This document shows, piece after piece, positions 1 to 64,000 of a stretch of DNA of 64,000 bases. Source of the stretch: Chrysophaeum taylorii (lineage: Eukaryota; Sar; Pelagophyceae; Pelagomonadales; Pelagomonadaceae); assembly GCA_029834535.1 (NCBI GenBank), contig JAQMWT010000681.1, positions 26,209-90,208 on the forward strand, read 5' to 3'. The notes under the pieces are model-generated. The model saw only the letters and a program-made list of their open reading frames with translations, had not been told where the DNA came from and did not search any database. Made by a program: the position numbers and the translations under genes. The stretch's first letter is position 1. Every line of letters starts with the position of its first letter.

Positions 1-511
1 CAGGGTTCATTTTATGTGATTCGGATCGAACGGGGAGCGGAGTCACTACGACTCATTTCGGCAACATAGCGTAAGACCTAAAGAGGCAGCAGAGTAAGCC
101 CTAACCTAGCTCGCGCGAGGCAGACCACCTCCCTGACGGCGAGCGACAGCACCGGGAAGGCCGACCACAGCTTTCACGCGCAAGGCAAATTCTACCGTAA
201 GTCCAGCGCACCGGTACCAGCGCGCAGTCAGACGGCTGCAGGCAAGTGTCGTCTGACGAAAAGAATACAACAAGCGAGTTGTGAGCGTCCGGATTGATCG
301 TATTATCCGGGCAAAGCGCGGTCATGGCAGAAAGGCCAATGACAGAACGACCGCAGTGGTTTCGGGACGCACAGGAGCGTCTGCAACGATTCAGTGCAGG
401 GACTCCATTTGCGTCTATTGGAAGAACACCGTTCACTACGCCCTTTCAACGGCCGGAAGCCGAGGAAAGCGGCATCAGAAGAGAGGCAAGATCATCGGAT
501 AGCCCCCAAGC
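1..511. other. Unassigned sequence upstream of element A1
   Basis: I see no convincing gene, LTR boundary or primer-binding site here. Short open frames exist on both strands, but they overlap each other and show no recognisable domain. The stretch may be the 5' leader of the gag-like ORF that starts at 512, but the window begins too late to find an upstream LTR. Confidence 0.3.
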
Positions 512-1423
512 GTGATCATCCTTCCGGATCCACGCGCCAGCGAAGGGGGAGCTACGGTTGCGCCGGACGCAACTTCAAGAGCGGGAGAGCCGACGTTCCC
601 GTACGCACGACCCTACGAACGTGCGATGCATGCTACGGAGTCATCTCGAGCGGACCCCGAAGTCACTACTGCGATGCGTGGACCAGAGGAGAGTGCACCT
701 CCTAGGCCACCGTCCGCGAATACGAGAGCGGCAGATTTTCGCGTGGATACCGACCCCGAGATTCTGCAGGCCATCAACGAACGATTCGAGATGTGCCAGT
801 CGCAGATCGAGCAAGTCCTACTTGAAATTGAGCGCACCCGCCGCGACGCGCAACAACAACGCTCAGAAGTGGAGCGGCAGCGGATCGACAACGATCGACT
901 TCGACGAATGGTGGAGGAATCCACGCGGGCGCATGCTCGAGGGGCACGGCCAGCCTCTCCGGATGCCACGCGTGTTACGCCCGAAGATGATGACGCTGTA
1001 TCGGCACTGACCGACGATCAGCCACCGCGAAGTCAACCGGAGACTACCCCGCAGCATCATACTGACCCCGGTTCAGCACGTCCTCGTAACGAAGAAGAGA
1101 TACTTCATATCAAGAAAGGAGCTGCTGGTATGACTCGTATCACGTTTTCGCCTCTCAATGGGCAAATTACGAAGGACCGGGATGAGGTGGACGCGTGGTG
1201 TATGCAGTTGCAGCGTAAGATGGAAGGCGAGCTCATGCCGCATGAAGGATGTGTCAACATGCAGCTAGAAGCCATTGAGGACGTTTGTCATGTGACTCTC
1301 ACGGCTGCTGTTGACGAGAATGAAGTCGAGGAGGATGTCTTAAGTGACAGACCTCCTCCTGAGCCACCTCCAGATAAAGAAGTGAAAAAAAACACCAGAA
1401 ATGGAGATGGAGGCGACCGCTAA
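512..1423 (+). CDS. Gag-like coiled-coil protein of element A1
   Basis: A 303-residue open frame with no database family that I recognise. The first 80 residues are Pro/Ser/Arg-rich and look disordered. Residues about 85-145 form a strongly charged heptad-rich stretch (FEMCQSQIEQVLLEIERTR and onward) predicted to be a coiled coil. A second disordered stretch follows. The C-terminal 100 residues (from about ITFSPLNGQ) are more globular and end in an acidic and proline-rich tail. No zinc knuckle is visible. It ends 22 bases after the start of the frame that encodes methyltransferase motif I, so the two probably formed one gag-MTase unit joined by a frameshift or now broken. Its place directly before an MTase matches the copia elements elsewhere in the window, where gag precedes the MTase. 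Calling it Gag is inference from length, coiled coil and position. Confidence 0.45.
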   Translation: MIILPDPRASEGGATVAPDATSRAGEPTFPYARPYERAMHATESSRADPEVTTAMRGPEESAPPRPPSANTRAADFRVDTDPEILQAINERFEMCQSQIEQVLLEIERTRRDAQQQRSEVERQRIDNDRLRRMVEESTRAHARGARPASPDATRVTPEDDDAVSALTDDQPPRSQPETTPQHHTDPGSARPRNEEEILHIKKGAAGMTRITFSPLNGQITKDRDEVDAWCMQLQRKMEGELMPHEGCVNMQLEAIEDVCHVTLTAAVDENEVEEDVLSDRPPPEPPPDKEVKKNTRNGDGGDR

Positions 1424-3104
1424 GGACCTGCTATCCAAGCATGCCTCCTTGGTTTGGATACCCATCACCTACACCTTTGTCGTCGTCTACTTTGATGGCG
1501 CTGGAGGATCAACGTTGGGTATCCGGCGATGCAACGAGCTATATGGCAGTTCATTTCGCATTGTCTTGGCTTTGGATGCTTGTCCTCAAGCCCGAGCCAC
1601 CTTTGAGCTCAATTTCCCGAAGATTCCCTATGTTTAGCATGAATAGGGGCCGGTTGGCAGCCGGAACGTTCGCAGTGGGACGGGGTATGGCCGCGGGGGG
1701 CAGACGGAAGGTTATCGACGAGTTGGTTGTCAGTCACATCGCGGTCTCCTCGTCGCATGGCGACAAGCTTGATGATCACTCTCCGCCGACCCACCTTTCG
1801 GCGCCCCTCGTCTACAGGCACGTGATTCCGGACTGGCTCCTGTCGGTCCGGCCTGGCTCCCATGCTCGGGAGAGGTCGGAAGTTAGTTAGTTAGTTAGGG
1901 GGAATCTCATCGTTGTACATGCGACTTGGTGTTGTCGTATTTACATTCAGATTTTTGGAAGCATTCTTATTTTCACGCAAGTCCGCCGTGTATCTATGGG
2001 TCGACTGCCAATTTGCACTACAGGGACGCACGCAAGGGTGCTACTATTACTTCTTGGGTCCTGCGTCATTTCCGCAACGCGCCTTATGTAATTGGACGAT
2101 GGACGCTTGAGCAGGAACCATCAGTGATCCCTTTCGTGCATCACCAATTTTATGTGCCGCGCATTGTCGATTTTTATAGTATTACACCCGAATTGCTGTG
2201 CTCGCGCACGCGCCTACTTGCCTGCAATGTTCGCTTGGAACTGCCGTTATTATCGCGTGTACCACCGAATTTATGGGACCGTTTTGGGCCAGAGTTGGGA
2301 TTTACAGGTGGTCACCCGCTCATTGTAGTGAACAGTTTCTCATCTACGCGCCCGGCTATCGGCCCTGCCTGCACGGTGACGCGCAATAAGCTCCACCTAG
2401 GACCTCATTTCTCGAACACCCGTCCACTCAAGTTTCAGATGCACCAGGAAATTATGACCGTCCCTGCTACGTGGCAATGGGGTGAGAAAGTTTCAGAGAC
2501 AGCAGCTATGAAGATGCTTGGCAGTATGGTGCCACCCGCGACTATGACGCGGATCGCGCTAGCAGTGCACAATTCGTTTGGCCCTTCACTTCGAAATTTG
2601 GGTAAGTTGCGGAAAATTGCGACGACTACGATAGCCCAGCCCGATCACCATATTCTACGGTTTTCACCTTTTGCTGTCGAGTCGCGCATTCCAACGCTCG
2701 ACCCTGCCACTCGAAGTGTGTCATGAATTTCGCCCGATGAACTCTACTCTCCTGCGAGTCCTGCACCATCAGCTGCTGCCCCCACCACCCCGCCACCACC
2801 TTCGGTTACATCGCCTTGGACGGCTCAGTCTTTTGCAAGGGGCACCGTCGCCACTGCAGTTATGCAGAGCAATCAAGCCAACAACCAGCCCTCCGCAACT
2901 GCTGAAGAAGAAGGCACCGCGAAGGAGCGACCTACGTATTTTAATAAGTACGACGTTCCGTGGGCGGACGCGCCTCACGACGAGCATGGTCAACCTTTAC
3001 CGGTGATGCCTCCTCATTTAGCGGATCAGGAGAGCATGCAGGTCATCCCTCCGACCGTCGCGCAGGTCGAAGAGGTGATGACTGAGTTGGGTATTACAGA
3101 GCTA
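1401..3104 (+). pseudogene. C5-cytosine-methyltransferase-like gene of element A1, SINE-disrupted
   Basis: The N-terminal piece (1401-1637) holds SAM-binding motif I as FDGAGG (1491-1508) and the motif II acid in ALDACP. A SINE-like repeat follows, then the same frame class resumes near 1902. Motif IV reads SPPCIYGS (catalytic Cys codon 1989-1991; the usual PCQ is PCI), motif VI reads LEQEP (Glu codon 2109), motif VIII reads SRTRLLA (about 2200-2220) and motif X reads GSMVPP (about 2520-2537), all in canonical order. Cys-to-Glu spacing is 40 codons, close to bacterial C5 enzymes. A target-recognition stretch lies between motifs VIII and IX. An in-frame TGA at 2724-2726 is followed by another 120 open codons, Pro-rich and then acidic, until a Helitron-like unit cuts the frame at 3105. 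C5-MTases transfer a methyl group from S-adenosylmethionine to cytosine C5. The loss of PCQ and ENV makes activity uncertain, and the gene is broken by the SINE and the TGA. Confidence 0.75.
1649..1898 (+). mobile_element. SINE-like repeat S1, 5'-truncated, (TTAG)n tail
   Basis: About 250 bp nearly identical to the inverted copy at 4112-4477 and to part of the copies at 6830-7157 and 57137-57270. It ends in a TTAG microsatellite tail (1881-1898). The 5' part present in the two longest copies is missing, which fits 5' truncation during target-primed reverse transcription. The flanks share only a short G-run, so I cannot define a target duplication for this copy. It sits between motifs II and IV of the methyltransferase-like gene. 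Confidence 0.7.
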
Positions 3105-4515
3105 CAAGTGCAGGCCAGTAAGTTCACCTGCCAGTAAGTTCACCTAGTCCCAATCTCTAACCCCAGTAAGTTCACCTGGTCCCAGTAAGTTTCTTGAAAA
3201 TTTTTTGAATAAGTTCACCTGGTCAGTAAGTTCACCTAGTCCAAATCTCTAACCCCAGTAAGTTCGGCGTAAACCCACTCGTGCTCACACCCACTCCTTC
3301 GAGCTCGTCGCTCTCGCCTCCGCCAATCTAAGCTGCCTTGATCCGCACACGCCGCTAACCTTTGAGTTTACTCTAAAACCCCCAGTAAGTTCATCTGGTC
3401 CCAGTAAGTTCACCTGGTCACTATATTCACCTAATCCCAATCTCTAACCCCAGTAAATTCACCTGGTCCCAGTAAGTTCACCTATAGTGCGCGTGTAGAC
3501 GCCGGGAGGGGGCTTATCGGTATTGCGCAGCACGTGTGGGGTAGGGTGGAGTCGTCGACCCAGATGATTATATCCTCGGGGTTGCCGATCGACAGGGAGC
3601 CACGTAGAGCTGGACGTGGCAGAAGACGGGTTTGGGCAAGAGGACGCCGACCTCGCGGGGCGTCTGGCCCTGGCTCTTGTGGCCCTGGCTCTTGTTGATC
3701 GTTTGGCGTCGGCGGGCCTTAAGGGATACAGGTTGGAGGAGCCTCGGTGACACGACACGATCGATCATGTATCTGGTACCGTTGCAGTGGCCGTGCGACG
3801 GGTCGAGGTTGCGAGGACCTTAAGCTCGCGCTCAAAGTCAGCATGCCGTTGGTTGTCAGGGAGTCGAAAACTCGACTGTAAAGAGCGAGGCGTCGTCTTC
3901 CGACCCAACCTAGTCTGCCTAAAAGAACTCCGACGCCTCGTCTCCGGGAAAAAAAGGCCGCGGTCATGCGCGCGTTGTCAGCATCGACAACATCGTTTCG
4001 ACGGGGCGTGAGAATGGCGCGCTGAAAGAGCCGCCGCGGGTCGTGGAAATAGTCTGCGAGGTCGCCGTAGACGGCTTGGAGGATCAATGCCTGGCTCGCG
4101 GGCCTACCTGAACTAACTAACTAACTTCAGACCTCTCCCGAGCATGGGAGCCAGGCCGGACCGACAGGAGCCAGCCCGGAATCACGGGCCTGTAGACGAG
4201 GAGCGCCGAAAGGTCGGTCGGCGGAGAGTGACCATCAAGCTTGTCGCCATGCGACGAGGAGACCGCGATGTGACTGACAACGAACTCGTCGATAACCTTC
4301 CGTATTCGCCCCCCGGCCATACCCCGTCCCACTGCGAACGTTCCGGCTGCCAACCGGCCCGCCCGGGAGGCGAATAGGTGCCAACCTACGCCGGGAGGGC
4401 GGATGCCCTCGCAAGGCTCAGGATCCATGAGGCACCGTCCTCCATCGCAAACGCAGTCGGCGATCAGGGTAAGGGTAGGGCCTACATGATCCTTACCCTA
4501 AATCGGGGGACAAAC
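3105..4515 (-). mobile_element. Helitron-like unit D1 with Pif1-type helicase tail
   Basis: First of five related units of about 1 kb (others at 10892, 12202, 49323 and 53747). Read on the minus strand it encodes, in broken frames, the C-terminal half of an SF1B/Pif1-family helicase: AILTPRRNDVVDADN, then a short NSLTTNGM stretch, then TINKSQGQTPREVGV and HVQLYVALCRS, which match the last helicase motifs of Helitron and Pif1 proteins. No Rep (HUH) nuclease and no Walker A are present, so it cannot move by itself. The 3' side (plus 3105-3480) is a degenerate array of a roughly 19-bp unit around CCAGTAAGTTCACCTGGTC. The other end has lost the TCCTAACTACT terminus seen in its relatives and runs straight into LINE-tail sequence near 4515. 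A SINE lies inside (4112-4477). Confidence 0.7.
4112..4477 (-). mobile_element. SINE-like repeat S2, near full length, 12-bp target duplication
   Basis: 366 bp, tail (GTTA)n at its left end in plus coordinates. It is flanked by GGGCCTACCTGA (4100-4111) and GGGCCTACATGA (4478-4489), a 12-bp target-site duplication with one mismatch. The duplicated target belongs to the D1 Helitron-like unit, because the undisturbed relatives read straight through it. Long direct repeats, a simple-repeat tail and variable 5' ends are what L1- or RTE-type machinery produces for SINEs. I see no convincing Pol III A and B boxes. Confidence 0.75.
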
Positions 4516-4765
4516 ACACACCCCCCTCTTAGCAGTCGACATTTAAAGACAAACAAACAAACAGACAGACAAACATCTACTGTAGGCCACATCTGTCGAT
4601 TAGTAGTAAGGATCGAACGGCGCTATACTATATTGCCAAAAATATAATATCGTTTTCCCCCGTTTTATCCTTACTACTAATCGACAGATGTTTGTCCGTT
4701 TGTCTGTCTGTTTGTTTGTCTTTAAATGTCGACTGCTAAGAGGGGGGTGTGTGTGGGGAGCATGA
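4516..4765. repeat. Large inverted repeat of LINE tail plus TC-terminus motif
   Basis: The left arm (about 4516-4607) reads LINE 3'-UTR, GACAAAC/GACAGAC repeats, then CTGTCGATTAGTAGTAAGGA. The right arm (about 4671-4765) is its reverse complement. The spacer of about 60 bp is AT-rich (AAAATATAATATCG). Each arm carries the TCCTTACTACTAATCGACAG sequence that also forms the 5' terminus of the Helitron-like units. The structure could form a cruciform, and it marks where two oppositely oriented copies of the same terminal sequence meet. Confidence 0.7.
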
Positions 4766-5003
4766 AGGATGTGGGTGGGTTTGTGGGGTATGAGGGATGT
4801 GCCTGACGGGCGGAGATAAGTACGCGGGACCTAGTCGGGGTCATTTCCGAGGCGTGGGGCAGGCGAAGAGAGGACGGGCCCCGGCCGTAGGTCGTACGCA
4901 TGCTGCCGCCGGACGTATGTGCGACGAAGGGTGACGTCCTGCTGGGATCGGGCGGCCTGGGTGGGGTTCCCCGAGGCGGCGACGTGGGTGAGGGCGGTGA
5001 GTC
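4711..5003 (-). mobile_element. LINE 3'-end copy L1 (5'-truncated)
   Basis: Minus-strand copy of the last codons and 3' UTR of the LINE whose longer copy lies at 5311-6630. The 3' end, at left, is GTCGACATTTAAAGACAAAC. The coding part is truncated near 5003, exactly where the tail of the next copy starts. No functional protein remains. Confidence 0.75.
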
Positions 5004-5310
5004 TTTGTTTGTCTTTAAATGTCGACTGCTAAGAGGGGGGTGGGTGTGGGGAGCATGAAGGATGTGGGTGGGTTTGTGGGGTATGAGGGATGTGCCTGAC
5101 GGGCGGAGATAAGTACGCGGGACCTAGTCGGGGTCATCGCCGAGGCGTGGGGCAGGCGAAGAGAGGACGGGCCCCGCCCGTAGGTCGCACGCATGCTGCC
5201 GCCGGACGTATGTGCGACGAAGGGTGACGTCCTGCTGGGATCGGGCGGCCTGGGTGGGGTTCACGAGGCGGCGACATGGGTGTGGGCGGTGAGGGCACAG
5301 CGAGCCAGGT
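5004..5310 (-). mobile_element. LINE 3'-end copy L2 (5'-truncated)
   Basis: Second head-to-tail copy of the same LINE 3' end. It begins at left with the reverse complement of the ATTTAAAGACAAAC tail and ends near 5310 inside the sequence encoding the protein's C-terminus. Its sequence is very close to copies L1 and L3, so the array formed recently or was homogenised. Confidence 0.75.
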
Positions 5311-6630
5311 TTGTCTTTATATGTCGACTGCTAAGTCTAAGAGGGGTGTGTGTGTGGGGAGCATGAAGGGTGTGGGTGGGTTTGTGGGGTATGAGGGATG
5401 TGCCTGACGGGCGGAGATAAGTACGCGGGACCTAGTCGGGGTCATCGCCGAGGCGTGGGGCAGGCGAAGAGAGGACGGGCCCCGCCCGTAGGTCGTACGC
5501 ATGCTGCCTCCGGACGTATGTGCGACGAAGGGTGACGTCCTGCTGGGATCGGGCGGCCTGGGTGAGGTTCCCCGAGGCGGCGACATGGTTGAGGGCGGTG
5601 AGGGCACAGCGAGCCCGGCCTAATGCGTTGGCGATCCCCCACTCACGGTAGATGTGGCGAGTTTGGGCCGCCTTTGCCTCTGTGAAGTTGGCGCAGCCGC
5701 TTGCCACCCAGGTTCGCGCAGCGATGCGCTCTGCGCATGTTTGGGCGAGAGCGTGGCACGCCGCGCTGGCCTCACCGAAGGCACCAAAGACGAGGCCGGC
5801 GACGGTGCCGTAGCTACGTAGCCGCTGTTCGACATGGCCCAAGAAGCCAGGCGGTGTTGCTGTACCCGGCTGGGGGATGATGGCGTCGATGCCGCGGGCG
5901 TGAGCGAGGTATTCGGAGTGGACTTGCGCTGCGCGCCGATCGACAGGTGACGGGTGGGAGGGATGGAGGGCGTGGGCGGTGTACAACGAACCCCAAGCGA
6001 GGGTTTTGATGTCGTAGAGTTGCTCCTTGTTGTCGAGCGTGGTGAGGATGTCTGGGACGACTTGGCGCCGGGCGAGATTGCCTCGGTACCGGCCGTAGAG
6101 GCGCGTGCGAATGGTAGGGGCGACGACGTCAGCAAAGATGCCGAAAACCTCGGACAGGGCTGGGATGCCGGCCTCTTTGATGGTGGAGAGGGCGCAATCG
6201 AGCAAGCTGTCGTGCCAGGTGGTCCGCGCTCCTCCGCGGTTGACAAGGTTGGCCTGCGTGAGAAGCACCTTGCCGTGAGCGTCGAGAACGACGTCAGTGC
6301 CCAGAATGCGAGTGCCCACGAGGCCCGAACAAGCTGGATAAGGGTAGCCAAAGTACTGGGCACACATCTCAGCCCAGCAGCGGTTGGGGATTTGAAGGGC
6401 AGAGCTGGGCCACGAGCTGATGAACGTGGTCGAGAAGTGATCCCATGAGGACGCCGCTACTCGAAGTGCGTCGGTGATGGGAAGGGTGGCCGCAAGGCGC
6501 TGGAGTGCAGTGGCCCGAGCTGTCTCGCGCTGGGAGGTTAGAGCACGCTGGAGTTGGGGTATGAGCACGGGTGTCGAGATGGTGGGGTCGACAAGGACGC
6601 CCATGGAGACGAATTCGTGGGCGAGAGGAT
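5311..6630 (-). mobile_element. LINE copy L3, longest of the array (5'-truncated)
   Basis: Contains the C-terminal 390 codons of the LINE protein (5432-6604) and about 120 bp of 3' UTR ending in the GACAAAC-type tail. The 5' truncation point at 6630 abuts the tail of the next copy (GTTTGTCTTTAAATGTCG at 6631). The reverse transcriptase domain has been lost by truncation. Confidence 0.75.
5432..6604 (-). CDS. C-terminal part of LINE pol with restriction-like endonuclease
   Basis: A 390-residue open frame without an obvious native start; the Met at 6604 is merely the first in a truncated copy. The central part carries a PD-(D/E)xK-type signature: a HDSLLDCAL helix, then VVPDILTTLDNKEQLYDIKT, with the catalytic PD...D-x-K residues in place. 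This is the restriction-like endonuclease layout found after the reverse transcriptase in early-branching, site-preferring LINEs. It would nick the target to prime reverse transcription. The C-terminal 150 residues are Ala/Arg-rich and end in APRLGDDPD, repeated in the truncated copies at 7197-7508 and around 5.1 and 4.8 kb. Protein families with this arrangement are common in algal and protist genomes. I see no reverse transcriptase motifs in the window. Confidence 0.65.
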   Translation of the reverse strand: MGVLVDPTISTPVLIPQLQRALTSQRETARATALQRLAATLPITDALRVAASSWDHFSTTFISSWPSSALQIPNRCWAEMCAQYFGYPYPACSGLVGTRILGTDVVLDAHGKVLLTQANLVNRGGARTTWHDSLLDCALSTIKEAGIPALSEVFGIFADVVAPTIRTRLYGRYRGNLARRQVVPDILTTLDNKEQLYDIKTLAWGSLYTAHALHPSHPSPVDRRAAQVHSEYLAHARGIDAIIPQPGTATPPGFLGHVEQRLRSYGTVAGLVFGAFGEASAACHALAQTCAERIAARTWVASGCANFTEAKAAQTRHIYREWGIANALGRARCALTALNHVAASGNLTQAARSQQDVTLRRTYVRRQHAYDLRAGPVLSSPAPRLGDDPD

Positions 6631-6738
6631 GTTTGTCTTTAAATGTCGACTGCTAAGAGGGGGGTGTGTGTGGGGAGCACGAAGGATGTGGGTGGGTTTG
6701 TGGGGTATGTTTGTCTTTAAATGTCGACTGCTAAGAGG
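6631..6738 (-). mobile_element. Two very short LINE tails, L4 and L5
   Basis: Two further head-to-tail 3' tips of the same LINE, about 79 bp (6631-6709) and 29 bp (6710-6738). Each starts with the TTTGTCTTTAAATGTCGACTGCTAAGAGG tail in reverse orientation. Their extreme truncation shows repeated abortive insertion at the same tail sequence. Confidence 0.65.
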
Positions 6739-7485
6739 TATGTTAGTCTGTAAATGTCGACTGCTAAGAGGGGGGTGTGTGTGGGGAGCATGAAGGATGT
6801 GGGTGGGTTTGTGGGGTATGAGGGATGTGACCCTAACCTTGCGATCGCTAACCGTTGGTTGCGATGGAGGACGGCGCCTAACACGCTTGCTCCCTGCGGC
6901 GGCCCCGGCCGTCCCGGAGTGAGACGGTGCCTGCTCGCCTCCCGGGCTGGCCGGTTAGCACCCGGAAAGTCCGCGCTGGGATGGGGTTCGCTCGGTTGGG
7001 CAGAACGCGACGGACAGGTCGATTGTTCGTGGACCAACACGTCCGTCGCTCTGCCCCAACTGCGTGATTTTCCTCTGTGATTCCGCACCGGCTCCTGCCG
7101 GTCCGGCCTGGCTCCCATGCTCGGGAGAGGTCTGAAGTTAGTTTAGTTAGTTAGTTAGAGGGATGTGCCTGACGGGCGGAGATAAGTACGCGGGACCTAG
7201 TCGGGGTCATCGCCGAGGCGTGGGGCAGGCGAAGAGAGGACGGGCCCCGCCCGTAGGTCGTACGCATGCTGCCGCCGGACGTATGTGCGACGAAGGGTGA
7301 CGTGCTGCTGGGATCGGGGGGCCTGGGTGAGGTTCCCCGAGGCGGCGACATGGGTGAGGGCGGTGAGGGCACAGCGAGCCCGGCCTAATGCGTTGGCGAT
7401 CCCCCACTCACGGTAGATGCGGCGAGTTTGGGCCGCCTTTGCCTCTGTGAAGTTGGCGCAGCCGCTTGCCACCCGGCTTCCAACT
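6739..7485 (-). mobile_element. LINE copy L6, interrupted by SINE S3
   Basis: Another 5'-truncated LINE copy. Its tail is at left (TTAGTCTGTAAATGTCGACTGC, slightly diverged), followed by the 3' UTR to 6829. A SINE occupies 6830-7157, and the UTR then resumes from the target duplication at 7158-7167 into about 95 codons of the protein's C-terminus, same as in L3. The 5' truncation is near 7485. Confidence 0.7.
6830..7157 (+). mobile_element. SINE-like repeat S3, near full length, 10-bp target duplication
   Basis: 328 bp starting ACCCTAACC and ending in (TTAG)n. It is flanked by GAGGGATGTG on both sides (6820-6829 and 7158-7167), a perfect 10-bp target duplication inside a LINE 3' UTR. The 3' 70 bp are nearly identical to S1 and S2, while the middle differs, so at least two subfamilies exist. 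A TAGCACCCGG followed 28 bases later by GGGTTCGCTC faintly resembles Pol III A and B boxes, but I do not rely on it. Confidence 0.75.
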
Positions 7486-7775
7486 GGCCACTCTGCTCCT
7501 GAGGCCACCCTCGTAGCTCCCGCACTCGTGATTCTATACTGTTTTATTTCCTAGAGCCCCGCTGATGAGCGTGAGCCGGCACCGGCTGCTCGAGTTTGCG
7601 TGGAAATCCAGGTAAAAACGCATGAAAGCGAACCCAGTTGACAATGTGGTTCCTCCGAAGAACTCCTGACCAGCACACGGTGCGTAGTCGACCATTTGGG
7701 CGGCTGGTTGGCCGTTGGCGACAGTCGGCCCGTCAATCGGCGAGCTCGTCGGTGAAAGAAAACGCCCATGTCCTC
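7486..7775. other. No recognisable gene
   Basis: Between the last LINE copy and the next minus-strand ORF. Short frames on both strands overlap without domain signal. Nothing recognised. Confidence 0.4.
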
Positions 7776-8564
7776 TTAAAAAAAGGTGCCTCCCGCCGTT
7801 TCATCCACATCCTCGTCGTATTCGTTGGTGTCGAGCTCGAAGCGCCAGGAGCCAGGTTTGGTGCCTTGAAAAAACGTCGGACGATTTGCTTTGAGCCAAC
7901 CGGAGAAGCCGTCGTCGTAGCCGATGAATATCCATCCAGTCCCAAGTTTTCTGTGGCCATCCTCTGAATTCGCCGGCCTCGAACTCGCCTGGCATCCAAT
8001 GGGCCCCAGGTTTTCCTCGAGCTCCCACAACACCTCGACTCGCTTGCCAACAAGAGAGTCGACAATCGAAGGCAGCTGGTCTCGTTTCGCCACTCGCTTG
8101 CGCTTTGCTCGCTTTGTGGCCAGAGCAGCCCCAGCTTTTTCCTTGAGCTCAGCGTCGCTCACAAGGCGCCGAGCGTTCAGAGCCCTGCGCTCCTGTGTTT
8201 CCGTACCAAGCACCGGCGGCGGCCGTCGCTGCGGAACAACAGGCTCATCCGTCAACGCCCGCCTCTCCATTTTGATATTGCGGTCGATCTGCTTGAGATG
8301 CTTGGTTAAAAAGGCAACCTTTGCTTCTGAACCAGACTGGCCGACCAGTGCGTCCTTTGTCGAAGTGAAGGACTTGGGCTTGAGGTCTTCCATGCCCATG
8401 CCGTGGGTGTCGCGAGTAATGTTGCTGACGAGCATCTTGCATCGACCACTGTTGCTACGAAGCTTGGCGAGTTCGGCGTCGAGCTTTCTTTCCAACTCTG
8501 CGAGCGTGGTTTGTCCCTCAAGCTCCTGGTTGCTGACAAGGGGCACCTTCTCGATGGCATCCAT
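7776..8564 (-). CDS. Unknown coiled-coil protein with Tudor-like C-terminus
   Basis: 262 residues, not assigned to a family. Residues 1-60 are heptad-like (LERKLDAELAKLRS). Residues 60-160 are Lys/Arg-rich with a basic AKRKRVAKR patch that could act as a nuclear signal. Residues from about 165 read VGKRVEVLWELEENLGPIG and later GWIFIGYDDGFSGWL, the kind of beta-barrel pattern seen in Tudor and PWWP-like domains. The frame is open upstream of the chosen Met to about 8702, so the real start could be earlier, or this could be the 3' part of the protein at 8518-9653, from which it differs by a frameshift. The neighbourhood suggests a mobile-element gene rather than a host gene. Low certainty on function. 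Confidence 0.4.
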   Translation of the reverse strand: MDAIEKVPLVSNQELEGQTTLAELERKLDAELAKLRSNSGRCKMLVSNITRDTHGMGMEDLKPKSFTSTKDALVGQSGSEAKVAFLTKHLKQIDRNIKMERRALTDEPVVPQRRPPPVLGTETQERRALNARRLVSDAELKEKAGAALATKRAKRKRVAKRDQLPSIVDSLVGKRVEVLWELEENLGPIGCQASSRPANSEDGHRKLGTGWIFIGYDDGFSGWLKANRPTFFQGTKPGSWRFELDTNEYDEDVDETAGGTFF

Positions 8565-9653
8565 GGCCCTCGTCGTGTCGTTTACGGCTCGTTCGAGCGC
8601 CGCTGCGATCGTGTGGCATTTCGCGCACGGTGCTGGTCGATCGCTGTTTGGTGACGAGCGTCGGCTCTCGCCGTGAAGTCCTGCCGCCCCATTCGCGCTG
8701 CTTCAATCCAGGCCGCCACAGTCTTGTCGTCGTGCTGGTCGAGATGACCTGGGGCGGATTTCCTTCACCACTACCATCTCTGTGTGTTCCTTCGGCAGCG
8801 GCGGTGGCTCGGCGCTGACGCTTGACTGTATGCGCATCGGCCTGCCGATCGAAAATGTCATATTTTCGGCACGCAACAACGCTAGCATTATTCTCCGGAG
8901 CCGTATTTGGGTAGACGCTCCCGTAATACTTCATCATACCGAACTCCGATTCCTGTCGATTCGTGTGTCGATACGTACCCGCAAACGCCGTTTGCATCGC
9001 CGAAGTCTGTTGGGAGACGGCGAGGTCTCCGTTGCCTATGTACCGCGCCCCCTGGTCATTTTGGAGTGTGCTGGCCATTCCGCGCCCCCACTCTTCGAGC
9101 AGCTGCAGTATCAATGCCCATGCGTCGCTGTCGTGGGCAGGTGAATACAGACGGTGGCGAACGATGTCGACGTCACGTAGCATCAAGGTCCCGTCCACTG
9201 ACTTGCGAGTTGAGTTGGCCCGGGCATTCAGGAATTCGTCGTACTGCTTGATCGACCTGTCAAAGGCCTCGAAATTCGCCGTGGCAACCACTGCTGGCTC
9301 GGTGCTAAGTCGCTCGAACAAACCATGCGCACGTTCGACGACGGACGCCATCTGCAGCACAGACCAGCCGTCGAGATCGTTGGATGCGGTAAAGAACGAA
9401 AAGGCACAGTGAATTTGTCGTAAATAATAGCCCTGGCCCATAGCGCAACCTTGATTTCGGCGCTGCTCAGCGTGGCGAAGAGATTGTCTCGGAGCACGTT
9501 GGCATCAGCGTAAGAAGCATCGTCGAGATGCTCGATAATGAGCGGGAGGTTGGCGAACAGGACCCAAGCAGCCTCGGTGCATGCATCTTTGTGCGTCCCC
9601 TTGTCGGTTCGGTGGAGCGTCAAGTACAGTTCCCGAGGTTTCTCCTTCTCCAA
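8565..9653 (-). pseudogene. Unknown ORF pair, probably one frameshifted protein
   Basis: Two minus-strand frames, 9228-9653 and 8518-9441, appear to be one protein broken by a frameshift near 9415, since the stretch after IKVALWARAIIYDKF continues sensibly only in the other frame. The second frame carries DGTLMLRDVDIVRHRLYSPAHDSDAW and TNRQESEFGMMKYYGSVYPN, with a composition typical of DNA-transposase C-terminal regions in protists, but I cannot name a family. The meaningful part ends near 8700, after which the frame becomes Arg/Thr-rich and looks random. It may continue into the ORF at 7776-8564. No signal peptide or membrane segment is visible. Confidence 0.35.
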
Positions 9654-10286
9654 GAAGACTCGCAGTTGACTGCAAAACGATTTGCCGTACCGACCGACGC
9701 CCTCGCCGAAGCCCTTCGATGCCGCATGGATAATGTTGCTCGCGTCGGCTGTAAGCCGGAGGTGTTTCGTATCCTTCTATGACTCGCGTATTTCCGGGAA
9801 AGTGAACAGCCGACCTGGAAATTTCCATATTTTCCCATTTCCGTGGAAATTTCCGGAAACTGGAGAGGGGATTTTCGGCCACCTGGCGGACTGAGCCCAA
9901 AGTGGCTAAAACGCTCAATAGAGACACGTGGGTGTCCACTGAGGTGTCTGCGACCGCCACCAGCGCGGGGAGTGCGGTGGTGTGAGCACGAAAGGCGCTC
10001 ACTGGTTTTATGAAAATCTTTAAAAGTAACTGCTAAGAGGGGGGGGGGGGGCGAGCGTGAGCATGCGGGGCGCTCAGTGGCTTGCTTGAGTGTTTCGTTA
10101 AACTTCGATTGCAACGCTAGCAGCGTTTCAGTCGCAACGCTTGAGGCTTTGAGAGCTGCGAACCTCCGTCGTCGAAAAGGCTGTGGTCGATGCGGCGGCG
10201 CTGGCGAGGAGTCTCGTCGACGTCGGCACCATCTAGGATAAGCGGCCGGCGGGAAGAGGCAGCAGAGGCAGAGGGGAGTGTCTTCT
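9654..10286. other. Gene-poor stretch with GGAAATTTCC motifs and a poly(G) run
   Basis: No coding signal that I trust; the long minus-strand frame through here is Arg/Ser-rich and antisense to better frames. 9810-9866 contains repeated GGAAATTTCC and related half-sites, also present at 13535-13580. A run of about 14 G residues (10037-10050) follows CTGCTAAGAG, which is the 3' tip of a LINE tail. Confidence 0.4.
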
Positions 10287-10643
10287 TCAGATAGCACCAG
10301 CAACCATAGCCTTGACAGTCGGTGTTCGACTGTCGTCCACATAGTTTTCGAGTTTAAGCCCCTGCTGACAAGGCGCGTTGTTGTCCCACTGAGCGTCGGA
10401 GTTGTAGACCCGGGCCCGCGGCTTGAACTTGACCACCCTCCCGAACCACCACAGACGGCTCTCAAAGGTCGTCGTCGTCGAGGTGTAAAAGCAGCAAAGT
10501 GGAACGTAGAGCGGGATCTTTTCGTCCTCGCGGAGAAAGAAAGCCGGCTTGTCGACGAATGAGAAGCCTGGAGGAACTTCAAACTCATCGAAGTAGACCG
10601 TGCCATCTTGCTCTTCGTCTCTCCCGTCATCGTCGTCTTCCAA
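10287..10643 (-). CDS. Unknown small protein
   Basis: 118 residues, acidic N-terminus (EDDDDGRDEEQDG), then an aromatic-rich globular part (FSFVDKPAFFLREDEKIPLY; WWFGRVVKFKPRARVYN). The FGRV...YN pattern resembles small beta-barrel readers, but too weakly to name. Upstream frames are Met/Thr-rich and unconvincing. It could be a fragment of the same unrecognised element as the ORFs at 7.8-9.7 kb. Confidence 0.3.
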   Translation of the reverse strand: MEDDDDGRDEEQDGTVYFDEFEVPPGFSFVDKPAFFLREDEKIPLYVPLCCFYTSTTTTFESRLWWFGRVVKFKPRARVYNSDAQWDNNAPCQQGLKLENYVDDSRTPTVKAMVAGAI

Positions 10644-10891
10644 ATCAAGATCTTCGTCGTCCTTGCCGCCATTGTCGTCATCATGGCTCTCACCCGGCAG
10701 ATAGTCCCCGGTGTTCGCGCGTTGAAACTCTAGATCACGCTGGATCCGCCTTGAGCGTCAGCTTTGTCTTGACGTTCGCCGCGACCGTTAACTTCGACGA
10801 GGTCGTCCGCGTAAAGGTTCTAGGGGCGTCCAGCACCGCCTCCTCACTAAAGAACGCCAACACTTTCAACCCTTTGTCTTTAAAATGTCGA
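10644..10891. other. Unassigned sequence ending in a LINE tail
   Basis: No gene seen. The last 25 bases (TTTGTCTTTAAAATGTCGA) are the tip of the LINE 3' tail in plus-strand view. Its continuation, CTGCTAAGAGGGG, is found at 13250 on the other side of two Helitron-like units, so the units split one LINE tail. Confidence 0.5.
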
Positions 10892-12201
10892 CAAGTGCAG
10901 GCCAGTAAGTTCACCTAGTCCCAATCTCTAACCCTAGTAAGTTCAGGTCTGGTCCCAGTAAGTTTCATATAAGTTCACCTGGTCAGTAAGTTCACCTAGC
11001 TCACACCAACTCCTTTGAGCTCGTCGCTCTCGCCTCCGCCAATCTAAGCTGCTTTGATCCGCACGCGCCGCCAACCTTTGAGGTTACTCTAAAAACCCTC
11101 TACTCTAAAAACCCCAGTATGTTCACCTGGTCCCAGTTTCACCTGGTCACTCAGCTCACCTAGTCCCAATCTCCAACCCCAGTAAGTTCACCTGGTCCCA
11201 GTAAGTTAACCTACAGTGCGCGTGTAGACGCCGGGAGGGGGCTTATCGGTATTGCGCAGCACGTGTGGGGTAGGGTGGAGTCGTCGACCCAGATGAGTAT
11301 ATCCTCGGAGATGCCGATCGACAGAGAGCCACGTCGAGCTGGACGTGGCAGAAGACGGGCTTGGGAAAGAGGACGCCGACCTCGCGGAGCGTCTGGCCCT
11401 GGCTCTTGTTGATCGTTTGGCGTAGGCGGGCCTTAAGCGATACAGGTTGGAGTAGCCTCGGTGACAACGACACGATCGATCATGTATCTGGACCTTAGGG
11501 TCGGATAAGAAAGTTCGTACGAGCCGTTAACTATGTTTCAGTTTGTACTAAGACATACTCAACGGATCGCTGAGCTATGTTCATTTGTACTCAAGCAGTA
11601 TGTGCCGCCACGCCGCGAGATCGTCGCGATGGAACTAGTCCCCATAGTGAAGTCGGCATCCTTTCGTCCCCTCACGCAAAAAAAGGAAAAAGCCCACGCG
11701 TTGTAGGACCCGTCGTTGCGGCGCGGGCTAGTCTCGTTTTCTTATCCGACCCTAAAATTTCTGGTACCGTTGCAGTGGCCGTGCGACGGGTCGAGGTTGC
11801 GAAGACTTTAAGCTCGCGATCAAAGTCAGCATGCCGTTGGTTGTCGGGGAGTTCAAAACTCGACTCTTGAGAGCGAGGCGTCGTCTTCCGACCCAACCTA
11901 GTCGGCCGAAAAGAACTCCGACGCCTCGTCTCCGGGAAAAAAGGCCGCGGTCATGCGCGCGTTGTCAGCATCGACAACATCGTTTCGACGGGGCGTGAGA
12001 ATGGCGCGCTGAAAGAGCCGCCGCGGGTCGTGGAAATAGTCTGCGAGGTCGCCGTAGACGGCTTGGAGGATCACTGTCTGGCTCTCGCGCCTACCTGATC
12101 CTTACTCTCGCGCCTACCTGATCCTTACCCTAAATCGAGGGACAAACAGACAAACAAACAAACAGACAGACAGACAAACATCTGTCGATTAGTAGTTAGG
12201 A
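10892..12201 (-). mobile_element. Helitron-like unit D2 (carries a MITE)
   Basis: Minus-strand unit with both ends: 5' TCCTAACTACTAATCGACAG (at 12201 going left) and 3' GGCCTGCACTTG (ending at 10892). It encodes the broken Pif1/Helitron helicase tail including TINKSQGQT. A 268-bp MITE and its 5-bp duplication interrupt the helicase part; without them the unit is about 1.04 kb. It directly abuts unit D3 head to tail. Confidence 0.75.
11492..11759. mobile_element. MITE, 268 bp, about 18-20-bp inverted termini, TCTGG duplication
   Basis: Present in D2 and absent from the otherwise matching units D1, D3, D4 and D5. The termini are inverted repeats sharing TTAGGGTCGGATAAGAAA. It is flanked by TCTGG at 11487-11491 and 11760-11764. 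No coding capacity. Size, termini and duplication are those of a non-autonomous DNA transposon; I cannot name the superfamily from a 5-bp duplication alone. Confidence 0.8.
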
Positions 12202-13249
12202 CAAGTGCAGGCCAGTAAGTTCACCTAGCCCCAATCTCTAACCCTAGTAAGTTCACCTGGTCCCAGTAAGTTCACCTAGTCCCAATCTCTAACCCCAGTA
12301 AATTCGGCGTAAACCCAATCTCTAACCCCAGTAAGTTCGGCGTAAACCCACACCCACTCTCCTTTTAGCTCGTCGCTCTCACCCCCGCCAATCTAAGTTG
12401 CTTTGATCCGTACACGCCGCTAAGCTTTGAGTTTGCTCTAAAAGCCCCAGTAAGTTCACACTTGGTCTCAGTAAGTTCACCTGGTCACTAAGTTCACCTA
12501 GTCCCAATCTCTAACCTCAGTAAGTCCACCTGGTTCCAGTAAGTTCACCTGGTCCCAGTAAGTTAACCTATAGTGCGCGTGTAGACGCCAGGAGGGGGCT
12601 TATCGGTATTGCGCAGCACGTGTGGGGTAGGGTGGAGTCGTCGACCCAGAAGAGGATATCCTCGGGGTTGCCGATCGACAGAGAGCCACGTAGAGCTGGA
12701 CGTGGCAGAAGACGGGCTTCGCCAAGAGGACGCCGACCTCGCGGGGCGTCTGGCCCTGGCTCTTGTTGATCGTTTGGCGTCGGCGGGCCTTAAGGGATAC
12801 AGGTTGGAGGAGCCTCGGTGACAACGACACGATCGATCATGTATCTGGTACCGTTGCAGTGGCCGTGCGACGGGTCGAGGTTGCGAAGACTTTAAGCTCG
12901 CGATCAAAGTCAGCATGCCGTTGGTTGTCAGGGAGTTCAAAACTCGACTCTTGAAGAGCGAGGCGTCGTCTTCCGACCCAACCTAGTCGGCCGAAAAGAA
13001 CTCCGACGCCTCGTCTCCGGGAAAAAAAGGCCGCGGTCATGCGCGCGTTGTCAGCATCGACAACATCGCTTCGACGGGGCGTGAGAATGGCGCGCTGAAA
13101 GAGCCGCGGGTCGTGGAAACAGTCTGCGAGGTCGCCGTAGACGGCTTGGAGGATCAATGCCTGCCTGGCTCGCGGGCCTAACTGATCCTTACCCTAAATC
13201 GGGGGACAAACAGACAGACAGACAAACATCTGTCGATTAGTAGTTAGGA
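12202..13249 (-). mobile_element. Helitron-like unit D3
   Basis: 1048 bp, complete at both ends. The helicase-sense 5' end is TCCTAACTACTAATCGACAG followed by TGTTTGTCTG repeats; the 3' end is GGCCTGCACTTG preceded by the CCAGTAAGTTCACCTGGT subterminal array (plus 12210-12570). The minus strand encodes the helicase tail in two or three frames (MILQAVYGDLADCFHDP, then TINKSQGQTPREVGV). The junction with D2 is exact, 3' end to 5' end with no extra base. No Rep domain. Confidence 0.75.
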
Positions 13250-13311
13250 CTGCTAAGAGGGGGGTGTGTGTGGGGAGCATGAAGGATGTGGGTGGGTTTG
13301 TGGGGTATGAC
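13250..13311 (-). mobile_element. LINE 3'-tail remnant L7
   Basis: CTGCTAAGAGGGGGGTGTGTGTGGGGAGC and the following 30 bases match the LINE 3' UTR. This is the right half of the tail split by units D2 and D3; the left half ends at 10891. Confidence 0.6.
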
Positions 13312-13610
13312 AACCCTTTGTCTCTGAAAGGCTGAACCCTGTAAGGTTCACTCAGCGCCTTGTGAACCGCGGGGGCATCCCACTCGAGCGTGTGGCCCAT
13401 GACACCAACACGAACGTGCGCGCCGGCGCTCTCACTAAGCGGTCTCACAGTGGGTGAACGTGGAGGGGCCTTGCGCGCACTACATACTGAATATTCGTGA
13501 TTTGACGCACTTTTCCAGCGTCTGAGAGGCCCTTGGAAATGTCAGAAAATGTATGGAAATTTCCATTTCCAGAAATATCCATTTTCTTTTCCGCGCGAGT
13601 CACATATCCT
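13312..13610. other. No gene; AT-rich GGAAATTTCC-like stretch
   Basis: Nothing coding. 13535-13580 (TGGAAATTTCCATTTCCAGAAATATCC) is made of overlapping inverted half-sites like those near 9810-9866, possibly termini of the same unknown repeat. Confidence 0.4.
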
Positions 13611-14057
13611 TCACAAGAAGCGAGGTCGCCAGTGTGGCGGCATAGCCAGGACCTTCTCAAGAAGCCGACTCTCGGCGGTGGCGCCACTGTCGAGAAAGGT
13701 GTTTCCGAGATGACGCTGGCAGTTTGCCGACCAGACGCGAGTCGCCTCGCTACGCTGCGACTCGGCAAGCCTCTCCCTAGCTGGCTCACACATGTTTTGG
13801 CGTACTTCTACCGCCACTATGGTTTGCAGCTCTCGGACGCTTGCCAAGGCCGCCGCTGCGTTGTCGGTCGTCCCGACAGCACCTGCAAGACCGCTAACAC
13901 CGACGTCACCAATCGCTAAAATTCCGTCCGCCGAACCACGAAGCTTCGCGTACACCCCACGGAACTGATCGAGGGCGCTCTGGATGTCGCTGAAGCGGGC
14001 TGCAATAGCCTGGGATTCGCCGTGAGCGGTCTGGTCGGCGAGCTCGGTGGCGCCCAT
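13611..14057 (-). CDS. Unknown Ala-rich helical protein
   Basis: 148 residues, unrecognised. Mostly helical by composition (IAARFSDIQSALDQFRGVYAK; AAAALASVRELQTIVAVEVRQ) with a Gly/Ala-rich middle. The frame is open upstream of the chosen Met for some 35 codons, so the start is uncertain. No catalytic motif or membrane segment. It may be a fragment of an element structural protein. Confidence 0.3.
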   Translation of the reverse strand: MGATELADQTAHGESQAIAARFSDIQSALDQFRGVYAKLRGSADGILAIGDVGVSGLAGAVGTTDNAAAALASVRELQTIVAVEVRQNMCEPARERLAESQRSEATRVWSANCQRHLGNTFLDSGATAESRLLEKVLAMPPHWRPRFL

Positions 14058-14925
14058 GGTCCAGTCTCGAACTCCATGGACGCCGTCGATTCGGAGTTGC
14101 GTGCCGATGAGCTCCTTGCCGTCGAGCGGCGACGCGTCCGATTGGAACGCGCGTGTGGCGGTACCTCCTGACCCCTGAGGCTTACCCCGCTTCTTAATGC
14201 TTCCACCCGTTCAACGGAACCCTTTTTCTTGCTTTCCTTGTGGTGTCATGGGATTTTACCCTACTGACGTCGCCCTGTTCTCTCGATAAGAGAGTATCTT
14301 GATATCATAAATCAACTCTCCAGCCTCAAGTTGGGAGGCTTGGTGAGCTTGAGCAAGTGTTGTGGCGAGCGTAACCGACCCCGAGTCCGTATTGACCTCG
14401 AGCAGTGAGGTCTCCGGCGTGTCGGTGAGAACCCCCTCTGTCACCCCCGGGTCGGGGACGTTTTTGCGGCCACAAGTGGTGGAGAACAGGAGATTTGTGC
14501 GACTATATCGGTCGCCGACGAACGAGTGCCGCGTTGCACTACTATTGATTACGCGGTCCGGATCCACGTGTACGCCCTGATCAAGCGGGCCAGGGTCCAG
14601 AAGGCCGAGTTGCGTCGAGAATCTACGTTGATTTGAATTTTTCGTGCGTCAATTAGACGACGAACGCGCGTTTCGGAAGACCGACACGTAAACCCGGAAA
14701 AAATCGTGAGGACGGCGGAGCCTGTCGAGCGTGTGAAATCGAAATCGTGAGGACGGCGGAAGCTGTCGAGCGTGTGAGTTAGCTACTCACTGCGGACGGG
14801 GAGTTCGCAACCACTGTTCCCAGGTTTGATTGGGCAGTGAAGGATCGCGTTGGAAAATATAACGCGTGCTTTAAACGAAGAGTGACGGATCCCAGCAGGA
14901 CCTGGAGATTCAGCATCATCGAAGA
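14058..14925. other. Unassigned stretch with a 41-bp tandem repeat
   Basis: A 103-codon minus-strand frame (14256-14567) has no recognisable feature. At 14703-14737 and 14744-14778 a 35-base block (GTGAGGACGGCGGA, then CTGTCGAGCGTGTGA) is repeated with a 41-base period. Otherwise nothing recognised. It may be the leader of element A2. Confidence 0.4.
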
Positions 14926-15978
14926 ATGGAGAGCGCTGACGAGCACGAAGAAGGACCACATCCGATGCCTCCCGCATCCGCAGAACCAGGCCGCGAGGAA
15001 GGAGAGATTCGCGACGACGAGAATGTCGACGCTGCTGAATTGCAAGAGTTATATGAATTGGAAGAAGCGCTCCGCCAGGAAGATGCCAAGAACGCGGCAT
15101 TGCGCGAGCAGATCAATCAATTTCGGCCCCAGCATGAAGCTTGGAAAGCCAAGAACGAAGAAAGACGAGCAGCTCGACGATCGAGCAGCAACGGACGGAC
15201 CGCGAGACGTTCGAACAATTCGGATCGGGAGCACATACCACTCGCGGAGCGGACTGCCTACGCGGACGCCGACTACGACCCTGATAGGGTGTGTCGATTT
15301 CCCGGTCGCCGATGTGCTTGCGACTGCGGCGGCCACTCCGGTCATTCGAGCGCCGAGTGCGTAACCTCCCATCCGCAGCAGTTCCTGCTGAATTCGGACC
15401 TGATCGTAGCGTCGTTAAACTACGGGCAAAAGCAATCCAAGTCGAATAAGCTCACCCAAACCAAAATCCCCACAGGATCGGAGAATCTGACCGAAACGTC
15501 GTTAAACTACGGGCCGAAGCAAACAATCGCTTCTGACCCGGTGTCACCTTCTGTGGCACGATCTGATTCGTCGTCAGCTAACACAGCCCTTGGTTTTGAC
15601 GACGCACCGGAGTTATGTTTGAATTCGACTTCCGAGCCCCGTGCAGCCGATGACGCCCAAAGGAATGGACCCGCCGCCGCTACGCTCGATGCTATGAGTC
15701 TACCTCCGGACATTCAGGTGGATGACACTTCGTCTCCCCAATCGATCAACGATGCGCAGAGGATTATCTCGAATGATAAGCGCGCACCTGCTTACACGCC
15801 CATCGAACGTCGCGTGCCCTCTTATGGCCATTTCTTGACGGATGTGACGTCGGGGACGACGCCTTCTTCTTTTGCAGGGCCCCGACGAACCGATTGCGGA
15901 CATTTTGTTCTTTTTGCCGATGGCAGACGTTTTTGTGTGCAGACATTTTTAGTGACAGGGCGATTGCCGACATTTTAA
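14926..15978 (+). CDS. Gag-like coiled-coil protein of element A2, N-terminal part
   Basis: 350 residues. The N-terminal 50 are acidic, then AAELQELYELEEALRQEDAK and the following residues form a coiled coil, followed by an Arg/Ser-rich stretch, one CRFPGRRCACDCGGHSGHSSAEC cluster (Cys/His-rich, not a classical CCHC knuckle) and a long Ser/Thr-rich disordered tail. SLNYG occurs twice, each encoded by a dispersed DNA motif (see findings). Only about residues 1-320 are likely original; after about 15890 the sensible frame is the overlapping one that starts at 15894. The layout resembles the A1 gag-like ORF followed by an MTase. Function inferred only. Confidence 0.4.
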   Translation: MESADEHEEGPHPMPPASAEPGREEGEIRDDENVDAAELQELYELEEALRQEDAKNAALREQINQFRPQHEAWKAKNEERRAARRSSSNGRTARRSNNSDREHIPLAERTAYADADYDPDRVCRFPGRRCACDCGGHSGHSSAECVTSHPQQFLLNSDLIVASLNYGQKQSKSNKLTQTKIPTGSENLTETSLNYGPKQTIASDPVSPSVARSDSSSANTALGFDDAPELCLNSTSEPRAADDAQRNGPAAATLDAMSLPPDIQVDDTSSPQSINDAQRIISNDKRAPAYTPIERRVPSYGHFLTDVTSGTTPSSFAGPRRTDCGHFVLFADGRRFCVQTFLVTGRLPTF

Positions 15979-17985
15979 GCGATGGCGCTGATGATAGGCC
16001 GAGTGAAGTGGCCGAGAAAATGAATACGCAATCTGAAGAGGTGGAGAACCATATAATGCATGAACCCCCTTTAAAGCTCTGTGAAAGCCCTGGCGTATTA
16101 CTCACGAACGAAGAGCTCAAAGATTTGCTGCCTGCATATGATGATGGCTATGTGATAAAGAAAGATCCCGAGCGGACTATGAGGGATGAGTATAGCTGCC
16201 GCCCAGAATCGAATTTGGATGGGACGATCAGCACGGATAAGAGGAAGATGAGCTTACAGAAAATATGGATACGAGCTCACTGTTTCCTAAGGAAGAAACC
16301 GCCAGAGCGGAAAGAAGTGCGATTCCGACCCCGAGGCATGGATTTATTCGCCAACGGAGAGTTAATTTACGTTTGGTCGGAGTTTTGGCCAGAAGATGAC
16401 GTATGTGTCGACGTTTCGATAGACGAGACGATTGAGGCAGTTTGGATAGACTTGGGGACACCTGTCGTTTACAGGGACGAAGCCGATCAAGAGAAACTGG
16501 GCCCTGCCGAACTGACACCAGCGAGAGACAAAGATAACAAGAGCCCCAGTCGAAATTCGCGCCGGCACAGACGACGCCGATCGCGCGATGACGAATACGA
16601 CGGAGGCCGATACCAATATCATTTGGGTTATTCGAGCGCTACTTTCGCGTTCCAAGCCCCGTGCGAAGCGCAGTCACCATTGGGAGTTACGAATTACCCG
16701 AAGGCACGCTCCGCCCAACCCTCCGATGATGTTGCCGATGCCGCAGTGACGAGCAGCCATCGTTTGCAACCGGAGGAAACGACCACCAACGATCGGATCG
16801 CTCAGTGGCCTTCTACACAGTGTGTGGAAGCAATGTCAGTCGAGGCTTTGGAATCTCCACGCTACTGGGAAGACTCAGGCTCGGAGACTGATAAACCAAC
16901 GCTCCAGGATCCAGTGTCCCCTATTCTGTCAATGTGTGCGTCGTTCAGGGACGATCGCGCTGACGACGTCATGCCAACCGAGTTGACGTCGGGGACGACG
17001 TCTTCTTTTCGTACGGACCCCCCCGAAACGGTTTTGGTCACAGACCGGACCACAGGTGCACCGATGGAGGAGACAGATCAGACCACAGGTGCGCCGATGG
17101 AGGAGAAGTGGGCAGAAATGCCCAACTGGACGGACGAGCGATTGCAGGAAACGTCCGATGAAACGAAGGAGGAAGTGAATTTACCTCCGATTGAGAAGTG
17201 TCAGAACTCGCTGCCGGTGACCGATTAGGACAGTCGAAGCGCCGATGAAGCTGAGAAGTGCGCGATTGATGGGTACGCGAGCTGGATGAAGTCGTACAGC
17301 TTTCGCGGAAATAAGACAACGCGGAGCTTTCAGAAATTGTGGACGAAGGCTCCGAGCTTCCTGCTGAAGAGACCGCCGGAGCAAAGAAGGAGTCGATCGC
17401 CGAGCTGCAGCGAAGAAGCCGCGAGGAGCCGAGATACGACTGGAGTCGGTAGTGGAGAGCGACGATCCGATGGCGAGTCGATGGAAGTGTCATGGGAAGA
17501 CGAAATGAACGCCATATGGGAGAACCCAAAGGCGCCAGCGGAACGAGACGAGGAAGCCGCTGAAGCGCCGAGCTCACCCGATGTCGCGATGAAAAAGGAG
17601 AGGAAGCCACCAGACAAAGAGAGTGCGGCGGACGCTAAGGTAGAGCCAGAGACCAGACGCGCGACGCCTGAGATGGCAGCTGTGTCGATGCAGATACCGG
17701 GCGACGCGGATCTGAAGAGGCGATGCCATCATACCGCCCTGTCGCCGCGCGATGGGGGAAAGATCGAGGAAGACCTCGTCACCATCGGTTGTTTGGATAC
17801 TGCTGGCATGCTTACGTTCATAGTTGGACATATTTACAAAAGACGAGACGGGCCGAAGTTCGCAACGATCATAGGTGTGGATGGAATGGCTGATGTCGCT
17901 TATATTTGCCGCGAGATGGTCGCCAAGCTGGCGAAGGATAAGATGATCTTCGACCAAGGCGAACTCCCCGTCGAGCGCACCCTGT
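15894..17985 (+). pseudogene. Element A2 long ORF, continuing frame with an in-frame TAG
   Basis: One frame stays open from 15894 to 18080 except for a single TAG at 17226-17228. The part before the stop is a 444-residue, mostly hydrophilic protein with a globular patch around FRPRGMDLFANGELIYVWSEF. It contains a repeated peptide (GTTSSF/GTTPSSF) and a DNA-level duplication encoding TTGAPMEE twice (17041-17103). After the stop comes an Arg/Pro/Ser-rich segment, then the methyltransferase-like remnant annotated separately. I do not recognise the first part. It presumably joins the upstream coiled-coil ORF by a frameshift at about 15880-15970. Confidence 0.4.
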
Positions 17986-18435
17986 GCGGGTCGGGATTGA
18001 ACAAGACGACGATCTACAAATGGGTTGCTTACGAATCGCTCTTGCGGACGACGTGGCAGTCCCAGTGGTTGCTATCGTAGCTGATTCGAATCAGTTATTT
18101 TTATTGGGAGCGCGCGATATTCGAGTGCTGGGGGCCGTGGTTGACTACCCGCACGATCGCAATGCGTTTCTTCGCACGCAAGTCGCATATGGCGCAAGTG
18201 GTTGAAGGTGCAGGGTCAACGAGTCGATTCCCCTATCCTAACGTTCCGATCGACTTATGAGCGCAACCCCGTAGTAGTGCCGATTTACGGTCACCAGCAC
18301 CCCGCGATGAAGCAGAGCCGGAACACGGTCGAGGATCGCGTTTTCGCTCGTTTGTGCACGATTAGAGACCTCCAGAGTCCACCGCCAGAACGAGCGGCAG
18401 TTGAAGTAACAAAACCCAGCCACCCCAGAGAGTGA
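17770..18435 (+). pseudogene. Strongly degenerate C5-MTase-like remnant of element A2
   Basis: The residues VTIGCLDTAGMLTFIVGH followed by FATIIGVDGMADVAYICREM align by eye with motif I to II of the A1 methyltransferase (VVVYFDGAGGSTLGI, then IVLALDACPQARATFELNF): same spacing and hydrophobic pattern, but glycine-loop residues replaced. After a frameshift near 18050 the downstream frame gives GAVVDYPHDRNAFLRTQVAYG, which lines up with A1 RIVDFYSITPELLCSRTRLLACN around motif VIII. No PCQ-type motif IV is left, and motifs IX and X are absent because the outer copia element begins near 18440. I first read VDGMAD as a retropepsin site, but the A1 alignment explains more of the sequence. Probably non-functional. 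Confidence 0.45.
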
Positions 18436-18440
18436 TTGAC

Positions 18441-20447
18441 CTAGAGGGAGCCCGTGATGAACACGGCGTTAGACATTCGAGTCGTTAATGGTAGTAAGAG
18501 ACTAAGAAAAGAAGGGCTAGGGGTCACTAGTCTAGGGTTAGGAGCACTGAACACCCCTTCGAGTGAAGCTATGGTGTACGTATGTGCACGTGGCTCACTG
18601 GCATATATGTCCCAGTGATTTCGTTCGCTGACCATGTAATGACGGAGGGCTTCCGAGTCATACAGGTCGGTGAGGAGCAGGTTCGGTGGGGTCTCCAGGA
18701 ACGGAGGCAAGTCAGCGCACGAAGTAGCGAGGTAAGAACCCTCGTCTTTATGTGTGATGATGTCTTTTTGTTCATTGTAGTCCACGTTTACCAGGCACCG
18801 TGCGAGTCGTGGGAAATCCACGGTGGACAGGAGCTTCGAGAAGAAGTCTGCCACATTGGCCTTACTGGGACACCAGAAACAGCGTATGCGACGTGGGTGA
18901 CCATTATCGCCCTGGTAATCGCGAATTCGGAAAAAGCGAATGTCGATATGCTTGGTCCGAGGCGTGGATTTCGGATGATTGGCTGTTGATGCAGCTCCCT
19001 CATTGTCAATCAGCAGCGGTATAGCGGGGACCTCGTGACAGGTAGGAAACCCAAACATGAAGGGGACTGATTCCATGAGTGTGTGGAATCATACTGCTTC
19101 ATCCTCGGTGGTCGCTGCGGCAATGATCTCTGCGTGTAGTGTTGACTTGGCCGTAATGGTTAGTCTCTTGGATGACCATGACACTAGACATCCGAACACG
19201 TATACACGGCAACCAGTCGTCGATCGCAGGCGATAATTTTGTGGGTCTGTCTTCGCTAAAGGCGAGGGGCAGCGCGAGATGTTCTTTAGTTCGGGATACT
19301 TGGCGGACAGCAGCTTCACGATGTCGGATGACAAAGCTGAGCCGTCTGCTTTGTAGACCAAGCCATGGTCTGGATTTGTGTGTAGATACCTGAGCGTCAC
19401 TTCTAACCAAACTACAGGTAGGCGTTCGGGCGAGTGCATCCCTTTGCAAGCACGGTTCAAGATGGTGGTGATGTCCGGTCTGACCGTGATACTCAGGTAG
19501 ATGAGAGAGCCACACACTGTTTGAAATGAATCCCGAATTTTTGCTTGCAGGGGGGTCAGCGGTACGTGGTTCTTCTTGGACAGGTCCTTAAAATCGGCGT
19601 TGTGCGGGATGCGCTTATGCGAGAGTTGTTGCCCCAAATTGAGTTTGGAGAGGCGTTCTTTGACTTTGTGTCCTGCACTCGTTGTGAACACCCCCTTGAC
19701 CGGATCATAGGTACACTTGAGACCTAGAAACGATTTAACGGCTTCTACCCACTTAACGCTGTCTCCGAATTTGTTGAAGAGCGCGTCTTTGACTTTTTTG
19801 ATGAGCGCGGTGTCTGTGCCTGTTATGAGCAGGCCATCGGCAAAGGCAGGGATTGCACACCACTGGTCCGTACTAGGGTCGTGTTTCGTGAACAGTGTTG
19901 CGTCATTCCTGCTGCATGTGAAGCCGAGGTCGGTCATGAACTTGTTCAGATGTTTTGAGAAAAGGGCGGGTGACGACTGGAGTCCATAGAGGGCTTTGAT
20001 CAGTCGGAAGCCGATCTTGCCTTTTGGATTCATCTGCCGAACTTTCTCAGTGATCTCTGGCTTTACTTGTATGCCCTTGGGCAGGTCCACCCAGATAGGC
20101 CTGTCGATGAGGCTTTGAATGAACGCCTGTGGGACATCACAGTGATGCACAGGTAGCCGATGGTGCGTGGCGACTGCGATCAGTGTGCGACCAGTGGCTA
20201 GCATTGTCGTGGGTGAGTAGACGCTGTAGAAGTCGAGTCCTACTCGGGCCAGGAAGCCTTTTACCACACATCTGGCCTTGTGCTTCAGGTAAGCACCGTT
20301 TTCAGTTTTGACCTTGAGAACAAGACGTGTAGGGAGAGCGGATCTGCCTTCGGGGACGAGAGATAGGCGGATGACGCCTTTGTCTGTGATGCCATCAAAT
20401 TCTTTTGTGATACCTTCCAGGTGCTTGCGCTTCTCGTCATTGGGCAT
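18441..20447 (-). pseudogene. Outer copia reverse transcriptase and RNase H, active sites altered
   Basis: The 452-residue frame 19089-20447 begins at a Met just before the copia RT core. It has KARCVVKGFLARVGLDFYSVYS, motif A HHCDVPQAFIQS (catalytic Asp kept), then FADGLLITGTD where copia elements have YVDDLLIT: the second Asp is Gly. RNase H follows: the first catalytic region reads RCPSPLAKTDPQNYRLRS against FTDASFADRSDPRLRSN in the inner element, so that Asp is lost, while HAEIIAA and LIDNEGAAST keep the later acidic residues. The frame then shifts and continues to 18441 with KHIDIRFFRIRDYQGDN and ANVADFFSKLL, the conserved copia C-terminus, plus about 100 extra residues. Copia RT and RNase H copy the RNA into cDNA in cytoplasmic particles; the replaced Asp residues argue that this copy cannot. 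Confidence 0.8.
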
Positions 20448-20480
20448 TCTCTTTGGCTCTAATATCCGGTCAGGCGAATA

Positions 20481-20755
20481 TTAAAGGTCACCGGTCTTGA
20501 TGTCAGGGCCATCCCCAGGTTGCGTCGAGAGCGGGTCAAAGCAAGGTGAATTGCTTCCACTTGACTGACGTCTGTATCCAGGAGCTGAGAGCGTAGGTCC
20601 TTGTTGGGGTCGTGGTGTTACCCAAACAGATGATCGTTCTCGCATCCACTGAACAGGGAGGTCCTGGAGTTGTTTGGCGCGTCCACTGCCGGCGCGGCGT
20701 CTGCGGATCCTAAGAGTGCCAGCGAGATGTCGTCGTAGGTGGTCGGCTCGCACTG
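20481..20755 (-). pseudogene. Outer copia linker before RT, right at the insertion junction
   Basis: About 50 codons from the junction (CQCEPTTYDDISLALLG in the joined frame, preceded by SKGLY on the other side of the inner element), then a stop at about 20605. It corresponds to the variable linker between integrase and RT. Its value is as proof of continuity across the insertion. Confidence 0.6.
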
Positions 20756-20760
20756 GTATA
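20756..20760. other. Target-site duplication GTATA (left)
   Basis: GTATA immediately before the 5' LTR of the inner copia, matched by GTATA at 30200-30204 after the 3' LTR. Five base pairs is the usual copia duplication. Confidence 0.9.
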
Positions 20761-20957
20761 TAGAGATAGAAAATCCGAATTAGCGTTAGTACCCCCTATT
20801 CTAGGGCTAGTTCCCTTAACTTTATCACCTTTTGATTCAAGAAAACGCTGTGTTATTCACACCGGCTGTCCTCGTTCCAGGAGTCAGATTCGAGGACAGA
20901 CTACCACTGTTCTCGCGCTCTGCTGAAGGGTAACACAGTTGAAATTGCTGTTCTCTA
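20761..20957 (+). repeat. 5' LTR of inner copia
   Basis: 197 bp, begins TAGAGATAG and ends GTTCTCTA, so the ends form a 6-bp inverted repeat TAGAGA/TCTCTA instead of the usual TG/CA. It matches the 3' LTR with four substitutions. No clear TATA box. Confidence 0.95.
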
Positions 20958-20963
20958 GGTATT

Positions 20964-20978
20964 TGGCACCAGACCCGG
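20964..20978 (+). promoter_or_regulatory. Primer-binding site
   Basis: TGGCACCAGACCCGG, six bases after the LTR. The complement, CCGGGTCTGGTGCCA, looks like the 3' end of a tRNA including CCA with discriminator G. I cannot say which tRNA. It would prime minus-strand cDNA synthesis. Confidence 0.75.
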
Positions 20979-21042
20979 TATCAGCAGAGCCTCAGGATTT
21001 CAATACGAGTTCCGCTCACTGACGTTCCTGAACCCAAGCAAA

Positions 21043-23201
21043 ATGCCAACCAATCAAGAACTCCAAAAGGAGATGCGAGAACAAGAAGCTCGCTTAGAAG
21101 CAAGGCATCAAAAAGAGATGCAAGACCAAGAAGCTCGCTTGATGGCACAATTCAATGCTCAATTAAGCGCGCTGGCCGCCCAAGTGCAAGCAACGCAAGC
21201 ACCACCACCTGCCGTCGCTGCTGCGGCTCCACCCCCCCCTCCAGCTCAACAAGATCCCAAGACCAAAGCTAACACTTTTAGTGACCCACCTAGCGCCGTT
21301 CTCAAGTCAATGGACTCGGCTCAAGTCACGCCCCAAATGCTTTCGTTTCGTGTCATGCAGTTGTTCGTTGAACATCTGATGCCTGAAACAGGCATAACCC
21401 AATATTTTTTGCAGGGCTTCTACACGTGGGAATCCGTCTTGCGCGGATCTAATGACCTCGCTGACGCTCTTCTCGGCCACTGCATCAAAGAATACGACAA
21501 AGATCCCGACAACCACTCTACCGCCAGGAACACGCGAGATTCCCAAGCCCGTTACGTCTACTACAAAGGCGTCTACCGCAAGTTCGGCAAACACTTATTG
21601 GAGAACGTATACGAGCCAAAGCTCCAAGAACTTGAAGATCAAGACAAGGACCCGACCGATATGACAACAGGCAAGTTGTATCCGATCACCCAACCTCATC
21701 TCCAAGGAAAAGAAGCCGACTTCATCGTATACCTCCGCGAGACCGTGCACCCCCTGTTTCGCCGTTTCCTACATGCCGGTAGCGACTCCGTCAAGCACCC
21801 GGCATACGACGAAATCGATGCACTCGGATCTTCCCATCCGATAGGACTCGAATTTGTGCTCCAAGCTCGCCTAGCACTCGACAAGCACACGGGCCAGAAC
21901 CACGTCCACCATGCCCATTACGTATATAATGCCTTCCTGGACACGCTGTTCAACCCGGAGATCCACGAGCCTGCGCACTATATTGAATACATGCGTCATG
22001 TCCAGCAGCAACTGCGCCAGATTACAAACGATGCTACTCTCCAACTTTCCGACCACAAGATTCTCGAGGTTTCCACCAACTGCTTCGCTTTAAGTACCCT
22101 CCAAGTTTGCCTGACACCCGCGCCCCAACACACGTCAGGGGCTTCGCGCGTCTTGCTAACTGTCTGCGCACTCCCAACGACTCGCTGTTACTCGACGAAG
22201 ACAAGGAAGCCATCAACCACCTTCCCAAGCTCATCGCTCGCATCACAGTCATCTCCACTTTTGAGCGCAACTTTTGGGCTCACCTCAAGCCTCACCCAAC
22301 TCTCAACTTCAAGCCTTTGCGCTTCGTCACTGACTTTGGTCGTCTGCCGACTAAAGACAAAGACAATCCACGTTTTCGCTCCCGCCGTCATGGTCTCCAC
22401 TTCGCCGAAGACGATGATGACAACTCTCCCTCTGAAGATGAAATCCCTCCGGACCCCACTGAAGACACCGACCCTGTTGCTGTTTTTCTCACCGAGGCCG
22501 ACCTCGATCAAGATGACGACAACGATCTCATTCAACATCTACACGCCTATCGAAAGAAACAGGCTACACGACATCCCAAGAACCCCCCCCCAAAAAAAAA
22601 GGCTCACAATCCTCGCTCTCCGTCGTACTATGACATCAATGACAGTCCTAAGCCCAAAGCCACCCCTGTCACCCCACCGAAGAACAAGCACCGTCCCCGC
22701 GCTCCTCCTGTCACCCCCGACAAACGCGAGCACCCGCATCTTCGCAAGGTCGACTTTCCAACTCAACCTCATCCACCTAAACCATCTACTCCTGACCAGC
22801 GATTCAAGGTCCCCCTTCGTGAAGTCCGTCGCAAGCTCCAAACCATACGGAATCTCAGCCAAGCCGGTCGCCAACATACGTCCAGCTCCGAGCGCATGAG
22901 CAAGCTAATCAACCTCATCACCACCATCTCCGACGAGATACTTCTCTCCGAAGCCGATAACGATGCCGCAGAATTTCTTCAGGTGCTATCGTCCGATCCT
23001 CCGGAAGATCCACCTGATGAGGGCGAAACAGAGGAAAAAGATGACCAAGGCCATCTCGGTTTCTATGATGACCACGGACACCTGAGCCTCTACGACGACA
23101 CCATCCCCGAAGTCCACGATGAGGATGATTCCGCCGAAGATTACGCACAACGTCACAGTGACTACATGCGTGCTCTCCACCAGAGTCAGCTTTTTCGCTG
23201 A
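21043..23201 (+). pseudogene. Gag of inner copia (one frameshift)
   Basis: ATG at 21043 follows the leader. Residues 1-50 are a coiled coil (QKEMREQEARLEARHQKEM), then Pro/Ala-rich, then an alpha-helical capsid-like part (FRVMQLFVEHLMPETGITQY; GVYRKFGKHLLENVYEPKL; YNAFLDTLFNPEIHEPAHY). The frame is lost near 22090, and sense continues in the frame that runs from about 22090 to 23201 (FARLANCLRTPNDSLLL, then an acidic and a Lys/Pro-rich region with PPPKKKAHNPRSPSYY, then SERMSKLINLITTISDEILL and an acidic tail). There is no CCHC zinc knuckle; the basic Pro-rich part may bind RNA instead. The stop TGA (23199-23201) overlaps the next ATG as TGATG. The same helical pattern is seen in the outer gag (35440-37276). 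Confidence 0.75.
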
Positions 23202-25357
23202 TGGTTGCCGACGACGCCTGTGCCGCCAACCACATCTTACTCAATCAGGCACCAAGCCTCACGATGACGAATTTCCCGACATCATCAACCATCTCACCCA
23301 GAGTCGCAGATTTTCTTTGTGCAACTTACACTCCAGGCAAGACCTCAAAGAAGACTAACTCGCTGCACGGATGCAATGGACCCGGCACTGAAACTTCATT
23401 GATTGACGGTGGCGCATCTTTTTGCTTCACACGCACAATTCGACACTTTGTTCCCGAGTCCATACGCCGGATTCCCGAACACACCATACGCATGGGAAGA
23501 GGCACCTTGACCAGCCATTTCATCGGTGTTAAACCGTTGTACTTGCAGGCCGCAGGTCTCTCCTCAAAGGACGTCAAAGAATCCACCGGTTACGCTTTAT
23601 ATCTCGTATTTCTGGTCGTCCCGCAATTCCGAAAAGGTCTGCAGGTTATCGCGACATCTCAGCTTAAAGCTCTGAACGTCCAAGCAACCGACCCGCCATT
23701 GCCGCACGAACCATACCTCTACGAGCTTATGAACACGTCGACCGCGGATCCCCACGACTATAAGACGCTTATAGGAAAAACAGCTATAGTTCTCGCCAAT
23801 CGCCAAACAAATGGCCTGTTGTCCCTGCCGTCTCATCCAAAGCAAACATTCCGCGCTGTGGTTAGTTTCCACACTGGAACACGAATGTCACTCAAGGATG
23901 AAATCGCAAACATCACACAGCATGTTGCAAAGACACGCTCGCAATCTCACATGTTAGATTTCGCTAAGCTCCAGCATCACTCCATCTTTTTATCTGACCT
24001 CATTCGCCTCCCGCGTACCGTCGGCCAATACGCGTTTACTACCACAGCGGATCTATCTGTGCAAGCACAACCCCCTCCGCTAAAAACAGCTATTATCGCA
24101 GGTGGACTTCACCAAGAAGGTTTTACCTCTTTTCGCAAACGCTTCGACAACCGTATTACTGTCGTGGTCACCTGCGAAATTCACCCTATTATGCGCGCTC
24201 GCGCGCAACAACTCTTCCCGCATGCTCAGCATTATGCGGACCTCAGGAAGCTCAATGCCGCTTTACAAACCGGCAAAATCAGACTACCTCATTTTGACTT
24301 AGCGGTTTTCACACTGCCATGTCAACATTTGAGTGTAATGAAAGAATATGACGGCTACGCCACTCCGGTGACAGCCGACCTTTTTGTCACAGAACAAATC
24401 CGCTTTGTTCGCTGCACGCTCCCGACCTACGCCATTGTCGAGAACGTCCCTCCAAACCCCCGAACTCATCACGAGTACACCCAACTCGCCAAATGCTATC
24501 AGCGCTTAGGCTACTTCCGACACTCCGGTGTCTACAATGCCTCCGCTTTTGGTGACGTCATCAGCAAGACCCGCTATCTCGCTGTCTATGCCCGGCACCC
24601 GCTCACCGAGTACAACCTCGAGAAAAGCGCTTCTCCATGGTTAACATCTCCTCCGAGCATGGTTCCCTTTCTGGGCCCCAGCAACACTATCCCCGACGAT
24701 CTCTGGATCGCCAACCCCGCCCTTCGTGGCACCGTGCCCCGCTCCACCTTGACCTACTACCAACACAAGGCCACTTTTTCCTACGCGCCCGCCAACGCCT
24801 CTAAACTCTCGATTTCCGAAAATGCCCGCATCTGCCAAATGCTCGCACGCTTCACCAAGCCCTTCACGGATCTCGGTCTAGATGCCGACGGCACCCCCTA
24901 CGCCACCATGGCGTCCATTTCCCACCTTCTGGTTTTCACATTACTGCACAACCATTTGTCGCAACACCCCACTCTCGCCGCTTGGAACACCATCCGCTGT
25001 TTTTATGCCTCAGAGTCTCAATGTGCTTGCCATTTGGATGGAGGCATCACCCGCACCGCCGCTACTGCCGTCGCATGTAGCTACTTCCCGCGCGCCTCCC
25101 TCACCCTACATTCCAGCCCCCCTCAGATATTGGACTGTTCCCATCAACCCGCAGTCTTCTCCCCAACGCAGGCTGTTCCCTGGATGTTCCCAAGGGCACC
25201 GCCTTTCTGGTCGTCGCCTACACCACCTCCTTGGCCGCCGCTCACCGCTGCTCGCGCCCGTCCACTTGGGTCCACTAAATATGATATATTTGAATATGAA
25301 TCGTTCGCATCCTGGCTTTGCCGCGATCGACCCACGAGGACGAATTACTCTCGATGA
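23201..25357 (+). CDS. Protease plus N-terminal two thirds of C5-MTase, inner copia
   Basis: 718-residue frame starting at the ATG that overlaps the gag stop. Residues 67-75, LIDGGASFCF, are the retropepsin-type active site (D-G-G-A-S for D-T/S-G-A-S). Residues about 100-270 are the usual copia PR-to-IN spacer with short conserved blocks. From residue about 292 a C5-cytosine methyltransferase domain begins: IIAGGLHQEGF (diverged motif I), TCEIHP (motif II acid), FTLPCQHLS (motif IV, catalytic Cys 374), AIVENVPPNP (motif VI, Glu 414), DVISKTRYLAVYA (motif VIII), then a target-recognition region. The useful frame ends near 25100-25300, where a frameshift moves motifs IX and X to another frame. 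PCQ, ENV and the 40-residue spacing are those of active enzymes. It would methylate DNA, plausibly the element's own cDNA (inference). Confidence 0.85.
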   Translation: MVADDACAANHILLNQAPSLTMTNFPTSSTISPRVADFLCATYTPGKTSKKTNSLHGCNGPGTETSLIDGGASFCFTRTIRHFVPESIRRIPEHTIRMGRGTLTSHFIGVKPLYLQAAGLSSKDVKESTGYALYLVFLVVPQFRKGLQVIATSQLKALNVQATDPPLPHEPYLYELMNTSTADPHDYKTLIGKTAIVLANRQTNGLLSLPSHPKQTFRAVVSFHTGTRMSLKDEIANITQHVAKTRSQSHMLDFAKLQHHSIFLSDLIRLPRTVGQYAFTTTADLSVQAQPPPLKTAIIAGGLHQEGFTSFRKRFDNRITVVVTCEIHPIMRARAQQLFPHAQHYADLRKLNAALQTGKIRLPHFDLAVFTLPCQHLSVMKEYDGYATPVTADLFVTEQIRFVRCTLPTYAIVENVPPNPRTHHEYTQLAKCYQRLGYFRHSGVYNASAFGDVISKTRYLAVYARHPLTEYNLEKSASPWLTSPPSMVPFLGPSNTIPDDLWIANPALRGTVPRSTLTYYQHKATFSYAPANASKLSISENARICQMLARFTKPFTDLGLDADGTPYATMASISHLLVFTLLHNHLSQHPTLAAWNTIRCFYASESQCACHLDGGITRTAATAVACSYFPRASLTLHSSPPQILDCSHQPAVFSPTQAVPWMFPRAPPFWSSPTPPPWPPLTAARARPLGSTKYDIFEYESFASWLCRDRPTRTNYSR

Positions 25358-25811
25358 CCCCAAGAGACTCATAATGTCCAAAGCACGTCCCACTTACGCG
25401 GACTATGTCGGCCACATCGGAGACACGCTTCAGAAAAGCACCAAGTGTTACTCGGTCACTGGCTCGTACACAACCAACACGAGCTACTCCAACGCCTTGC
25501 TGCTGACCTCTCCAGACCACATCCGCTATGCGACCCTCAACGAAATCGCAAAGTTTGGACACCACTCGGACCCGGAACTGCTCCGTCTGTTCCAACAGCA
25601 CCCGCCGTACTTCGCGTTTAAGGCACTGGCCAACGCCGTCCCGCACAATATGCTGCAGGCAAAGTACAGCGCTGTTCTCGCACTCCACGAATCGCACCAC
25701 CACGTGAACTTTCACATCGAATGGGCAACAATACGCACATCGAATGGGCAACAATACGCAATGGCATCCCCAGCCCAGGAGACATCACCCAGTTTGCAGA
25801 CTTCTTCATGA
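25260..25811 (+). pseudogene. C5-MTase C-terminal part (motifs IX and X), inner copia
   Basis: The frame shifted relative to the upstream ORF carries the C-terminal half of the methyltransferase: RGRITLDDPKRLI, then IRYATLNEIAKFGHHSDPELL (motif IX, the R-x-L-T-x-x-E pattern) and FKALANAVPHNMLQAKYSAVL (motif X, GNAVPP as ANAVPH; NAVP at 25632-25643). The order and spacing after motif VIII are right for a C5-MTase. A 23-bp tandem duplication at about 25713-25758 (CACATCGAATGGGCAACAAT and three more bases, twice) pushes the frame by two bases and explains why the integrase continues in a different frame. Confidence 0.8.
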
Positions 25812-27118
25812 GCATCACCAGCCGTCTCTTAGCCGAGGTGGACCTCAACCTCACCTCCCTCTTCATTGCCATAGCAGATGCTCACCATTATGCAATCCGC
25901 AAACCAAGCAAATCGAAAAATATCGAGACGCTTCTTGCAGAGGCAACCGTTGCTAAAATCCGAGTCGACAAGCGACCCAGCCCACCTAGCGCTTCGACTG
26001 CCGCTCTGCCTCCCTTGCACAAGCCCGGCACCATTCAGCACGCCAAAAGAGTGCATTTGGTCACTCGCTGGCACCGCATACACCACCAGCAACCAGAGAT
26101 TCTTCGCCGCACGATTGCCGCCAATGTAACGAATCTCCGCCCAGGTGATGATCGGTATCTGCAAGACTGCAGTGAATGCAAGCGCTGCCAATCGCATGTA
26201 AGCTTCAGTCACAAGAACAATTCCTGGTCACAGGATGAACTGGCCTATGCTCCTGGCCAACACCTCCACATGGATGTATCATACCCGAGCATCAGCAAGT
26301 GCTACGGCGGATTTCGCTACATCATGCACTTTGTGTGTATTATCTCAGCACACAAATGGGTCTATTTCCTGCGGAAATTAGACGCACAGGATGTTCTGGC
26401 CGGCATCCTCTATGTGGTCAATGTGATTAAGGTCGAATTCGATGTCAATGTGAAAATCATCTCGTCTGATGCATTCTCGACTTTCCTCTCCGAAGCTTTC
26501 CACCCGCTCAAGGTGCAACTTGGCATCCAGTTTCAAATCCTTGGTCACCACCTCCACCAGCGGAATTTCGCGGAAAACATAATCAAGGAAAACACCCGAG
26601 GCATTGTAGTTCGCCTCCTCGACCTTCGCAGTGTACGCATCGAAGGAAAGTCTATTGCCGCTGAGTATTATCACCCAATTGCGCTACTGCATAAGATCCA
26701 AGCCGACAACCAGCGCTCTCATGGACTGCCCTCGCGCACAAACATGGCATGCACCGTCCCCCGGCGCATCATGTCACCCATGGCACCGCTCTTGAAGCTC
26801 CTTCCCTTTGGTGAGCCTGCCACCTTTGTCTACCCTCAAAGTCACAAGCTGGAACCCTCCAGCGTCTCCGCCTCCTACTTCCATAGTAACAATTATCTCC
26901 CGAACCTCCCCGGCACGGACCGATTTATCCGTGATGTTCACAGCTCTATCCTGCTTGTACATCAAGGGCGATATGGAAAAATCGTCACCTCTAACGACTT
27001 TCACGTTGACGCATACATGCCAGTCAACCGCAACAAGGAGATCGAACGGATCAAAGCACTCGCACAGATCCCAACAGAGGCACGACAAGAGGACCCGCTA
27101 CCAGCTATAAGCGAATAG
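25721..27118 (+). CDS. Integrase of inner copia
   Basis: Frame open for 465 codons; the biological protein continues from the MTase C-terminus. HHCC zinc finger: RWHRIHHQQPEIL, then DCSECKRC. Catalytic DDE: HMDVSYP, IISSDAFSTF and HHLHQRNFAENIIKEN give D, D and E at copia-like spacing. A C-terminal region follows (LLKLLPFGEPATFVYPQSHK is the conserved fold after the core). Integrase inserts cDNA in the host DNA, here making 5-bp duplications. The frame ends in a TAG followed by CAA and then ATG, and the same frame continues with the RT ORF, so either one nonsense change or a leaky stop separates them. Confidence 0.85.
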   Translation: MGNNTHIEWATIRNGIPSPGDITQFADFFMSITSRLLAEVDLNLTSLFIAIADAHHYAIRKPSKSKNIETLLAEATVAKIRVDKRPSPPSASTAALPPLHKPGTIQHAKRVHLVTRWHRIHHQQPEILRRTIAANVTNLRPGDDRYLQDCSECKRCQSHVSFSHKNNSWSQDELAYAPGQHLHMDVSYPSISKCYGGFRYIMHFVCIISAHKWVYFLRKLDAQDVLAGILYVVNVIKVEFDVNVKIISSDAFSTFLSEAFHPLKVQLGIQFQILGHHLHQRNFAENIIKENTRGIVVRLLDLRSVRIEGKSIAAEYYHPIALLHKIQADNQRSHGLPSRTNMACTVPRRIMSPMAPLLKLLPFGEPATFVYPQSHKLEPSSVSASYFHSNNYLPNLPGTDRFIRDVHSSILLVHQGRYGKIVTSNDFHVDAYMPVNRNKEIERIKALAQIPTEARQEDPLPAISE

Positions 27119-27121
27119 CAA

Positions 27122-29086
27122 ATGCCGGAAGCTAGACAGGAATCGACAGATGAGGGCGAGACTCAAGATGACGACCATGAGGATAAACCGGAAGATGACG
27201 ACGAGCACAAAGAACCGGATCCAACTCCCGCTGCCGATCCAATTCCCGTCAGCGACGAGACACCCGAACAGAATTTTTCGTTCCTCGACCGGCCGCCCCC
27301 GCCGGATGGTAGCATTCCGATGCCCAAACGAAATGACCGATTAGAGGTTGTTCTCGACGATTCAGGTTTTACTCCAGTTCTCGTGCATCGCAACCAAAGC
27401 GACAAACTCAAAGCAGATCTCAAGGACGAGCGCGGATTCCGCATCCCTAAAGATCAACTCTATATCGTGAAACGTGTCGACGATGGAAAACTTTTCACCA
27501 GACGCATTATCGCTTCAGAGTATGGTCGCAACTGGAAATACCAGCAGGAGCAATCCACGGCTCGCGCCACAGCCAACATGTCCAGCACATTGATGTTCCT
27601 CATCAGTGTCAGCGCTCTGCACCAGGGCCAAGCTGTTAGCATCGCATCTGATCTCAACATTAGAAGAGATGCTAAGCCGCCAAATGATGTCCCGAAAGGA
27701 TGTCTCCTAGCAAATACCACACAAGACTATGGTATCATGGGCGGCACTGCACTGGATCTGCAGAGAGAAACCGACGCAGACCTCGTGTGTGTCGACTTCC
27801 CAAGGCAGCCGTACCATTCATTTGTATCGGTCGACCACCTGGAAAACGACAACTCTGTTCTCGAGAACTATGTGTGCCACGACGAACTGTCACCGGCAGA
27901 GTACTATGCGCGTCAATGGAACCAAGAATTCTGTTGTATGGGCTCCTCCCTTATGTGGGACATCTCCGTGCATCAGCACTACCACTTAGCTTCTCGTTAC
28001 AGGCATGCCTTCATGCATGATTCTGGCGAACTCGGACACCTCTTCCTAAGTCAAAGTGATCCGAATCAAGATATTCCCCAAGAAGCCATGGACTATGACT
28101 TGCAGCACATCGATCACGTCGTGTTGCAACTCGTGACTGCTGAAGATATTGTCTATGAGCTTGAGAAGATTGTCGAACTCAAAGGACTCAGCGAAGAAGA
28201 TAAGTTAAAGCATATCGCTTCGATTCGCAAAGAAATAGAAGACCTGTGTTCCAGCGGTGTATCTGAGCTTGAACCTTTACCGCCAGACCGTTCGTCTATC
28301 TCGACGAAACTCGTGCTGAATATCAAGTATTTTGCTGGTGGCACCCCAGACCGCTACAAAGCTCGTATAGTTGCCCGAGGTTTCCTGGCACGTGTAGGCA
28401 TTGACTTTTATGCCACATCCTCACCAACCGCAATGCTCGCCACCAACCGGTTATTGCTCGCCATCGCTGTGAAGCACAAACTCCCGGTCGCACACGCGGA
28501 CATTCCGCAGGCATTTATCCAATCGGCACTCGATCGCCCGGTGTGGATTGACTTACCTCGAGGAATACGTGTCTCGCAAAATCTTATCCAGTAGACACAG
28601 AAAAACCACCCAGAGTCGAAGCTCGCTCTCCGACTCGTCAAGGCTCGCTATGGCCTCGAACAGTCAGCTTTGTTGTGGAATATCAAACTCGACTCGTTTC
28701 TTCGACAACATGAGTTCGAACGCTCACAAGTCGACACTTGCCTCTATATAATTTGAGATCGATATATCAACAAATGTGTTCAACTATCCGTTTCGGTCGA
28801 TGACCTATTGATCACTGGTACCAACACTGCCAAAATTACATCTCTTCGCACTGCTCTGGAGAAGGAATATGGCAAAGGTACATGGCATGACAACATCAGA
28901 TCCTTCCTTGGTATCGATGTCCACTACAATGTCTCCGCTGGTCATCTCACTATGAATGTAGCAGCGAAGATCACCAAGATGCTTGCTGAGCATAAGCTCA
29001 ACCTACATAATATGGACGTCCCCTATTCGGACATCCTCATTCAAAAACCATCTGTAAACTTATCTCAGACTTGGCTCCTACCTTAG
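27122..29086 (+). pseudogene. Reverse transcriptase of inner copia (in-frame stops)
   Basis: The frame from 27122 runs through 29086 with stops at 28592 (TAG), about 28754 (TGA) and 29083 (TAG). An acidic linker (residues 1-60) and a chromo-like region precede the RT: YKARIVARGFLARVGIDF, motif A AHADIPQAFIQS, LALRLVKARYGLEQSALLW after the first stop, then SVSVDDLLITGTN (SVDD, both catalytic Asp kept) and FLGIDVHYNVSAGHLTM. The RT copies genomic RNA to cDNA. Three stops in one domain mean that this copy does not make full-length enzyme unless stops are suppressed. Confidence 0.85.
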
Positions 29087-29960
29087 ACGTATTACGCCAA
29101 CATCTTCCTCACTACTGTGGCACTAGCATTTACTTGTCTGTCACATGTCGCCTGACATCACCACTTTGTGCAACAAATGCTGCAAGGGCATGCACAACCC
29201 AGATCAGACCCATCTTCTGCACTTGTATGTTTTACTTCGCTACTTAAAGGGTACTCCGAATGATTCACTCGACTATTCATCCGACAGCCCCTCTATTACG
29301 CCCTTTATTCAGCATCTGATCAGCCGCTATTCTGAACTGCATCACCTTCGTTCACCCATTATTTGTTTTACTGATGCAAGTTTTGCTGACCGTTCTGACC
29401 CTCGCTTGCGATCCAATTCTGGTGCATGTATCTTCGTCTTTGGCAGTCTCGTATTCTGGTCTAGCAAACGCCAAACTCTTACTGCCAAAAGCACCATGGA
29501 AGCTGAACTCATCGCCGCCAGCGCAGCCGCCGATGAATGTCACTGGTTTCACCAGCTATTCTCCTCCCACCCTTATTTATTTTCGTGTGATCAAGCTCAC
29601 GCTATTCCCCTGCTTATTGATAACGCTAGCGCATTACATGTCGCTAATCACCCTAAAGTCAGTGCTCCTTCTCGTCATATCAATTTACGAGAATTTCGCA
29701 TTCGTGACTACCAAGCCAACTCGGTCATTCGTCCTCTCTGGTGTCCTACTCACTACCAGGTCGCTGATCATTTTTCGAAGCTCCTACCACGCAATTTATT
29801 TCACAAGTTCAAAAACGCCTACGGTGTTCACTCAACCTCCTCTTCACCGCCATCTCGTCAAGTTGCTCTTTCAGTTACTCTTTCTGCTACTCTTCCACCG
29901 TACGACTCTGTCCATAACACTCTCTATGTTCTTGTCGATGGTAAGACGCTTCCTGCTTAG
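29087..29960 (+). pseudogene. RNase H of inner copia
   Basis: After a frameshift around 29090-29145 the frame carries the end of the RT connection (MSPDITTLCNKCCKGMHNP) and RNase H: ICFTDASFADRSDPRLRSN, STMEAELIAASAAADECHW, LLIDNASALHVANHPKVS and HINLREFRIRDYQ, with all acidic residues in place. It ends 40 bp before the 3' LTR. The fragment is recognisable copia RNase H with a complete active site. Confidence 0.85.
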
Positions 29961-30002
29961 TTTGATCCAGATTTCGCTCACCGAGTTCGATCTGTGAGGG
30001 CG

Positions 30003-30199
30003 TAGAGATAGAAAATCCGAATTAGGGTTAGTACCCCCTATTCTAGGGCTAGTTCCCTTAACTTTAGCACCTTTTGATTCAAGAAAACGCTGTGTTATTC
30101 ACACCGGCTGTCCTCGTTCCAGGAGACAGATTCGAGGACAGACTACCACTGTTCTCACGCTCTGCTGAAGGGTAACACAGTTGAAATTGCTGTTCTCTA
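30003..30199 (+). repeat. 3' LTR of inner copia
   Basis: 197 bp, same ends as the 5' LTR (TAGAGATAG...GTTCTCTA). The preceding GTGAGGGCG is the only purine-rich tract and is the polypurine-tract candidate. Target duplication GTATA follows at 30200-30204. Confidence 0.95.
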
Positions 30200-30204
30200 G
30201 TATA

Positions 30205-31177
30205 GTCCCTTGGATTCGAGTTCGAGTTGAACTCTCGCAGGGTGTGTGCGACGTAGCATGGTGCGCTCGGGGTGAATGAGGGCAACTAGCTGCTCAACCA
30301 TATTGGAGCCGTTGGCGGAGTTGAGATCCGGTTTTACAAGTTGGTTATCGATAGCGTGCCTTAGGTCCGAGGCAGCTCCTCCAAGCTCGCTGAACTCTGT
30401 CGTGTTGCGGGCGTTGGCGTATGGTTGTTGCTTGAACCTTGTGAACGCTTCGGTATATTCTTCTGCTTCTTGTGGGTGTTCTGCGTTGGTGTGCGCAGTT
30501 GGGGAGAAATCCACCCCCTCGAGGCGTACGGCATGACTCTAGAGGCTTTCGTACGCGTCGTCGACGGCAGGGTCGTCGCTGGTGTCGACGCACGAGGCGA
30601 CCAATGTCGGGTGAGTGGCAGCGATGGTGTCCATTATTGATTGCGCTGCGAGGTGCGCGAGCGACTTCGAGCGGGAGCGGGTGGTGGAGGTGCCTTTGTA
30701 CCGCCAGGTGTCACCACGATTACACGGGGAGAGGTGCTTGGTGTACCGGGTGCGGTGCGGGTCTTGGAGATCGACGATCACGCGAGTGTCCTCCGGAGGT
30801 ATGGGGGTACCGTTCGCGTGTTTGAGCGGGGTTTTGCCGCGTTGGTTGGGGGCGATGAGGGCATCTGCCCAACTATCGTGCCAATCGGCACCGTGCCATA
30901 GGACTTCGATGACGTCGCGAGTTTGGGGGGTACGGTGGTACACGGTACGAGGACGACGTTGGGACCGAGTAGGGCCAAGGGCGTCGTCGGCAACATCTGG
31001 GGGCGGCGTTGCACTCGGAGCGGAGGAGTTGGCGACCGTGGGCGAACGGGACAGGGGAGCGTCGGGTGCGTTCGGTGGTGCCGGAGTCGGGGAGACTTGG
31101 CGGCGGCGAACTCCGGGGAGGCGACGAGGCGGGGTGCGTCGGGCTGGTGGGTGTGGGGTTGGGTTTGTCGGCGGCAT
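30205..31177 (-). pseudogene. Outer copia integrase-to-RT linker
   Basis: Two frames (30539-31177 and 30201-30514). The first is Pro/Arg-rich for 80 residues, then VIEVLWHGADWHDSWADALI and YTKHLSPCNRGDTWRYKG, a small barrel-like segment in the place where other copia elements carry a variable linker or chromo-like module. The second ends at the inner element with SKGLY. I assign no enzymatic role. The frame runs into the insertion junction and resumes at 20755. Confidence 0.55.
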
Positions 31178-31589
31178 TTTGAGGTTTCGCGTGCTGCGTC
31201 AGGGAGGCGGTGTCGGGGATTCGGCATCGGACTCGGACTCGGACGACTGGTGGTCATCGTCGTCTTCTGGCGGAGCGGTGTCGTCGGGGACAGGCCAGCA
31301 GCCGGGCAATCGCAGCGAGGGTGCTATCGCCGGGAGAGACTCTGGCGGAATTGGCTGGATGCTTCTTGCGCGGTGTTGGGTATGACGCGTGGATCTTGCA
31401 GGGAGCGGTTGGCGTTGGTGGCTTGGTTCACCAGTTGCTGGGTGCGGTATGCACGCCAGTCGGGGCGGAGGTCCTCGGCTTGGAACTGCCCAGTGGTGAT
31501 AATGTCACCAGTGTCAACAGTTGGATGAGCGACTCGCGGTGATTGGCGATATGCAGCGCATGCAGTGGGAGCATGTCGGCGCTTCCAAG

Positions 31590-32606
31590 CTATATGCCGC
31601 GCACGGTCTTGGGTTCGCGCTTGTTGCGATGGTGTGGGTTGATCAACACCCACGAGCCAAAGGGGTAGAGCTGGGAGCTCATTTCCTCTTGTCGTGGGGA
31701 CAGCACCTGGTGGGGCGTGTGGTCAACATGTTCACGACGGGAAAGGAGTCGCGACCCTGTATTGTTGTGCACGGTGCTGTAGAACAAGCTCGAGAACACC
31801 CAGTAAGTTGACGGGTCGATTTGGTGACCCTCGACCGTCTTGCCGCTCAGGCCGTCCTGTGCCATGGTGGCGCGTTTGGTGAGACGACCCATGAAATGCT
31901 CTGCTGGACTGCCATAGTGCAGCTGATATCGTCCAAGCGTCTCAATTTGCAGGGAGAGCTCGGTCTTCATGTTGTTCAGCTCGGTGGCCTGGACCTGTTT
32001 GGCCGCGTCAGCGAGCACTACTCGCACTCGTATGTCGTACCTGATTTTCAACAGGTTCACACCACAGAGGATTGCAGCGAGGGCGGTCTTGGCGTCTTGG
32101 CGGTTAGCGGGGTGTACAACGCCAAAGTCGCATTTCACACACACCATCACGTAGAGGTGAGGGTAATGACGGTACACCGAGTGGATCGTCGACTCGGCGA
32201 CACCCAGAGCGAGAACTCTGCCAAAGATAAAGGAAAGCTCATTTGGAGTGTACGTCTCGAGATTTTTGGTCCACGGTAGGTTGTCCAGATACTTGGCCAT
32301 CCTGTCGTCTGGGACTAGAAATCTCAGGTACCGAGAATCACCGGGCTGTAGGTTGCAGACGTTGGGGTTGGCTCGGATGTTGCGTTCCATCATATCAGGT
32401 GAGTGCAGGAAGATGGACCTGTACCAACTGACTTTGAAAAGCTTGGCGGGAAAGCCATGATGCGCTGGAGGCAACTCGGGGGGGCATGCTGACGTCGGGA
32501 TGGAGTCCGCTGTTTTGGTCTTTGCTGCTGCCGTTGAGAACCGAACCGCCTTGATCCTGTAATCAGGCTTTTGCTTAGGTCGCCGCTTCTTTTGATGCTT
32601 AACCAT
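31590..32606 (-). CDS. Outer copia integrase-like protein, zinc finger lost
   Basis: 338 residues. It aligns by eye over its length with the inner integrase: the PNVCNLQPGDSRYL block equals inner VTNLRPGDDRYL, but the HHCC ligands before and after it are gone (YRSIFLH and FLVPDDRMA instead of RWHRIHH and DCSECKRC). The first catalytic Asp appears replaced by Glu (VAESTIHSVY against HMDVSYP). The second Asp (VVLADAAKQV) and the Glu (GSPAEHFMGRL) remain. The C-terminal QLYPFGSWVLINPHH matches inner LLPFGEPATFVYPQSH. The frame is uninterrupted, unusual for a copy with so many changed key residues. The start is the first Met; a basic patch (KHQKKRRPKQKP) follows. Confidence 0.7.
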   Translation of the reverse strand: MVKHQKKRRPKQKPDYRIKAVRFSTAAAKTKTADSIPTSACPPELPPAHHGFPAKLFKVSWYRSIFLHSPDMMERNIRANPNVCNLQPGDSRYLRFLVPDDRMAKYLDNLPWTKNLETYTPNELSFIFGRVLALGVAESTIHSVYRHYPHLYVMVCVKCDFGVVHPANRQDAKTALAAILCGVNLLKIRYDIRVRVVLADAAKQVQATELNNMKTELSLQIETLGRYQLHYGSPAEHFMGRLTKRATMAQDGLSGKTVEGHQIDPSTYWVFSSLFYSTVHNNTGSRLLSRREHVDHTPHQVLSPRQEEMSSQLYPFGSWVLINPHHRNKREPKTVRGI

Positions 32607-32639
32607 GGCAGCTAGCGCAGAGTGGCTGTGAGAGCCCTA

Positions 32640-35250
32640 AATGGCGATCCGGACTGATCTGCACATGCCGCTGTGACGTCGACACTGCATAGCAGTGTGT
32701 CTGCGTCTTGGACCTTGGACACCGGTGGGTTGCGCGGTCGCAATGTCAGTGATATCACATGACGCGAAGTGTTTAGTCGCTACACGATGGAGCGACAAGT
32801 AAAGCGCCAAGAGCTGCGGGGGGGCGATCATGGATGCCTGCTCCTTGAAGACCTGTCTGGGTGGCATCTTACGCCATCGCTCGTGCAGTGCTGCGTCGTC
32901 CGGAGCGCAGATACGTGCCGTGCGGTTTCCTCAGGTGTGACGTAGCGGTATTGATGAGAGCTCATGCGTACCAATATAATATATATATATATCTGCCGTC
33001 GGAGGTGAGCGTACGTGCGGGTCCAGAAGGCAGGCAGGTGCGTAGACCTAGCGTGGTCTGCTTCTGGGGTAGCTCGTAATGCCCGTCACGATGAGCCAGA
33101 GACATGCGCGTCTGGGGATACAGCGTGTTGCGTGGGTCGGGAACGGCGATGGTCTCCTGTTGGTAGTTGAGCGAGAAAGCCTGGGGGTTCTGCAAGTTGA
33201 TCAGTTCTGCTACTCGGAGACTAAGTTCTGATGAGTGCCTGTCCATCTCGGGGAGCATTGGTCGACATGCAAATGCAGCAACAAGGTGGCCTTGATGTGC
33301 ATCGAATCCTGATACGGCATGACCACATAGCTTAAATGGCGCACCATAGGCATTTCGCGTGTGTCGGCCAGTGGGCTTTCGTTGCTGCTCGAGGGTCGGT
33401 TGTCCGCCTGTGAAGAAGCCGAGAGTAACCAGGGCGTCCGGTCGGAGGTGACTGACTTCCGCGGTGGTGAACTCGAGCGGATCGTGCGAGGCGCGTACAA
33501 CGAAGAAACCAGCGTTGATTCCAGCGTCCGAGAACGTTTCCCGGAGTAATATCCACGTTTTCTGAGCTAGATGCGAGAGCCGGCACGATGCTTGCATTAT
33601 TGCAGGCAGAGAGCGTAAGTCCTTGTCCAGTCCCAGGGTGATGGTGACTGTGGACCGTCTCTGTTGTTTGGTTTCACCCCCTGTGTCAGAAGCGTGGGGC
33701 GCGTGACACCGCAAGAGAGGAATAGTGTGGGAGACCAAATGGTTGGCATGTGTGATGCGACGGCATCATCTGGGTATCGATGGGTCCTCTGGGCTGCGAA
33801 GAACGCGTGGCGCGGTGGGGTCAGAGTCGAAATCCACGGCAAGCGGGCATCTCGGAACGCGAAGCCGGCGCGGGGAATGACCAGCGAGCGGGGAACAGCG
33901 GGACCCGAGAGAAGGAAATTTTGCTGCGGCGTTATCGAGGAGGACAGTCCCGACATGCGGGGAAGGTCCAGAGGTGAAAGCGGAGCTGTGCTGTGAATCA
34001 CGAACCATCGAATCTTAGAGACGGGGGCGCCCACGGAAGCAGCGTCGCAAATGGCTGCAGAGGAATAGAAACCAAAATTGCGGGCTTGAGCGAGGACGTG
34101 TTGGTGGTGCCCATGATTCGTCTCTGAGGGAGGGGTCATCTCTTCGAGAATGCACGTGGCATGGAGGGCCAGGGCGATGCGAAATCGCAAATCGGAGCGG
34201 AACATCCAGGCCAAGCGGGCGTCAGGATAACTGTTGAGATCCTTGAGTGTCGACTCCGAGGTGCATTCGGCGGAGTACATGACAACGTCAGCAGCGACTT
34301 TGAGCTGACCACAAGTCACCAGACGCGGAATGAGTGTAGCATCGGAGCACGTGACAATGTCTGGGCCAAAACGCTGACGAGCCAGTTGCAAGAGGGATGG
34401 TTGTTTTTCGCATACGAACACAACGCGGAAGTTGGCGGCGAAGATGCGGTTGTTGCGGAACAGAGAAGAGCCTTCAGTCGAGACACCGGTGCACACGAGC
34501 GCGAGGGTGCGGGGCTGAGGCGTGCCGCGAAACTCGCCGGAGGCCGACATGGAGAGTATCATGTGCAGCGCGCCCGAGGACTGTTGCGTCAGTATAACGG
34601 CGGGTAAGTCCGAGCGGGCCAGTTTGCGCAGATTGGGGTCGACGGCTTGAATGTGGCCGAGATCACGAGACAGCGAAAAGGTGTCGTGCGTGAGGAGGGA
34701 CCGCGGGGTCTTAAACTCGTGAGAGTGGCGCAAGGGGAGCTGGATGAGCCCGTTGAACGTTTTCTCACACGTGAAGACAGCGGCGGCGGCGTCGATTTCG
34801 CGATAGTCCAGCGGGAGAGCGGCAAGTCCGGGCGACTTGGGGGTCCCGTATGGAACGTGCGGAAGGGGCGCGTCGAAAATGATCGCGTTGAACAAGTGAC
34901 CAACTGCCGATGAGAGGAGAAAGAGATCCTCTCGAAAGTCATCCAACAGGAGGGCCGGCGCGAGATACACAAAGCCTGTGTCGGGATTGCGAGCGTCTGC
35001 AACCACGAGTAAGGAAAGTGCAATCTTGGTGGCCATGACCGACGTGGGGCCCTGTGAGATCTTGACAGGGGTAACGTCGACGTGGGACCCCTCGATGACG
35101 AGAGGTGACGACGAGTGGCCGAAGTTGAAGGTGGCACCGTATCCGAAATGGCGACGAGCTTTGTCTTGGGAGCGCGGTCGTGCTTAAGCGACACAGGGTC
35201 GGCGGAGGATGAGGAGAAGCACGAAAAGGGTATGCCGTTGAGGGACATTT
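32640..35250 (-). pseudogene. Outer copia protease-like and C5-MTase-like region
   Basis: The main frame 33597-35036 (open up to about 35200) starts with a protease-like block where FGYGATFNFG takes the place of inner IDGGASFCF, so the catalytic Asp is missing. The MTase-like domain follows: LALVCTGVSTEGSSLF (motif I position), VFVCEKQP (motif II acid), YSAECTSES (motif IV; Cys kept at 34265, Pro and Gln lost), ILEEMTPPSE (motif VI; Glu codon at 34142), GAPVSKIRWFVIHS (motif VIII). Cys-Glu spacing is 41 codons. In shifted frames further left, RYVTPEETARHVSAL (about 32930) and QVFKEQASMIAPPQLL (about 32840) match motifs IX and X of the inner copy. Between them, 32962-33738 is an open frame for the target-recognition region. 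Probably no methyltransferase activity; a DNA- or SAM-binding role cannot be excluded. Confidence 0.65.
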
Positions 35251-35439
35251 CGAGGGGATGGGGAGTGGTGAAGGAGTACAGGAGAGAGCTAGTAGGGGAA
35301 CCTAGGGATGAGGAGGTAGGGAGCTGCGGGAAGAACTACTGGCAGCGGAAGAGGCGTATACGGGAGGAGAAGCCAAAAAGGTGTGGGCTCGTGAGACGAG
35401 CACACTGCGTGTACGAGCCGCCCGCGCAGTGCTCAGGGG

Positions 35440-37276
35440 TTTGACGGGCCGTCAGCTCCGTCGACATCGTCATCCGGCTCTTCGGCTGCAATGAAGGCAT
35501 CCACGGCGGCCTCCGTGTCGAGCGATTCTTCGTCGAATTCGCGGGTTAATTGGAGGAGGTAAGACACGGCCGTATTGACTTTCCCTTTGCTGCCACCCGC
35601 AACAGCTCGGACTTCCTGGAGGATGGTCTCGATGAGTTGATCGCGACGATCACACTGGGGCTTTTTGAGGAGGGCCGAGACTTTCTGGGCTTTCTGTATG
35701 ATTATGGAGACAACGTCAGACGGAAGGCTGCTCGAGTGCGGGGTTTGCGGCGCGAGATCGGATGGGGCGCCACCACGGATACGACGGTGTTTGTGGGAAT
35801 ACCGCTCCGGGGGTTTGGCGCGAGGCCGAAGGCACCCGGGTTGCGTGGGGGGTCTTCGGGTTTGCTAGGTTGGTCTTGACGCAGATACGGGTGGAGAAGC
35901 TGCTTGCGGACATGCGGAGCGTCGGGCGGTCGTTTTGGGGGACGACGAGGGGTCAAGCCAGGGATGACCCGATTGTCGAACGTAGACGTGGACCGGGGCT
36001 TGTCGGAGCCGCGATGGGGACGACGGGTCGGCTTGCGTTGATGCTTGGCGTTCCCGTAATGCAGCTCGTGGTCAGACCCGTCATCAACGAGAGTCGCCAA
36101 GGCATCCTGCAGGAAATCGCTGATCTGGGCTTCTTCCTCATCTTCATCTTGGATGGCGGGGTGCGCCTCGTGGTCGTCAGCGTGATCACTAGCTGAACCA
36201 TCCGAGGGAGACTCCGGTCCCCCGAACGTAAGATGCGCCTGATGCGGCGAGATGGAGGCACGATCCGAATAATCCGCGAGAGTGCGAGCCTTGAGGTTGG
36301 GGTGAGGTGCGGTTGGGGTCGCGTGATTGGTCCGACGAGACAGCGTAAGGAGCGTGTCGTAGATCCGGGAGACGGACCCGCCCCGCACGAACGGATGATC
36401 GTGGTATGTACCCGGGCACGTGAGCTCCTGGTACATGCGAGCGATGGATCGATGCCATGGGTGAGCGTGCGGATCTTCGATAATGTTGGGGGGGTAGTGG
36501 GTATTGAGAATGACGGTGTCGATGTGCTGGACGATCTGGGCTTCAGTGAGGCGTTGAGCTGGTTCGAAGGACTCCATCAGCTTGAGGATGTTTAGAAAGA
36601 AGCCGACGTGGTGAACAATGTCAATTGTGCGAGGGTCATGCGTGAGCGCATGGTGCTTGACGTTGCGCACGAGCTGTGTCATGTTAGCTGGGATATGGGC
36701 TTCGAGGAGCTTGACCGTCGCCGCGAGCCGTTGAATAGCCGGCGCATTGGACGCCGCTATGGACTTGATAGACTGCAAGATACTTATGTGCCCGCGAGCA
36801 GGATTCTTGGGCGTCAGGTGTGAAATGAGGCCATTGAGAAGCCCATCAGCAGCCAGGTTCAAGTCAGAGGGAGTGTAGTACTCCTCGGGTCGAAAGAAAG
36901 GGTGATATCGGTTAAGGTGCGAAACCAACGGGATGGTGGCACCGATCGAGTTCAGCATTTTGCGGTATGCTTCGAGAAAACTTGGCAAAAGGCGGAAGAC
37001 ACGACCGCCATGTATGACCTCCGGGCAGACGTTGGAGGTGACGTGAGCGAGGTCTCCGGGCTCAGGGTGGTCTTGGGTGTACCTGTGCATGAAGGAGAGC
37101 AGCCTGGCGTCAAACACATGCGATTGGCGCTCATACGCGTGGTTCGTCTCAAACAGAAGCTGATTGAGGCGGCGATGCGGGAGCTGGTTCAGCAATTGTT
37201 CCCAGTTGTGCTCGAAGCGGAGAGTGGAGTCCCAGGAGTTGTCGCGACACAATTTCCGGAACGTACTACAGTCCAT
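35440..37276 (-). pseudogene. Outer copia Gag (N-terminus missing, one frameshift)
   Basis: The 524-residue frame 35702-37276 starts at MDCSTFRKLCRDNSW, which corresponds to about residue 90 of the inner gag; the coiled-coil N-terminus is missing and a stop lies just upstream. Helical capsid-like blocks (MLNSIGATIPLVSHLNRYHPFF; FFLNILKLMESFEPAQRL) are followed by an acidic stretch (DEDEEEAQISDFLQDALATL) and a basic Pro-rich part. A frameshift near 35705-35760 moves sense into a frame that continues to about 35440 (DVVSIIIQKAQKVSALLKK; RRDQLIETILQEVRAVAGG), matching the C-terminal helices of the inner gag. No zinc knuckle. The start looks truncated by the neighbouring GC-rich element. Confidence 0.65.
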
Positions 37277-37419
37277 CGGATTGAAGGAACACCACCCGCG
37301 CGGCTGCCACCTCTGGGACTATTCCAACCCGCCGCCCTGGGGGGTCGGCGGCGACCGGAGAACCAGACGCTCCGGACTCCCCGACGTCGTCCTCTACCAG
37401 CACCGGCTCTCCGGCGCCG

Positions 37420-38174
37420 ATGGAGGAAGATCTTCCGCCAACGGCAATGCCGGGAGAGAAACGGCCCGCGCACCCGACGCCGGCCAAGGGACCGCAGAAG
37501 GATGCACCGGCGCCGGCGCCTGCTCGCGACCCCAACGCCGTTCTCAAGATGGGCAAGATCCCTACCGGCGAGGTATCGCGCCTGGTCAGGGAGAACCAGC
37601 TCCTGAAGGACGCTATCGAGTGCCTGACCGCAGATCTATAACATGTCAAAAATGAGCACTCCGAGACTCAAACGGCGCTCTCCGATGCCGAGGCAACCTT
37701 TGTCGACTTGCGCAATCAGCTCTTCGAAGCGTGGTCCAACATCGCCGCCTACGAGGAACGCGACGCCACCATCGACAAGCAGCGCGTGGTCGTCGTCATC
37801 AAGCCGCCATGATCAACAAGCAGCGAGCCCAGATCGCCACGCAGCGAGCCCAGATCGACGAGAAGCAAGCCCAGTTCGACGAGAAGCAAGCGCAGTTCGA
37901 CGAGAAGCAAGCCCAGATCGCTGCGCAGCAAGCCCAGATCGATGAGAAGCAAGCCCAGATCGCCGCGCAACGAGCCCAGATCGACGAGAAGCGGCGTCAT
38001 CTCAACGCGGTCATCGACACCGCGGTTGCCCACTACGGCGACTACCTCGCTACCCGAGACTTCGCCCGCATTGAGTCCGCTATGGCTGTTGCGCAGAAAA
38101 GGGAGCTTGAGCAGGAGGTGGCGCAGCTAGAGCCAGGAAGGAGGCTCCTCGAGAGATTGTGTGTTTCCAGGTAA
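37420..38174 (+). pseudogene. Coiled-coil N-terminal part of DUF6589-like gene
   Basis: Starts with ATG at 37420: 73 codons (Pro/Ala-rich, then VSRLVRENQLLKDAIECL, a zipper-like helix) to a TAA at 37639. The same frame stays open to about 37803 (TALSDAEATFVDLRNQLFEAW). A frameshift then leads into the frame 37731-38174, which is dominated by ten heptads of the type AQIDEKQ/AQFDEKQ (37816-37995), encoded by a 21-bp tandem repeat. Such a perfect heptad array should form a long coiled coil. The downstream ORF continues in a third frame. Codon usage and GC content differ strongly from the flanking copia elements, so this is a separate insertion or gene. Confidence 0.5.
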
Positions 38175-41100
38175 TAGCAGGGCTGAAGGCGATCACGACC
38201 GGCCTCTCCTGCGCACCCAAGACAGCCGTCGAAAACTATGTCGACAACCTCGGCATGCCCCGCACCTTCGACCTGAGCGAAGCCATGTCCATAGTCCGCG
38301 GGCTCGGCGAGGACGTCGCAACCGTCCTCGCTGTGCGCTCGGCCTCTGTCACCTCGAAGGCGCGGGGCAAAATCGTCAAGCGAATAGAGTCCGCGATCCG
38401 GAGGCGGGCCGAGAGCATCCGCCTCGAATACAATAAGTTCGACAAGGGCCCTTTGGCGGGGGAGTATAGGTACCCCGAGGTTCTTTTCTCATCCTTCCAG
38501 TCGGCCCTCGCCCAGATTCGGACGAAGCTCGACCTCCGCATCATGACACTTTTCGCCATAAATGTCACGATCAACAGCGGCGGCCGCCTTGTCACACATT
38601 TTGCCTTCCTCATAAGCATGATGGCCATCTTCTCCGGCCACCTAAGCCAGACAGCCCAGGGGTTCTTCTCCGCATGCGGCATCATCTCGAGCTACCAAAC
38701 GGTACGCCAGTGGAAGAAAGCCATCGCCGGGCGCATCGAACAACGATGGCCCAACTTTCTCGGCGCTTGCGGCGGCAGCGCTGCCGGCATCATGATCATC
38801 TTTGATAACAAGGCGTTCCTCCAGTTCGAGCGCCACAATGGCTCAGCTTTCTCGGCGCTTGCGCCGGCAGCGCTGCCGGCATCATGATCATCTTTGATAT
38901 CATGGTGTTCCTCCAGTTCGAGCGCCACCCTGTCGCCGTTCACTCGCTCGATTTACAGCACCACCATGCTCGCCTGGCCGATCCCCACCGACCCCGGCTG
39001 CGAGTGCCAGCGGTCGAGCGACCCGAATCGGCAGCCGGCGATGGAGCCCGCCAACGCGCCCAACTTCACGACCTGCATCAAGGCCTTCTTCAACAAGTAT
39101 AATACCTGATCCATCAGCGCGGCAACCATGCGCCTCGACACGAGCGGCATGGACATCTTCGGCTGCCAGACCTTCACGAAGCGCGACCCAACGAAGGGGC
39201 CGGCCCGGCTCCGCGACTGGATAGTGCTGCCATCGCTCGAGGCCATGTCCAGCTCGTTGAAGGATCTCAAGAACATCACAATGGTTGCCATCTCGGAGAT
39301 CCACGTCGAAATCAACCTCCCTTCCCTGGACCGCGTCGTCGTCGTTGACCCGGAGCCGGCCTTGCTCCATGACCTGTACAGCGCTCTCGACTACGAGGGC
39401 TGCAAGAACGTCATCGTCTGCCTCGCCGTTTTCCACCTCCAGAAGCACCTTCTCGAGTCCTCGCTGTGCGACCCGCTCGACTGCTTGCAGATATGGGCGC
39501 CCGTGTTCGTGGAGCTCAACTACCGCATCGACGTCGCCGACAAGATCTTGGCCGAGCCCGAGCGCGTTACCGAGCTGGAGGCCCGCCTCGGCACGTCCGA
39601 CGAGGAGGTCGAGGAGGAAACCAGCGGCGTCTACGACCAGGCGGCCGCCGAGGCGCTCATGCAACAGGAGCTGGGCCTCGAGGCACCGCCCGAGGAGGAC
39701 GACGTAGAGGACGAAGAAGAAGACGAAGAAGAAGAGCCGCTCCATACGCCCTTCGTGGTCGACGACCAGCGAGCCGAAAGCGACGATTCGGCGACGGACG
39801 AAGCCCTCGGCTCCTCATCCCGGCGCCTCGACTGCAGCACGGAGGAGAACATGTACGCGGCCGCGCTGGTGATGAACAAGCAACGCCATGCAATCGAAGA
39901 AGACGACGAATACGACGAGCCGAAGACCTCTCCTGGCATTTCGGCGCCGGTGGCTGAGACTCCGGCCTCAGCCGAGGAGCTCCCTGCTGCCTCCACCCCA
40001 GATCCAGCTGCCCAAGCCCCGGCCCTGGCCCCGGCCCCGCCTGCGGAACGGAACACGGGCGGCCTTAGTGGCAATACCAAGCGGACTATCAAGTGCCACT
40101 ACTCGCGGCTCCAGTTTATTTCGTTCTTTCTCTTCGCCGTCTGGGACTTCGAGGACACGCGCGGTGACGTGCTGGCGCTGGCAGTCGAGGCCTTTGAGAG
40201 GTGCCGCAGACAAGCACCGCGGAATGATCAAGAGGCGCTGGAGTGGGCTTGCAGGCACTTGCCGGGCTTCCTGTGTCTTTGAAACTTATACGAAAACGAG
40301 CTCACCATCACGATCGCTCCCTTCCGCTCGTGGATCATAGACGGCGACGTCGTCCCCATTTTCCAGTCCCTCGGCATCTTCATCTGCCTCATCGTCAATT
40401 ACGTCAACGGCAAGGCGCGGAAGCTCGCCCGCGTGCCCTTTTGGCTGCTTTCGGTCCTTGGCCAGGCGCTCTATCGCTACTACGGCGATGGCACTGGCAA
40501 TGACCGCCGCGACATCCTCCGGGCCATGGGCTTCATCGCAAAGCACATAAACGACGTCTCCGTCGAGTACACAAACTCGAACCTCGTGAAGTTTATCTCG
40601 AAGCATATTAGGACCACCTTCCAGCACGTAAATGAGTGCTCCCTCCTCATGAACTTCCGCCACCGCCTTGTCGAGGTGGTGGCGACGGTCGTCGGCTCCA
40701 AGCGCAAGGATACAAAGTCCGAGGTCGAGATCCACGACGATCGCGCCCGAGGTGTCAAGTACGCTGCCCGCCGTCACGCCATAAAATTATGGCTTCTCGA
40801 GAAGTTCCGCAAAGAGCTGAGCCTCGGCTCCGCCCCGGGGTCGCTGCGCCCCCCATCAATAAGATCAAAGTCGGCACGCTCAACGTCTCCACGTTTATTG
40901 CCGCCTTCGAGATGAAGTTCAGGAACGCCCAATGGCCCAGGGCCTCGGGCCAGCGCAAGACCGGCAAGGAGCGCGTCTAGGCCAAGGAAATAGCTCGAGA
41001 GCAGCACCGTGCTGCCCGTGTGCAGCTTGCTCCGGAGCTGACCGTCTCCGTCGTCAACTCTGCATTCGAGGAAGACCTACTCCCGATGGCCAAAAGCATC

Positions 41101-41298
41101 GGCCTCCGCCTAAGCATCCGCGACAAGAACGGTAAGACGCGCCAGATGAACCGAGACGAGCTCCGAGGTGCTCTCATCACCGAGCTCGACTTGGCGTCAT
41201 CTCCCGCGCCTTCCTCTGCCCCTGCCGCGGCTCCTTCGCCGTCGATCGACCACCCCACGGTCGGGACCGACATCGAGATGTCCCAGGCCCCGGGTTAA
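38159..41298 (+). pseudogene. Broken DUF6589-like protein gene
   Basis: Several frames in series: 38159-38887, 39128-40282, its continuation 40283-40915 after a TGA at 40280, and 40840-41298 with a TAG at 40978. The first has an all-helical part (VENYVDNLGMPRTFDLSEAM; ARGKIVKRIESAIRRRAESI), then GFFSACGIISSYQTVRQWKK and IMIIFDNKAFLQFERH, the kind of central block found in DUF6589 proteins, which are widespread in fungi and protists and look transposase-derived. The second gives RVVVVDPEPALLHDLYSALD and VCLAVFHLQKHLLE, the Asp and His-containing core. The third ends in a helical C-terminus (RAMGFIAKHINDVSVEYTNS; ARGVKYAARRHAIKLWLLEK). The last has DLLPMAKSIGLRL, weakly SAP-like. A 92-bp tandem duplication at 38759-38942 breaks the first frame. 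Family assignment is from memory of pattern, not a search. Confidence 0.45.
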
Positions 41299-41582
41299 GC
41301 TTGCGCTGGTCGCGGGGCGCACGCGATAGCGCCCATGCAGCACGAGGGTCACGTAAGAGAGAACACGGCAACCGGGACGGGTTAGTGTCTTTGCTCCGCG
41401 CAACGTCAACAACATTCTCGCACTCCACGTCATCACCGACGTAATCCTAAGCTATGTGAGAGAGAGAGATTTATCTGAAATCAGAATAGTATCGGTCAGA
41501 GTGATTTATCTAAAGTCTGAGTCTCAGAGTAGTATCAGAGAGAGAGAGATTTATCTGAAATCAGAATAGTATCTGTCATCCA
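41299..41582. repeat. Spacer with duplicated GA-rich block
   Basis: No gene. GAGAGAGAGATTTATCTGAAATCAGAATAGTATC occurs at about 41461-41495 and 41541-41575, with a partial third copy between. It may be the 3' UTR of the preceding gene or an old repeat. Confidence 0.5.
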
Positions 41583-42466
41583 GAGCGCTACACTATTATG
41601 TGTACGACACTGGAACACCTCACTCCTTTCACACCTATCTCCACTCGAGGGTTTTCTCTCCGTAATGCGGCTTTCCCTCTTTCCTTCCTTACCCTTCCGC
41701 CATTACTTATTCATGACTATAAAGAATACAGTCGGAAGCTCTCTTCCAACATGGAGTAGGCCTCCAGGTGCGTACCGTCGGGTACGGTGTTTTCTGTTTA
41801 ATTAACAGAGGCTTCGTTCCTCATTGTCAGTGTGAGCGCTTCTATGGGACCTAATGTCCTTAAGGAGTTAGGGCCTAAATCCCTACCTTGTGTAGTAGCA
41901 TGTGACAAGCGGAATGGTCTTTAAACGCCTAAGACTGCACGCAGTCTCTACCATGTACCCGGAGAGGGTCAAATCTCTCCAGGTTATGGGCCCAGATGCG
42001 TAGGTGTGTCAGCCCAGCTGTGTTGTGCGTATAATGGAGTGATCAGTTTGCGCCTGATTACGAGTACAACGCGACAATGTGTTTGGCGGTGGTCTACTGT
42101 ACATATTTGTTGTGTGACGGTATTTGCCCACCAGTTAATTTGGTTTGTGACCGAGTTGGGTCGGCCACTGGTCATATGCACTCGCATAGCCAATAAAATT
42201 AAAATTTTCCTACACAAGCCGCGGAAACTTGTACGGGTTTTTCCTTCCATTCCCCAACAAAAGACTGACTGCTCGATAACTAATCCATTCTTCAGTCTCA
42301 AAGCATCATGCTCAAATGGCATAGTGATTTTTTTGGTCTTGTATATAAGTTCACGCTTAAAATAGCGAACTGTACACATCCCTCCCTCCGCATGTTAGAA
42401 ACCCTTCATTCGAACATGTCAACTTGTTTTATCACTCCTATAACCTATTTTCAATAGGTCACAGCC
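41583..42466 (+). repeat. LTR plus leader of element 3a
   Basis: Closely similar to 51811-52684. Homology starts abruptly at CAGAG(CG)CTACACTATTATG in both and runs into the gag ATG. It contains CCAATAAAATT (42190-42200), a possible polyadenylation signal, and TTGTATATAAG (about 42338-42348), a TATA-like box. Because the second copy also runs into internal sequence, I cannot fix the LTR's 3' boundary or the primer-binding site. Confidence 0.65.
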
Positions 42467-44794
42467 ATGTCAAAACCAAAGCCAATATCCACAACGGACA
42501 TCTACAAGCAGGAACAAATCCTCGTTGATAAACTCAACAGTGGGTTGCGCTTCCAAGACAATTCGACGAAAGTAAGTTTGCAAATAGAAATGCTTCGCAG
42601 GCATATGACAAGCCCATACGCGGACGCGTTGTTCGTCTACGATTCGTACAACGCGTATACGCGAAATGCCCCAGAATATGACCAACTTCTCGAACATGAA
42701 GTGGATATCATTTTCGCCCAATGGAAAGCTTTGAAGACTAATGAATTACAGCTACCTAACGAAGATGCCTTGCCTGCACATCCCAAGACTTGGCACGTCA
42801 ATTCTACACATCAACTATCAGTCGATGCACGTAATGATCTCAAACGACTTTTCTATCAAGAGTCATATAATCTTGTTCGACCCGAATTAAACGAGGATGT
42901 TAAGCGTGTCCTTTCTCTCTTAGATGCCCGATTTCCTAATTCAATTGTGCATGATTCATCTCTAACCAACATATCCTTCTCAGGTTTCTCTAATGCCGAT
43001 TGGGTTAAACACTGCGAAACCTACGCCGGTATCCTGTATACGTTCTTTAACCTGGAATCTCAAGAACGCCCTGCCCTCGCCATGTGGCCGCAGTTAAAGA
43101 CAATTTACTCGTTTACTGCACGCCCTAACAAATTGCGTGCATTAACACTTCTAGCTTGCCATTATTATGAAACTTTATCTTGTACAGATGTCACTGAACT
43201 TAAATCTCAGTTTAATCGAATGTCCTTAAATGTTAATTGGTATGCTCATGTATTCGTCGAACAACTCCTTGCTTTCCAAGCACAGGCAAATCAACTAAAC
43301 GCTGAAGAAGCTTCAATCCAATTTAATGATTCTATAATTGCACTTGAAGCTCACGAAGAGCTTTATCGTCTTTACGCTAATCCTGCTGATCACGAGCGCT
43401 ACTCTCAGTCCCCATTAGACTGGTGTAAACTTCACGAAGCACGCTCGGGGAACGACTCGACTCACGATCCTGAAGTTTTAAAGCTAGTTGATCCCAATGA
43501 TGTTCGTCCGTTATTGGAGTTCTTTTTGAAGATATACAACGAGACAAAGTTTTCATCTAACCGACGCTTGGATAAACCCGCATCATGGATTCCATATATC
43601 CCTGGTACTACCGCTACCAAACCACCCAAGGTATTACTGATGGATATATATATCTGTTCATCAATCTCCGATTCTCTAAACAACGCTTACTCATTGTTTT
43701 CGACTGTCGCTGGGCAGTCTGGTTTTAATGCTCGTAAGCTTCGTAATGCAAAAGATAAAGCATCGACAATTTCACCTCGAGACACGTCCTACTATCGTCC
43801 ACCCTCAAATTATAATGTCAAAGGCACCAGTTTCGACCGTCCTGTCTACTCACCATCCACTAACCGCAACTCACGTTCCAACATGTCACTAATGGACAGG
43901 GCTACTTATCAAGTTGACCGTCTTCGCCACCTGTTTGGTAAATTACAGGAAGCGAATCCCAATCCCTCTACCGACTCTAAAATGGTACAGGAAGAAATGA
44001 AGAGCTTACTGAGTACCCTTTGGACAACCGCCTCCCAAGCCTCTACACAGTCTCTCGATCCTGAAGAAGCTACTCAAGTTCATCTATACTTGTCAAGAGT
44101 CGATACTATGTCCAACACCATCTCGAACTTCTTAGAGACCGATAAAGAATCTCATGTCATAGAAGAAAAGGATCAAGTTGAAATTTCTGCTCCTGCAGCG
44201 TCCCCCAGTGATGCGGAGCAGAGGGGGACTGCTGAAACAGAAAAGATGTTTCATACTTTTCTATCGATCAACGATCATGAAATCGATAATATTCCTCAAC
44301 CGCTACTGCAGCACATAAATGCTAAAGCACAGAATGCTATCGTTCGTCGTCAAGCTCGGGAAACTTCTTTGCACTCCGAGCTCCCCAATAACCAACCTAA
44401 CGAAGAGAATGAGGATGGTACAGATCCCCCTGTGTTGCTTCCGAAATTAAACAATGGTTTTACACTTGTCGTGGTACCTTCCGAACAAACGCAAAGTTTC
44501 ATGACACAGTATGTGTTTGGTCAAAGTTCTACACATGCTTGTTACGCAACAATGCTTAAATTGTACAATGAGTACAACTTACCTTTAATGACTACGCCGG
44601 GGTATGCTGATACGTGTGCTTCTCAACACGTTGTTAACTTTAAACGTTACGCCGATCCAATACATGTCGTTAAACTACCCGAGTCCTTGTCACCCGCTAT
44701 CCAGACGGCTACTGATACTCAAAGTATCACTCATGCCATGATAATAAGACCGTCATCCCCGCTCTTCCAAAGCATCCTAACGTTGGATATGTAA
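42467..44794 (+). CDS. Gag and protease start of element 3a
   Basis: 775 residues, intact. Helical gag without a zinc knuckle (residues 1-400, for example LVDKLNSGLRFQDNSTKVSL; FSNADWVKHCETYAGILYTF), a hydrophilic middle (MSLMDRATYQVDRLRHLFGK), an acidic stretch, then a copia protease-like site near the C-terminus, GYADTCASQHVVNFKRYADP: D-T-C-A-S in place of D-T/S-G-A-S, so the conserved Gly is Cys. The frame ends about 35 residues later by a frameshift, and sense continues at 44848. Close in sequence to the broken gag of 3b (52685-55825). The start ATG follows AATAGGTCACAGCC, conserved in both copies (AATAGGTCACAACC). Confidence 0.75.
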   Translation: MSKPKPISTTDIYKQEQILVDKLNSGLRFQDNSTKVSLQIEMLRRHMTSPYADALFVYDSYNAYTRNAPEYDQLLEHEVDIIFAQWKALKTNELQLPNEDALPAHPKTWHVNSTHQLSVDARNDLKRLFYQESYNLVRPELNEDVKRVLSLLDARFPNSIVHDSSLTNISFSGFSNADWVKHCETYAGILYTFFNLESQERPALAMWPQLKTIYSFTARPNKLRALTLLACHYYETLSCTDVTELKSQFNRMSLNVNWYAHVFVEQLLAFQAQANQLNAEEASIQFNDSIIALEAHEELYRLYANPADHERYSQSPLDWCKLHEARSGNDSTHDPEVLKLVDPNDVRPLLEFFLKIYNETKFSSNRRLDKPASWIPYIPGTTATKPPKVLLMDIYICSSISDSLNNAYSLFSTVAGQSGFNARKLRNAKDKASTISPRDTSYYRPPSNYNVKGTSFDRPVYSPSTNRNSRSNMSLMDRATYQVDRLRHLFGKLQEANPNPSTDSKMVQEEMKSLLSTLWTTASQASTQSLDPEEATQVHLYLSRVDTMSNTISNFLETDKESHVIEEKDQVEISAPAASPSDAEQRGTAETEKMFHTFLSINDHEIDNIPQPLLQHINAKAQNAIVRRQARETSLHSELPNNQPNEENEDGTDPPVLLPKLNNGFTLVVVPSEQTQSFMTQYVFGQSSTHACYATMLKLYNEYNLPLMTTPGYADTCASQHVVNFKRYADPIHVVKLPESLSPAIQTATDTQSITHAMIIRPSSPLFQSILTLDM

Positions 44795-45297
44795 AGCTAG
44801 ACGTTGCGCTTTTCCTACCCAAACAAAACGAACATAATGATCATGATTTGCACACCATCAGCATGACTCAATGGGGAGAAGATAAACTTGGTATACACCT
44901 TTACGGGGTTGAGTTTAAAGGGCAATCATCTATCCAGAGTAAGATTGACGACAATGTCAAGATTACTTTGTTTATATTAAACAACTTACTACCCACTCTC
45001 CCGATTTATTCATTACATCAAGCTAAAGCTCGAAAAATGGAACTACGCTCCTTACAGTTCAGATTAAGTGCTTTTAACGAACAACGTGAGATGCTTAAAC
45101 TACATTCCAACCTTCTCGAACGTGTAATTTACGTCCCGTGGCTCTAAACCATTTTGGAGTCCATGCATTCATAGTTGCCTTATGTTCGCAAGCATTTCTC
45201 ACCTCCTATATGACGCAAGGTTAATACACGCCTGCTCCATACGGTAACAACATCTTCTAGTTCACGAGCACCTACCGTAACTCTACTTTGCTCCGGG
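44795..45297 (+). pseudogene. Protease-to-MTase linker of element 3a
   Basis: The frame 44848-45147 (TISMTQWGEDKLGIHLYGVEF; KITLFILNNLLPTLPIYSL) is the usual region after copia protease, conserved in 3b at 55800-56195. It ends in TAA. About 150 bp to the MTase frame contain stops in this copy, while in 3b the corresponding frame is open and shows TVTLLCSGMSTPAFLA, the start of the MTase-like domain. Confidence 0.6.
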
Positions 45298-47250
45298 ATG
45301 TCCACTCCTGCCTTCTTGGCTTGTGCTTCCAATGACTTGCAAATCAACATCAACGTTAAAGTTCTTGTTGAGAGCGACGAAAATCTTACGCATATGCTAC
45401 GAAGACGTTTTGGTAATTCCATCGAAGTATTCCCGTCACTACCTAAGTTCCTTACATATATACATCGAGCATCGGACACTGAACGTGCAAGATATTATAC
45501 TGATATAGTGGAATTGACATCTCCATGCACCAATCGCAACATAATCAACGTTAGATCCATATCAACTTTCGAGCGCGATATGGACGACTCCTTGTTTCCA
45601 AGTGCTCTAAGTGTACTTGAACTTTTAAAGCCCCTCATTCTTTTTATGGAGATGACGCCACCACACTCTGCATCGTATGAAGATCATATACGAGCTGCTA
45701 ATCTTATCTTCTCTACAATGAAGTATACAGTGGATATAAGTGATCGCTTTCCATGTTACTTGTGTGGAGATTATCAAGCCAGAGGAAGATGGATCCTTGT
45801 TGCTCGCAAATATAATACTGGCCCTTTATATTTGCTCTCCTGGCCTAATAAGCGAGTCACTTCTTTCCTGGACATTGCAGATCACGCCAACTCCATCAGT
45901 CGCAAGTTAATTATCGACGAACCTTGGACGCAGGTCTTCTCGGATGTACCATTTGTTTCCATACCCAAAACTTACAGCAACTTCAGTCGCACAGGATCCG
46001 TTCGCCTAACAATAACGGAGCTAGAGACATTAACCATGCTGTTTCACCGTTTGCATTCAAACAAAACAGTCGAACATCCAAGTCAAGATGAAATGGAGGG
46101 CATTTCTAACTTTCGCCTAGGATTCTTAACGAATTCAAGAAAGCCCCTCTCTTGTATGACTTCTCTTATTGAACTCGAGGCTTTTGTCCTCCTCTATAAT
46201 ATTATGGGACGCTTGTCCCCAAACTCTACCACATTACCTGTGTCCTTTCGTATTACAACTATCGAATCTAACCAACCATCTCACAGGTTATTCTTTAATT
46301 AATCCTCTACTTCCTCCATCATTTACATCACTGGTGGAAGACACGTAGGTGGAGACATCATAATTTCTAACTCCTCTCCTAAATATCAGGCACACATAAA
46401 TGCATTTGGGGTATGACTTCTCTTATTGAACTCGAGGCTTTTGTCCTCCTCTATAATATTATGGGACGCTTGTTCCCAAACTCTACCACATTACCTGTGT
46501 CCTTTCGTATTACAACTATCGAATCTAACCAACCATCTCACAGGTTATTCTTAAATAAATCCCTACTTCCTCCATCATTTACATCACTGGTGGAAGACAC
46601 ATAGGTGGAGACATCATAATTTATAACTCCTCTTCTAAATATCAGGCACACATAAATGCATTTGGGGAAACCTACATATTCCAAACACATGATACAGGAA
46701 TTGACAATACTGCTTCTCTCAATCCTGTTGCCGGTTTTCTTTGGTTATGCCATGCTTATCACCATCATAATTAAACTCAAGACACCCGTCGTCTAGTGCA
46801 AACATTGGTCTCCTACACCTCACCTGTGCTTCACGATTCTTTCATCTTTTATCCAAAGAAAAATCATCTCGAGTTCATCGATAAAATTGTTGCTTTAAGT
46901 GACATGCATCTGTCTCAAAGGAGGTACCTTGGCTTCATTGCATCTAGCGATAGAAAGACGGGCGCCAAAGTTCATTTTATATACACCCCAACTCCCACTA
47001 TTCGTGGATTTGCCAACATGATCCTATATGATCCACGGCTTGATCGCATTCGGCATTATTCAACTCGCGAACTGGCACGCGCCAATAACTTCACAGCGCA
47101 CCAAATTAATTTTCTCCTGTCTTTGTCCCCGGATCTATGCTGTGACATAATCGCTAATGCTATTCCGGCTGGAACCTATCATGTAATTTATACACATTTG
47201 TGTCGGATTGTCTATGATTTGCGTAAATTAACGTTATCACCATCCTTTGA
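45298..47250 (+). pseudogene. C5-MTase-like domain of element 3a
   Basis: First frame 45298-46302: SGMSTPAFLACASND (motif I position, degenerate), VLVESDE (motif II acid), LTSPCTNRN (motif IV, Cys residue 77; Gln replaced by Thr), LFMEMTPPHS (motif VI, Glu residue 118; ENVPP reads EMTPP), CGDYQARGRWILVAR (motif VIII in full Q-x-R-x-R form). Cys-Glu spacing is 41. The target-recognition region follows and is disturbed by a 257-bp tandem duplication (about 46154-46668). The second frame, from 46796, carries RIRHYSTRELARANNFTAHQ (motif IX) and DIIANAIPAGTYHVIY (motif X). All motifs are in the right order. Retained motif X and VIII with a changed motif IV suggest a fold kept without normal catalysis. 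It lies between protease and integrase as in the inner copia. Confidence 0.75.
46154..46668 (+). repeat. 257-bp tandem duplication inside element 3a
   Basis: GTATGACTTCTCTTATTGAACTCG and the following 230 bases occur at 46154 and again at 46411 with few differences. Element 3b has a single copy of this segment, so the duplication arose in this copy. It shifts the frame between MTase motif VIII and motif IX. Confidence 0.85.
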
Positions 47251-48292
47251 CCCTGATCACGCTCCTCTAACCAAAAACTACAGGTCGACCTTTTTCACAA
47301 ACACATTTCCCACTGACACATCCTTAATACTACACCAGAGTTCCATCACAATGTTATACATCTCGAATAAAATCTTTCAATGTTGTGATAATATTGCTTC
47401 TAACCACGAACTTCTTCCACTATTTCATCTCGATTCAGTGGCTCACGTCTGCCTCTCTAACATCTCATCCGCAGATACATCATCTCCTACAGAATCGAAA
47501 CATATTCCTCTCATAACTCCAAGACAGCTACATGAGAAACATGCTTCCTTCGACAGAAAAGTTCATGCCAGAGGCACCCTCGCATTTCGAGATGGTCAGC
47601 GACGTGCTACCAATTTTCACAATATACATCATTCTAGTGATCCCCAAGCTATAAAAGCTGTTCAGGTTATTGCCAGTCCGGGACATCATCCTTCAGATGT
47701 GCCCTACCGTAAGTTTTGTGTGGATTGTACTTTACATAAAAAACGCTTTCCTCATCCACATCATCTTACCAAGCAACCTTCATTCGAAAAAGTTTTTCAA
47801 CCTGGTGAAGCCCGGGCATGTGATGGTGGTTACGTATCTGTCCTATCGGAATGGGGATCCTTTCGCCATATCATAGTCTTTAAGTGTCACATTTCTAAAT
47901 TTTGTTTAGTGTACTTTTGTCGTACCACCAATGCTAGTGAATTTTGTAATGCCCTCGAGTTTGTTCGCAACTTTTGCTCCACTTATGTTCATGTACAATT
48001 AAAACAAATTTAATGTGATTCTTTTAAACCCTGCTTATCTCAACACGTTACTATTCCCTTTCGTGTTGAACATGGTATTAATATGTCTGCTTTCTCCCCT
48101 TACTTACATGTTTTTAATCGTGAAGTAGAAGCCGCTGTTGGTCATATAGCAACTGCCGCGTCTACACGACTCCGGCACATGCTTAATGCATCCTATAAAG
48201 GTCACCCCCTAACAGATCCGGCACCACACTACCCGTGGGCTGTTATACATGCTGTTCAATCGTATAATCTCCATCCTAACGTTTCCCTCTAA
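46796..48292 (+). CDS. MTase C-terminus and integrase of element 3a (in-frame TAA)
   Basis: One frame with a single TAA at 48011-48013. Residues 1-150 are MTase motifs IX and X. From about residue 265 the integrase follows: NFHNIHHSSDPQ, then FCVDCTLHK (HHCC zinc finger), ARACDGGYVSVLSEWGSF (first Asp), after the stop CDSFKPCLSQHVTIP (second Asp) and FNREVEAAVGHIATAASTRL (Glu), then HYPWAVIHAVQSYNLHPN. The DDE set is complete. The frame ends at TAA 48290. Strong similarity to the integrase C-terminus of element 4 (63211-63957, minus). Confidence 0.8.
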
Positions 48293-49322
48293 CGTATTTA
48301 TAATAAAGTCCTAAGCCCCCAACAAGTTTTGTTGGATCAATGTAATGTTCCCCAACAAGATTACCTCAAACCTTTAGGTTCCGTTTGTTATCTGCATTGG
48401 AGCCTAATGAATTTCATAAATATGAACCTCGATGTCGTCGCTATATCTAATTATGTGGTGCTAATGTCATAAACCTGTTAATCACACCCCATGTTAACCA
48501 CTTAGCTGATGTTGTCCTTAATCCGGAGAACGGCCAAGTACGTGTTTCTTCTAAACTTACCTTTCCTCATCTTATTTCTAAATCTCCTCCTGATTATGAA
48601 CAACACCCCCCACCCGCACCTTCACCCGACACGCCCTTCTCTGTTCACAGCACCCCCGGTGATGCGGCGCAGAGGGGGAATGCTATGTCCACCGACCTTG
48701 AACACGAGAGGGGGACTCCTTCTTCTCTTGTCCATGCTCCTACTCCCGTTCCCGCATGCGCTCCAGCTGCTTCTGCACCCGCTGCTTCTGTCACCACACC
48801 TCCAACATCTGAAGTGTCCTCCAACACTTTACCCCTTTTACCGTCCTATCGGTCTCTCTATTCCGAGCATGTCCTTCGTCTCACCCGTGGTCCTCATCAC
48901 CCTCAACCTCGTCGCAAGACTAATCTCAAGGCTGTCCTTACTCGTATTGCTTCGCCAACTGTTGCCGCTTATACACAAGCTGGTGGTACGCTTGCTGACT
49001 TCGAGTATGACCTCTCCAAGCAGTATATAACTTTCTGCGACCCCACGCTCCACTCCCTTCGTATTGCTCATGGCATCCACTGGACGGCTATACCTCCAGA
49101 GGGAAAATTTACACACTCGCTTCATCATCATGTTTACCAAGCGCTATCCCAGTCTTCTTCAGCTATGTGTCATAGGAGCCTTAGCCATCCATCGACGGAT
49201 GCCACTCCTGTTCATCTCCTCGACGACTTCAGCCTCGCAGACTTTCACCTTCCTCGTGCTCTCGTTCATCTCATTTCCGAGCACGCTCAGGCTTTTCGAG
49301 TTCCACCCGCTCAATATGCTTA
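48293..49322 (+). pseudogene. Integrase-to-RT linker of element 3a
   Basis: First 200 bp correspond to the end of the integrase fold, with stops. The frame 48685-49335 holds an Ala/Pro/Ser-rich spacer and a helical part (KTNLKAVLTRIASPTVAAYT; LADFHLPRALVHLISEHAQA), matched in element 4 (62521-63158). It ends where unit D4 is inserted after QYA; beyond D4 the sense continues at LLTPHYILDPNDASYGASEP. Confidence 0.6.
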
Positions 49323-50342
49323 TCCTAACTACTAATCGACAGATGTTTGTCTGTTTGTCTGTTTGTTTGTTTGTTTGTCCCTCGATTAAGGGTGAGGATC
49401 ATGTAGGCCCGCGAGCCACACATTGATCCTCCAAGCCGTATACGGCGACCTCGCAGACTATTTCCACGACCCGCGGCGGCTCTTTCAGCGCGCCATTCTC
49501 ACGCCCCGTCGAAACGATGTTGTCGATGCTGACAACGCGCGCATGACCGCGGCCTTTTTTTCCCGGAGACGAGGCGTCGGTGTTCTTTTCGGCCGACTAG
49601 GTTGGGTCGGAAGACGACGCCTCGCTCTCAAGAGTCGAGTTTTGAACTCCCTGTCAACCAACGGAATGCTGACTTTGATCGCGAGCTTAAAGTCTTCGCA
49701 ACCTCGACCCGTCGCACGGCCACTGCAACGGTACCAGATACATGATCGATCGTGTCGTTGTCACCGAGGCTCCTGCAACCTGTATCCCTTAAGGCCCGCC
49801 GACGCCAAACGATCACCAAGAGCCAGGGCCAGACGCCCCGCGAGGTCGGCGTCCTCTTGGCGAAGCCCGTCTTCTGTCACGTCCAGCTCGACGTGGCTCT
49901 CTGTCGATCGGCAACCCCGAGGATATGCTCTTCTGATTCGACGACTCCACCCTACCCCACACGTGCTGCGCAATACCGATAAGCCCCCTCCCGGCGTCTA
50001 CACGCGCACTGTAACTGTGAACTTACTGGGGTTTGAGATTGGGACTAGGTGAATATAGTGACCAGATGAACTTACTGGGACCAGGAGAACTTACTGGGGG
50101 GTTTAGAGTAAACTCAAAGACTAGCGGCGTGTGCGGATCAAAGCAGCTTAGATTGGCGGGGGTGAGAGTGACGAGCTCAAAGGAGAGTGGGGTGAGTGGG
50201 TGTGGGTTTACACCGAACTATAGAGATTGGGGTTACGCCGAATTTACTGGGGTTAGAGATTGGGACTAGGTGAACTTAACGGGAACAGGCGAACTGCCGG
50301 GGTTAGAGATTGGGACTAGGTGAACTTACTGGCCTGCACTTG
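49323..50342 (+). mobile_element. Helitron-like unit D4
   Basis: 1020 bp, only copy on the plus strand, both ends present: TCCTAACTACTAATCGACAG at 49323 and GGCCTGCACTTG ending at 50342. The host frame reads ...CAATATGCTTA before and TGCTTTGCTAAC after, so the insertion is between A and T with no duplication, as for Helitrons. The frame 49423-50052 encodes MILQAVYGDLADYFHDP, AILTPRRNDVVDADNARM and, after frameshifts, TITKSQGQTPREVGV and HVQLDVALCRS. Helicase tail only. The 3' third is the CCAGTAAGTTCACC-type array in sense orientation (GGTGAACTTACTGG). Confidence 0.8.
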
Positions 50343-51810
50343 TGCTTTGCTAACACCCCATTATATTTTGGATCCTAATGATGCTTCTTATGGTGCTTCC
50401 GAGCCTCACCTCTCCGCCATCGAAGACTACATCACCGTGCAGTCTCATTACATTGATGCACACCTTGGAGATGACCCTCTACTAGTCATTCAACTTGTCG
50501 AAGATCCAGATCCCGCTCACACTAACGATAAGGTCGCTTCTTACGCAATCATCCATCTTACCAACGCTCAAGATCCCAGCACTGTTGGTCCGGACGAATA
50601 TAAAATTCAAGCCAAAGATATCAAGATTGATGAATATGAGTTGACCTGGCTCAAAGGTCTCTCAGACGTTGATCGTAAGGCTTATATCTCCGCTATCTCC
50701 AATGGGATTTTTGATATTGTCAAGTTTGGCTGCTTTAAACTCTTGTTGCCCATGGTCGACTCCAAGCCTATTGATACCCGACTGGTATTACGTATAAAAA
50801 CCAATGCTGCCGGTGAATATATCAAACATAAAGCAAGATTGGTCCTACGAGGCTTATTAGCTTCTCTGGGCACTGACTTTTTTAACACATTTAGTCCTAT
50901 GGCGCAGCTCACTGGCATCCGTTGTGTTCTGGCGCTTGCAGCTTACCTACGACTTCCCGTCTACCACGTAGACGTACCTAACGCTTTTGTTCAAGCTCCC
51001 ATCGATTCTCACGTCTATGTCAAACTGCCACAAGGTATTTACCTACTCGATCCTGAAGATGTGAAATATCAAGGACGACGTCACCCAAAACTACTAAAAT
51101 CTCTTTATGGATGACGACAGAGTCCTGCCCTTTGGAACTAAACCACAAATGGTTTCTTTGACTCATCAGGCTATACCCGCTTTCGAACAGATACATGCAT
51201 CTATGCTAAAGTCCAAGCTGATGCTACGTTTTTACTTTGCACGCTATCGGTGGATGATGTTGTTATCACTTGTACCTCGGAAAATCTACGTCGTGAATTC
51301 CAGCAAGCCATGAAAAAGGCATACTCGGTCGAAAACTTTGAAGAAGCTCATACTCTCTTAGGTATGCGCATAACTCGTACCATTGATGGTTCCATCTCAC
51401 TTGACTGTCAAGCTAAAATTGATGCATTGTTTGAAGAGTATCCGATTCTAACGCAGTTACGTCCTACCTCTACACCTATGTCACCCTCAACCACTCATAA
51501 AACTGGAGAGCCATCTTCTGATATGGACAAGTTCATCATACACACCTTTCAACCTTACTTGGCAAGCTTACTTTTGTACAGTTGGCATGTCGCCCTGGTT
51601 TATCACAAAGCCTTAGTCGTTGTTCCCGGGGAATGCATAATCCAGCATATTTGCATGTCCAAGTATTAACAGGAACTCTTCGCTATTTGCGCAAGCCTAA
51701 AAATCGCAATCTTCGACTATGGTACTACTCTGGCTCTTCCGCTCTAATGGACCACCTTAGACTTCTCGTCGGCAATCGTACTGATATGGCAACCATGTTG
51801 GATTTCCACA
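50343..51810 (+). pseudogene. Reverse transcriptase and start of RNase H, element 3a
   Basis: The frame 50343-51114 has the linker (STVGPDEYKIQ), then KHKARLVLRGLLASLGTDF and motif A VYHVDVPNAFVQAPIDSHVY. A frameshift at about 51110 follows (LLKSLYG is conserved). The frame 51250-51669 begins at SVDDVVITC (catalytic SVDD intact) and contains TLLGMRITRTIDGSISLDCQ. A further shift leads to SRCSRGMHNPAYLHVQVLTG and NRNLRLWYYSGSSALMDHL, the beginning of RNase H. The copy stops near 51808 before the first RNase H Asp, where LTR sequence of 3b begins. Two or more frameshifts; not functional. Confidence 0.8.
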
Positions 51811-52684
51811 GAGCTACACTATTATGTGTGCGACACTGGAACATTTCACACCTATCTCTACAAGAGGGTTTTCTCTCCGCAATACGGCTTTCCCTCCTTC
51901 CTTCCTTACCCTTCCGCAATTATACTTTTCATGACTATGAAGAACCCAGTCTGAAGTTCTTTTCCAACATGGAGTAGGCCTCCAGGTGCGTACCGTCAGG
52001 TGCGGGGTTTTCTGTTTAATCAACAGAGGCTTCGTTCCTCGTTGTCAGTGTAAACGCTTCTATGGGACCTAATGTCCTTAAGGAGTTAGGGCTTAAATCC
52101 CTACCTTGTGTAGTAGCATGTGGCAAGCGGAATGGTCTGTACACGCCTAAGACTGCACGCAGTCTCGACCATGTACCCGGAGAGGGTCAAATCTCTCCAG
52201 GTTATGGGCCCAGATGCGTAGGTGTGTCAGCCCAACTGTGTTGTACGTATAAATGGAGTGATCGATTTACGCCTGATCACGAGTACAATGCGACAATGTG
52301 TTTGGCGGTGGTCTACTGTACATATTTGTTGTGTGACGGTATGCGCCCACCAGTTAATTTGGTTTGTGACCGAGTTGGGTCGGTCACTGGTCGTATGCAC
52401 TCGCATAGCCAATAAAATTCAATTTCCCCCTACACACGCCGCGGAAACTTGTACGGGTTTTTCCTTCTATTCCCCAACAAAAGACTGACTGCTCGAGAAT
52501 TAATCCATTCTTCAGTCTCAAGTCATCCTGTTTTTAAATAGCATGTTGATTTGTTTTGTCTTGTAAATAAGCCCACGCACAAAATAGCGTACTGTACAAA
52601 TAACCCGCACTCGATAAACCCTTAATTCTTATGTGTCGAATATGTCTATCAATCCTATAACCTATTCCTTAATAGGTCACAACC
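51811..52684 (+). repeat. LTR plus leader of element 3b
   Basis: Matches 41583-42466 along its length with scattered substitutions and small indels, beginning CAGAGCTACACTATTATG. CCAATAAAATT (about 52409-52419) and the gag-proximal AATAGGTCACAACC are conserved. Confidence 0.7.
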
Positions 52685-55600
52685 ATGTCAAAACAAAACC
52701 CAATATCCACTACGGATATCGACAAACAAGAACAAATCCTCGTTGATAAGATTAACGCAGGATTGCGTTTCCAAGACAACTCAACCAAGGTGAGCTTTCA
52801 AATTGAGGTGCTTCGCAGGCATATGACAAGTCCATACGTGGACGCGTTATTCTGCTTCGATTCATATGAAGCTTACACCCGGAATGCTCCGGTATAACCA
52901 ACTTATTGAACAAAGAAGTTGATATCATCTTCGCTCAATGGGAAGCTGAACAAGTAAACATTTAAACTTACCTGATGAAGATGCCCTGCCTGATCATCTC
53001 AAAACTTGGCATCAACTCATCACATCAACTAACAGTTGATGTCCGCAATAATCTCGAACGACTTTATTACCAAGAGTCCTTTACAATCTCGTTCGTCCCG
53101 AATTAAATGAGGATGTTAAACGTGTCCTCAATATATTAGATACCGATTCCCTAAATCAAAGTGTGTATAATTCATCTCTAACAACATGTCCTTTACAGGT
53201 CTCTCTAATACCGACTGGATCAAACACTGCGAAACTTATGCTGGTTTCTTGTACACATTTTAAATCTGGAATCACAAGACAAACCCACTCGCTATGTGGC
53301 CTCAATTAAAGAAGATATATGCACCCACTGCACACCCTAATAAACTACGTGCAGTAATGCTTTTAGCCTACATTACTATGAGACAGTGTCTTGTACAGAT
53401 GTTACTGAGCTTAAATCTCAGTTTAATCGAATTCCTTTAAATGTTAATGGTATGCCCATGTATTTGTCAGACAACTCCTTGCTTTTTAATCTCAGGCAAA
53501 ACAATTAAATAATGATGAAACATCAATCCAATTTAATAACTCCATAATCACTCTTAAAGCTCACGAGGAGATCCACCGTCTATATGCTAATCCCTCGGAT
53601 CACGAGCGCTATTCTCCATCTTTATTGGAATGGTGTAAACTATACGAGACACGCTCTGGGAACAACTCGATTCACGATCCTGAATTGTTAAAGCTAGTTG
53701 ATCCTAACGACGTTCGTCCGTTATTGGAGTTCTTGTTAAAGATATACAAGTGCAGGCCAGTAAGTTCACCTAGTCCCAATCTCTAACCCTAGTAAGTTCA
53801 CGTCTGGTCCCAGTAAGTTCACCTGGTCAGTTAGTTCACTTAGTCCCAATCTCTATCCCGGCGTAAACCCACTCGTGCTCATACCCACTCACCCCACTCT
53901 CCTTTGAGCTCGTCGCTCTCGCCTCCGCTAATCTAAGCTGCTTTGATCCGCACGCGCCGCCGGCCTTTGGTTTGAGTTGTCAAAAAACGGTAAGTTCACC
54001 TGGTCCCAGTAAGTTCACCTGGTCACTCAGTTCACCTAGTCCCAATGTCTAGACCCAGCAAGTTCACCTGGTCCCAGTAAGTTCACCTACAGTGCGCGTG
54101 TAGACGCCGGGAAGGGGCTTATCGGTATTGCGCAGCACGTGTGGGGTAGGGTCGAGTCGTCGACTCAGAAGGCATATCCTCGGGGTTGCCGATCGACAGA
54201 GAGCCACGTAGAGCTGGACGTGACAGAAGACGGGCTTGGGCGAGGACATGACCTCGCGGGCGTCTGCCTCTGGCTCTTGTTGATCGTTTGGCGTCGGGCC
54301 TTAAGGGAGCCTCGGTGACAACGACACGATCGATCATGTATCTGGTACCGTTGCAGTGGCCGTGCGACGGGTCGAGGTTTCGAAGACCTTAAGCTCGCGC
54401 TCAAAGTCAGCATCCCGTTGGTTGTCAGGGAGTTGAAAACTCGACTCTTGAGAGCGAGGCGTCGTCTTCCGACCCAACCTAGTCGGCCGAAAAGAACTCC
54501 GACGCCTCGTCTCCGGGAAAAAAGGCCGCGGTCATGCGCGTTGTCAGCATCGACAACATCGTTTCGACGGGGCGTGAGAATGGCGCGCTGAAAGAGCCGC
54601 CGCGGGTCGTGGAAATAGTCTGCGAGGTCGCCGTATACGGCTTGGAGGATCAATGCCTGCCTCGCGGGCCTACCTGATCCTTACCCTAAGTCGGGGGACA
54701 AACAAACAGACAGACAGACAAACATCTGTCGATTAGTAGTTAGGACAATGAAACAAAGTTTTCCTCTAACCGACGCTTGGACAAACCCGCTTCCTGGATC
54801 CCTTACATCCCTGGTACTACCGCTACCAAACCACCTAAGGTATTATTCATGGATACTATTCATCAATCCCACGACTCTCTAAACAACGCTTACTCGTTGT
54901 TAGCTACTGTAGCTGGACAGTCTGGCTTCAACGCTCGTGAGCTTCGTAATGCAAAGATAAAGCATCGACAATTTTACCTCGTGGCACGTCGTACTATCGT
55001 CCACCTTCAAATTATAACGTCAAAGGTACCAGCTTCGATCGTCCTGTCTACTCACCCTCCTCTAACCGTAATGCACGCTCTAATATGTCTCTTATGGACC
55101 GGGCTACTTATCAAGTTGATCGTCTTCGCCACCTGTTTGGTAAATTACAGGAAGCGAATCCCAACCCCTCTACCGACTCTAAAATGGTACAGGAGGAAAT
55201 GAAAAGCTTACTGAGTACCCTCTGGACAACCGCTTCTCAAGCTTCGACACAGTCCTTAGATCCTGACGAAGCCACCCGAGTTCATCTCTACTTATCTCGG
55301 GTTGATACTATGTCAATACCATTGTGAACCTCTTAGAAGCCGATAAGGAATCTCATGTTTCAGAAGAAAAGTATAAAACTGAAACCTCTGCTCCGGAAGC
55401 GTCCCCAGTGATGCGGAGCAGGGGACTGCTGATACAGAGAAAATGTTTCACACTTTTCTGTCCATTAAAGATGATGAAATCGATAACATCCCTCAGCCGC
55501 TATTGTAGCACATAAACGCTAAAGCCCAGAATGCTATCGTTCGTCGTCAAGCTCGGAAACTTCTTCGCACTCCGAGCTCCCCAATAACCAACCTAACGAA

Positions 55601-55825
55601 GATACGGAAGATGGCACAGATCCCCCTGTGTTGCTACCAAAATTAAACACTGGTTTTACACTCGTCGTTGTGCCTTCCGAACAAACGCAAAGTTTCATGA
55701 CACAGTACGTGTTTGGTCAAAGCTCAACACATGCCTGTTATGCAACAATGCTTAAACTGTACAACGAGTACAATTTGCCGCTAATGACTACGCCAGGATA
55801 TGCTGAGCAAGCAAAACGACCATAA
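52685..55825 (+). pseudogene. Gag-protease of element 3b, frameshifted and interrupted
   Basis: ATG at 52685 and 70 codons match 3a gag, followed by a chain of small deletions that shift the frame every few hundred bases (for example around 52890, 52950, 53270, 53370). Unit D5 separates GATATA (53746) from CAATGAAAC (54746), the codons for IYNE in 3a. Recognisable blocks after it are WIPYIPGTTATKPPKVL, MSLMDRATYQVDRLRHLFGK and SFMTQYVFGQSSTHACYATM. The protease site itself falls at a small deletion after TTPGYA, so DTCAS is lost here. Confidence 0.8.
53747..54745 (-). mobile_element. Helitron-like unit D5
   Basis: 999 bp with both ends (CAAGTGCAGGCC at left, ATTAGTAGTTAGGA at right). Removal restores the gag sequence GATATACAATGAAAC exactly, so there is no target duplication. 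In helicase sense the target is G^T. The helicase tail is more degenerate than in D3 or D4, with small deletions in TINKSQ-coding sequence. Polymorphism between the five units shows independent insertions of related source copies. Confidence 0.8.
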
Positions 55826-58345
55826 CGATCCCGATCTGCACATCATCAGTATGACTCAATGGGGAGAAGATAAACTTGGTATACATCTTTATGGAGTTGA
55901 ATTTAAAGGACAATCATCTATCCAGAGTAAAATTGATGATAATGTCAAGATTACTTTGTTTAGACTCAATAACCTGTTGCCTACTCTACCAATTTATTCG
56001 CTACAACAAGCAAAAGCGCGTAAAATGGAACTTCGCTCACTACAGTTCAGACTATGTGCTTTTAATGAACAACGCGAAATGCTTAAACTATATTCCACCC
56101 TCATGGAACGCGTAATCCCATGGCTTAAAACCATCCTGGGGTCAATGCATTCGCAGCTACCTTACATACGCAAGCATTTCCCACCTCCCGTATGACGCAA
56201 GGTTAGCGCACGTTTGCTTCACACAGTAACTTCGTCTTCGTCTCCTAGCCCACGAACACCTACTGTAACTCTACTTTGCTCTGGGATGTCCACTCCTGCA
56301 TTCTTGGCTTGCGCTTCTAATGACTTGCAAATCAACATCAACGTTAAAGTTCTTGTTGAGAGCGACGACAATATCACATGCTACGAAGACGTTTTGGTAA
56401 TTCCATCGAAGTTTTCATCCCTACCCAAGTTTCTGACATATCTCCATCGAGCATCGGACGCTGAACGTACGATATTACACCGATATAGTGGAATTGACAT
56501 CACCATGCACAAATCGCAACATAATCAACTGGAGATCCATTTCCACCTTCGAGCGTGATATGGACGATTCCTTGTTTCCAAGTGCTCTAAGTGTACTTGA
56601 GCTTTTAAAGCCGCTTGTTCTTTTCATGGAAATGACACCACCACACTCCGCATCGTATGAAGACCATATACGAGTTGCTAATCTCATCTTCTCAACGATG
56701 CACTATACGGTGGATATATGTGACCGATTTCCATGCTATCTGTGTGATTATCAAGCCAGAGAAAGATGGATCCTCGTTGCACGCAAATATAACACCGGCC
56801 TCTTGATCTGCTTTCCTGGCCTAACAAACGAGTTACTTCCTTTCTGGACATTGCAGACCACGATAATTCCATCAGTCGCAAGTTAATAGTCGACGAACCT
56901 TGGACGCAGCTCATTCCCGACATACCATTCGTGTCCACACCTAAAACCTACAACATTTTTAGTCGTACAGGATCCGTGCGCTTAACTGTGACTGAGCTTG
57001 AAACCTTAACTATGCTGTTCCTTCGTCTGCACTCTAATAAAACAGTCGAACATCCCAGTCAAGATGAAATGGAGGGCATTTCTAACTTTCGCCTGGGATT
57101 CTTGACTAATTCAAGAAAACCACTTGCTTGCATGAGACTAACTAACTAACTTCAGACCACTCCCGAGCATGGGAGCCAGGCCGGACCGACAGGAGCCAGT
57201 CCGGAATCACGGGCCTGTAGACGAGGAGCGCCGAAAGGTCGGTCGGCGGAGAGTGACCATCAAGCTTGTCGCATGAGATCCCCTATTGAACTCAAAGCTT
57301 TCGTGCTCCTCTATAATATTATTGGACGCTTATTCCCGAAATCTATCACATTACCTGTGTCCTTTCGTATTACAACTATCGAATCTAACCAACCATCTCA
57401 CAGGTTTTTTTTAAATAAATCCTCTACTTCCTCCATCATTTACATCACCGGTGGAAGACATACAGGCGGAGACATAACAGTTTCTAACTCCTCTTCTAAA
57501 TACCAGGCACATATAAATGCTTTTGGCGAAACCTATACCTTCCTAACACACGATGCCGGAATTGATAAGACTGCTTCTCTCGAACCTGTTACTGGTTTTC
57601 TTTGGCTTTGCCAAGCATACCATCATAATAATGAAAATCAAGACACGCGTCGTTTAGTACAAGCACTGGTCACCTATACTTCTCATGTATTTCACGATTC
57701 TTTTGTCTTCTACCCTCAGGAAAATCGTCTCGAATTTATCGATAAAATGTTTGCTTTAAGTGACATGCATCTGTCCCAATGCAGATATCTGGGCTCTATT
57801 ACATCAAGCGATAGGAAGATGGGTGCCAAAGTTCATTCTATATACACTCCTACTCCTACCATTCGAGGATTTGCTAATATGCTCGTGTACGATCCACGAC
57901 TCGATCGCATTCGACACTACTCAACTCGCGAATTGGCACGCGCCAATAAGTTCACAGCGTACCAAATCAATTTTCTTTTGTCTTTGTCTCCGGACCTATA
58001 CTGTGACATAATCGCTAATGCTATTCCGGCTGGAACATATCACATAATTTATAAACATTTGTGTCAGCTTGTCTATGACTTGCGTAAATTAACGCTATCA
58101 CCATCGTTTGACCGTGATCATGCCTCTCTAACCAAAAACTATTGGTCAACCTTCTTCACAAATATATTCCCAACAGATACATCTATATTATTACACCAGA
58201 GTTCCATTACAATGTTCTACATCTCCAATAAAAAACTCACATGTTGTGGTAATCTTGCTTCTAACCACGAACTTCCATCTTTTCATCTCGATTCAGTAGC
58301 TCATGTCTTCCTCTCTAACACCACATCCGCAGATATATCATCTCC
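55826..58345 (+). pseudogene. Protease linker and C5-MTase-like domain of element 3b
   Basis: 55800-56195 is the post-protease linker. From 56214 the MTase-like domain follows: TVTLLCSGMSTPAFLACASN (motif I position), VLVESDD (motif II), SPCTN (Cys codon 56506), LFMEMTPPHS (Glu codon 56629; spacing 41 codons), and DYQARERWILVAR (motif VIII; the middle Gly of 3a is Glu). The SINE at 57137-57270 splits the target-recognition region. 57273-58370 gives RIRHYSTRELARANKFTAYQ (motif IX) and DIIANAIPAGTYHIIY (motif X). The copy ends at about 58345, before the integrase zinc finger. Several frameshifts are present. Confidence 0.75.
57137..57270 (-). mobile_element. SINE-like repeat S4, 5'-truncated, GCATGAG duplication
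   Basis: 134 bp, (GTTA)n tail at left, matching the 3' parts of S1 and S2. It is flanked by GCATGAG at 57130-57136 and 57271-57277. Comparison with 3a, which lacks it, confirms the insertion and the 7-bp duplication. Confidence 0.85.
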
Positions 58346-58916
58346 TACTAAAGAAATGCAGAGCATTTAGCAAGCAGTGGTAAGTCACCTGGGAAACCAT
58401 CCCGTCTCATCGTGTCCGTCTGGAAAGGTTAATTCGGGGAATGAAAAGGTATGTTCCCTATATCCTCAGAACACGACAGGCGGCATCTAGAACTACACGA
58501 GAAGGTTAAGTGTATAGTGCTACATACCTCGGGACGCGCTAGACCATGATGATGAGCGTAGGCACAAATCAGAGGACTATTTGATTGTGTAGAAAGGAAG
58601 AAGAAGGGTAAGGAAGAGATCACGTTCTCAACGGACGGATAAGGGTAAGAGGCAGCAGATTTCTCTGCACCCCCTCGAGATGTCTTAAGCGCAAGGTGCG
58701 ACTGTAGAGCATCTCTTGAGAAAGATGATGATGAAGAGAAAAAAAAAAAAAAAAAAGGAATACAGTCTTGATGGTCACAGAGGTCACATACGAAGCATCA
58801 AGAGTGTAGAAGGGTCTTAGGACTTGGACTTGGACTTGGTGGAGCTGAGAGTCGATTTGACCCTTTTGAACAGAACATTAAGAAACACAGATACAACAGA
58901 CAGTGAGTTAGGATTA
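58346..58916. other. Gene-poor junction with a poly(A) run
   Basis: Begins where homology to element 3a stops. No coding signal. About 18-20 A residues at 58737-58757 follow GAAGAG. It may hold the 3' LTR of the minus-strand element 4, but with no second LTR in the window I cannot test that. Confidence 0.4.
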
Positions 58917-59231
58917 TTAATCATCGTCATCTGCTGTAAGATGGCGAACACCAATAGCTGAACGATGTGGTGCCAAGAGAAGGGTGAGTGCAAGTAGAGC
59001 ATTCAGTATGGATGGCGATAGAGAATCTAGTTGAAAGGTGTCCAGTTGGTTTTCCAAAAAAGGTTGGACTTGGCGAGCGAAGAACCAAGATAGAAGAGTC
59101 TTCAGATTCACGTGAGAGCGGACGGAATGCTGAAGCATGAGAGCAACTTCACGTAGATGAAGGAGGTGATCGTCCGGGGAGGAGTAGTTGGTAGCATGTT
59201 GATCATGAGCGGTGAGTATTAAGCGAGACAA
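58917..59231 (-). CDS. Unknown small ORF downstream of element 4 pol
   Basis: 104 residues, Leu- and His-rich (NYSSPDDHLLHLREVALMLQ; SILNALLALTLLLAPHRSAI). Not recognised. It lies after the Cys/His-rich ORF on the same strand, so it could be the end of that protein in another frame or an LTR-encoded frame. Confidence 0.25.
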   Translation of the reverse strand: MSRLILTAHDQHATNYSSPDDHLLHLREVALMLQHSVRSHVNLKTLLSWFFARQVQPFLENQLDTFQLDSLSPSILNALLALTLLLAPHRSAIGVRHLTADDDD

Positions 59232-59550
59232 CAGCTCTGTGATCTTGTACAGTGTACAAGTAACACGTGGGTGTTGGCTGTAGGAGAAAGCCGGTTCTCA
59301 GGAGGTGTTTCCCTGGGTTGGTCGACTTGTTGGCACAGAAGTCGGAATCAACAAGCAGAAGGCGTAGGTAACGGTGGCGAAGATATCTCCAGAGTAGCGT
59401 CTGGCGTGGAGTGTGAGTTTAACGACGTTTCGGTCAACGTTAAAAAAGAAGGTGCAGGAAGCCTTATGTTCTGCCTGAACATAAGTGTGGCCGAACATTA
59501 CATCCCGGAGTAATAGCGGTTCTGTATCATCAGAGGATGATGCGTAGTTG

Positions 59551-60514
59551 TTAAGATGTTGTACACGCGATCAGATAACAGTATGAATCACATGGTGGTA
59601 TTTGGTGGCTTGAAGCCTGAGTTTTACGAGCTTGTGTTTGCTCGAGCGTTACAAGAAGGTTAAGATGCTCCAGGTGCATCTGAGTAATAAGCCGAAGATC
59701 CAGTGCCAATGGTAATTGAGTAGTGGAGTCTGTGGCTGCATCGGTTACTGATAAGACTAAATGAGCAAGTGACGAATGTTGTGTTAGATTGCTGGTCAAG
59801 AGATGTAGCTCCTTTGGCAAATGATACGTGCGTATGATGGTTGCGCGTATATGACCAGCTGAGCACCCGTTACAGGAGGGTTGGAAAGAAGTAGCATTAC
59901 GTGCACATACGTTAGATTGTATGGGCGCCTGATCGGTGTTGTGACAAGCACAACAAATGTTAGTGGTGATAGTTGAGATGGGAATATGACCATTCTTCTT
60001 GTGGTCATCTGTGTTGAGGTGACTCAGCACTTCAGTGGGGAGTTCACTAGGTGCTTGTGACTTCGAATTATATGTGGTAGAAGCAAGAAATGTAGGCTGT
60101 CCTAAATCGTTGAGACACTGCGTACAATAGGATGACAGGATGAAACGTTCACGTTTGGGGCCTCTGTAGCAGCCAATAGAAGTAATAGCAGGAGCAGCTT
60201 CCCAAAATGTAGTAATGGGTAGGCGCATAGATATGAAGGTCGTAAGTTCCACAAACAGTAAAGAGTCAGCAGATTCATATATCGAGTTGAGTGCCGTAGA
60301 GATTTCCGCTCGCATAACAGAGAAAGGGCGGCAGCAGGGTACGGAAGCTCTCAAAAAGAGCGAATCCTCGTTCAATCAGGGTAAACTCCATGTTGAGGCC
60401 ATCTTGGAAAGTTAGGGATTCTAGTGAAACAGGCTCAGCTGGTGTCGGCGAAACAGTAGCGGCCTGAGAGGTAGTAGGAGTGACAGTGGTTGTGAGTTGT
60501 CGCTTTTGAAACAA
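59551..60514 (-). CDS. Extra ORF after RNase H of element 4, Cys/His-rich
   Basis: The main frame 59551-60375 (274 codons) probably joins an upstream frame, 60275-60514, through a frameshift near 60340. The middle has a Cys/His cluster, CCACHNTDQAPIQSNVC followed by CNGCSAGH, that could bind zinc. The N-terminal part is hydrophobic and aromatic (SLLFVELTTFISMRLPITTF), the C-terminal part is Leu/Thr-rich. I know no family for it. Standard copia elements stop at RNase H; an additional downstream ORF is known from some plant copia lineages, where it is envelope-like, but I see no clear signal peptide and transmembrane pair here. It might also be a separate element between 58.9 and 60.6 kb. Its relation to element 4 is inference from strand and position. 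Confidence 0.35.
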
Positions 60515-60640
60515 CTTGGGAGAGATGCCACGGCCACGGGAGTGTCAAGAAGACATGAACAACACTCGCCCGTGTACAAAAAAAATGTGGCAAGAGAAGG
60601 TAAGGCCAGGGATAGTTTAACGACGTTGCGGTCACTAGAG

Positions 60641-61581
60641 TTAGGTATCTTCAATCCTGTAAAGGATTGTCGTGAGAGGCATGATGCATACCGAGTAGAG
60701 AACGAAAGTGGAGAACTCAGCTGCAAGTGGTTTTGTAAAACCATCCGCCACGTTCAGCTTGCCGGGAACATGATGGACTCGTATTTTCTGAAGCGATATG
60801 TACTCACGAATCTTAAACCATCTAGTCGACAGTGCCTTGGATCGAGAGGACCCATCTGGGTTATTAGAGGTGTGAACAGCGGCAGCATTGTCAGACAAAG
60901 AGGTAGGCTTCTGATGAAGCGCATATCTTCAGCAATTGGGTTGTCATTGTCATCGAAGTCAACAGGGTCAGCGGTGTTCTCACCATTAGCATTGTTGACG
61001 TAGAAGGTGGGGTTGACGACAAAGGAGAGTTCCAACAGCAGCTTGCGTAGCCAAACAGCTTCATCAGCACAAATACTGAGGGCAATCAACTCAGCTTCGT
61101 GAGTTGAGCAGGAGACAATCGGTTGAAGTTTGCTTTTCCAACCAATAAGGCAGTTGAAAAGATAGAAGACAAACCCGGTGGTAGATTTCCTATCTTCCTG
61201 TGCTAAGGAAGGGGCATTGTCAGCGTCAACCATGGCAACTAAGGGGTCAAACTGTCCAGTAGATACATCCTGTGGTTGGTAGTCGACCACAGTGGATAGA
61301 TCAATTCGATTAGCGGAGACAGTGCGAAGGTGAGCTTCAATGGCATTACCTTTAGGGTGAAACCAGAGGCGAAGTGAGCGGTTTTCCGGCTTCTTGAGGT
61401 AGCGAAGCAAATGCTCTAGCATTTGGACGTGAACATATGTGGGTGCATGCATACCACGCGAACATCTGCCCAAGGCTTGCGAGAAGTCAGGTCTGCAGGC
61501 AACTTGCATGAACACCAGCTTGCCAAGGAGTGGCAAAGTGCGAGTTGATGTACAACTCTGTTTCAGTGCTGGGAGTGCCAT
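60641..61581 (-). pseudogene. RNase H of element 4 (two frames)
   Basis: The frame 60754-61581 follows the RT frame after a one-base shift near 61510. FSQALGRCSRGMHAPTYVHV is the connection, PLVAMVDADNAPSLAQEDRK carries the first Asp, and SCSTHEAELIALSICADEAV carries the Glu. After about 60900 sense is in the frame 60641-60898: SDNAAAVHTSNNP (Asp), RWFKIREYISLQKIRVHHVP, GKLNVADGFTKPLA, the conserved copia C-terminus. A stretch YVNNANGENTADPVDFDDND between the two may be an insertion. The residue set is complete, the frame is not. Confidence 0.8.
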
Positions 61582-62425
61582 CTTTATACTTGAAGGACGA
61601 TGACATAGGATATTTAAGCGGGGTCAGTTGCTGCAAGACTGGGTGATCAGCGAAGAGTTCATCCAGCTTGGCTTGCACATCCAGAGAAATGGAGCCGTCA
61701 GATGTGCGACACACACGCATGCCTAGGAGGGTATGGACAGGTTCAAACTGCTCTACAGCATACCGTTTGTGGAGGGCATCCTGTAATTCAGTACGAAGAG
61801 GGTCGTCATTGGACACAATAACAATGTCGTCTACAGACAGACTGCATACGACGAACTTAGCATGTGCGGATACTCGAGCATATAGGCAAGAGTCCGAATG
61901 CAGGCGTTTGTAGCCAAGGCTACGGAAGAAGCCGTCTATCTCTTTGTTCCAAAGGGATGGTGATTGCCGAAGTCCATAAAGTGACTTCAGCAGTTTCGGT
62001 AGACGTCGGCCCTTGTACTTAGCGTCATCGGGGTCGATAAGCTTGATGCCGTCTGGTAATTGAACATAGACATTGGCATCGATGTCAGACTGAACGAAGG
62101 CGTTCGGGACGTCTGCATGGTAGACAGGCAATTGCTTGTATGCTGCAATAGCTAGTAGTACCCGGATTGCGGTCATAGTGGCCATGGGGCTGAAGGTACC
62201 AAAGAAATCGGCGCCAAGAGATGCTAGGAAGCCACGTAGTACGAGGCGAGCCTTGTGCTTAACGTATTTGCCTGCAGAGTCTGCTTTTATCTTCAGCACC
62301 ATCTTGCTGTCAATAGGACGAGAGACACCGTCGGGTAAGGAAAGTTTGAAGCAGCCAAAGCGGATAATGTCGTGGAGTTCCTTGGCGATGGCCTTGAGGT
62401 AGGCGTGCCTGTTTTCAGGCGACAA
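61487..62425 (-). CDS. Reverse transcriptase of element 4
   Basis: 312 residues uninterrupted over the whole copia RT core. FGCFKLSLPDGVSRPIDSKM, KHKARLVLRGFLASLGADF, motif A VYHADVPNAFVQSDIDANVY, LLKSLYGLRQSPSLWNKEID, SLSVDDIVIVSNDD (SVDD catalytic pair) and TLLGMRVCRTSDGSISLDVQ. The frame is open upstream of the Met to about 62515 (VGPDEYKVQEADVSIDEYKL), so the start shown is not the natural polyprotein start. The best preserved RT in the window and a good anchor for phylogeny. Confidence 0.9.
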   Translation of the reverse strand: MSPENRHAYLKAIAKELHDIIRFGCFKLSLPDGVSRPIDSKMVLKIKADSAGKYVKHKARLVLRGFLASLGADFFGTFSPMATMTAIRVLLAIAAYKQLPVYHADVPNAFVQSDIDANVYVQLPDGIKLIDPDDAKYKGRRLPKLLKSLYGLRQSPSLWNKEIDGFFRSLGYKRLHSDSCLYARVSAHAKFVVCSLSVDDIVIVSNDDPLRTELQDALHKRYAVEQFEPVHTLLGMRVCRTSDGSISLDVQAKLDELFADHPVLQQLTPLKYPMSSSFKYKDGTPSTETELYINSHFATPWQAGVHASCLQT

Positions 62426-62520
62426 ACCGTGGAGGCACTTAAGTTTATATTCGTCAATGGAAACGTCCGCTTCTTGGACCTTATATTCGTCAGGACCAAC
62501 AGTGGCTGGTGAATTATAGT

Positions 62521-63158
62521 TTAGCGACGTTGCGGTCGAGGCAGTGTGCGCAACTTCGGGATAAGCGGAAACAGCGTCGGTAGGAGTAGTAGGGCAGATT
62601 CCAGTTGGATATGGATAGTAGGGTCGGTACGTAAGACCTGGGTGATAAACTCTGTAGAGACCAGAAGGTATTCCTCCAAGTCAGCCAGAGATGCAGAAGT
62701 AGCGCCAAACTCGGATGAGTTGTGATCAATAAAGCTGGTCGGCGCCAGGTACGTAAGTGCATATTGTAAGGAAGAAGTGCCGAAGGCAGCAGCGTGTTCA
62801 GTGAACGCAGATAAAAGGGCTGAGGAATAGGGCACGTAGGTGAACCATCAGCAGTTAAAGGTTGCAGCTGGGATGCTGGATGCGCACTTGGCGTGGGCGA
62901 AGTAACCATCGACGTGCGGGTAGCGGGCAAGTAAGTCAGTACGCAACGGGAGAAGAAGACGAGCTAACAACGCATGTTCCCCCTCTGAGCAGATAGCAGA
63001 CCAGAGGATACCACCACGGAGATGAAGGGCGGAGAGGGCGGAGACTTGAACGTAAGAAAGTGGTGGCGAAGATCCCAGCGGAAATCGGCGAGCTTGCCAC
63101 CAGCGGCTTTGTAAGCACCAATAGTAGACGCTTGTAACCGGGCTCGGATAGTTTTCAT
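62521..63158 (-). pseudogene. Integrase-to-RT linker of element 4
   Basis: Several short frames matching the 3a linker: KTIRARLQASTIGAYKAAGG with LADFRWDLRHHFLTF, then AFTEHAAAFGTSSLQYALTY and SSEFGATSASLADLEEYLLV. A region of low constraint between integrase and RT, with two or three frameshifts. Confidence 0.6.
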
Positions 63159-63210
63159 AGAAGTGGCCTTGCGAGTGTTAGGCTGTTTGGAACCTGGGAC
63201 AAGAATGAGG

Positions 63211-63957
63211 TCATCTTGTGCAAAAGGTCTTTGTAAAAAGGAAGCAAGGGCGGCGGTGACATAGAGCCAGATTCGTCGGCGGTAGCGTCAGAAGATGGAG
63301 AAGAGGCCGGAGTAGGGGACGAAGAAGGAGGAGCTGAAGGAGGTGGGGAGTGCCCCCTCTGAGGATGAAGTCCTTGTCCCCTCTCTGAATGACATGGTCT
63401 TGGATAGTGGTGTGGGGTGTGAGCGAGAAAGGCGCGGAAGGAGCGTGTGGCGGAGGAGCTAGTTCAGGATCAGGAGTAGGATGCTGCAACATGTAGAATT
63501 GCAGCTTGGACGAAACACGAATTTGTCCGTTTTCAGGGTTGAGGACGACGTCAGCGAGATGGTCGACGCGTGGGGAGACGAGCGGGTTTTGTGCGTTGGC
63601 GCAACAGAGATACAGATATTTGCGGCGGCACGGTTCCCACTTGTGGTGTTCATGGGGCTCCAATAGGAGGTAACATTCAGCGCCAAAAATCTTGAGCATA
63701 TCGTGTTGGGGAGTGCTGAGTTGGTTGTAGAGTAGCTGTTGCGGACTCAGAATAGCATGATGAATGCGCTCGAGCGTGGCGTTCGGGAGAAGGTTATAGC
63801 TTTGAACGGTGTGTATCACCGCCCATGGGAACATGATAGCGGGTTCCACGATCTTGGCGCCACGATAGTGAGCATTAAGGAGAGAACGAAGGCGAGTTGA
63901 GGAGGCGGAGGCGATGAAACCGATGGCAGACTCAACTTCAAAGTTAAAGTGGTGCAT
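63211..63957 (-). CDS. Integrase C-terminal part of element 4
   Basis: 248 residues in frame from near the window edge. HHFNFEVESAIGFIASASST holds the catalytic Glu region (NREVEAAVGHIATAASTRL in 3a); MFPWAVIHTVQSYNLLPNAT and MLKIFGAECYLLLEPHEHHK are the conserved post-core blocks, followed by NPENGQIRVSSKLQFYM and a Pro-rich tail. The N-terminal zinc finger and both Asp residues lie outside the window. The true start is outside the window. Confidence 0.8.
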   Translation of the reverse strand: MHHFNFEVESAIGFIASASSTRLRSLLNAHYRGAKIVEPAIMFPWAVIHTVQSYNLLPNATLERIHHAILSPQQLLYNQLSTPQHDMLKIFGAECYLLLEPHEHHKWEPCRRKYLYLCCANAQNPLVSPRVDHLADVVLNPENGQIRVSSKLQFYMLQHPTPDPELAPPPHAPSAPFSLTPHTTIQDHVIQRGDKDFILRGGTPHLLQLLLLRPLLRPLLHLLTLPPTNLALCHRRPCFLFTKTFCTR

Positions 63958-64000
63958 GTACGGCGGGAAGGCAATGAGTTGAATGCCCTTATCGACGCGG

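What the first reader, a model, noticed from the sequence alone, without database searches (positions are those of the whole stretch)
24075..25710. Copia retrotransposon with a C5-cytosine methyltransferase whose catalytic motifs are intact
Between retropepsin (IDGGAS) and the HHCC integrase lies a domain with motif IV FTLPCQHLS, motif VI VENVPP, motif VIII SKTRYLAVYA, a motif IX pattern and motif X LANAVP, in canonical order and with Cys-Glu spacing of 40 codons. Retrotransposon-borne cytosine methyltransferases are known from dinoflagellates and charophytes; the likely role is to methylate the element's own cDNA or new copies. Motif I is diverged (IIAGGLHQEGF), so SAM binding needs testing. 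Frameshifts break this copy but not the key motifs.
Basis: partly seen in the sequence, partly recalled or inferred. Interest (0 to 1): 0.92.

Follow-up and report, generated by a model that had tools for sequence, protein, structure and literature searches.

The report
Copia retrotransposons carrying a cytosine methyltransferase
A family of jumping genes in what looks like an alga carries, inside its replication protein, a domain of the kind that methylates cytosines in DNA, kept intact by natural selection, and a second, unrelated jumping-gene type in the same genome carries another one.

Summary
Window 20761-30199 is a Ty1/Copia LTR element (TSD GTATA) whose pol has a C5-cytosine methyltransferase (MT) domain between protease and integrase (24071 to about 25736). 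PF00145 matches at E 2.4e-8. A predicted fold of motifs I-VIII (pLDDT 78) matches solved C5 methyltransferases, though its alignment contained known ones. The window copy is frame-broken. In the 33 copies held, PCQ is kept in 32 and EN in 32. Changes shared by copies give omega about 0.14 in the MT core, 0.12 in protease, 0.11 in integrase; changes private to one copy give about 0.65 in the MT core. Selection therefore keeps the MT about as strongly as the replication enzymes. Motif I (IIAGGLHQEGF) is a family trait, not decay. The Copia element around this one carries a diverged homologue (ECT/EEM). A Ty3/Gypsy family, also in the window, carries a different C5-MT (FAGAGG, PPC). In the sampled trees neither groups clearly with human DNMT3A, the class reported in Klebsormidium Gypsy and Symbiodinium DIRS elements. 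The proposed role, methylating the element's own cDNA or new copies, remains inference: no CpG depletion, no excess of C-to-T at CpG. New variant of a known kind.

The parts
20756..20760 (.). target-site duplication GTATA, left
   Evidence: left flank ends GTATA; right flank reads GTATA after ...CTCTA
20761..20957 (+). 5' LTR (TAGAG...CTCTA)
   Evidence: 4 differences in 198 bases from the 3' LTR
20959..23201 (+). gag region, read in two overlapping frames in this copy (broken)
   Evidence: ORFs 20959-22899 and 21987-23201; sister locus L013 has one frame over the part of gag held
23399..23600 (+). retropepsin-like protease, DGGAS at 23405-23419 (outer limits by eye)
   Evidence: sequence; DGG in 29 of 33 copies; no Pfam protease match
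24071..24646 (+). C5-methyltransferase core, motifs I-VIII
   Evidence: PF00145 E 2.4e-8; fold pLDDT 78.3, pTM 0.77; Foldseek to C5-MTs
24647..25526 (+). long span between motifs VIII and IX, where the target-recognition region lies; no family match; frame broken in this copy
   Evidence: shared-change omega about 0.16
25527..25736 (+). methyltransferase motifs IX-X (YATLNEIAKF, LANAVP), in another frame; assigned by eye
25730..27118 (+). integrase (HHCC zinc finger by eye, rve core 26246-26533)
   Evidence: PF00665 E 3.1e-4, below Pfam cut-off
27119..28594 (+). reverse transcriptase, first part (RVT_2)
   Evidence: PF07727 E 2.6e-16; frame broken downstream
28757..29960 (+). rest of reverse transcriptase and RNase H in broken frames
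   Evidence: ORFs; domain assignment by eye, no Pfam match for 29127-29960
30003..30199 (+). 3' LTR
30200..30204 (.). target-site duplication GTATA, right
33900..34517 (-). homologous, diverged MT domain (ECTS, LEEM, SKIR) of Copia family B, into which element A is inserted
   Evidence: 22% over 433 aa, E 5e-24; own-genome search; motifs in related copies; no Pfam match by itself
1899..2726 (+). piece of a Ty3/Gypsy family C pol with a different C5-MT (PPC, LEQ, SRTR, LGSMVPP)
   Evidence: PF00145 E 0.0019 for this piece, below cut-off; 2.8e-8 for sister L051, which also has RVT_1

Best explanation
A Ty1/Copia lineage acquired a C5-cytosine methyltransferase and keeps it as a domain of its pol polyprotein (protease - MT - integrase - RT/RNase H). 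Shown here: the domain, its catalytic Cys and Glu, its conservation in sister copies, and purifying selection on it close to that on protease and integrase. Inferred: the element's protease releases it or it stays fused, it enters the particle or the pre-integration complex with RT and integrase, and it methylates cytosines of the new cDNA or of the fresh insertion before or just after integration, in a sequence context that is probably not CpG.
For: PF00145 E 2.4e-8; PHROG DNA methyltransferase families match 9 of 9 intact sister domains, best E 8e-12. PCQ in 32 of 33 copies and EN in 32 of 33. Median pairwise dN/dS 0.15 MT core, 0.14 PR, 0.16 IN part. Shared changes omega 0.14 against 0.65 for private changes in the MT core. 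Predicted fold pLDDT 78.3; all 50 Foldseek hits listed are C5-MT entries by title. At least two sister copies are listed without stops in a frame that holds both MT and RT matches (1952 and 1868 aa). Retrotransposon-borne DNMT3s methylate CG de novo in yeast (PMC5890265, text parts 1-3 of 7 read).
Against: CpG observed/expected is 1.04 in the element. CpG sites show no C-to-T excess: 44 of 238 against 156 of 683 other C sites, p 0.17. Motif I (FxGxG to IxGxL) and motif VIII (QxRxR to IxKxR) depart from the canon, so SAM binding and activity are unproven. Pfam missed 2 of 9 intact sister domains, and the PDB profile search gave E 0.022 at best. The fold model's alignment held 29 phage MTs, so it is not independent; with only the two window sequences it failed (pLDDT 36.7). 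In PMC5890265 two of the retrotransposon DNMT classes tested (SymbioLINE, KnitGypsy) showed no activity in yeast, called inconclusive there. No expression or methylation data here.
Confidence: 0.6

Rival explanations
1. The domain is an active C5-methyltransferase whose substrate is RNA (the element's genomic RNA or its tRNA primer), as with DNMT2, rather than DNA.
For: No CpG footprint in DNA; the cofactor motif and motif VIII are reworked.
Against: No direct evidence; published active retrotransposon DNMTs act on DNA (PMC5890265); Foldseek ranks DNA enzymes first, DNMT2 only from rank 29.
Confidence: 0.15
2. The domain has lost catalysis and is kept for binding DNA or base flipping, for instance to protect the cDNA or to steer integration.
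For: Motifs I and VIII are diverged; the related family B has ECT for PCQ and EEM for ENV, retained in its copies.
Against: In family A PCQ and EN are nearly invariant (32 of 33 each), which a mere binding domain would not need; even family B keeps the Cys in 4 of 5 and the Glu in 5 of 5 distinct places where the stretch aligned.
Confidence: 0.17
3. It is a passenger or chance resemblance, inserted once and decaying.
For: The window copy itself is frame-broken; many sister copies carry stops or frameshifts.
Against: About 90 places in the genome by merged hit lists, purifying selection on shared changes, significant profile matches.
Confidence: 0.02

Closest known systems
KnitGypsy-Dnmt3 (Klebsormidium nitens), SymbioDIRS-Dnmt3 and SymbioLINE-Dnmt (PMC5890265, text parts 1-3 of 7 and passages read)
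   Same: C5-methyltransferase inside retrotransposon coding region, many copies, purifying selection on the domain (Ka/Ks below 0.2), conserved key residues
   Different: Those are LTR Gypsy, DIRS and LINE elements with DNMT3 or an orphan MT; that paper says Symbiodinium Copia lacks any DNMT domain. Here the carrier is Copia and the MT does not group with the one DNMT3 sequence tested.
'LTR Copia and DIRS' retrotransposon DNMT3s mentioned in one sentence of PMC12344493 (section 5 and passages read)
   Same: states that some DNMT3 members lie in Copia elements; also has a class of orphan enzymes outside the established DNMT groups
   Different: cites the 2018 paper, which in the parts I read reports Gypsy, not Copia; the MT here is not DNMT3-like by motif (PCQ, not PCN) or tree
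Morozov et al. PMC6338049 (passages seen)
   Same: says DAM- and DCM-type methylases occur in Ty3/Gypsy and DIRS elements, Stramenopiles among the hosts named
   Different: names Gypsy and DIRS; 'copia' does not occur in its text. The Gypsy family C here may belong to what it describes
Phage C5-methyltransferases PHROG 116 and 363 (e.g. BK063680)
   Same: best sequence matches found for the MT core
   Different: phage genes, 16-28% identical over the core to L013 or the window copy, canonical motif I
ParB-methyltransferase of Ectocarpus Sola1 (PMC12477816, passages seen)
   Same: transposon-encoded DNA methyltransferase in a brown alga
   Different: predicted N4C or N6A enzyme in a DNA transposon

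Membership tests
C5-cytosine DNA methyltransferase (PF00145) | significant match to the family profile | tested here: met
   E 2.4e-8, 34.2 bits over cut-off 22; 7 of 9 intact sister domains matched, 2 of 9 did not, at E up to 10
C5-cytosine DNA methyltransferase (PF00145) | motif IV PCQ nucleophile and motif VI ENV | tested here: met
   window 24317-24334 and 24437-24454; PCQ 32 of 33, EN 32 of 33, ENV 30 of 33 copies
C5-cytosine DNA methyltransferase (PF00145) | motif I FxGxG for SAM | tested here: inconclusive
   family-wide IxGxL by alignment; AGGLHQ in 32 of 33
C5-cytosine DNA methyltransferase (PF00145) | motif VIII QxRxR | tested here: not met
   ISKTR instead; SK in 33 of 33, last Arg in 32 of 33. 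Recalled as conserved but not invariant in the family, so it lowers confidence in activity more than in membership
C5-cytosine DNA methyltransferase (PF00145) | Rossmann-type C5-MT fold | tested here: met
   with known MTs in the alignment; the two-row model failed
C5-cytosine DNA methyltransferase (PF00145) | methyl transfer to cytosine | not testable with these tools
   needs an assay
Ty1/Copia LTR retrotransposon | LTR pair, 5-base target-site duplication | tested here: met
Ty1/Copia LTR retrotransposon | integrase upstream of an RVT_2 reverse transcriptase | tested here: met
   rve 26246-26533 (E 3.1e-4, below Pfam cut-off) then RVT_2 E 2.6e-16
DNMT3-type retrotransposon methyltransferases (KnitGypsy, SymbioDIRS) | MT groups with DNMT3 | tested here: not met
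   Copia A+B split from human DNMT3A and all others at 97.1/98 (16 sequences) and 100/100 (33 sequences); one DNMT3 sequence only, no KnitGypsy or SymbioDIRS sequence at hand

The most novel reading that the evidence does not exclude
In one algal genome, LTR retrotransposons of two superfamilies independently captured prokaryote- or phage-type cytosine methyltransferases. The Copia lineage reworked its enzyme (cofactor motif, motif VIII, a long span before motif IX) to act outside CpG, possibly on the element's own RNA or RNA/cDNA hybrid during reverse transcription.
Probability: 0.2. Interest if true: 0.82.

Novelty: new variant of a known kind. Interest (0 to 1): 0.62.

Why it matters
Transposons are usually targets of cytosine methylation, not its makers. 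A Copia lineage that has kept its own methyltransferase through many transpositions, next to a Gypsy family with a different one, adds an LTR carrier and suggests that the trait is repeatedly useful to elements. It makes the question 'why would a retrotransposon methylate?' testable in a genome of 71 Mb.

Tried and rejected
Homologue search in the large protein database could not be made: switched off. Relatives of the MT core in viral and prokaryote collections: none confirmed, from two short peptide patterns each. A guess that the insert after motif VIII is a 2OG-Fe(II) dioxygenase found no support in PDB or Pfam and is dropped. Structure prediction from the two window homologues alone gave pLDDT 36.7. 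Profile comparison of Copia and Gypsy MTs found no similarity, with very shallow profiles. CpG footprints of methylation: none. L068, a 552-aa ORF near another copy, resembles the MT weakly without catalytic motifs; possibly composition, not used. only waited.

Rows dropped. Of the 91 rows, 87 were used; the 4 left out are short further fragments of places already counted. 54 of 87 RT places had a listed MT upstream; the hit lists are capped. Of the 33 without, 6 were spot-checked: 5 hold MT sequence (one of them only residues 429-516 of the reference), and at C201 it was not found in the stretch. Loci L004, L006 and L007 were dropped as duplicates and L009 is the window copy. Pairs with under 60% coverage or pS under 0.02 were left out.

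Full report
What is there. The window copy is an LTR element at 20761-30199. The LTRs are 197 bases (the repeat found is 198, with 4 differences), and the flanking GTATA duplications give a 5-base target site. Pol reads protease, methyltransferase, integrase, RVT_2 reverse transcriptase, the Copia order. It is broken: from protease to integrase it aligns to sister copy L013 in four pieces, and gag and RT are also split. It sits inside another Copia element on the minus strand: RT at 19089-20480 and integrase at 31590-32636, by eye (no Pfam match for the latter).

The domain. ORF 23162-25357 matches PF00145 at E 2.4e-8. Scanned one by one, 7 of 9 intact sister domains match PF00145 and 9 of 9 match PHROG DNA methyltransferase families, best E 8e-12. 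Of the 11 PDB hits of a profile of 26 sister cores, 10 are M.HhaI variants and one is another C5 enzyme (8yf3), best E 0.022, so weak; the single window ORF found none. tblastn of L013's domain against phages gives 20 records, best E 3e-6; 11 are annotated as DNA methyltransferase or methylase, 8 as hypothetical, 1 has no annotation. A 31-sequence alignment (window A, window B, 29 phage MTs) gave a model of motifs I-VIII with pLDDT 78.3 and pTM 0.77. All 50 Foldseek hits listed, of 180 at E 0.001 or better, are by title C5-cytosine methyltransferase entries: DNMT1/MET1, DIM2, M.HaeIII, M.HhaI, DNMT2, DNMT5 and the like. This is not independent of the alignment; from the two window sequences alone the model failed (pLDDT 36.7).

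Sister copies. The genome search found 73 matches to the ORF, some of them fragments of one copy, and 57 PF00145 matches. Merging these, less the two genes of L001 and L002, gives 90 places. The lists are capped, so this is a lower bound for MT-bearing places; not every place was checked to be family A. Thirty-three distinct copies are held in part, three of them (L003, L005, L008) brought in by the PF00145 search. Motif columns: AGGLHQ 32 of 33, PCQ 32, EN 32, ENV 30, SK of motif VIII 33, last Arg 32; motif X ANAVP 22, with 9 differing and 2 not covered. At least two copies have a frame without stops that holds both the MT and the RT match.

Selection. Median pairwise dN/dS (pairs used of 528): MT core 0.15 (518), span VIII-IX 0.21 (452), MT IX-X 0.18 (341), PR 0.14 (487), IN part 0.16 (265), the stretch before the protease 0.34 (484). 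Off-frame stretches were masked by a 50% local identity rule, which lowers these values somewhat. Splitting changes by whether one copy or several carry them: shared changes give omega 0.14 (MT core), 0.16 (span), 0.12 (IX-X), 0.12 (PR) and 0.11 (IN part); private ones give 0.65, 0.63, 0.44, 0.49 and 0.53. The shared changes are not corrected for relatedness, and the private ones are below 1, so some of them also arose before insertion. The reading is that the MT is maintained on the transposing lineage and relaxed after insertion.

Departures. Motif I reads IxGxL where the family has FxGxG, and motif VIII IxKxR for QxRxR (the canonical forms are recalled and can be seen in the aligned phage enzymes). 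A span of about 300 residues between motifs VIII and IX has no family match.

Footprint. CpG observed/expected is 1.04 in the element and 0.98-1.12 in four other stretches of the window. Among columns where at most one of at least 15 copies differs, C-to-T was seen at 44 of 238 CpG and 156 of 683 other C sites, p 0.17. Long-lasting CpG methylation of these copies is therefore unlikely, or deaminations are repaired. Other contexts and RNA remain open.

Relatives in the same genome. Family B, the element around this one, has a homologous PR-MT stretch (22% over 433 aa, E 5e-24 in a two-sequence BLASTP without composition correction; family A copies also come up at E down to 4.9e-23 in its genome search) with ECTS and LEEM. 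ECTS is kept in 4 of 5 distinct places where that stretch aligned, the window included (one reads EGTS), and LEEM in 5 of 5 (L043, L045 and L048 are one place). Family C is Ty3/Gypsy (RVT_1, RNase H) with PF00145 at E 2.8e-8, FAGAGG, PPC, SRTR and LGSMVPP (one of five copies covering motif I reads FTGAGG), 146 matching stretches, and pooled pN/pS 0.15 in the MT (15 pairs) against 0.49 before it (6 pairs) and 0.38 after it (15 pairs) among 6 loci. Trees of about 160 columns split Copia A+B from all others at 97.1/98 (16 sequences) and 100/100 (33 sequences). Family C leans to a cyanophage enzyme in the larger tree (92.5/79) but not in that. Sampling of eukaryotic DNMTs is thin (L001 and L002, which look Dnmt2-like and Dnmt5-like by eye, and one DNMT3A), so the sources are unresolved and independent capture by A/B and C is a reading, not a proof.

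Host. Contig C697 has a 488-aa RuBisCO large chain, best PDB match 7yk5. I recall 7yk5 and the next entries as diatom chains, which suggests a red-lineage, probably ochrophyte alga. The rRNA search did not complete.

Literature. PMC5890265 (text parts 1-3 of 7 read, plus passages) reports DNMTs in LINE, DIRS and Gypsy elements and says Symbiodinium Copia lacks them. PMC12344493 (section 5 and passages) mentions Copia in one sentence. PMC6338049 (passages) says methylase-bearing Gypsy and DIRS elements occur in several groups, Stramenopiles included. Passages only were seen of PMC9998398 and PMC12477816. In the listings I saw no title or abstract describing a Copia family with a non-DNMT3 methyltransferase; the library lacks most subscription papers and holds no bioRxiv preprints.

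Verdict. Real, conserved and under selection; the substrate and purpose are inferred. New variant of a known kind.

Noticed in passing
window 1899-2726 (+): Piece of a very abundant Ty3/Gypsy family (146 matching stretches in the genome) that carries its own, different C5-methyltransferase between protease and RT.
   Followed up: partly
window 33597-35183 (-): The Copia element into which element A is inserted carries a diverged homologous MT with ECT/EEM in place of PCQ/ENV.
   Followed up: partly
window 23162-23205 and 10 sister copies: gag and pol frames overlap; the string TGATGG (gag stop overlapping a pol ATG in the window copy) is present in 11 of 11 copies shown, after a run of 4 or 5 T, suggesting reinitiation or frameshifting.
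   Followed up: no
window 60754-63999 (-): A third Copia element (RVT_2 E 1.2e-42); its protease-integrase part seems to lie beyond the contig end, so whether it has an MT is unknown.
   Followed up: no
L068 446-2101 (+): 552-aa ORF weakly similar to the MT and following span (E 2e-8, 22%) without catalytic motifs; may be composition or a degenerate relative.
   Followed up: partly
L001, L002: C5-MT genes outside these elements, matching nearly the whole PF00145 profile, that look Dnmt2-like and Dnmt5-like by eye.
   Followed up: no
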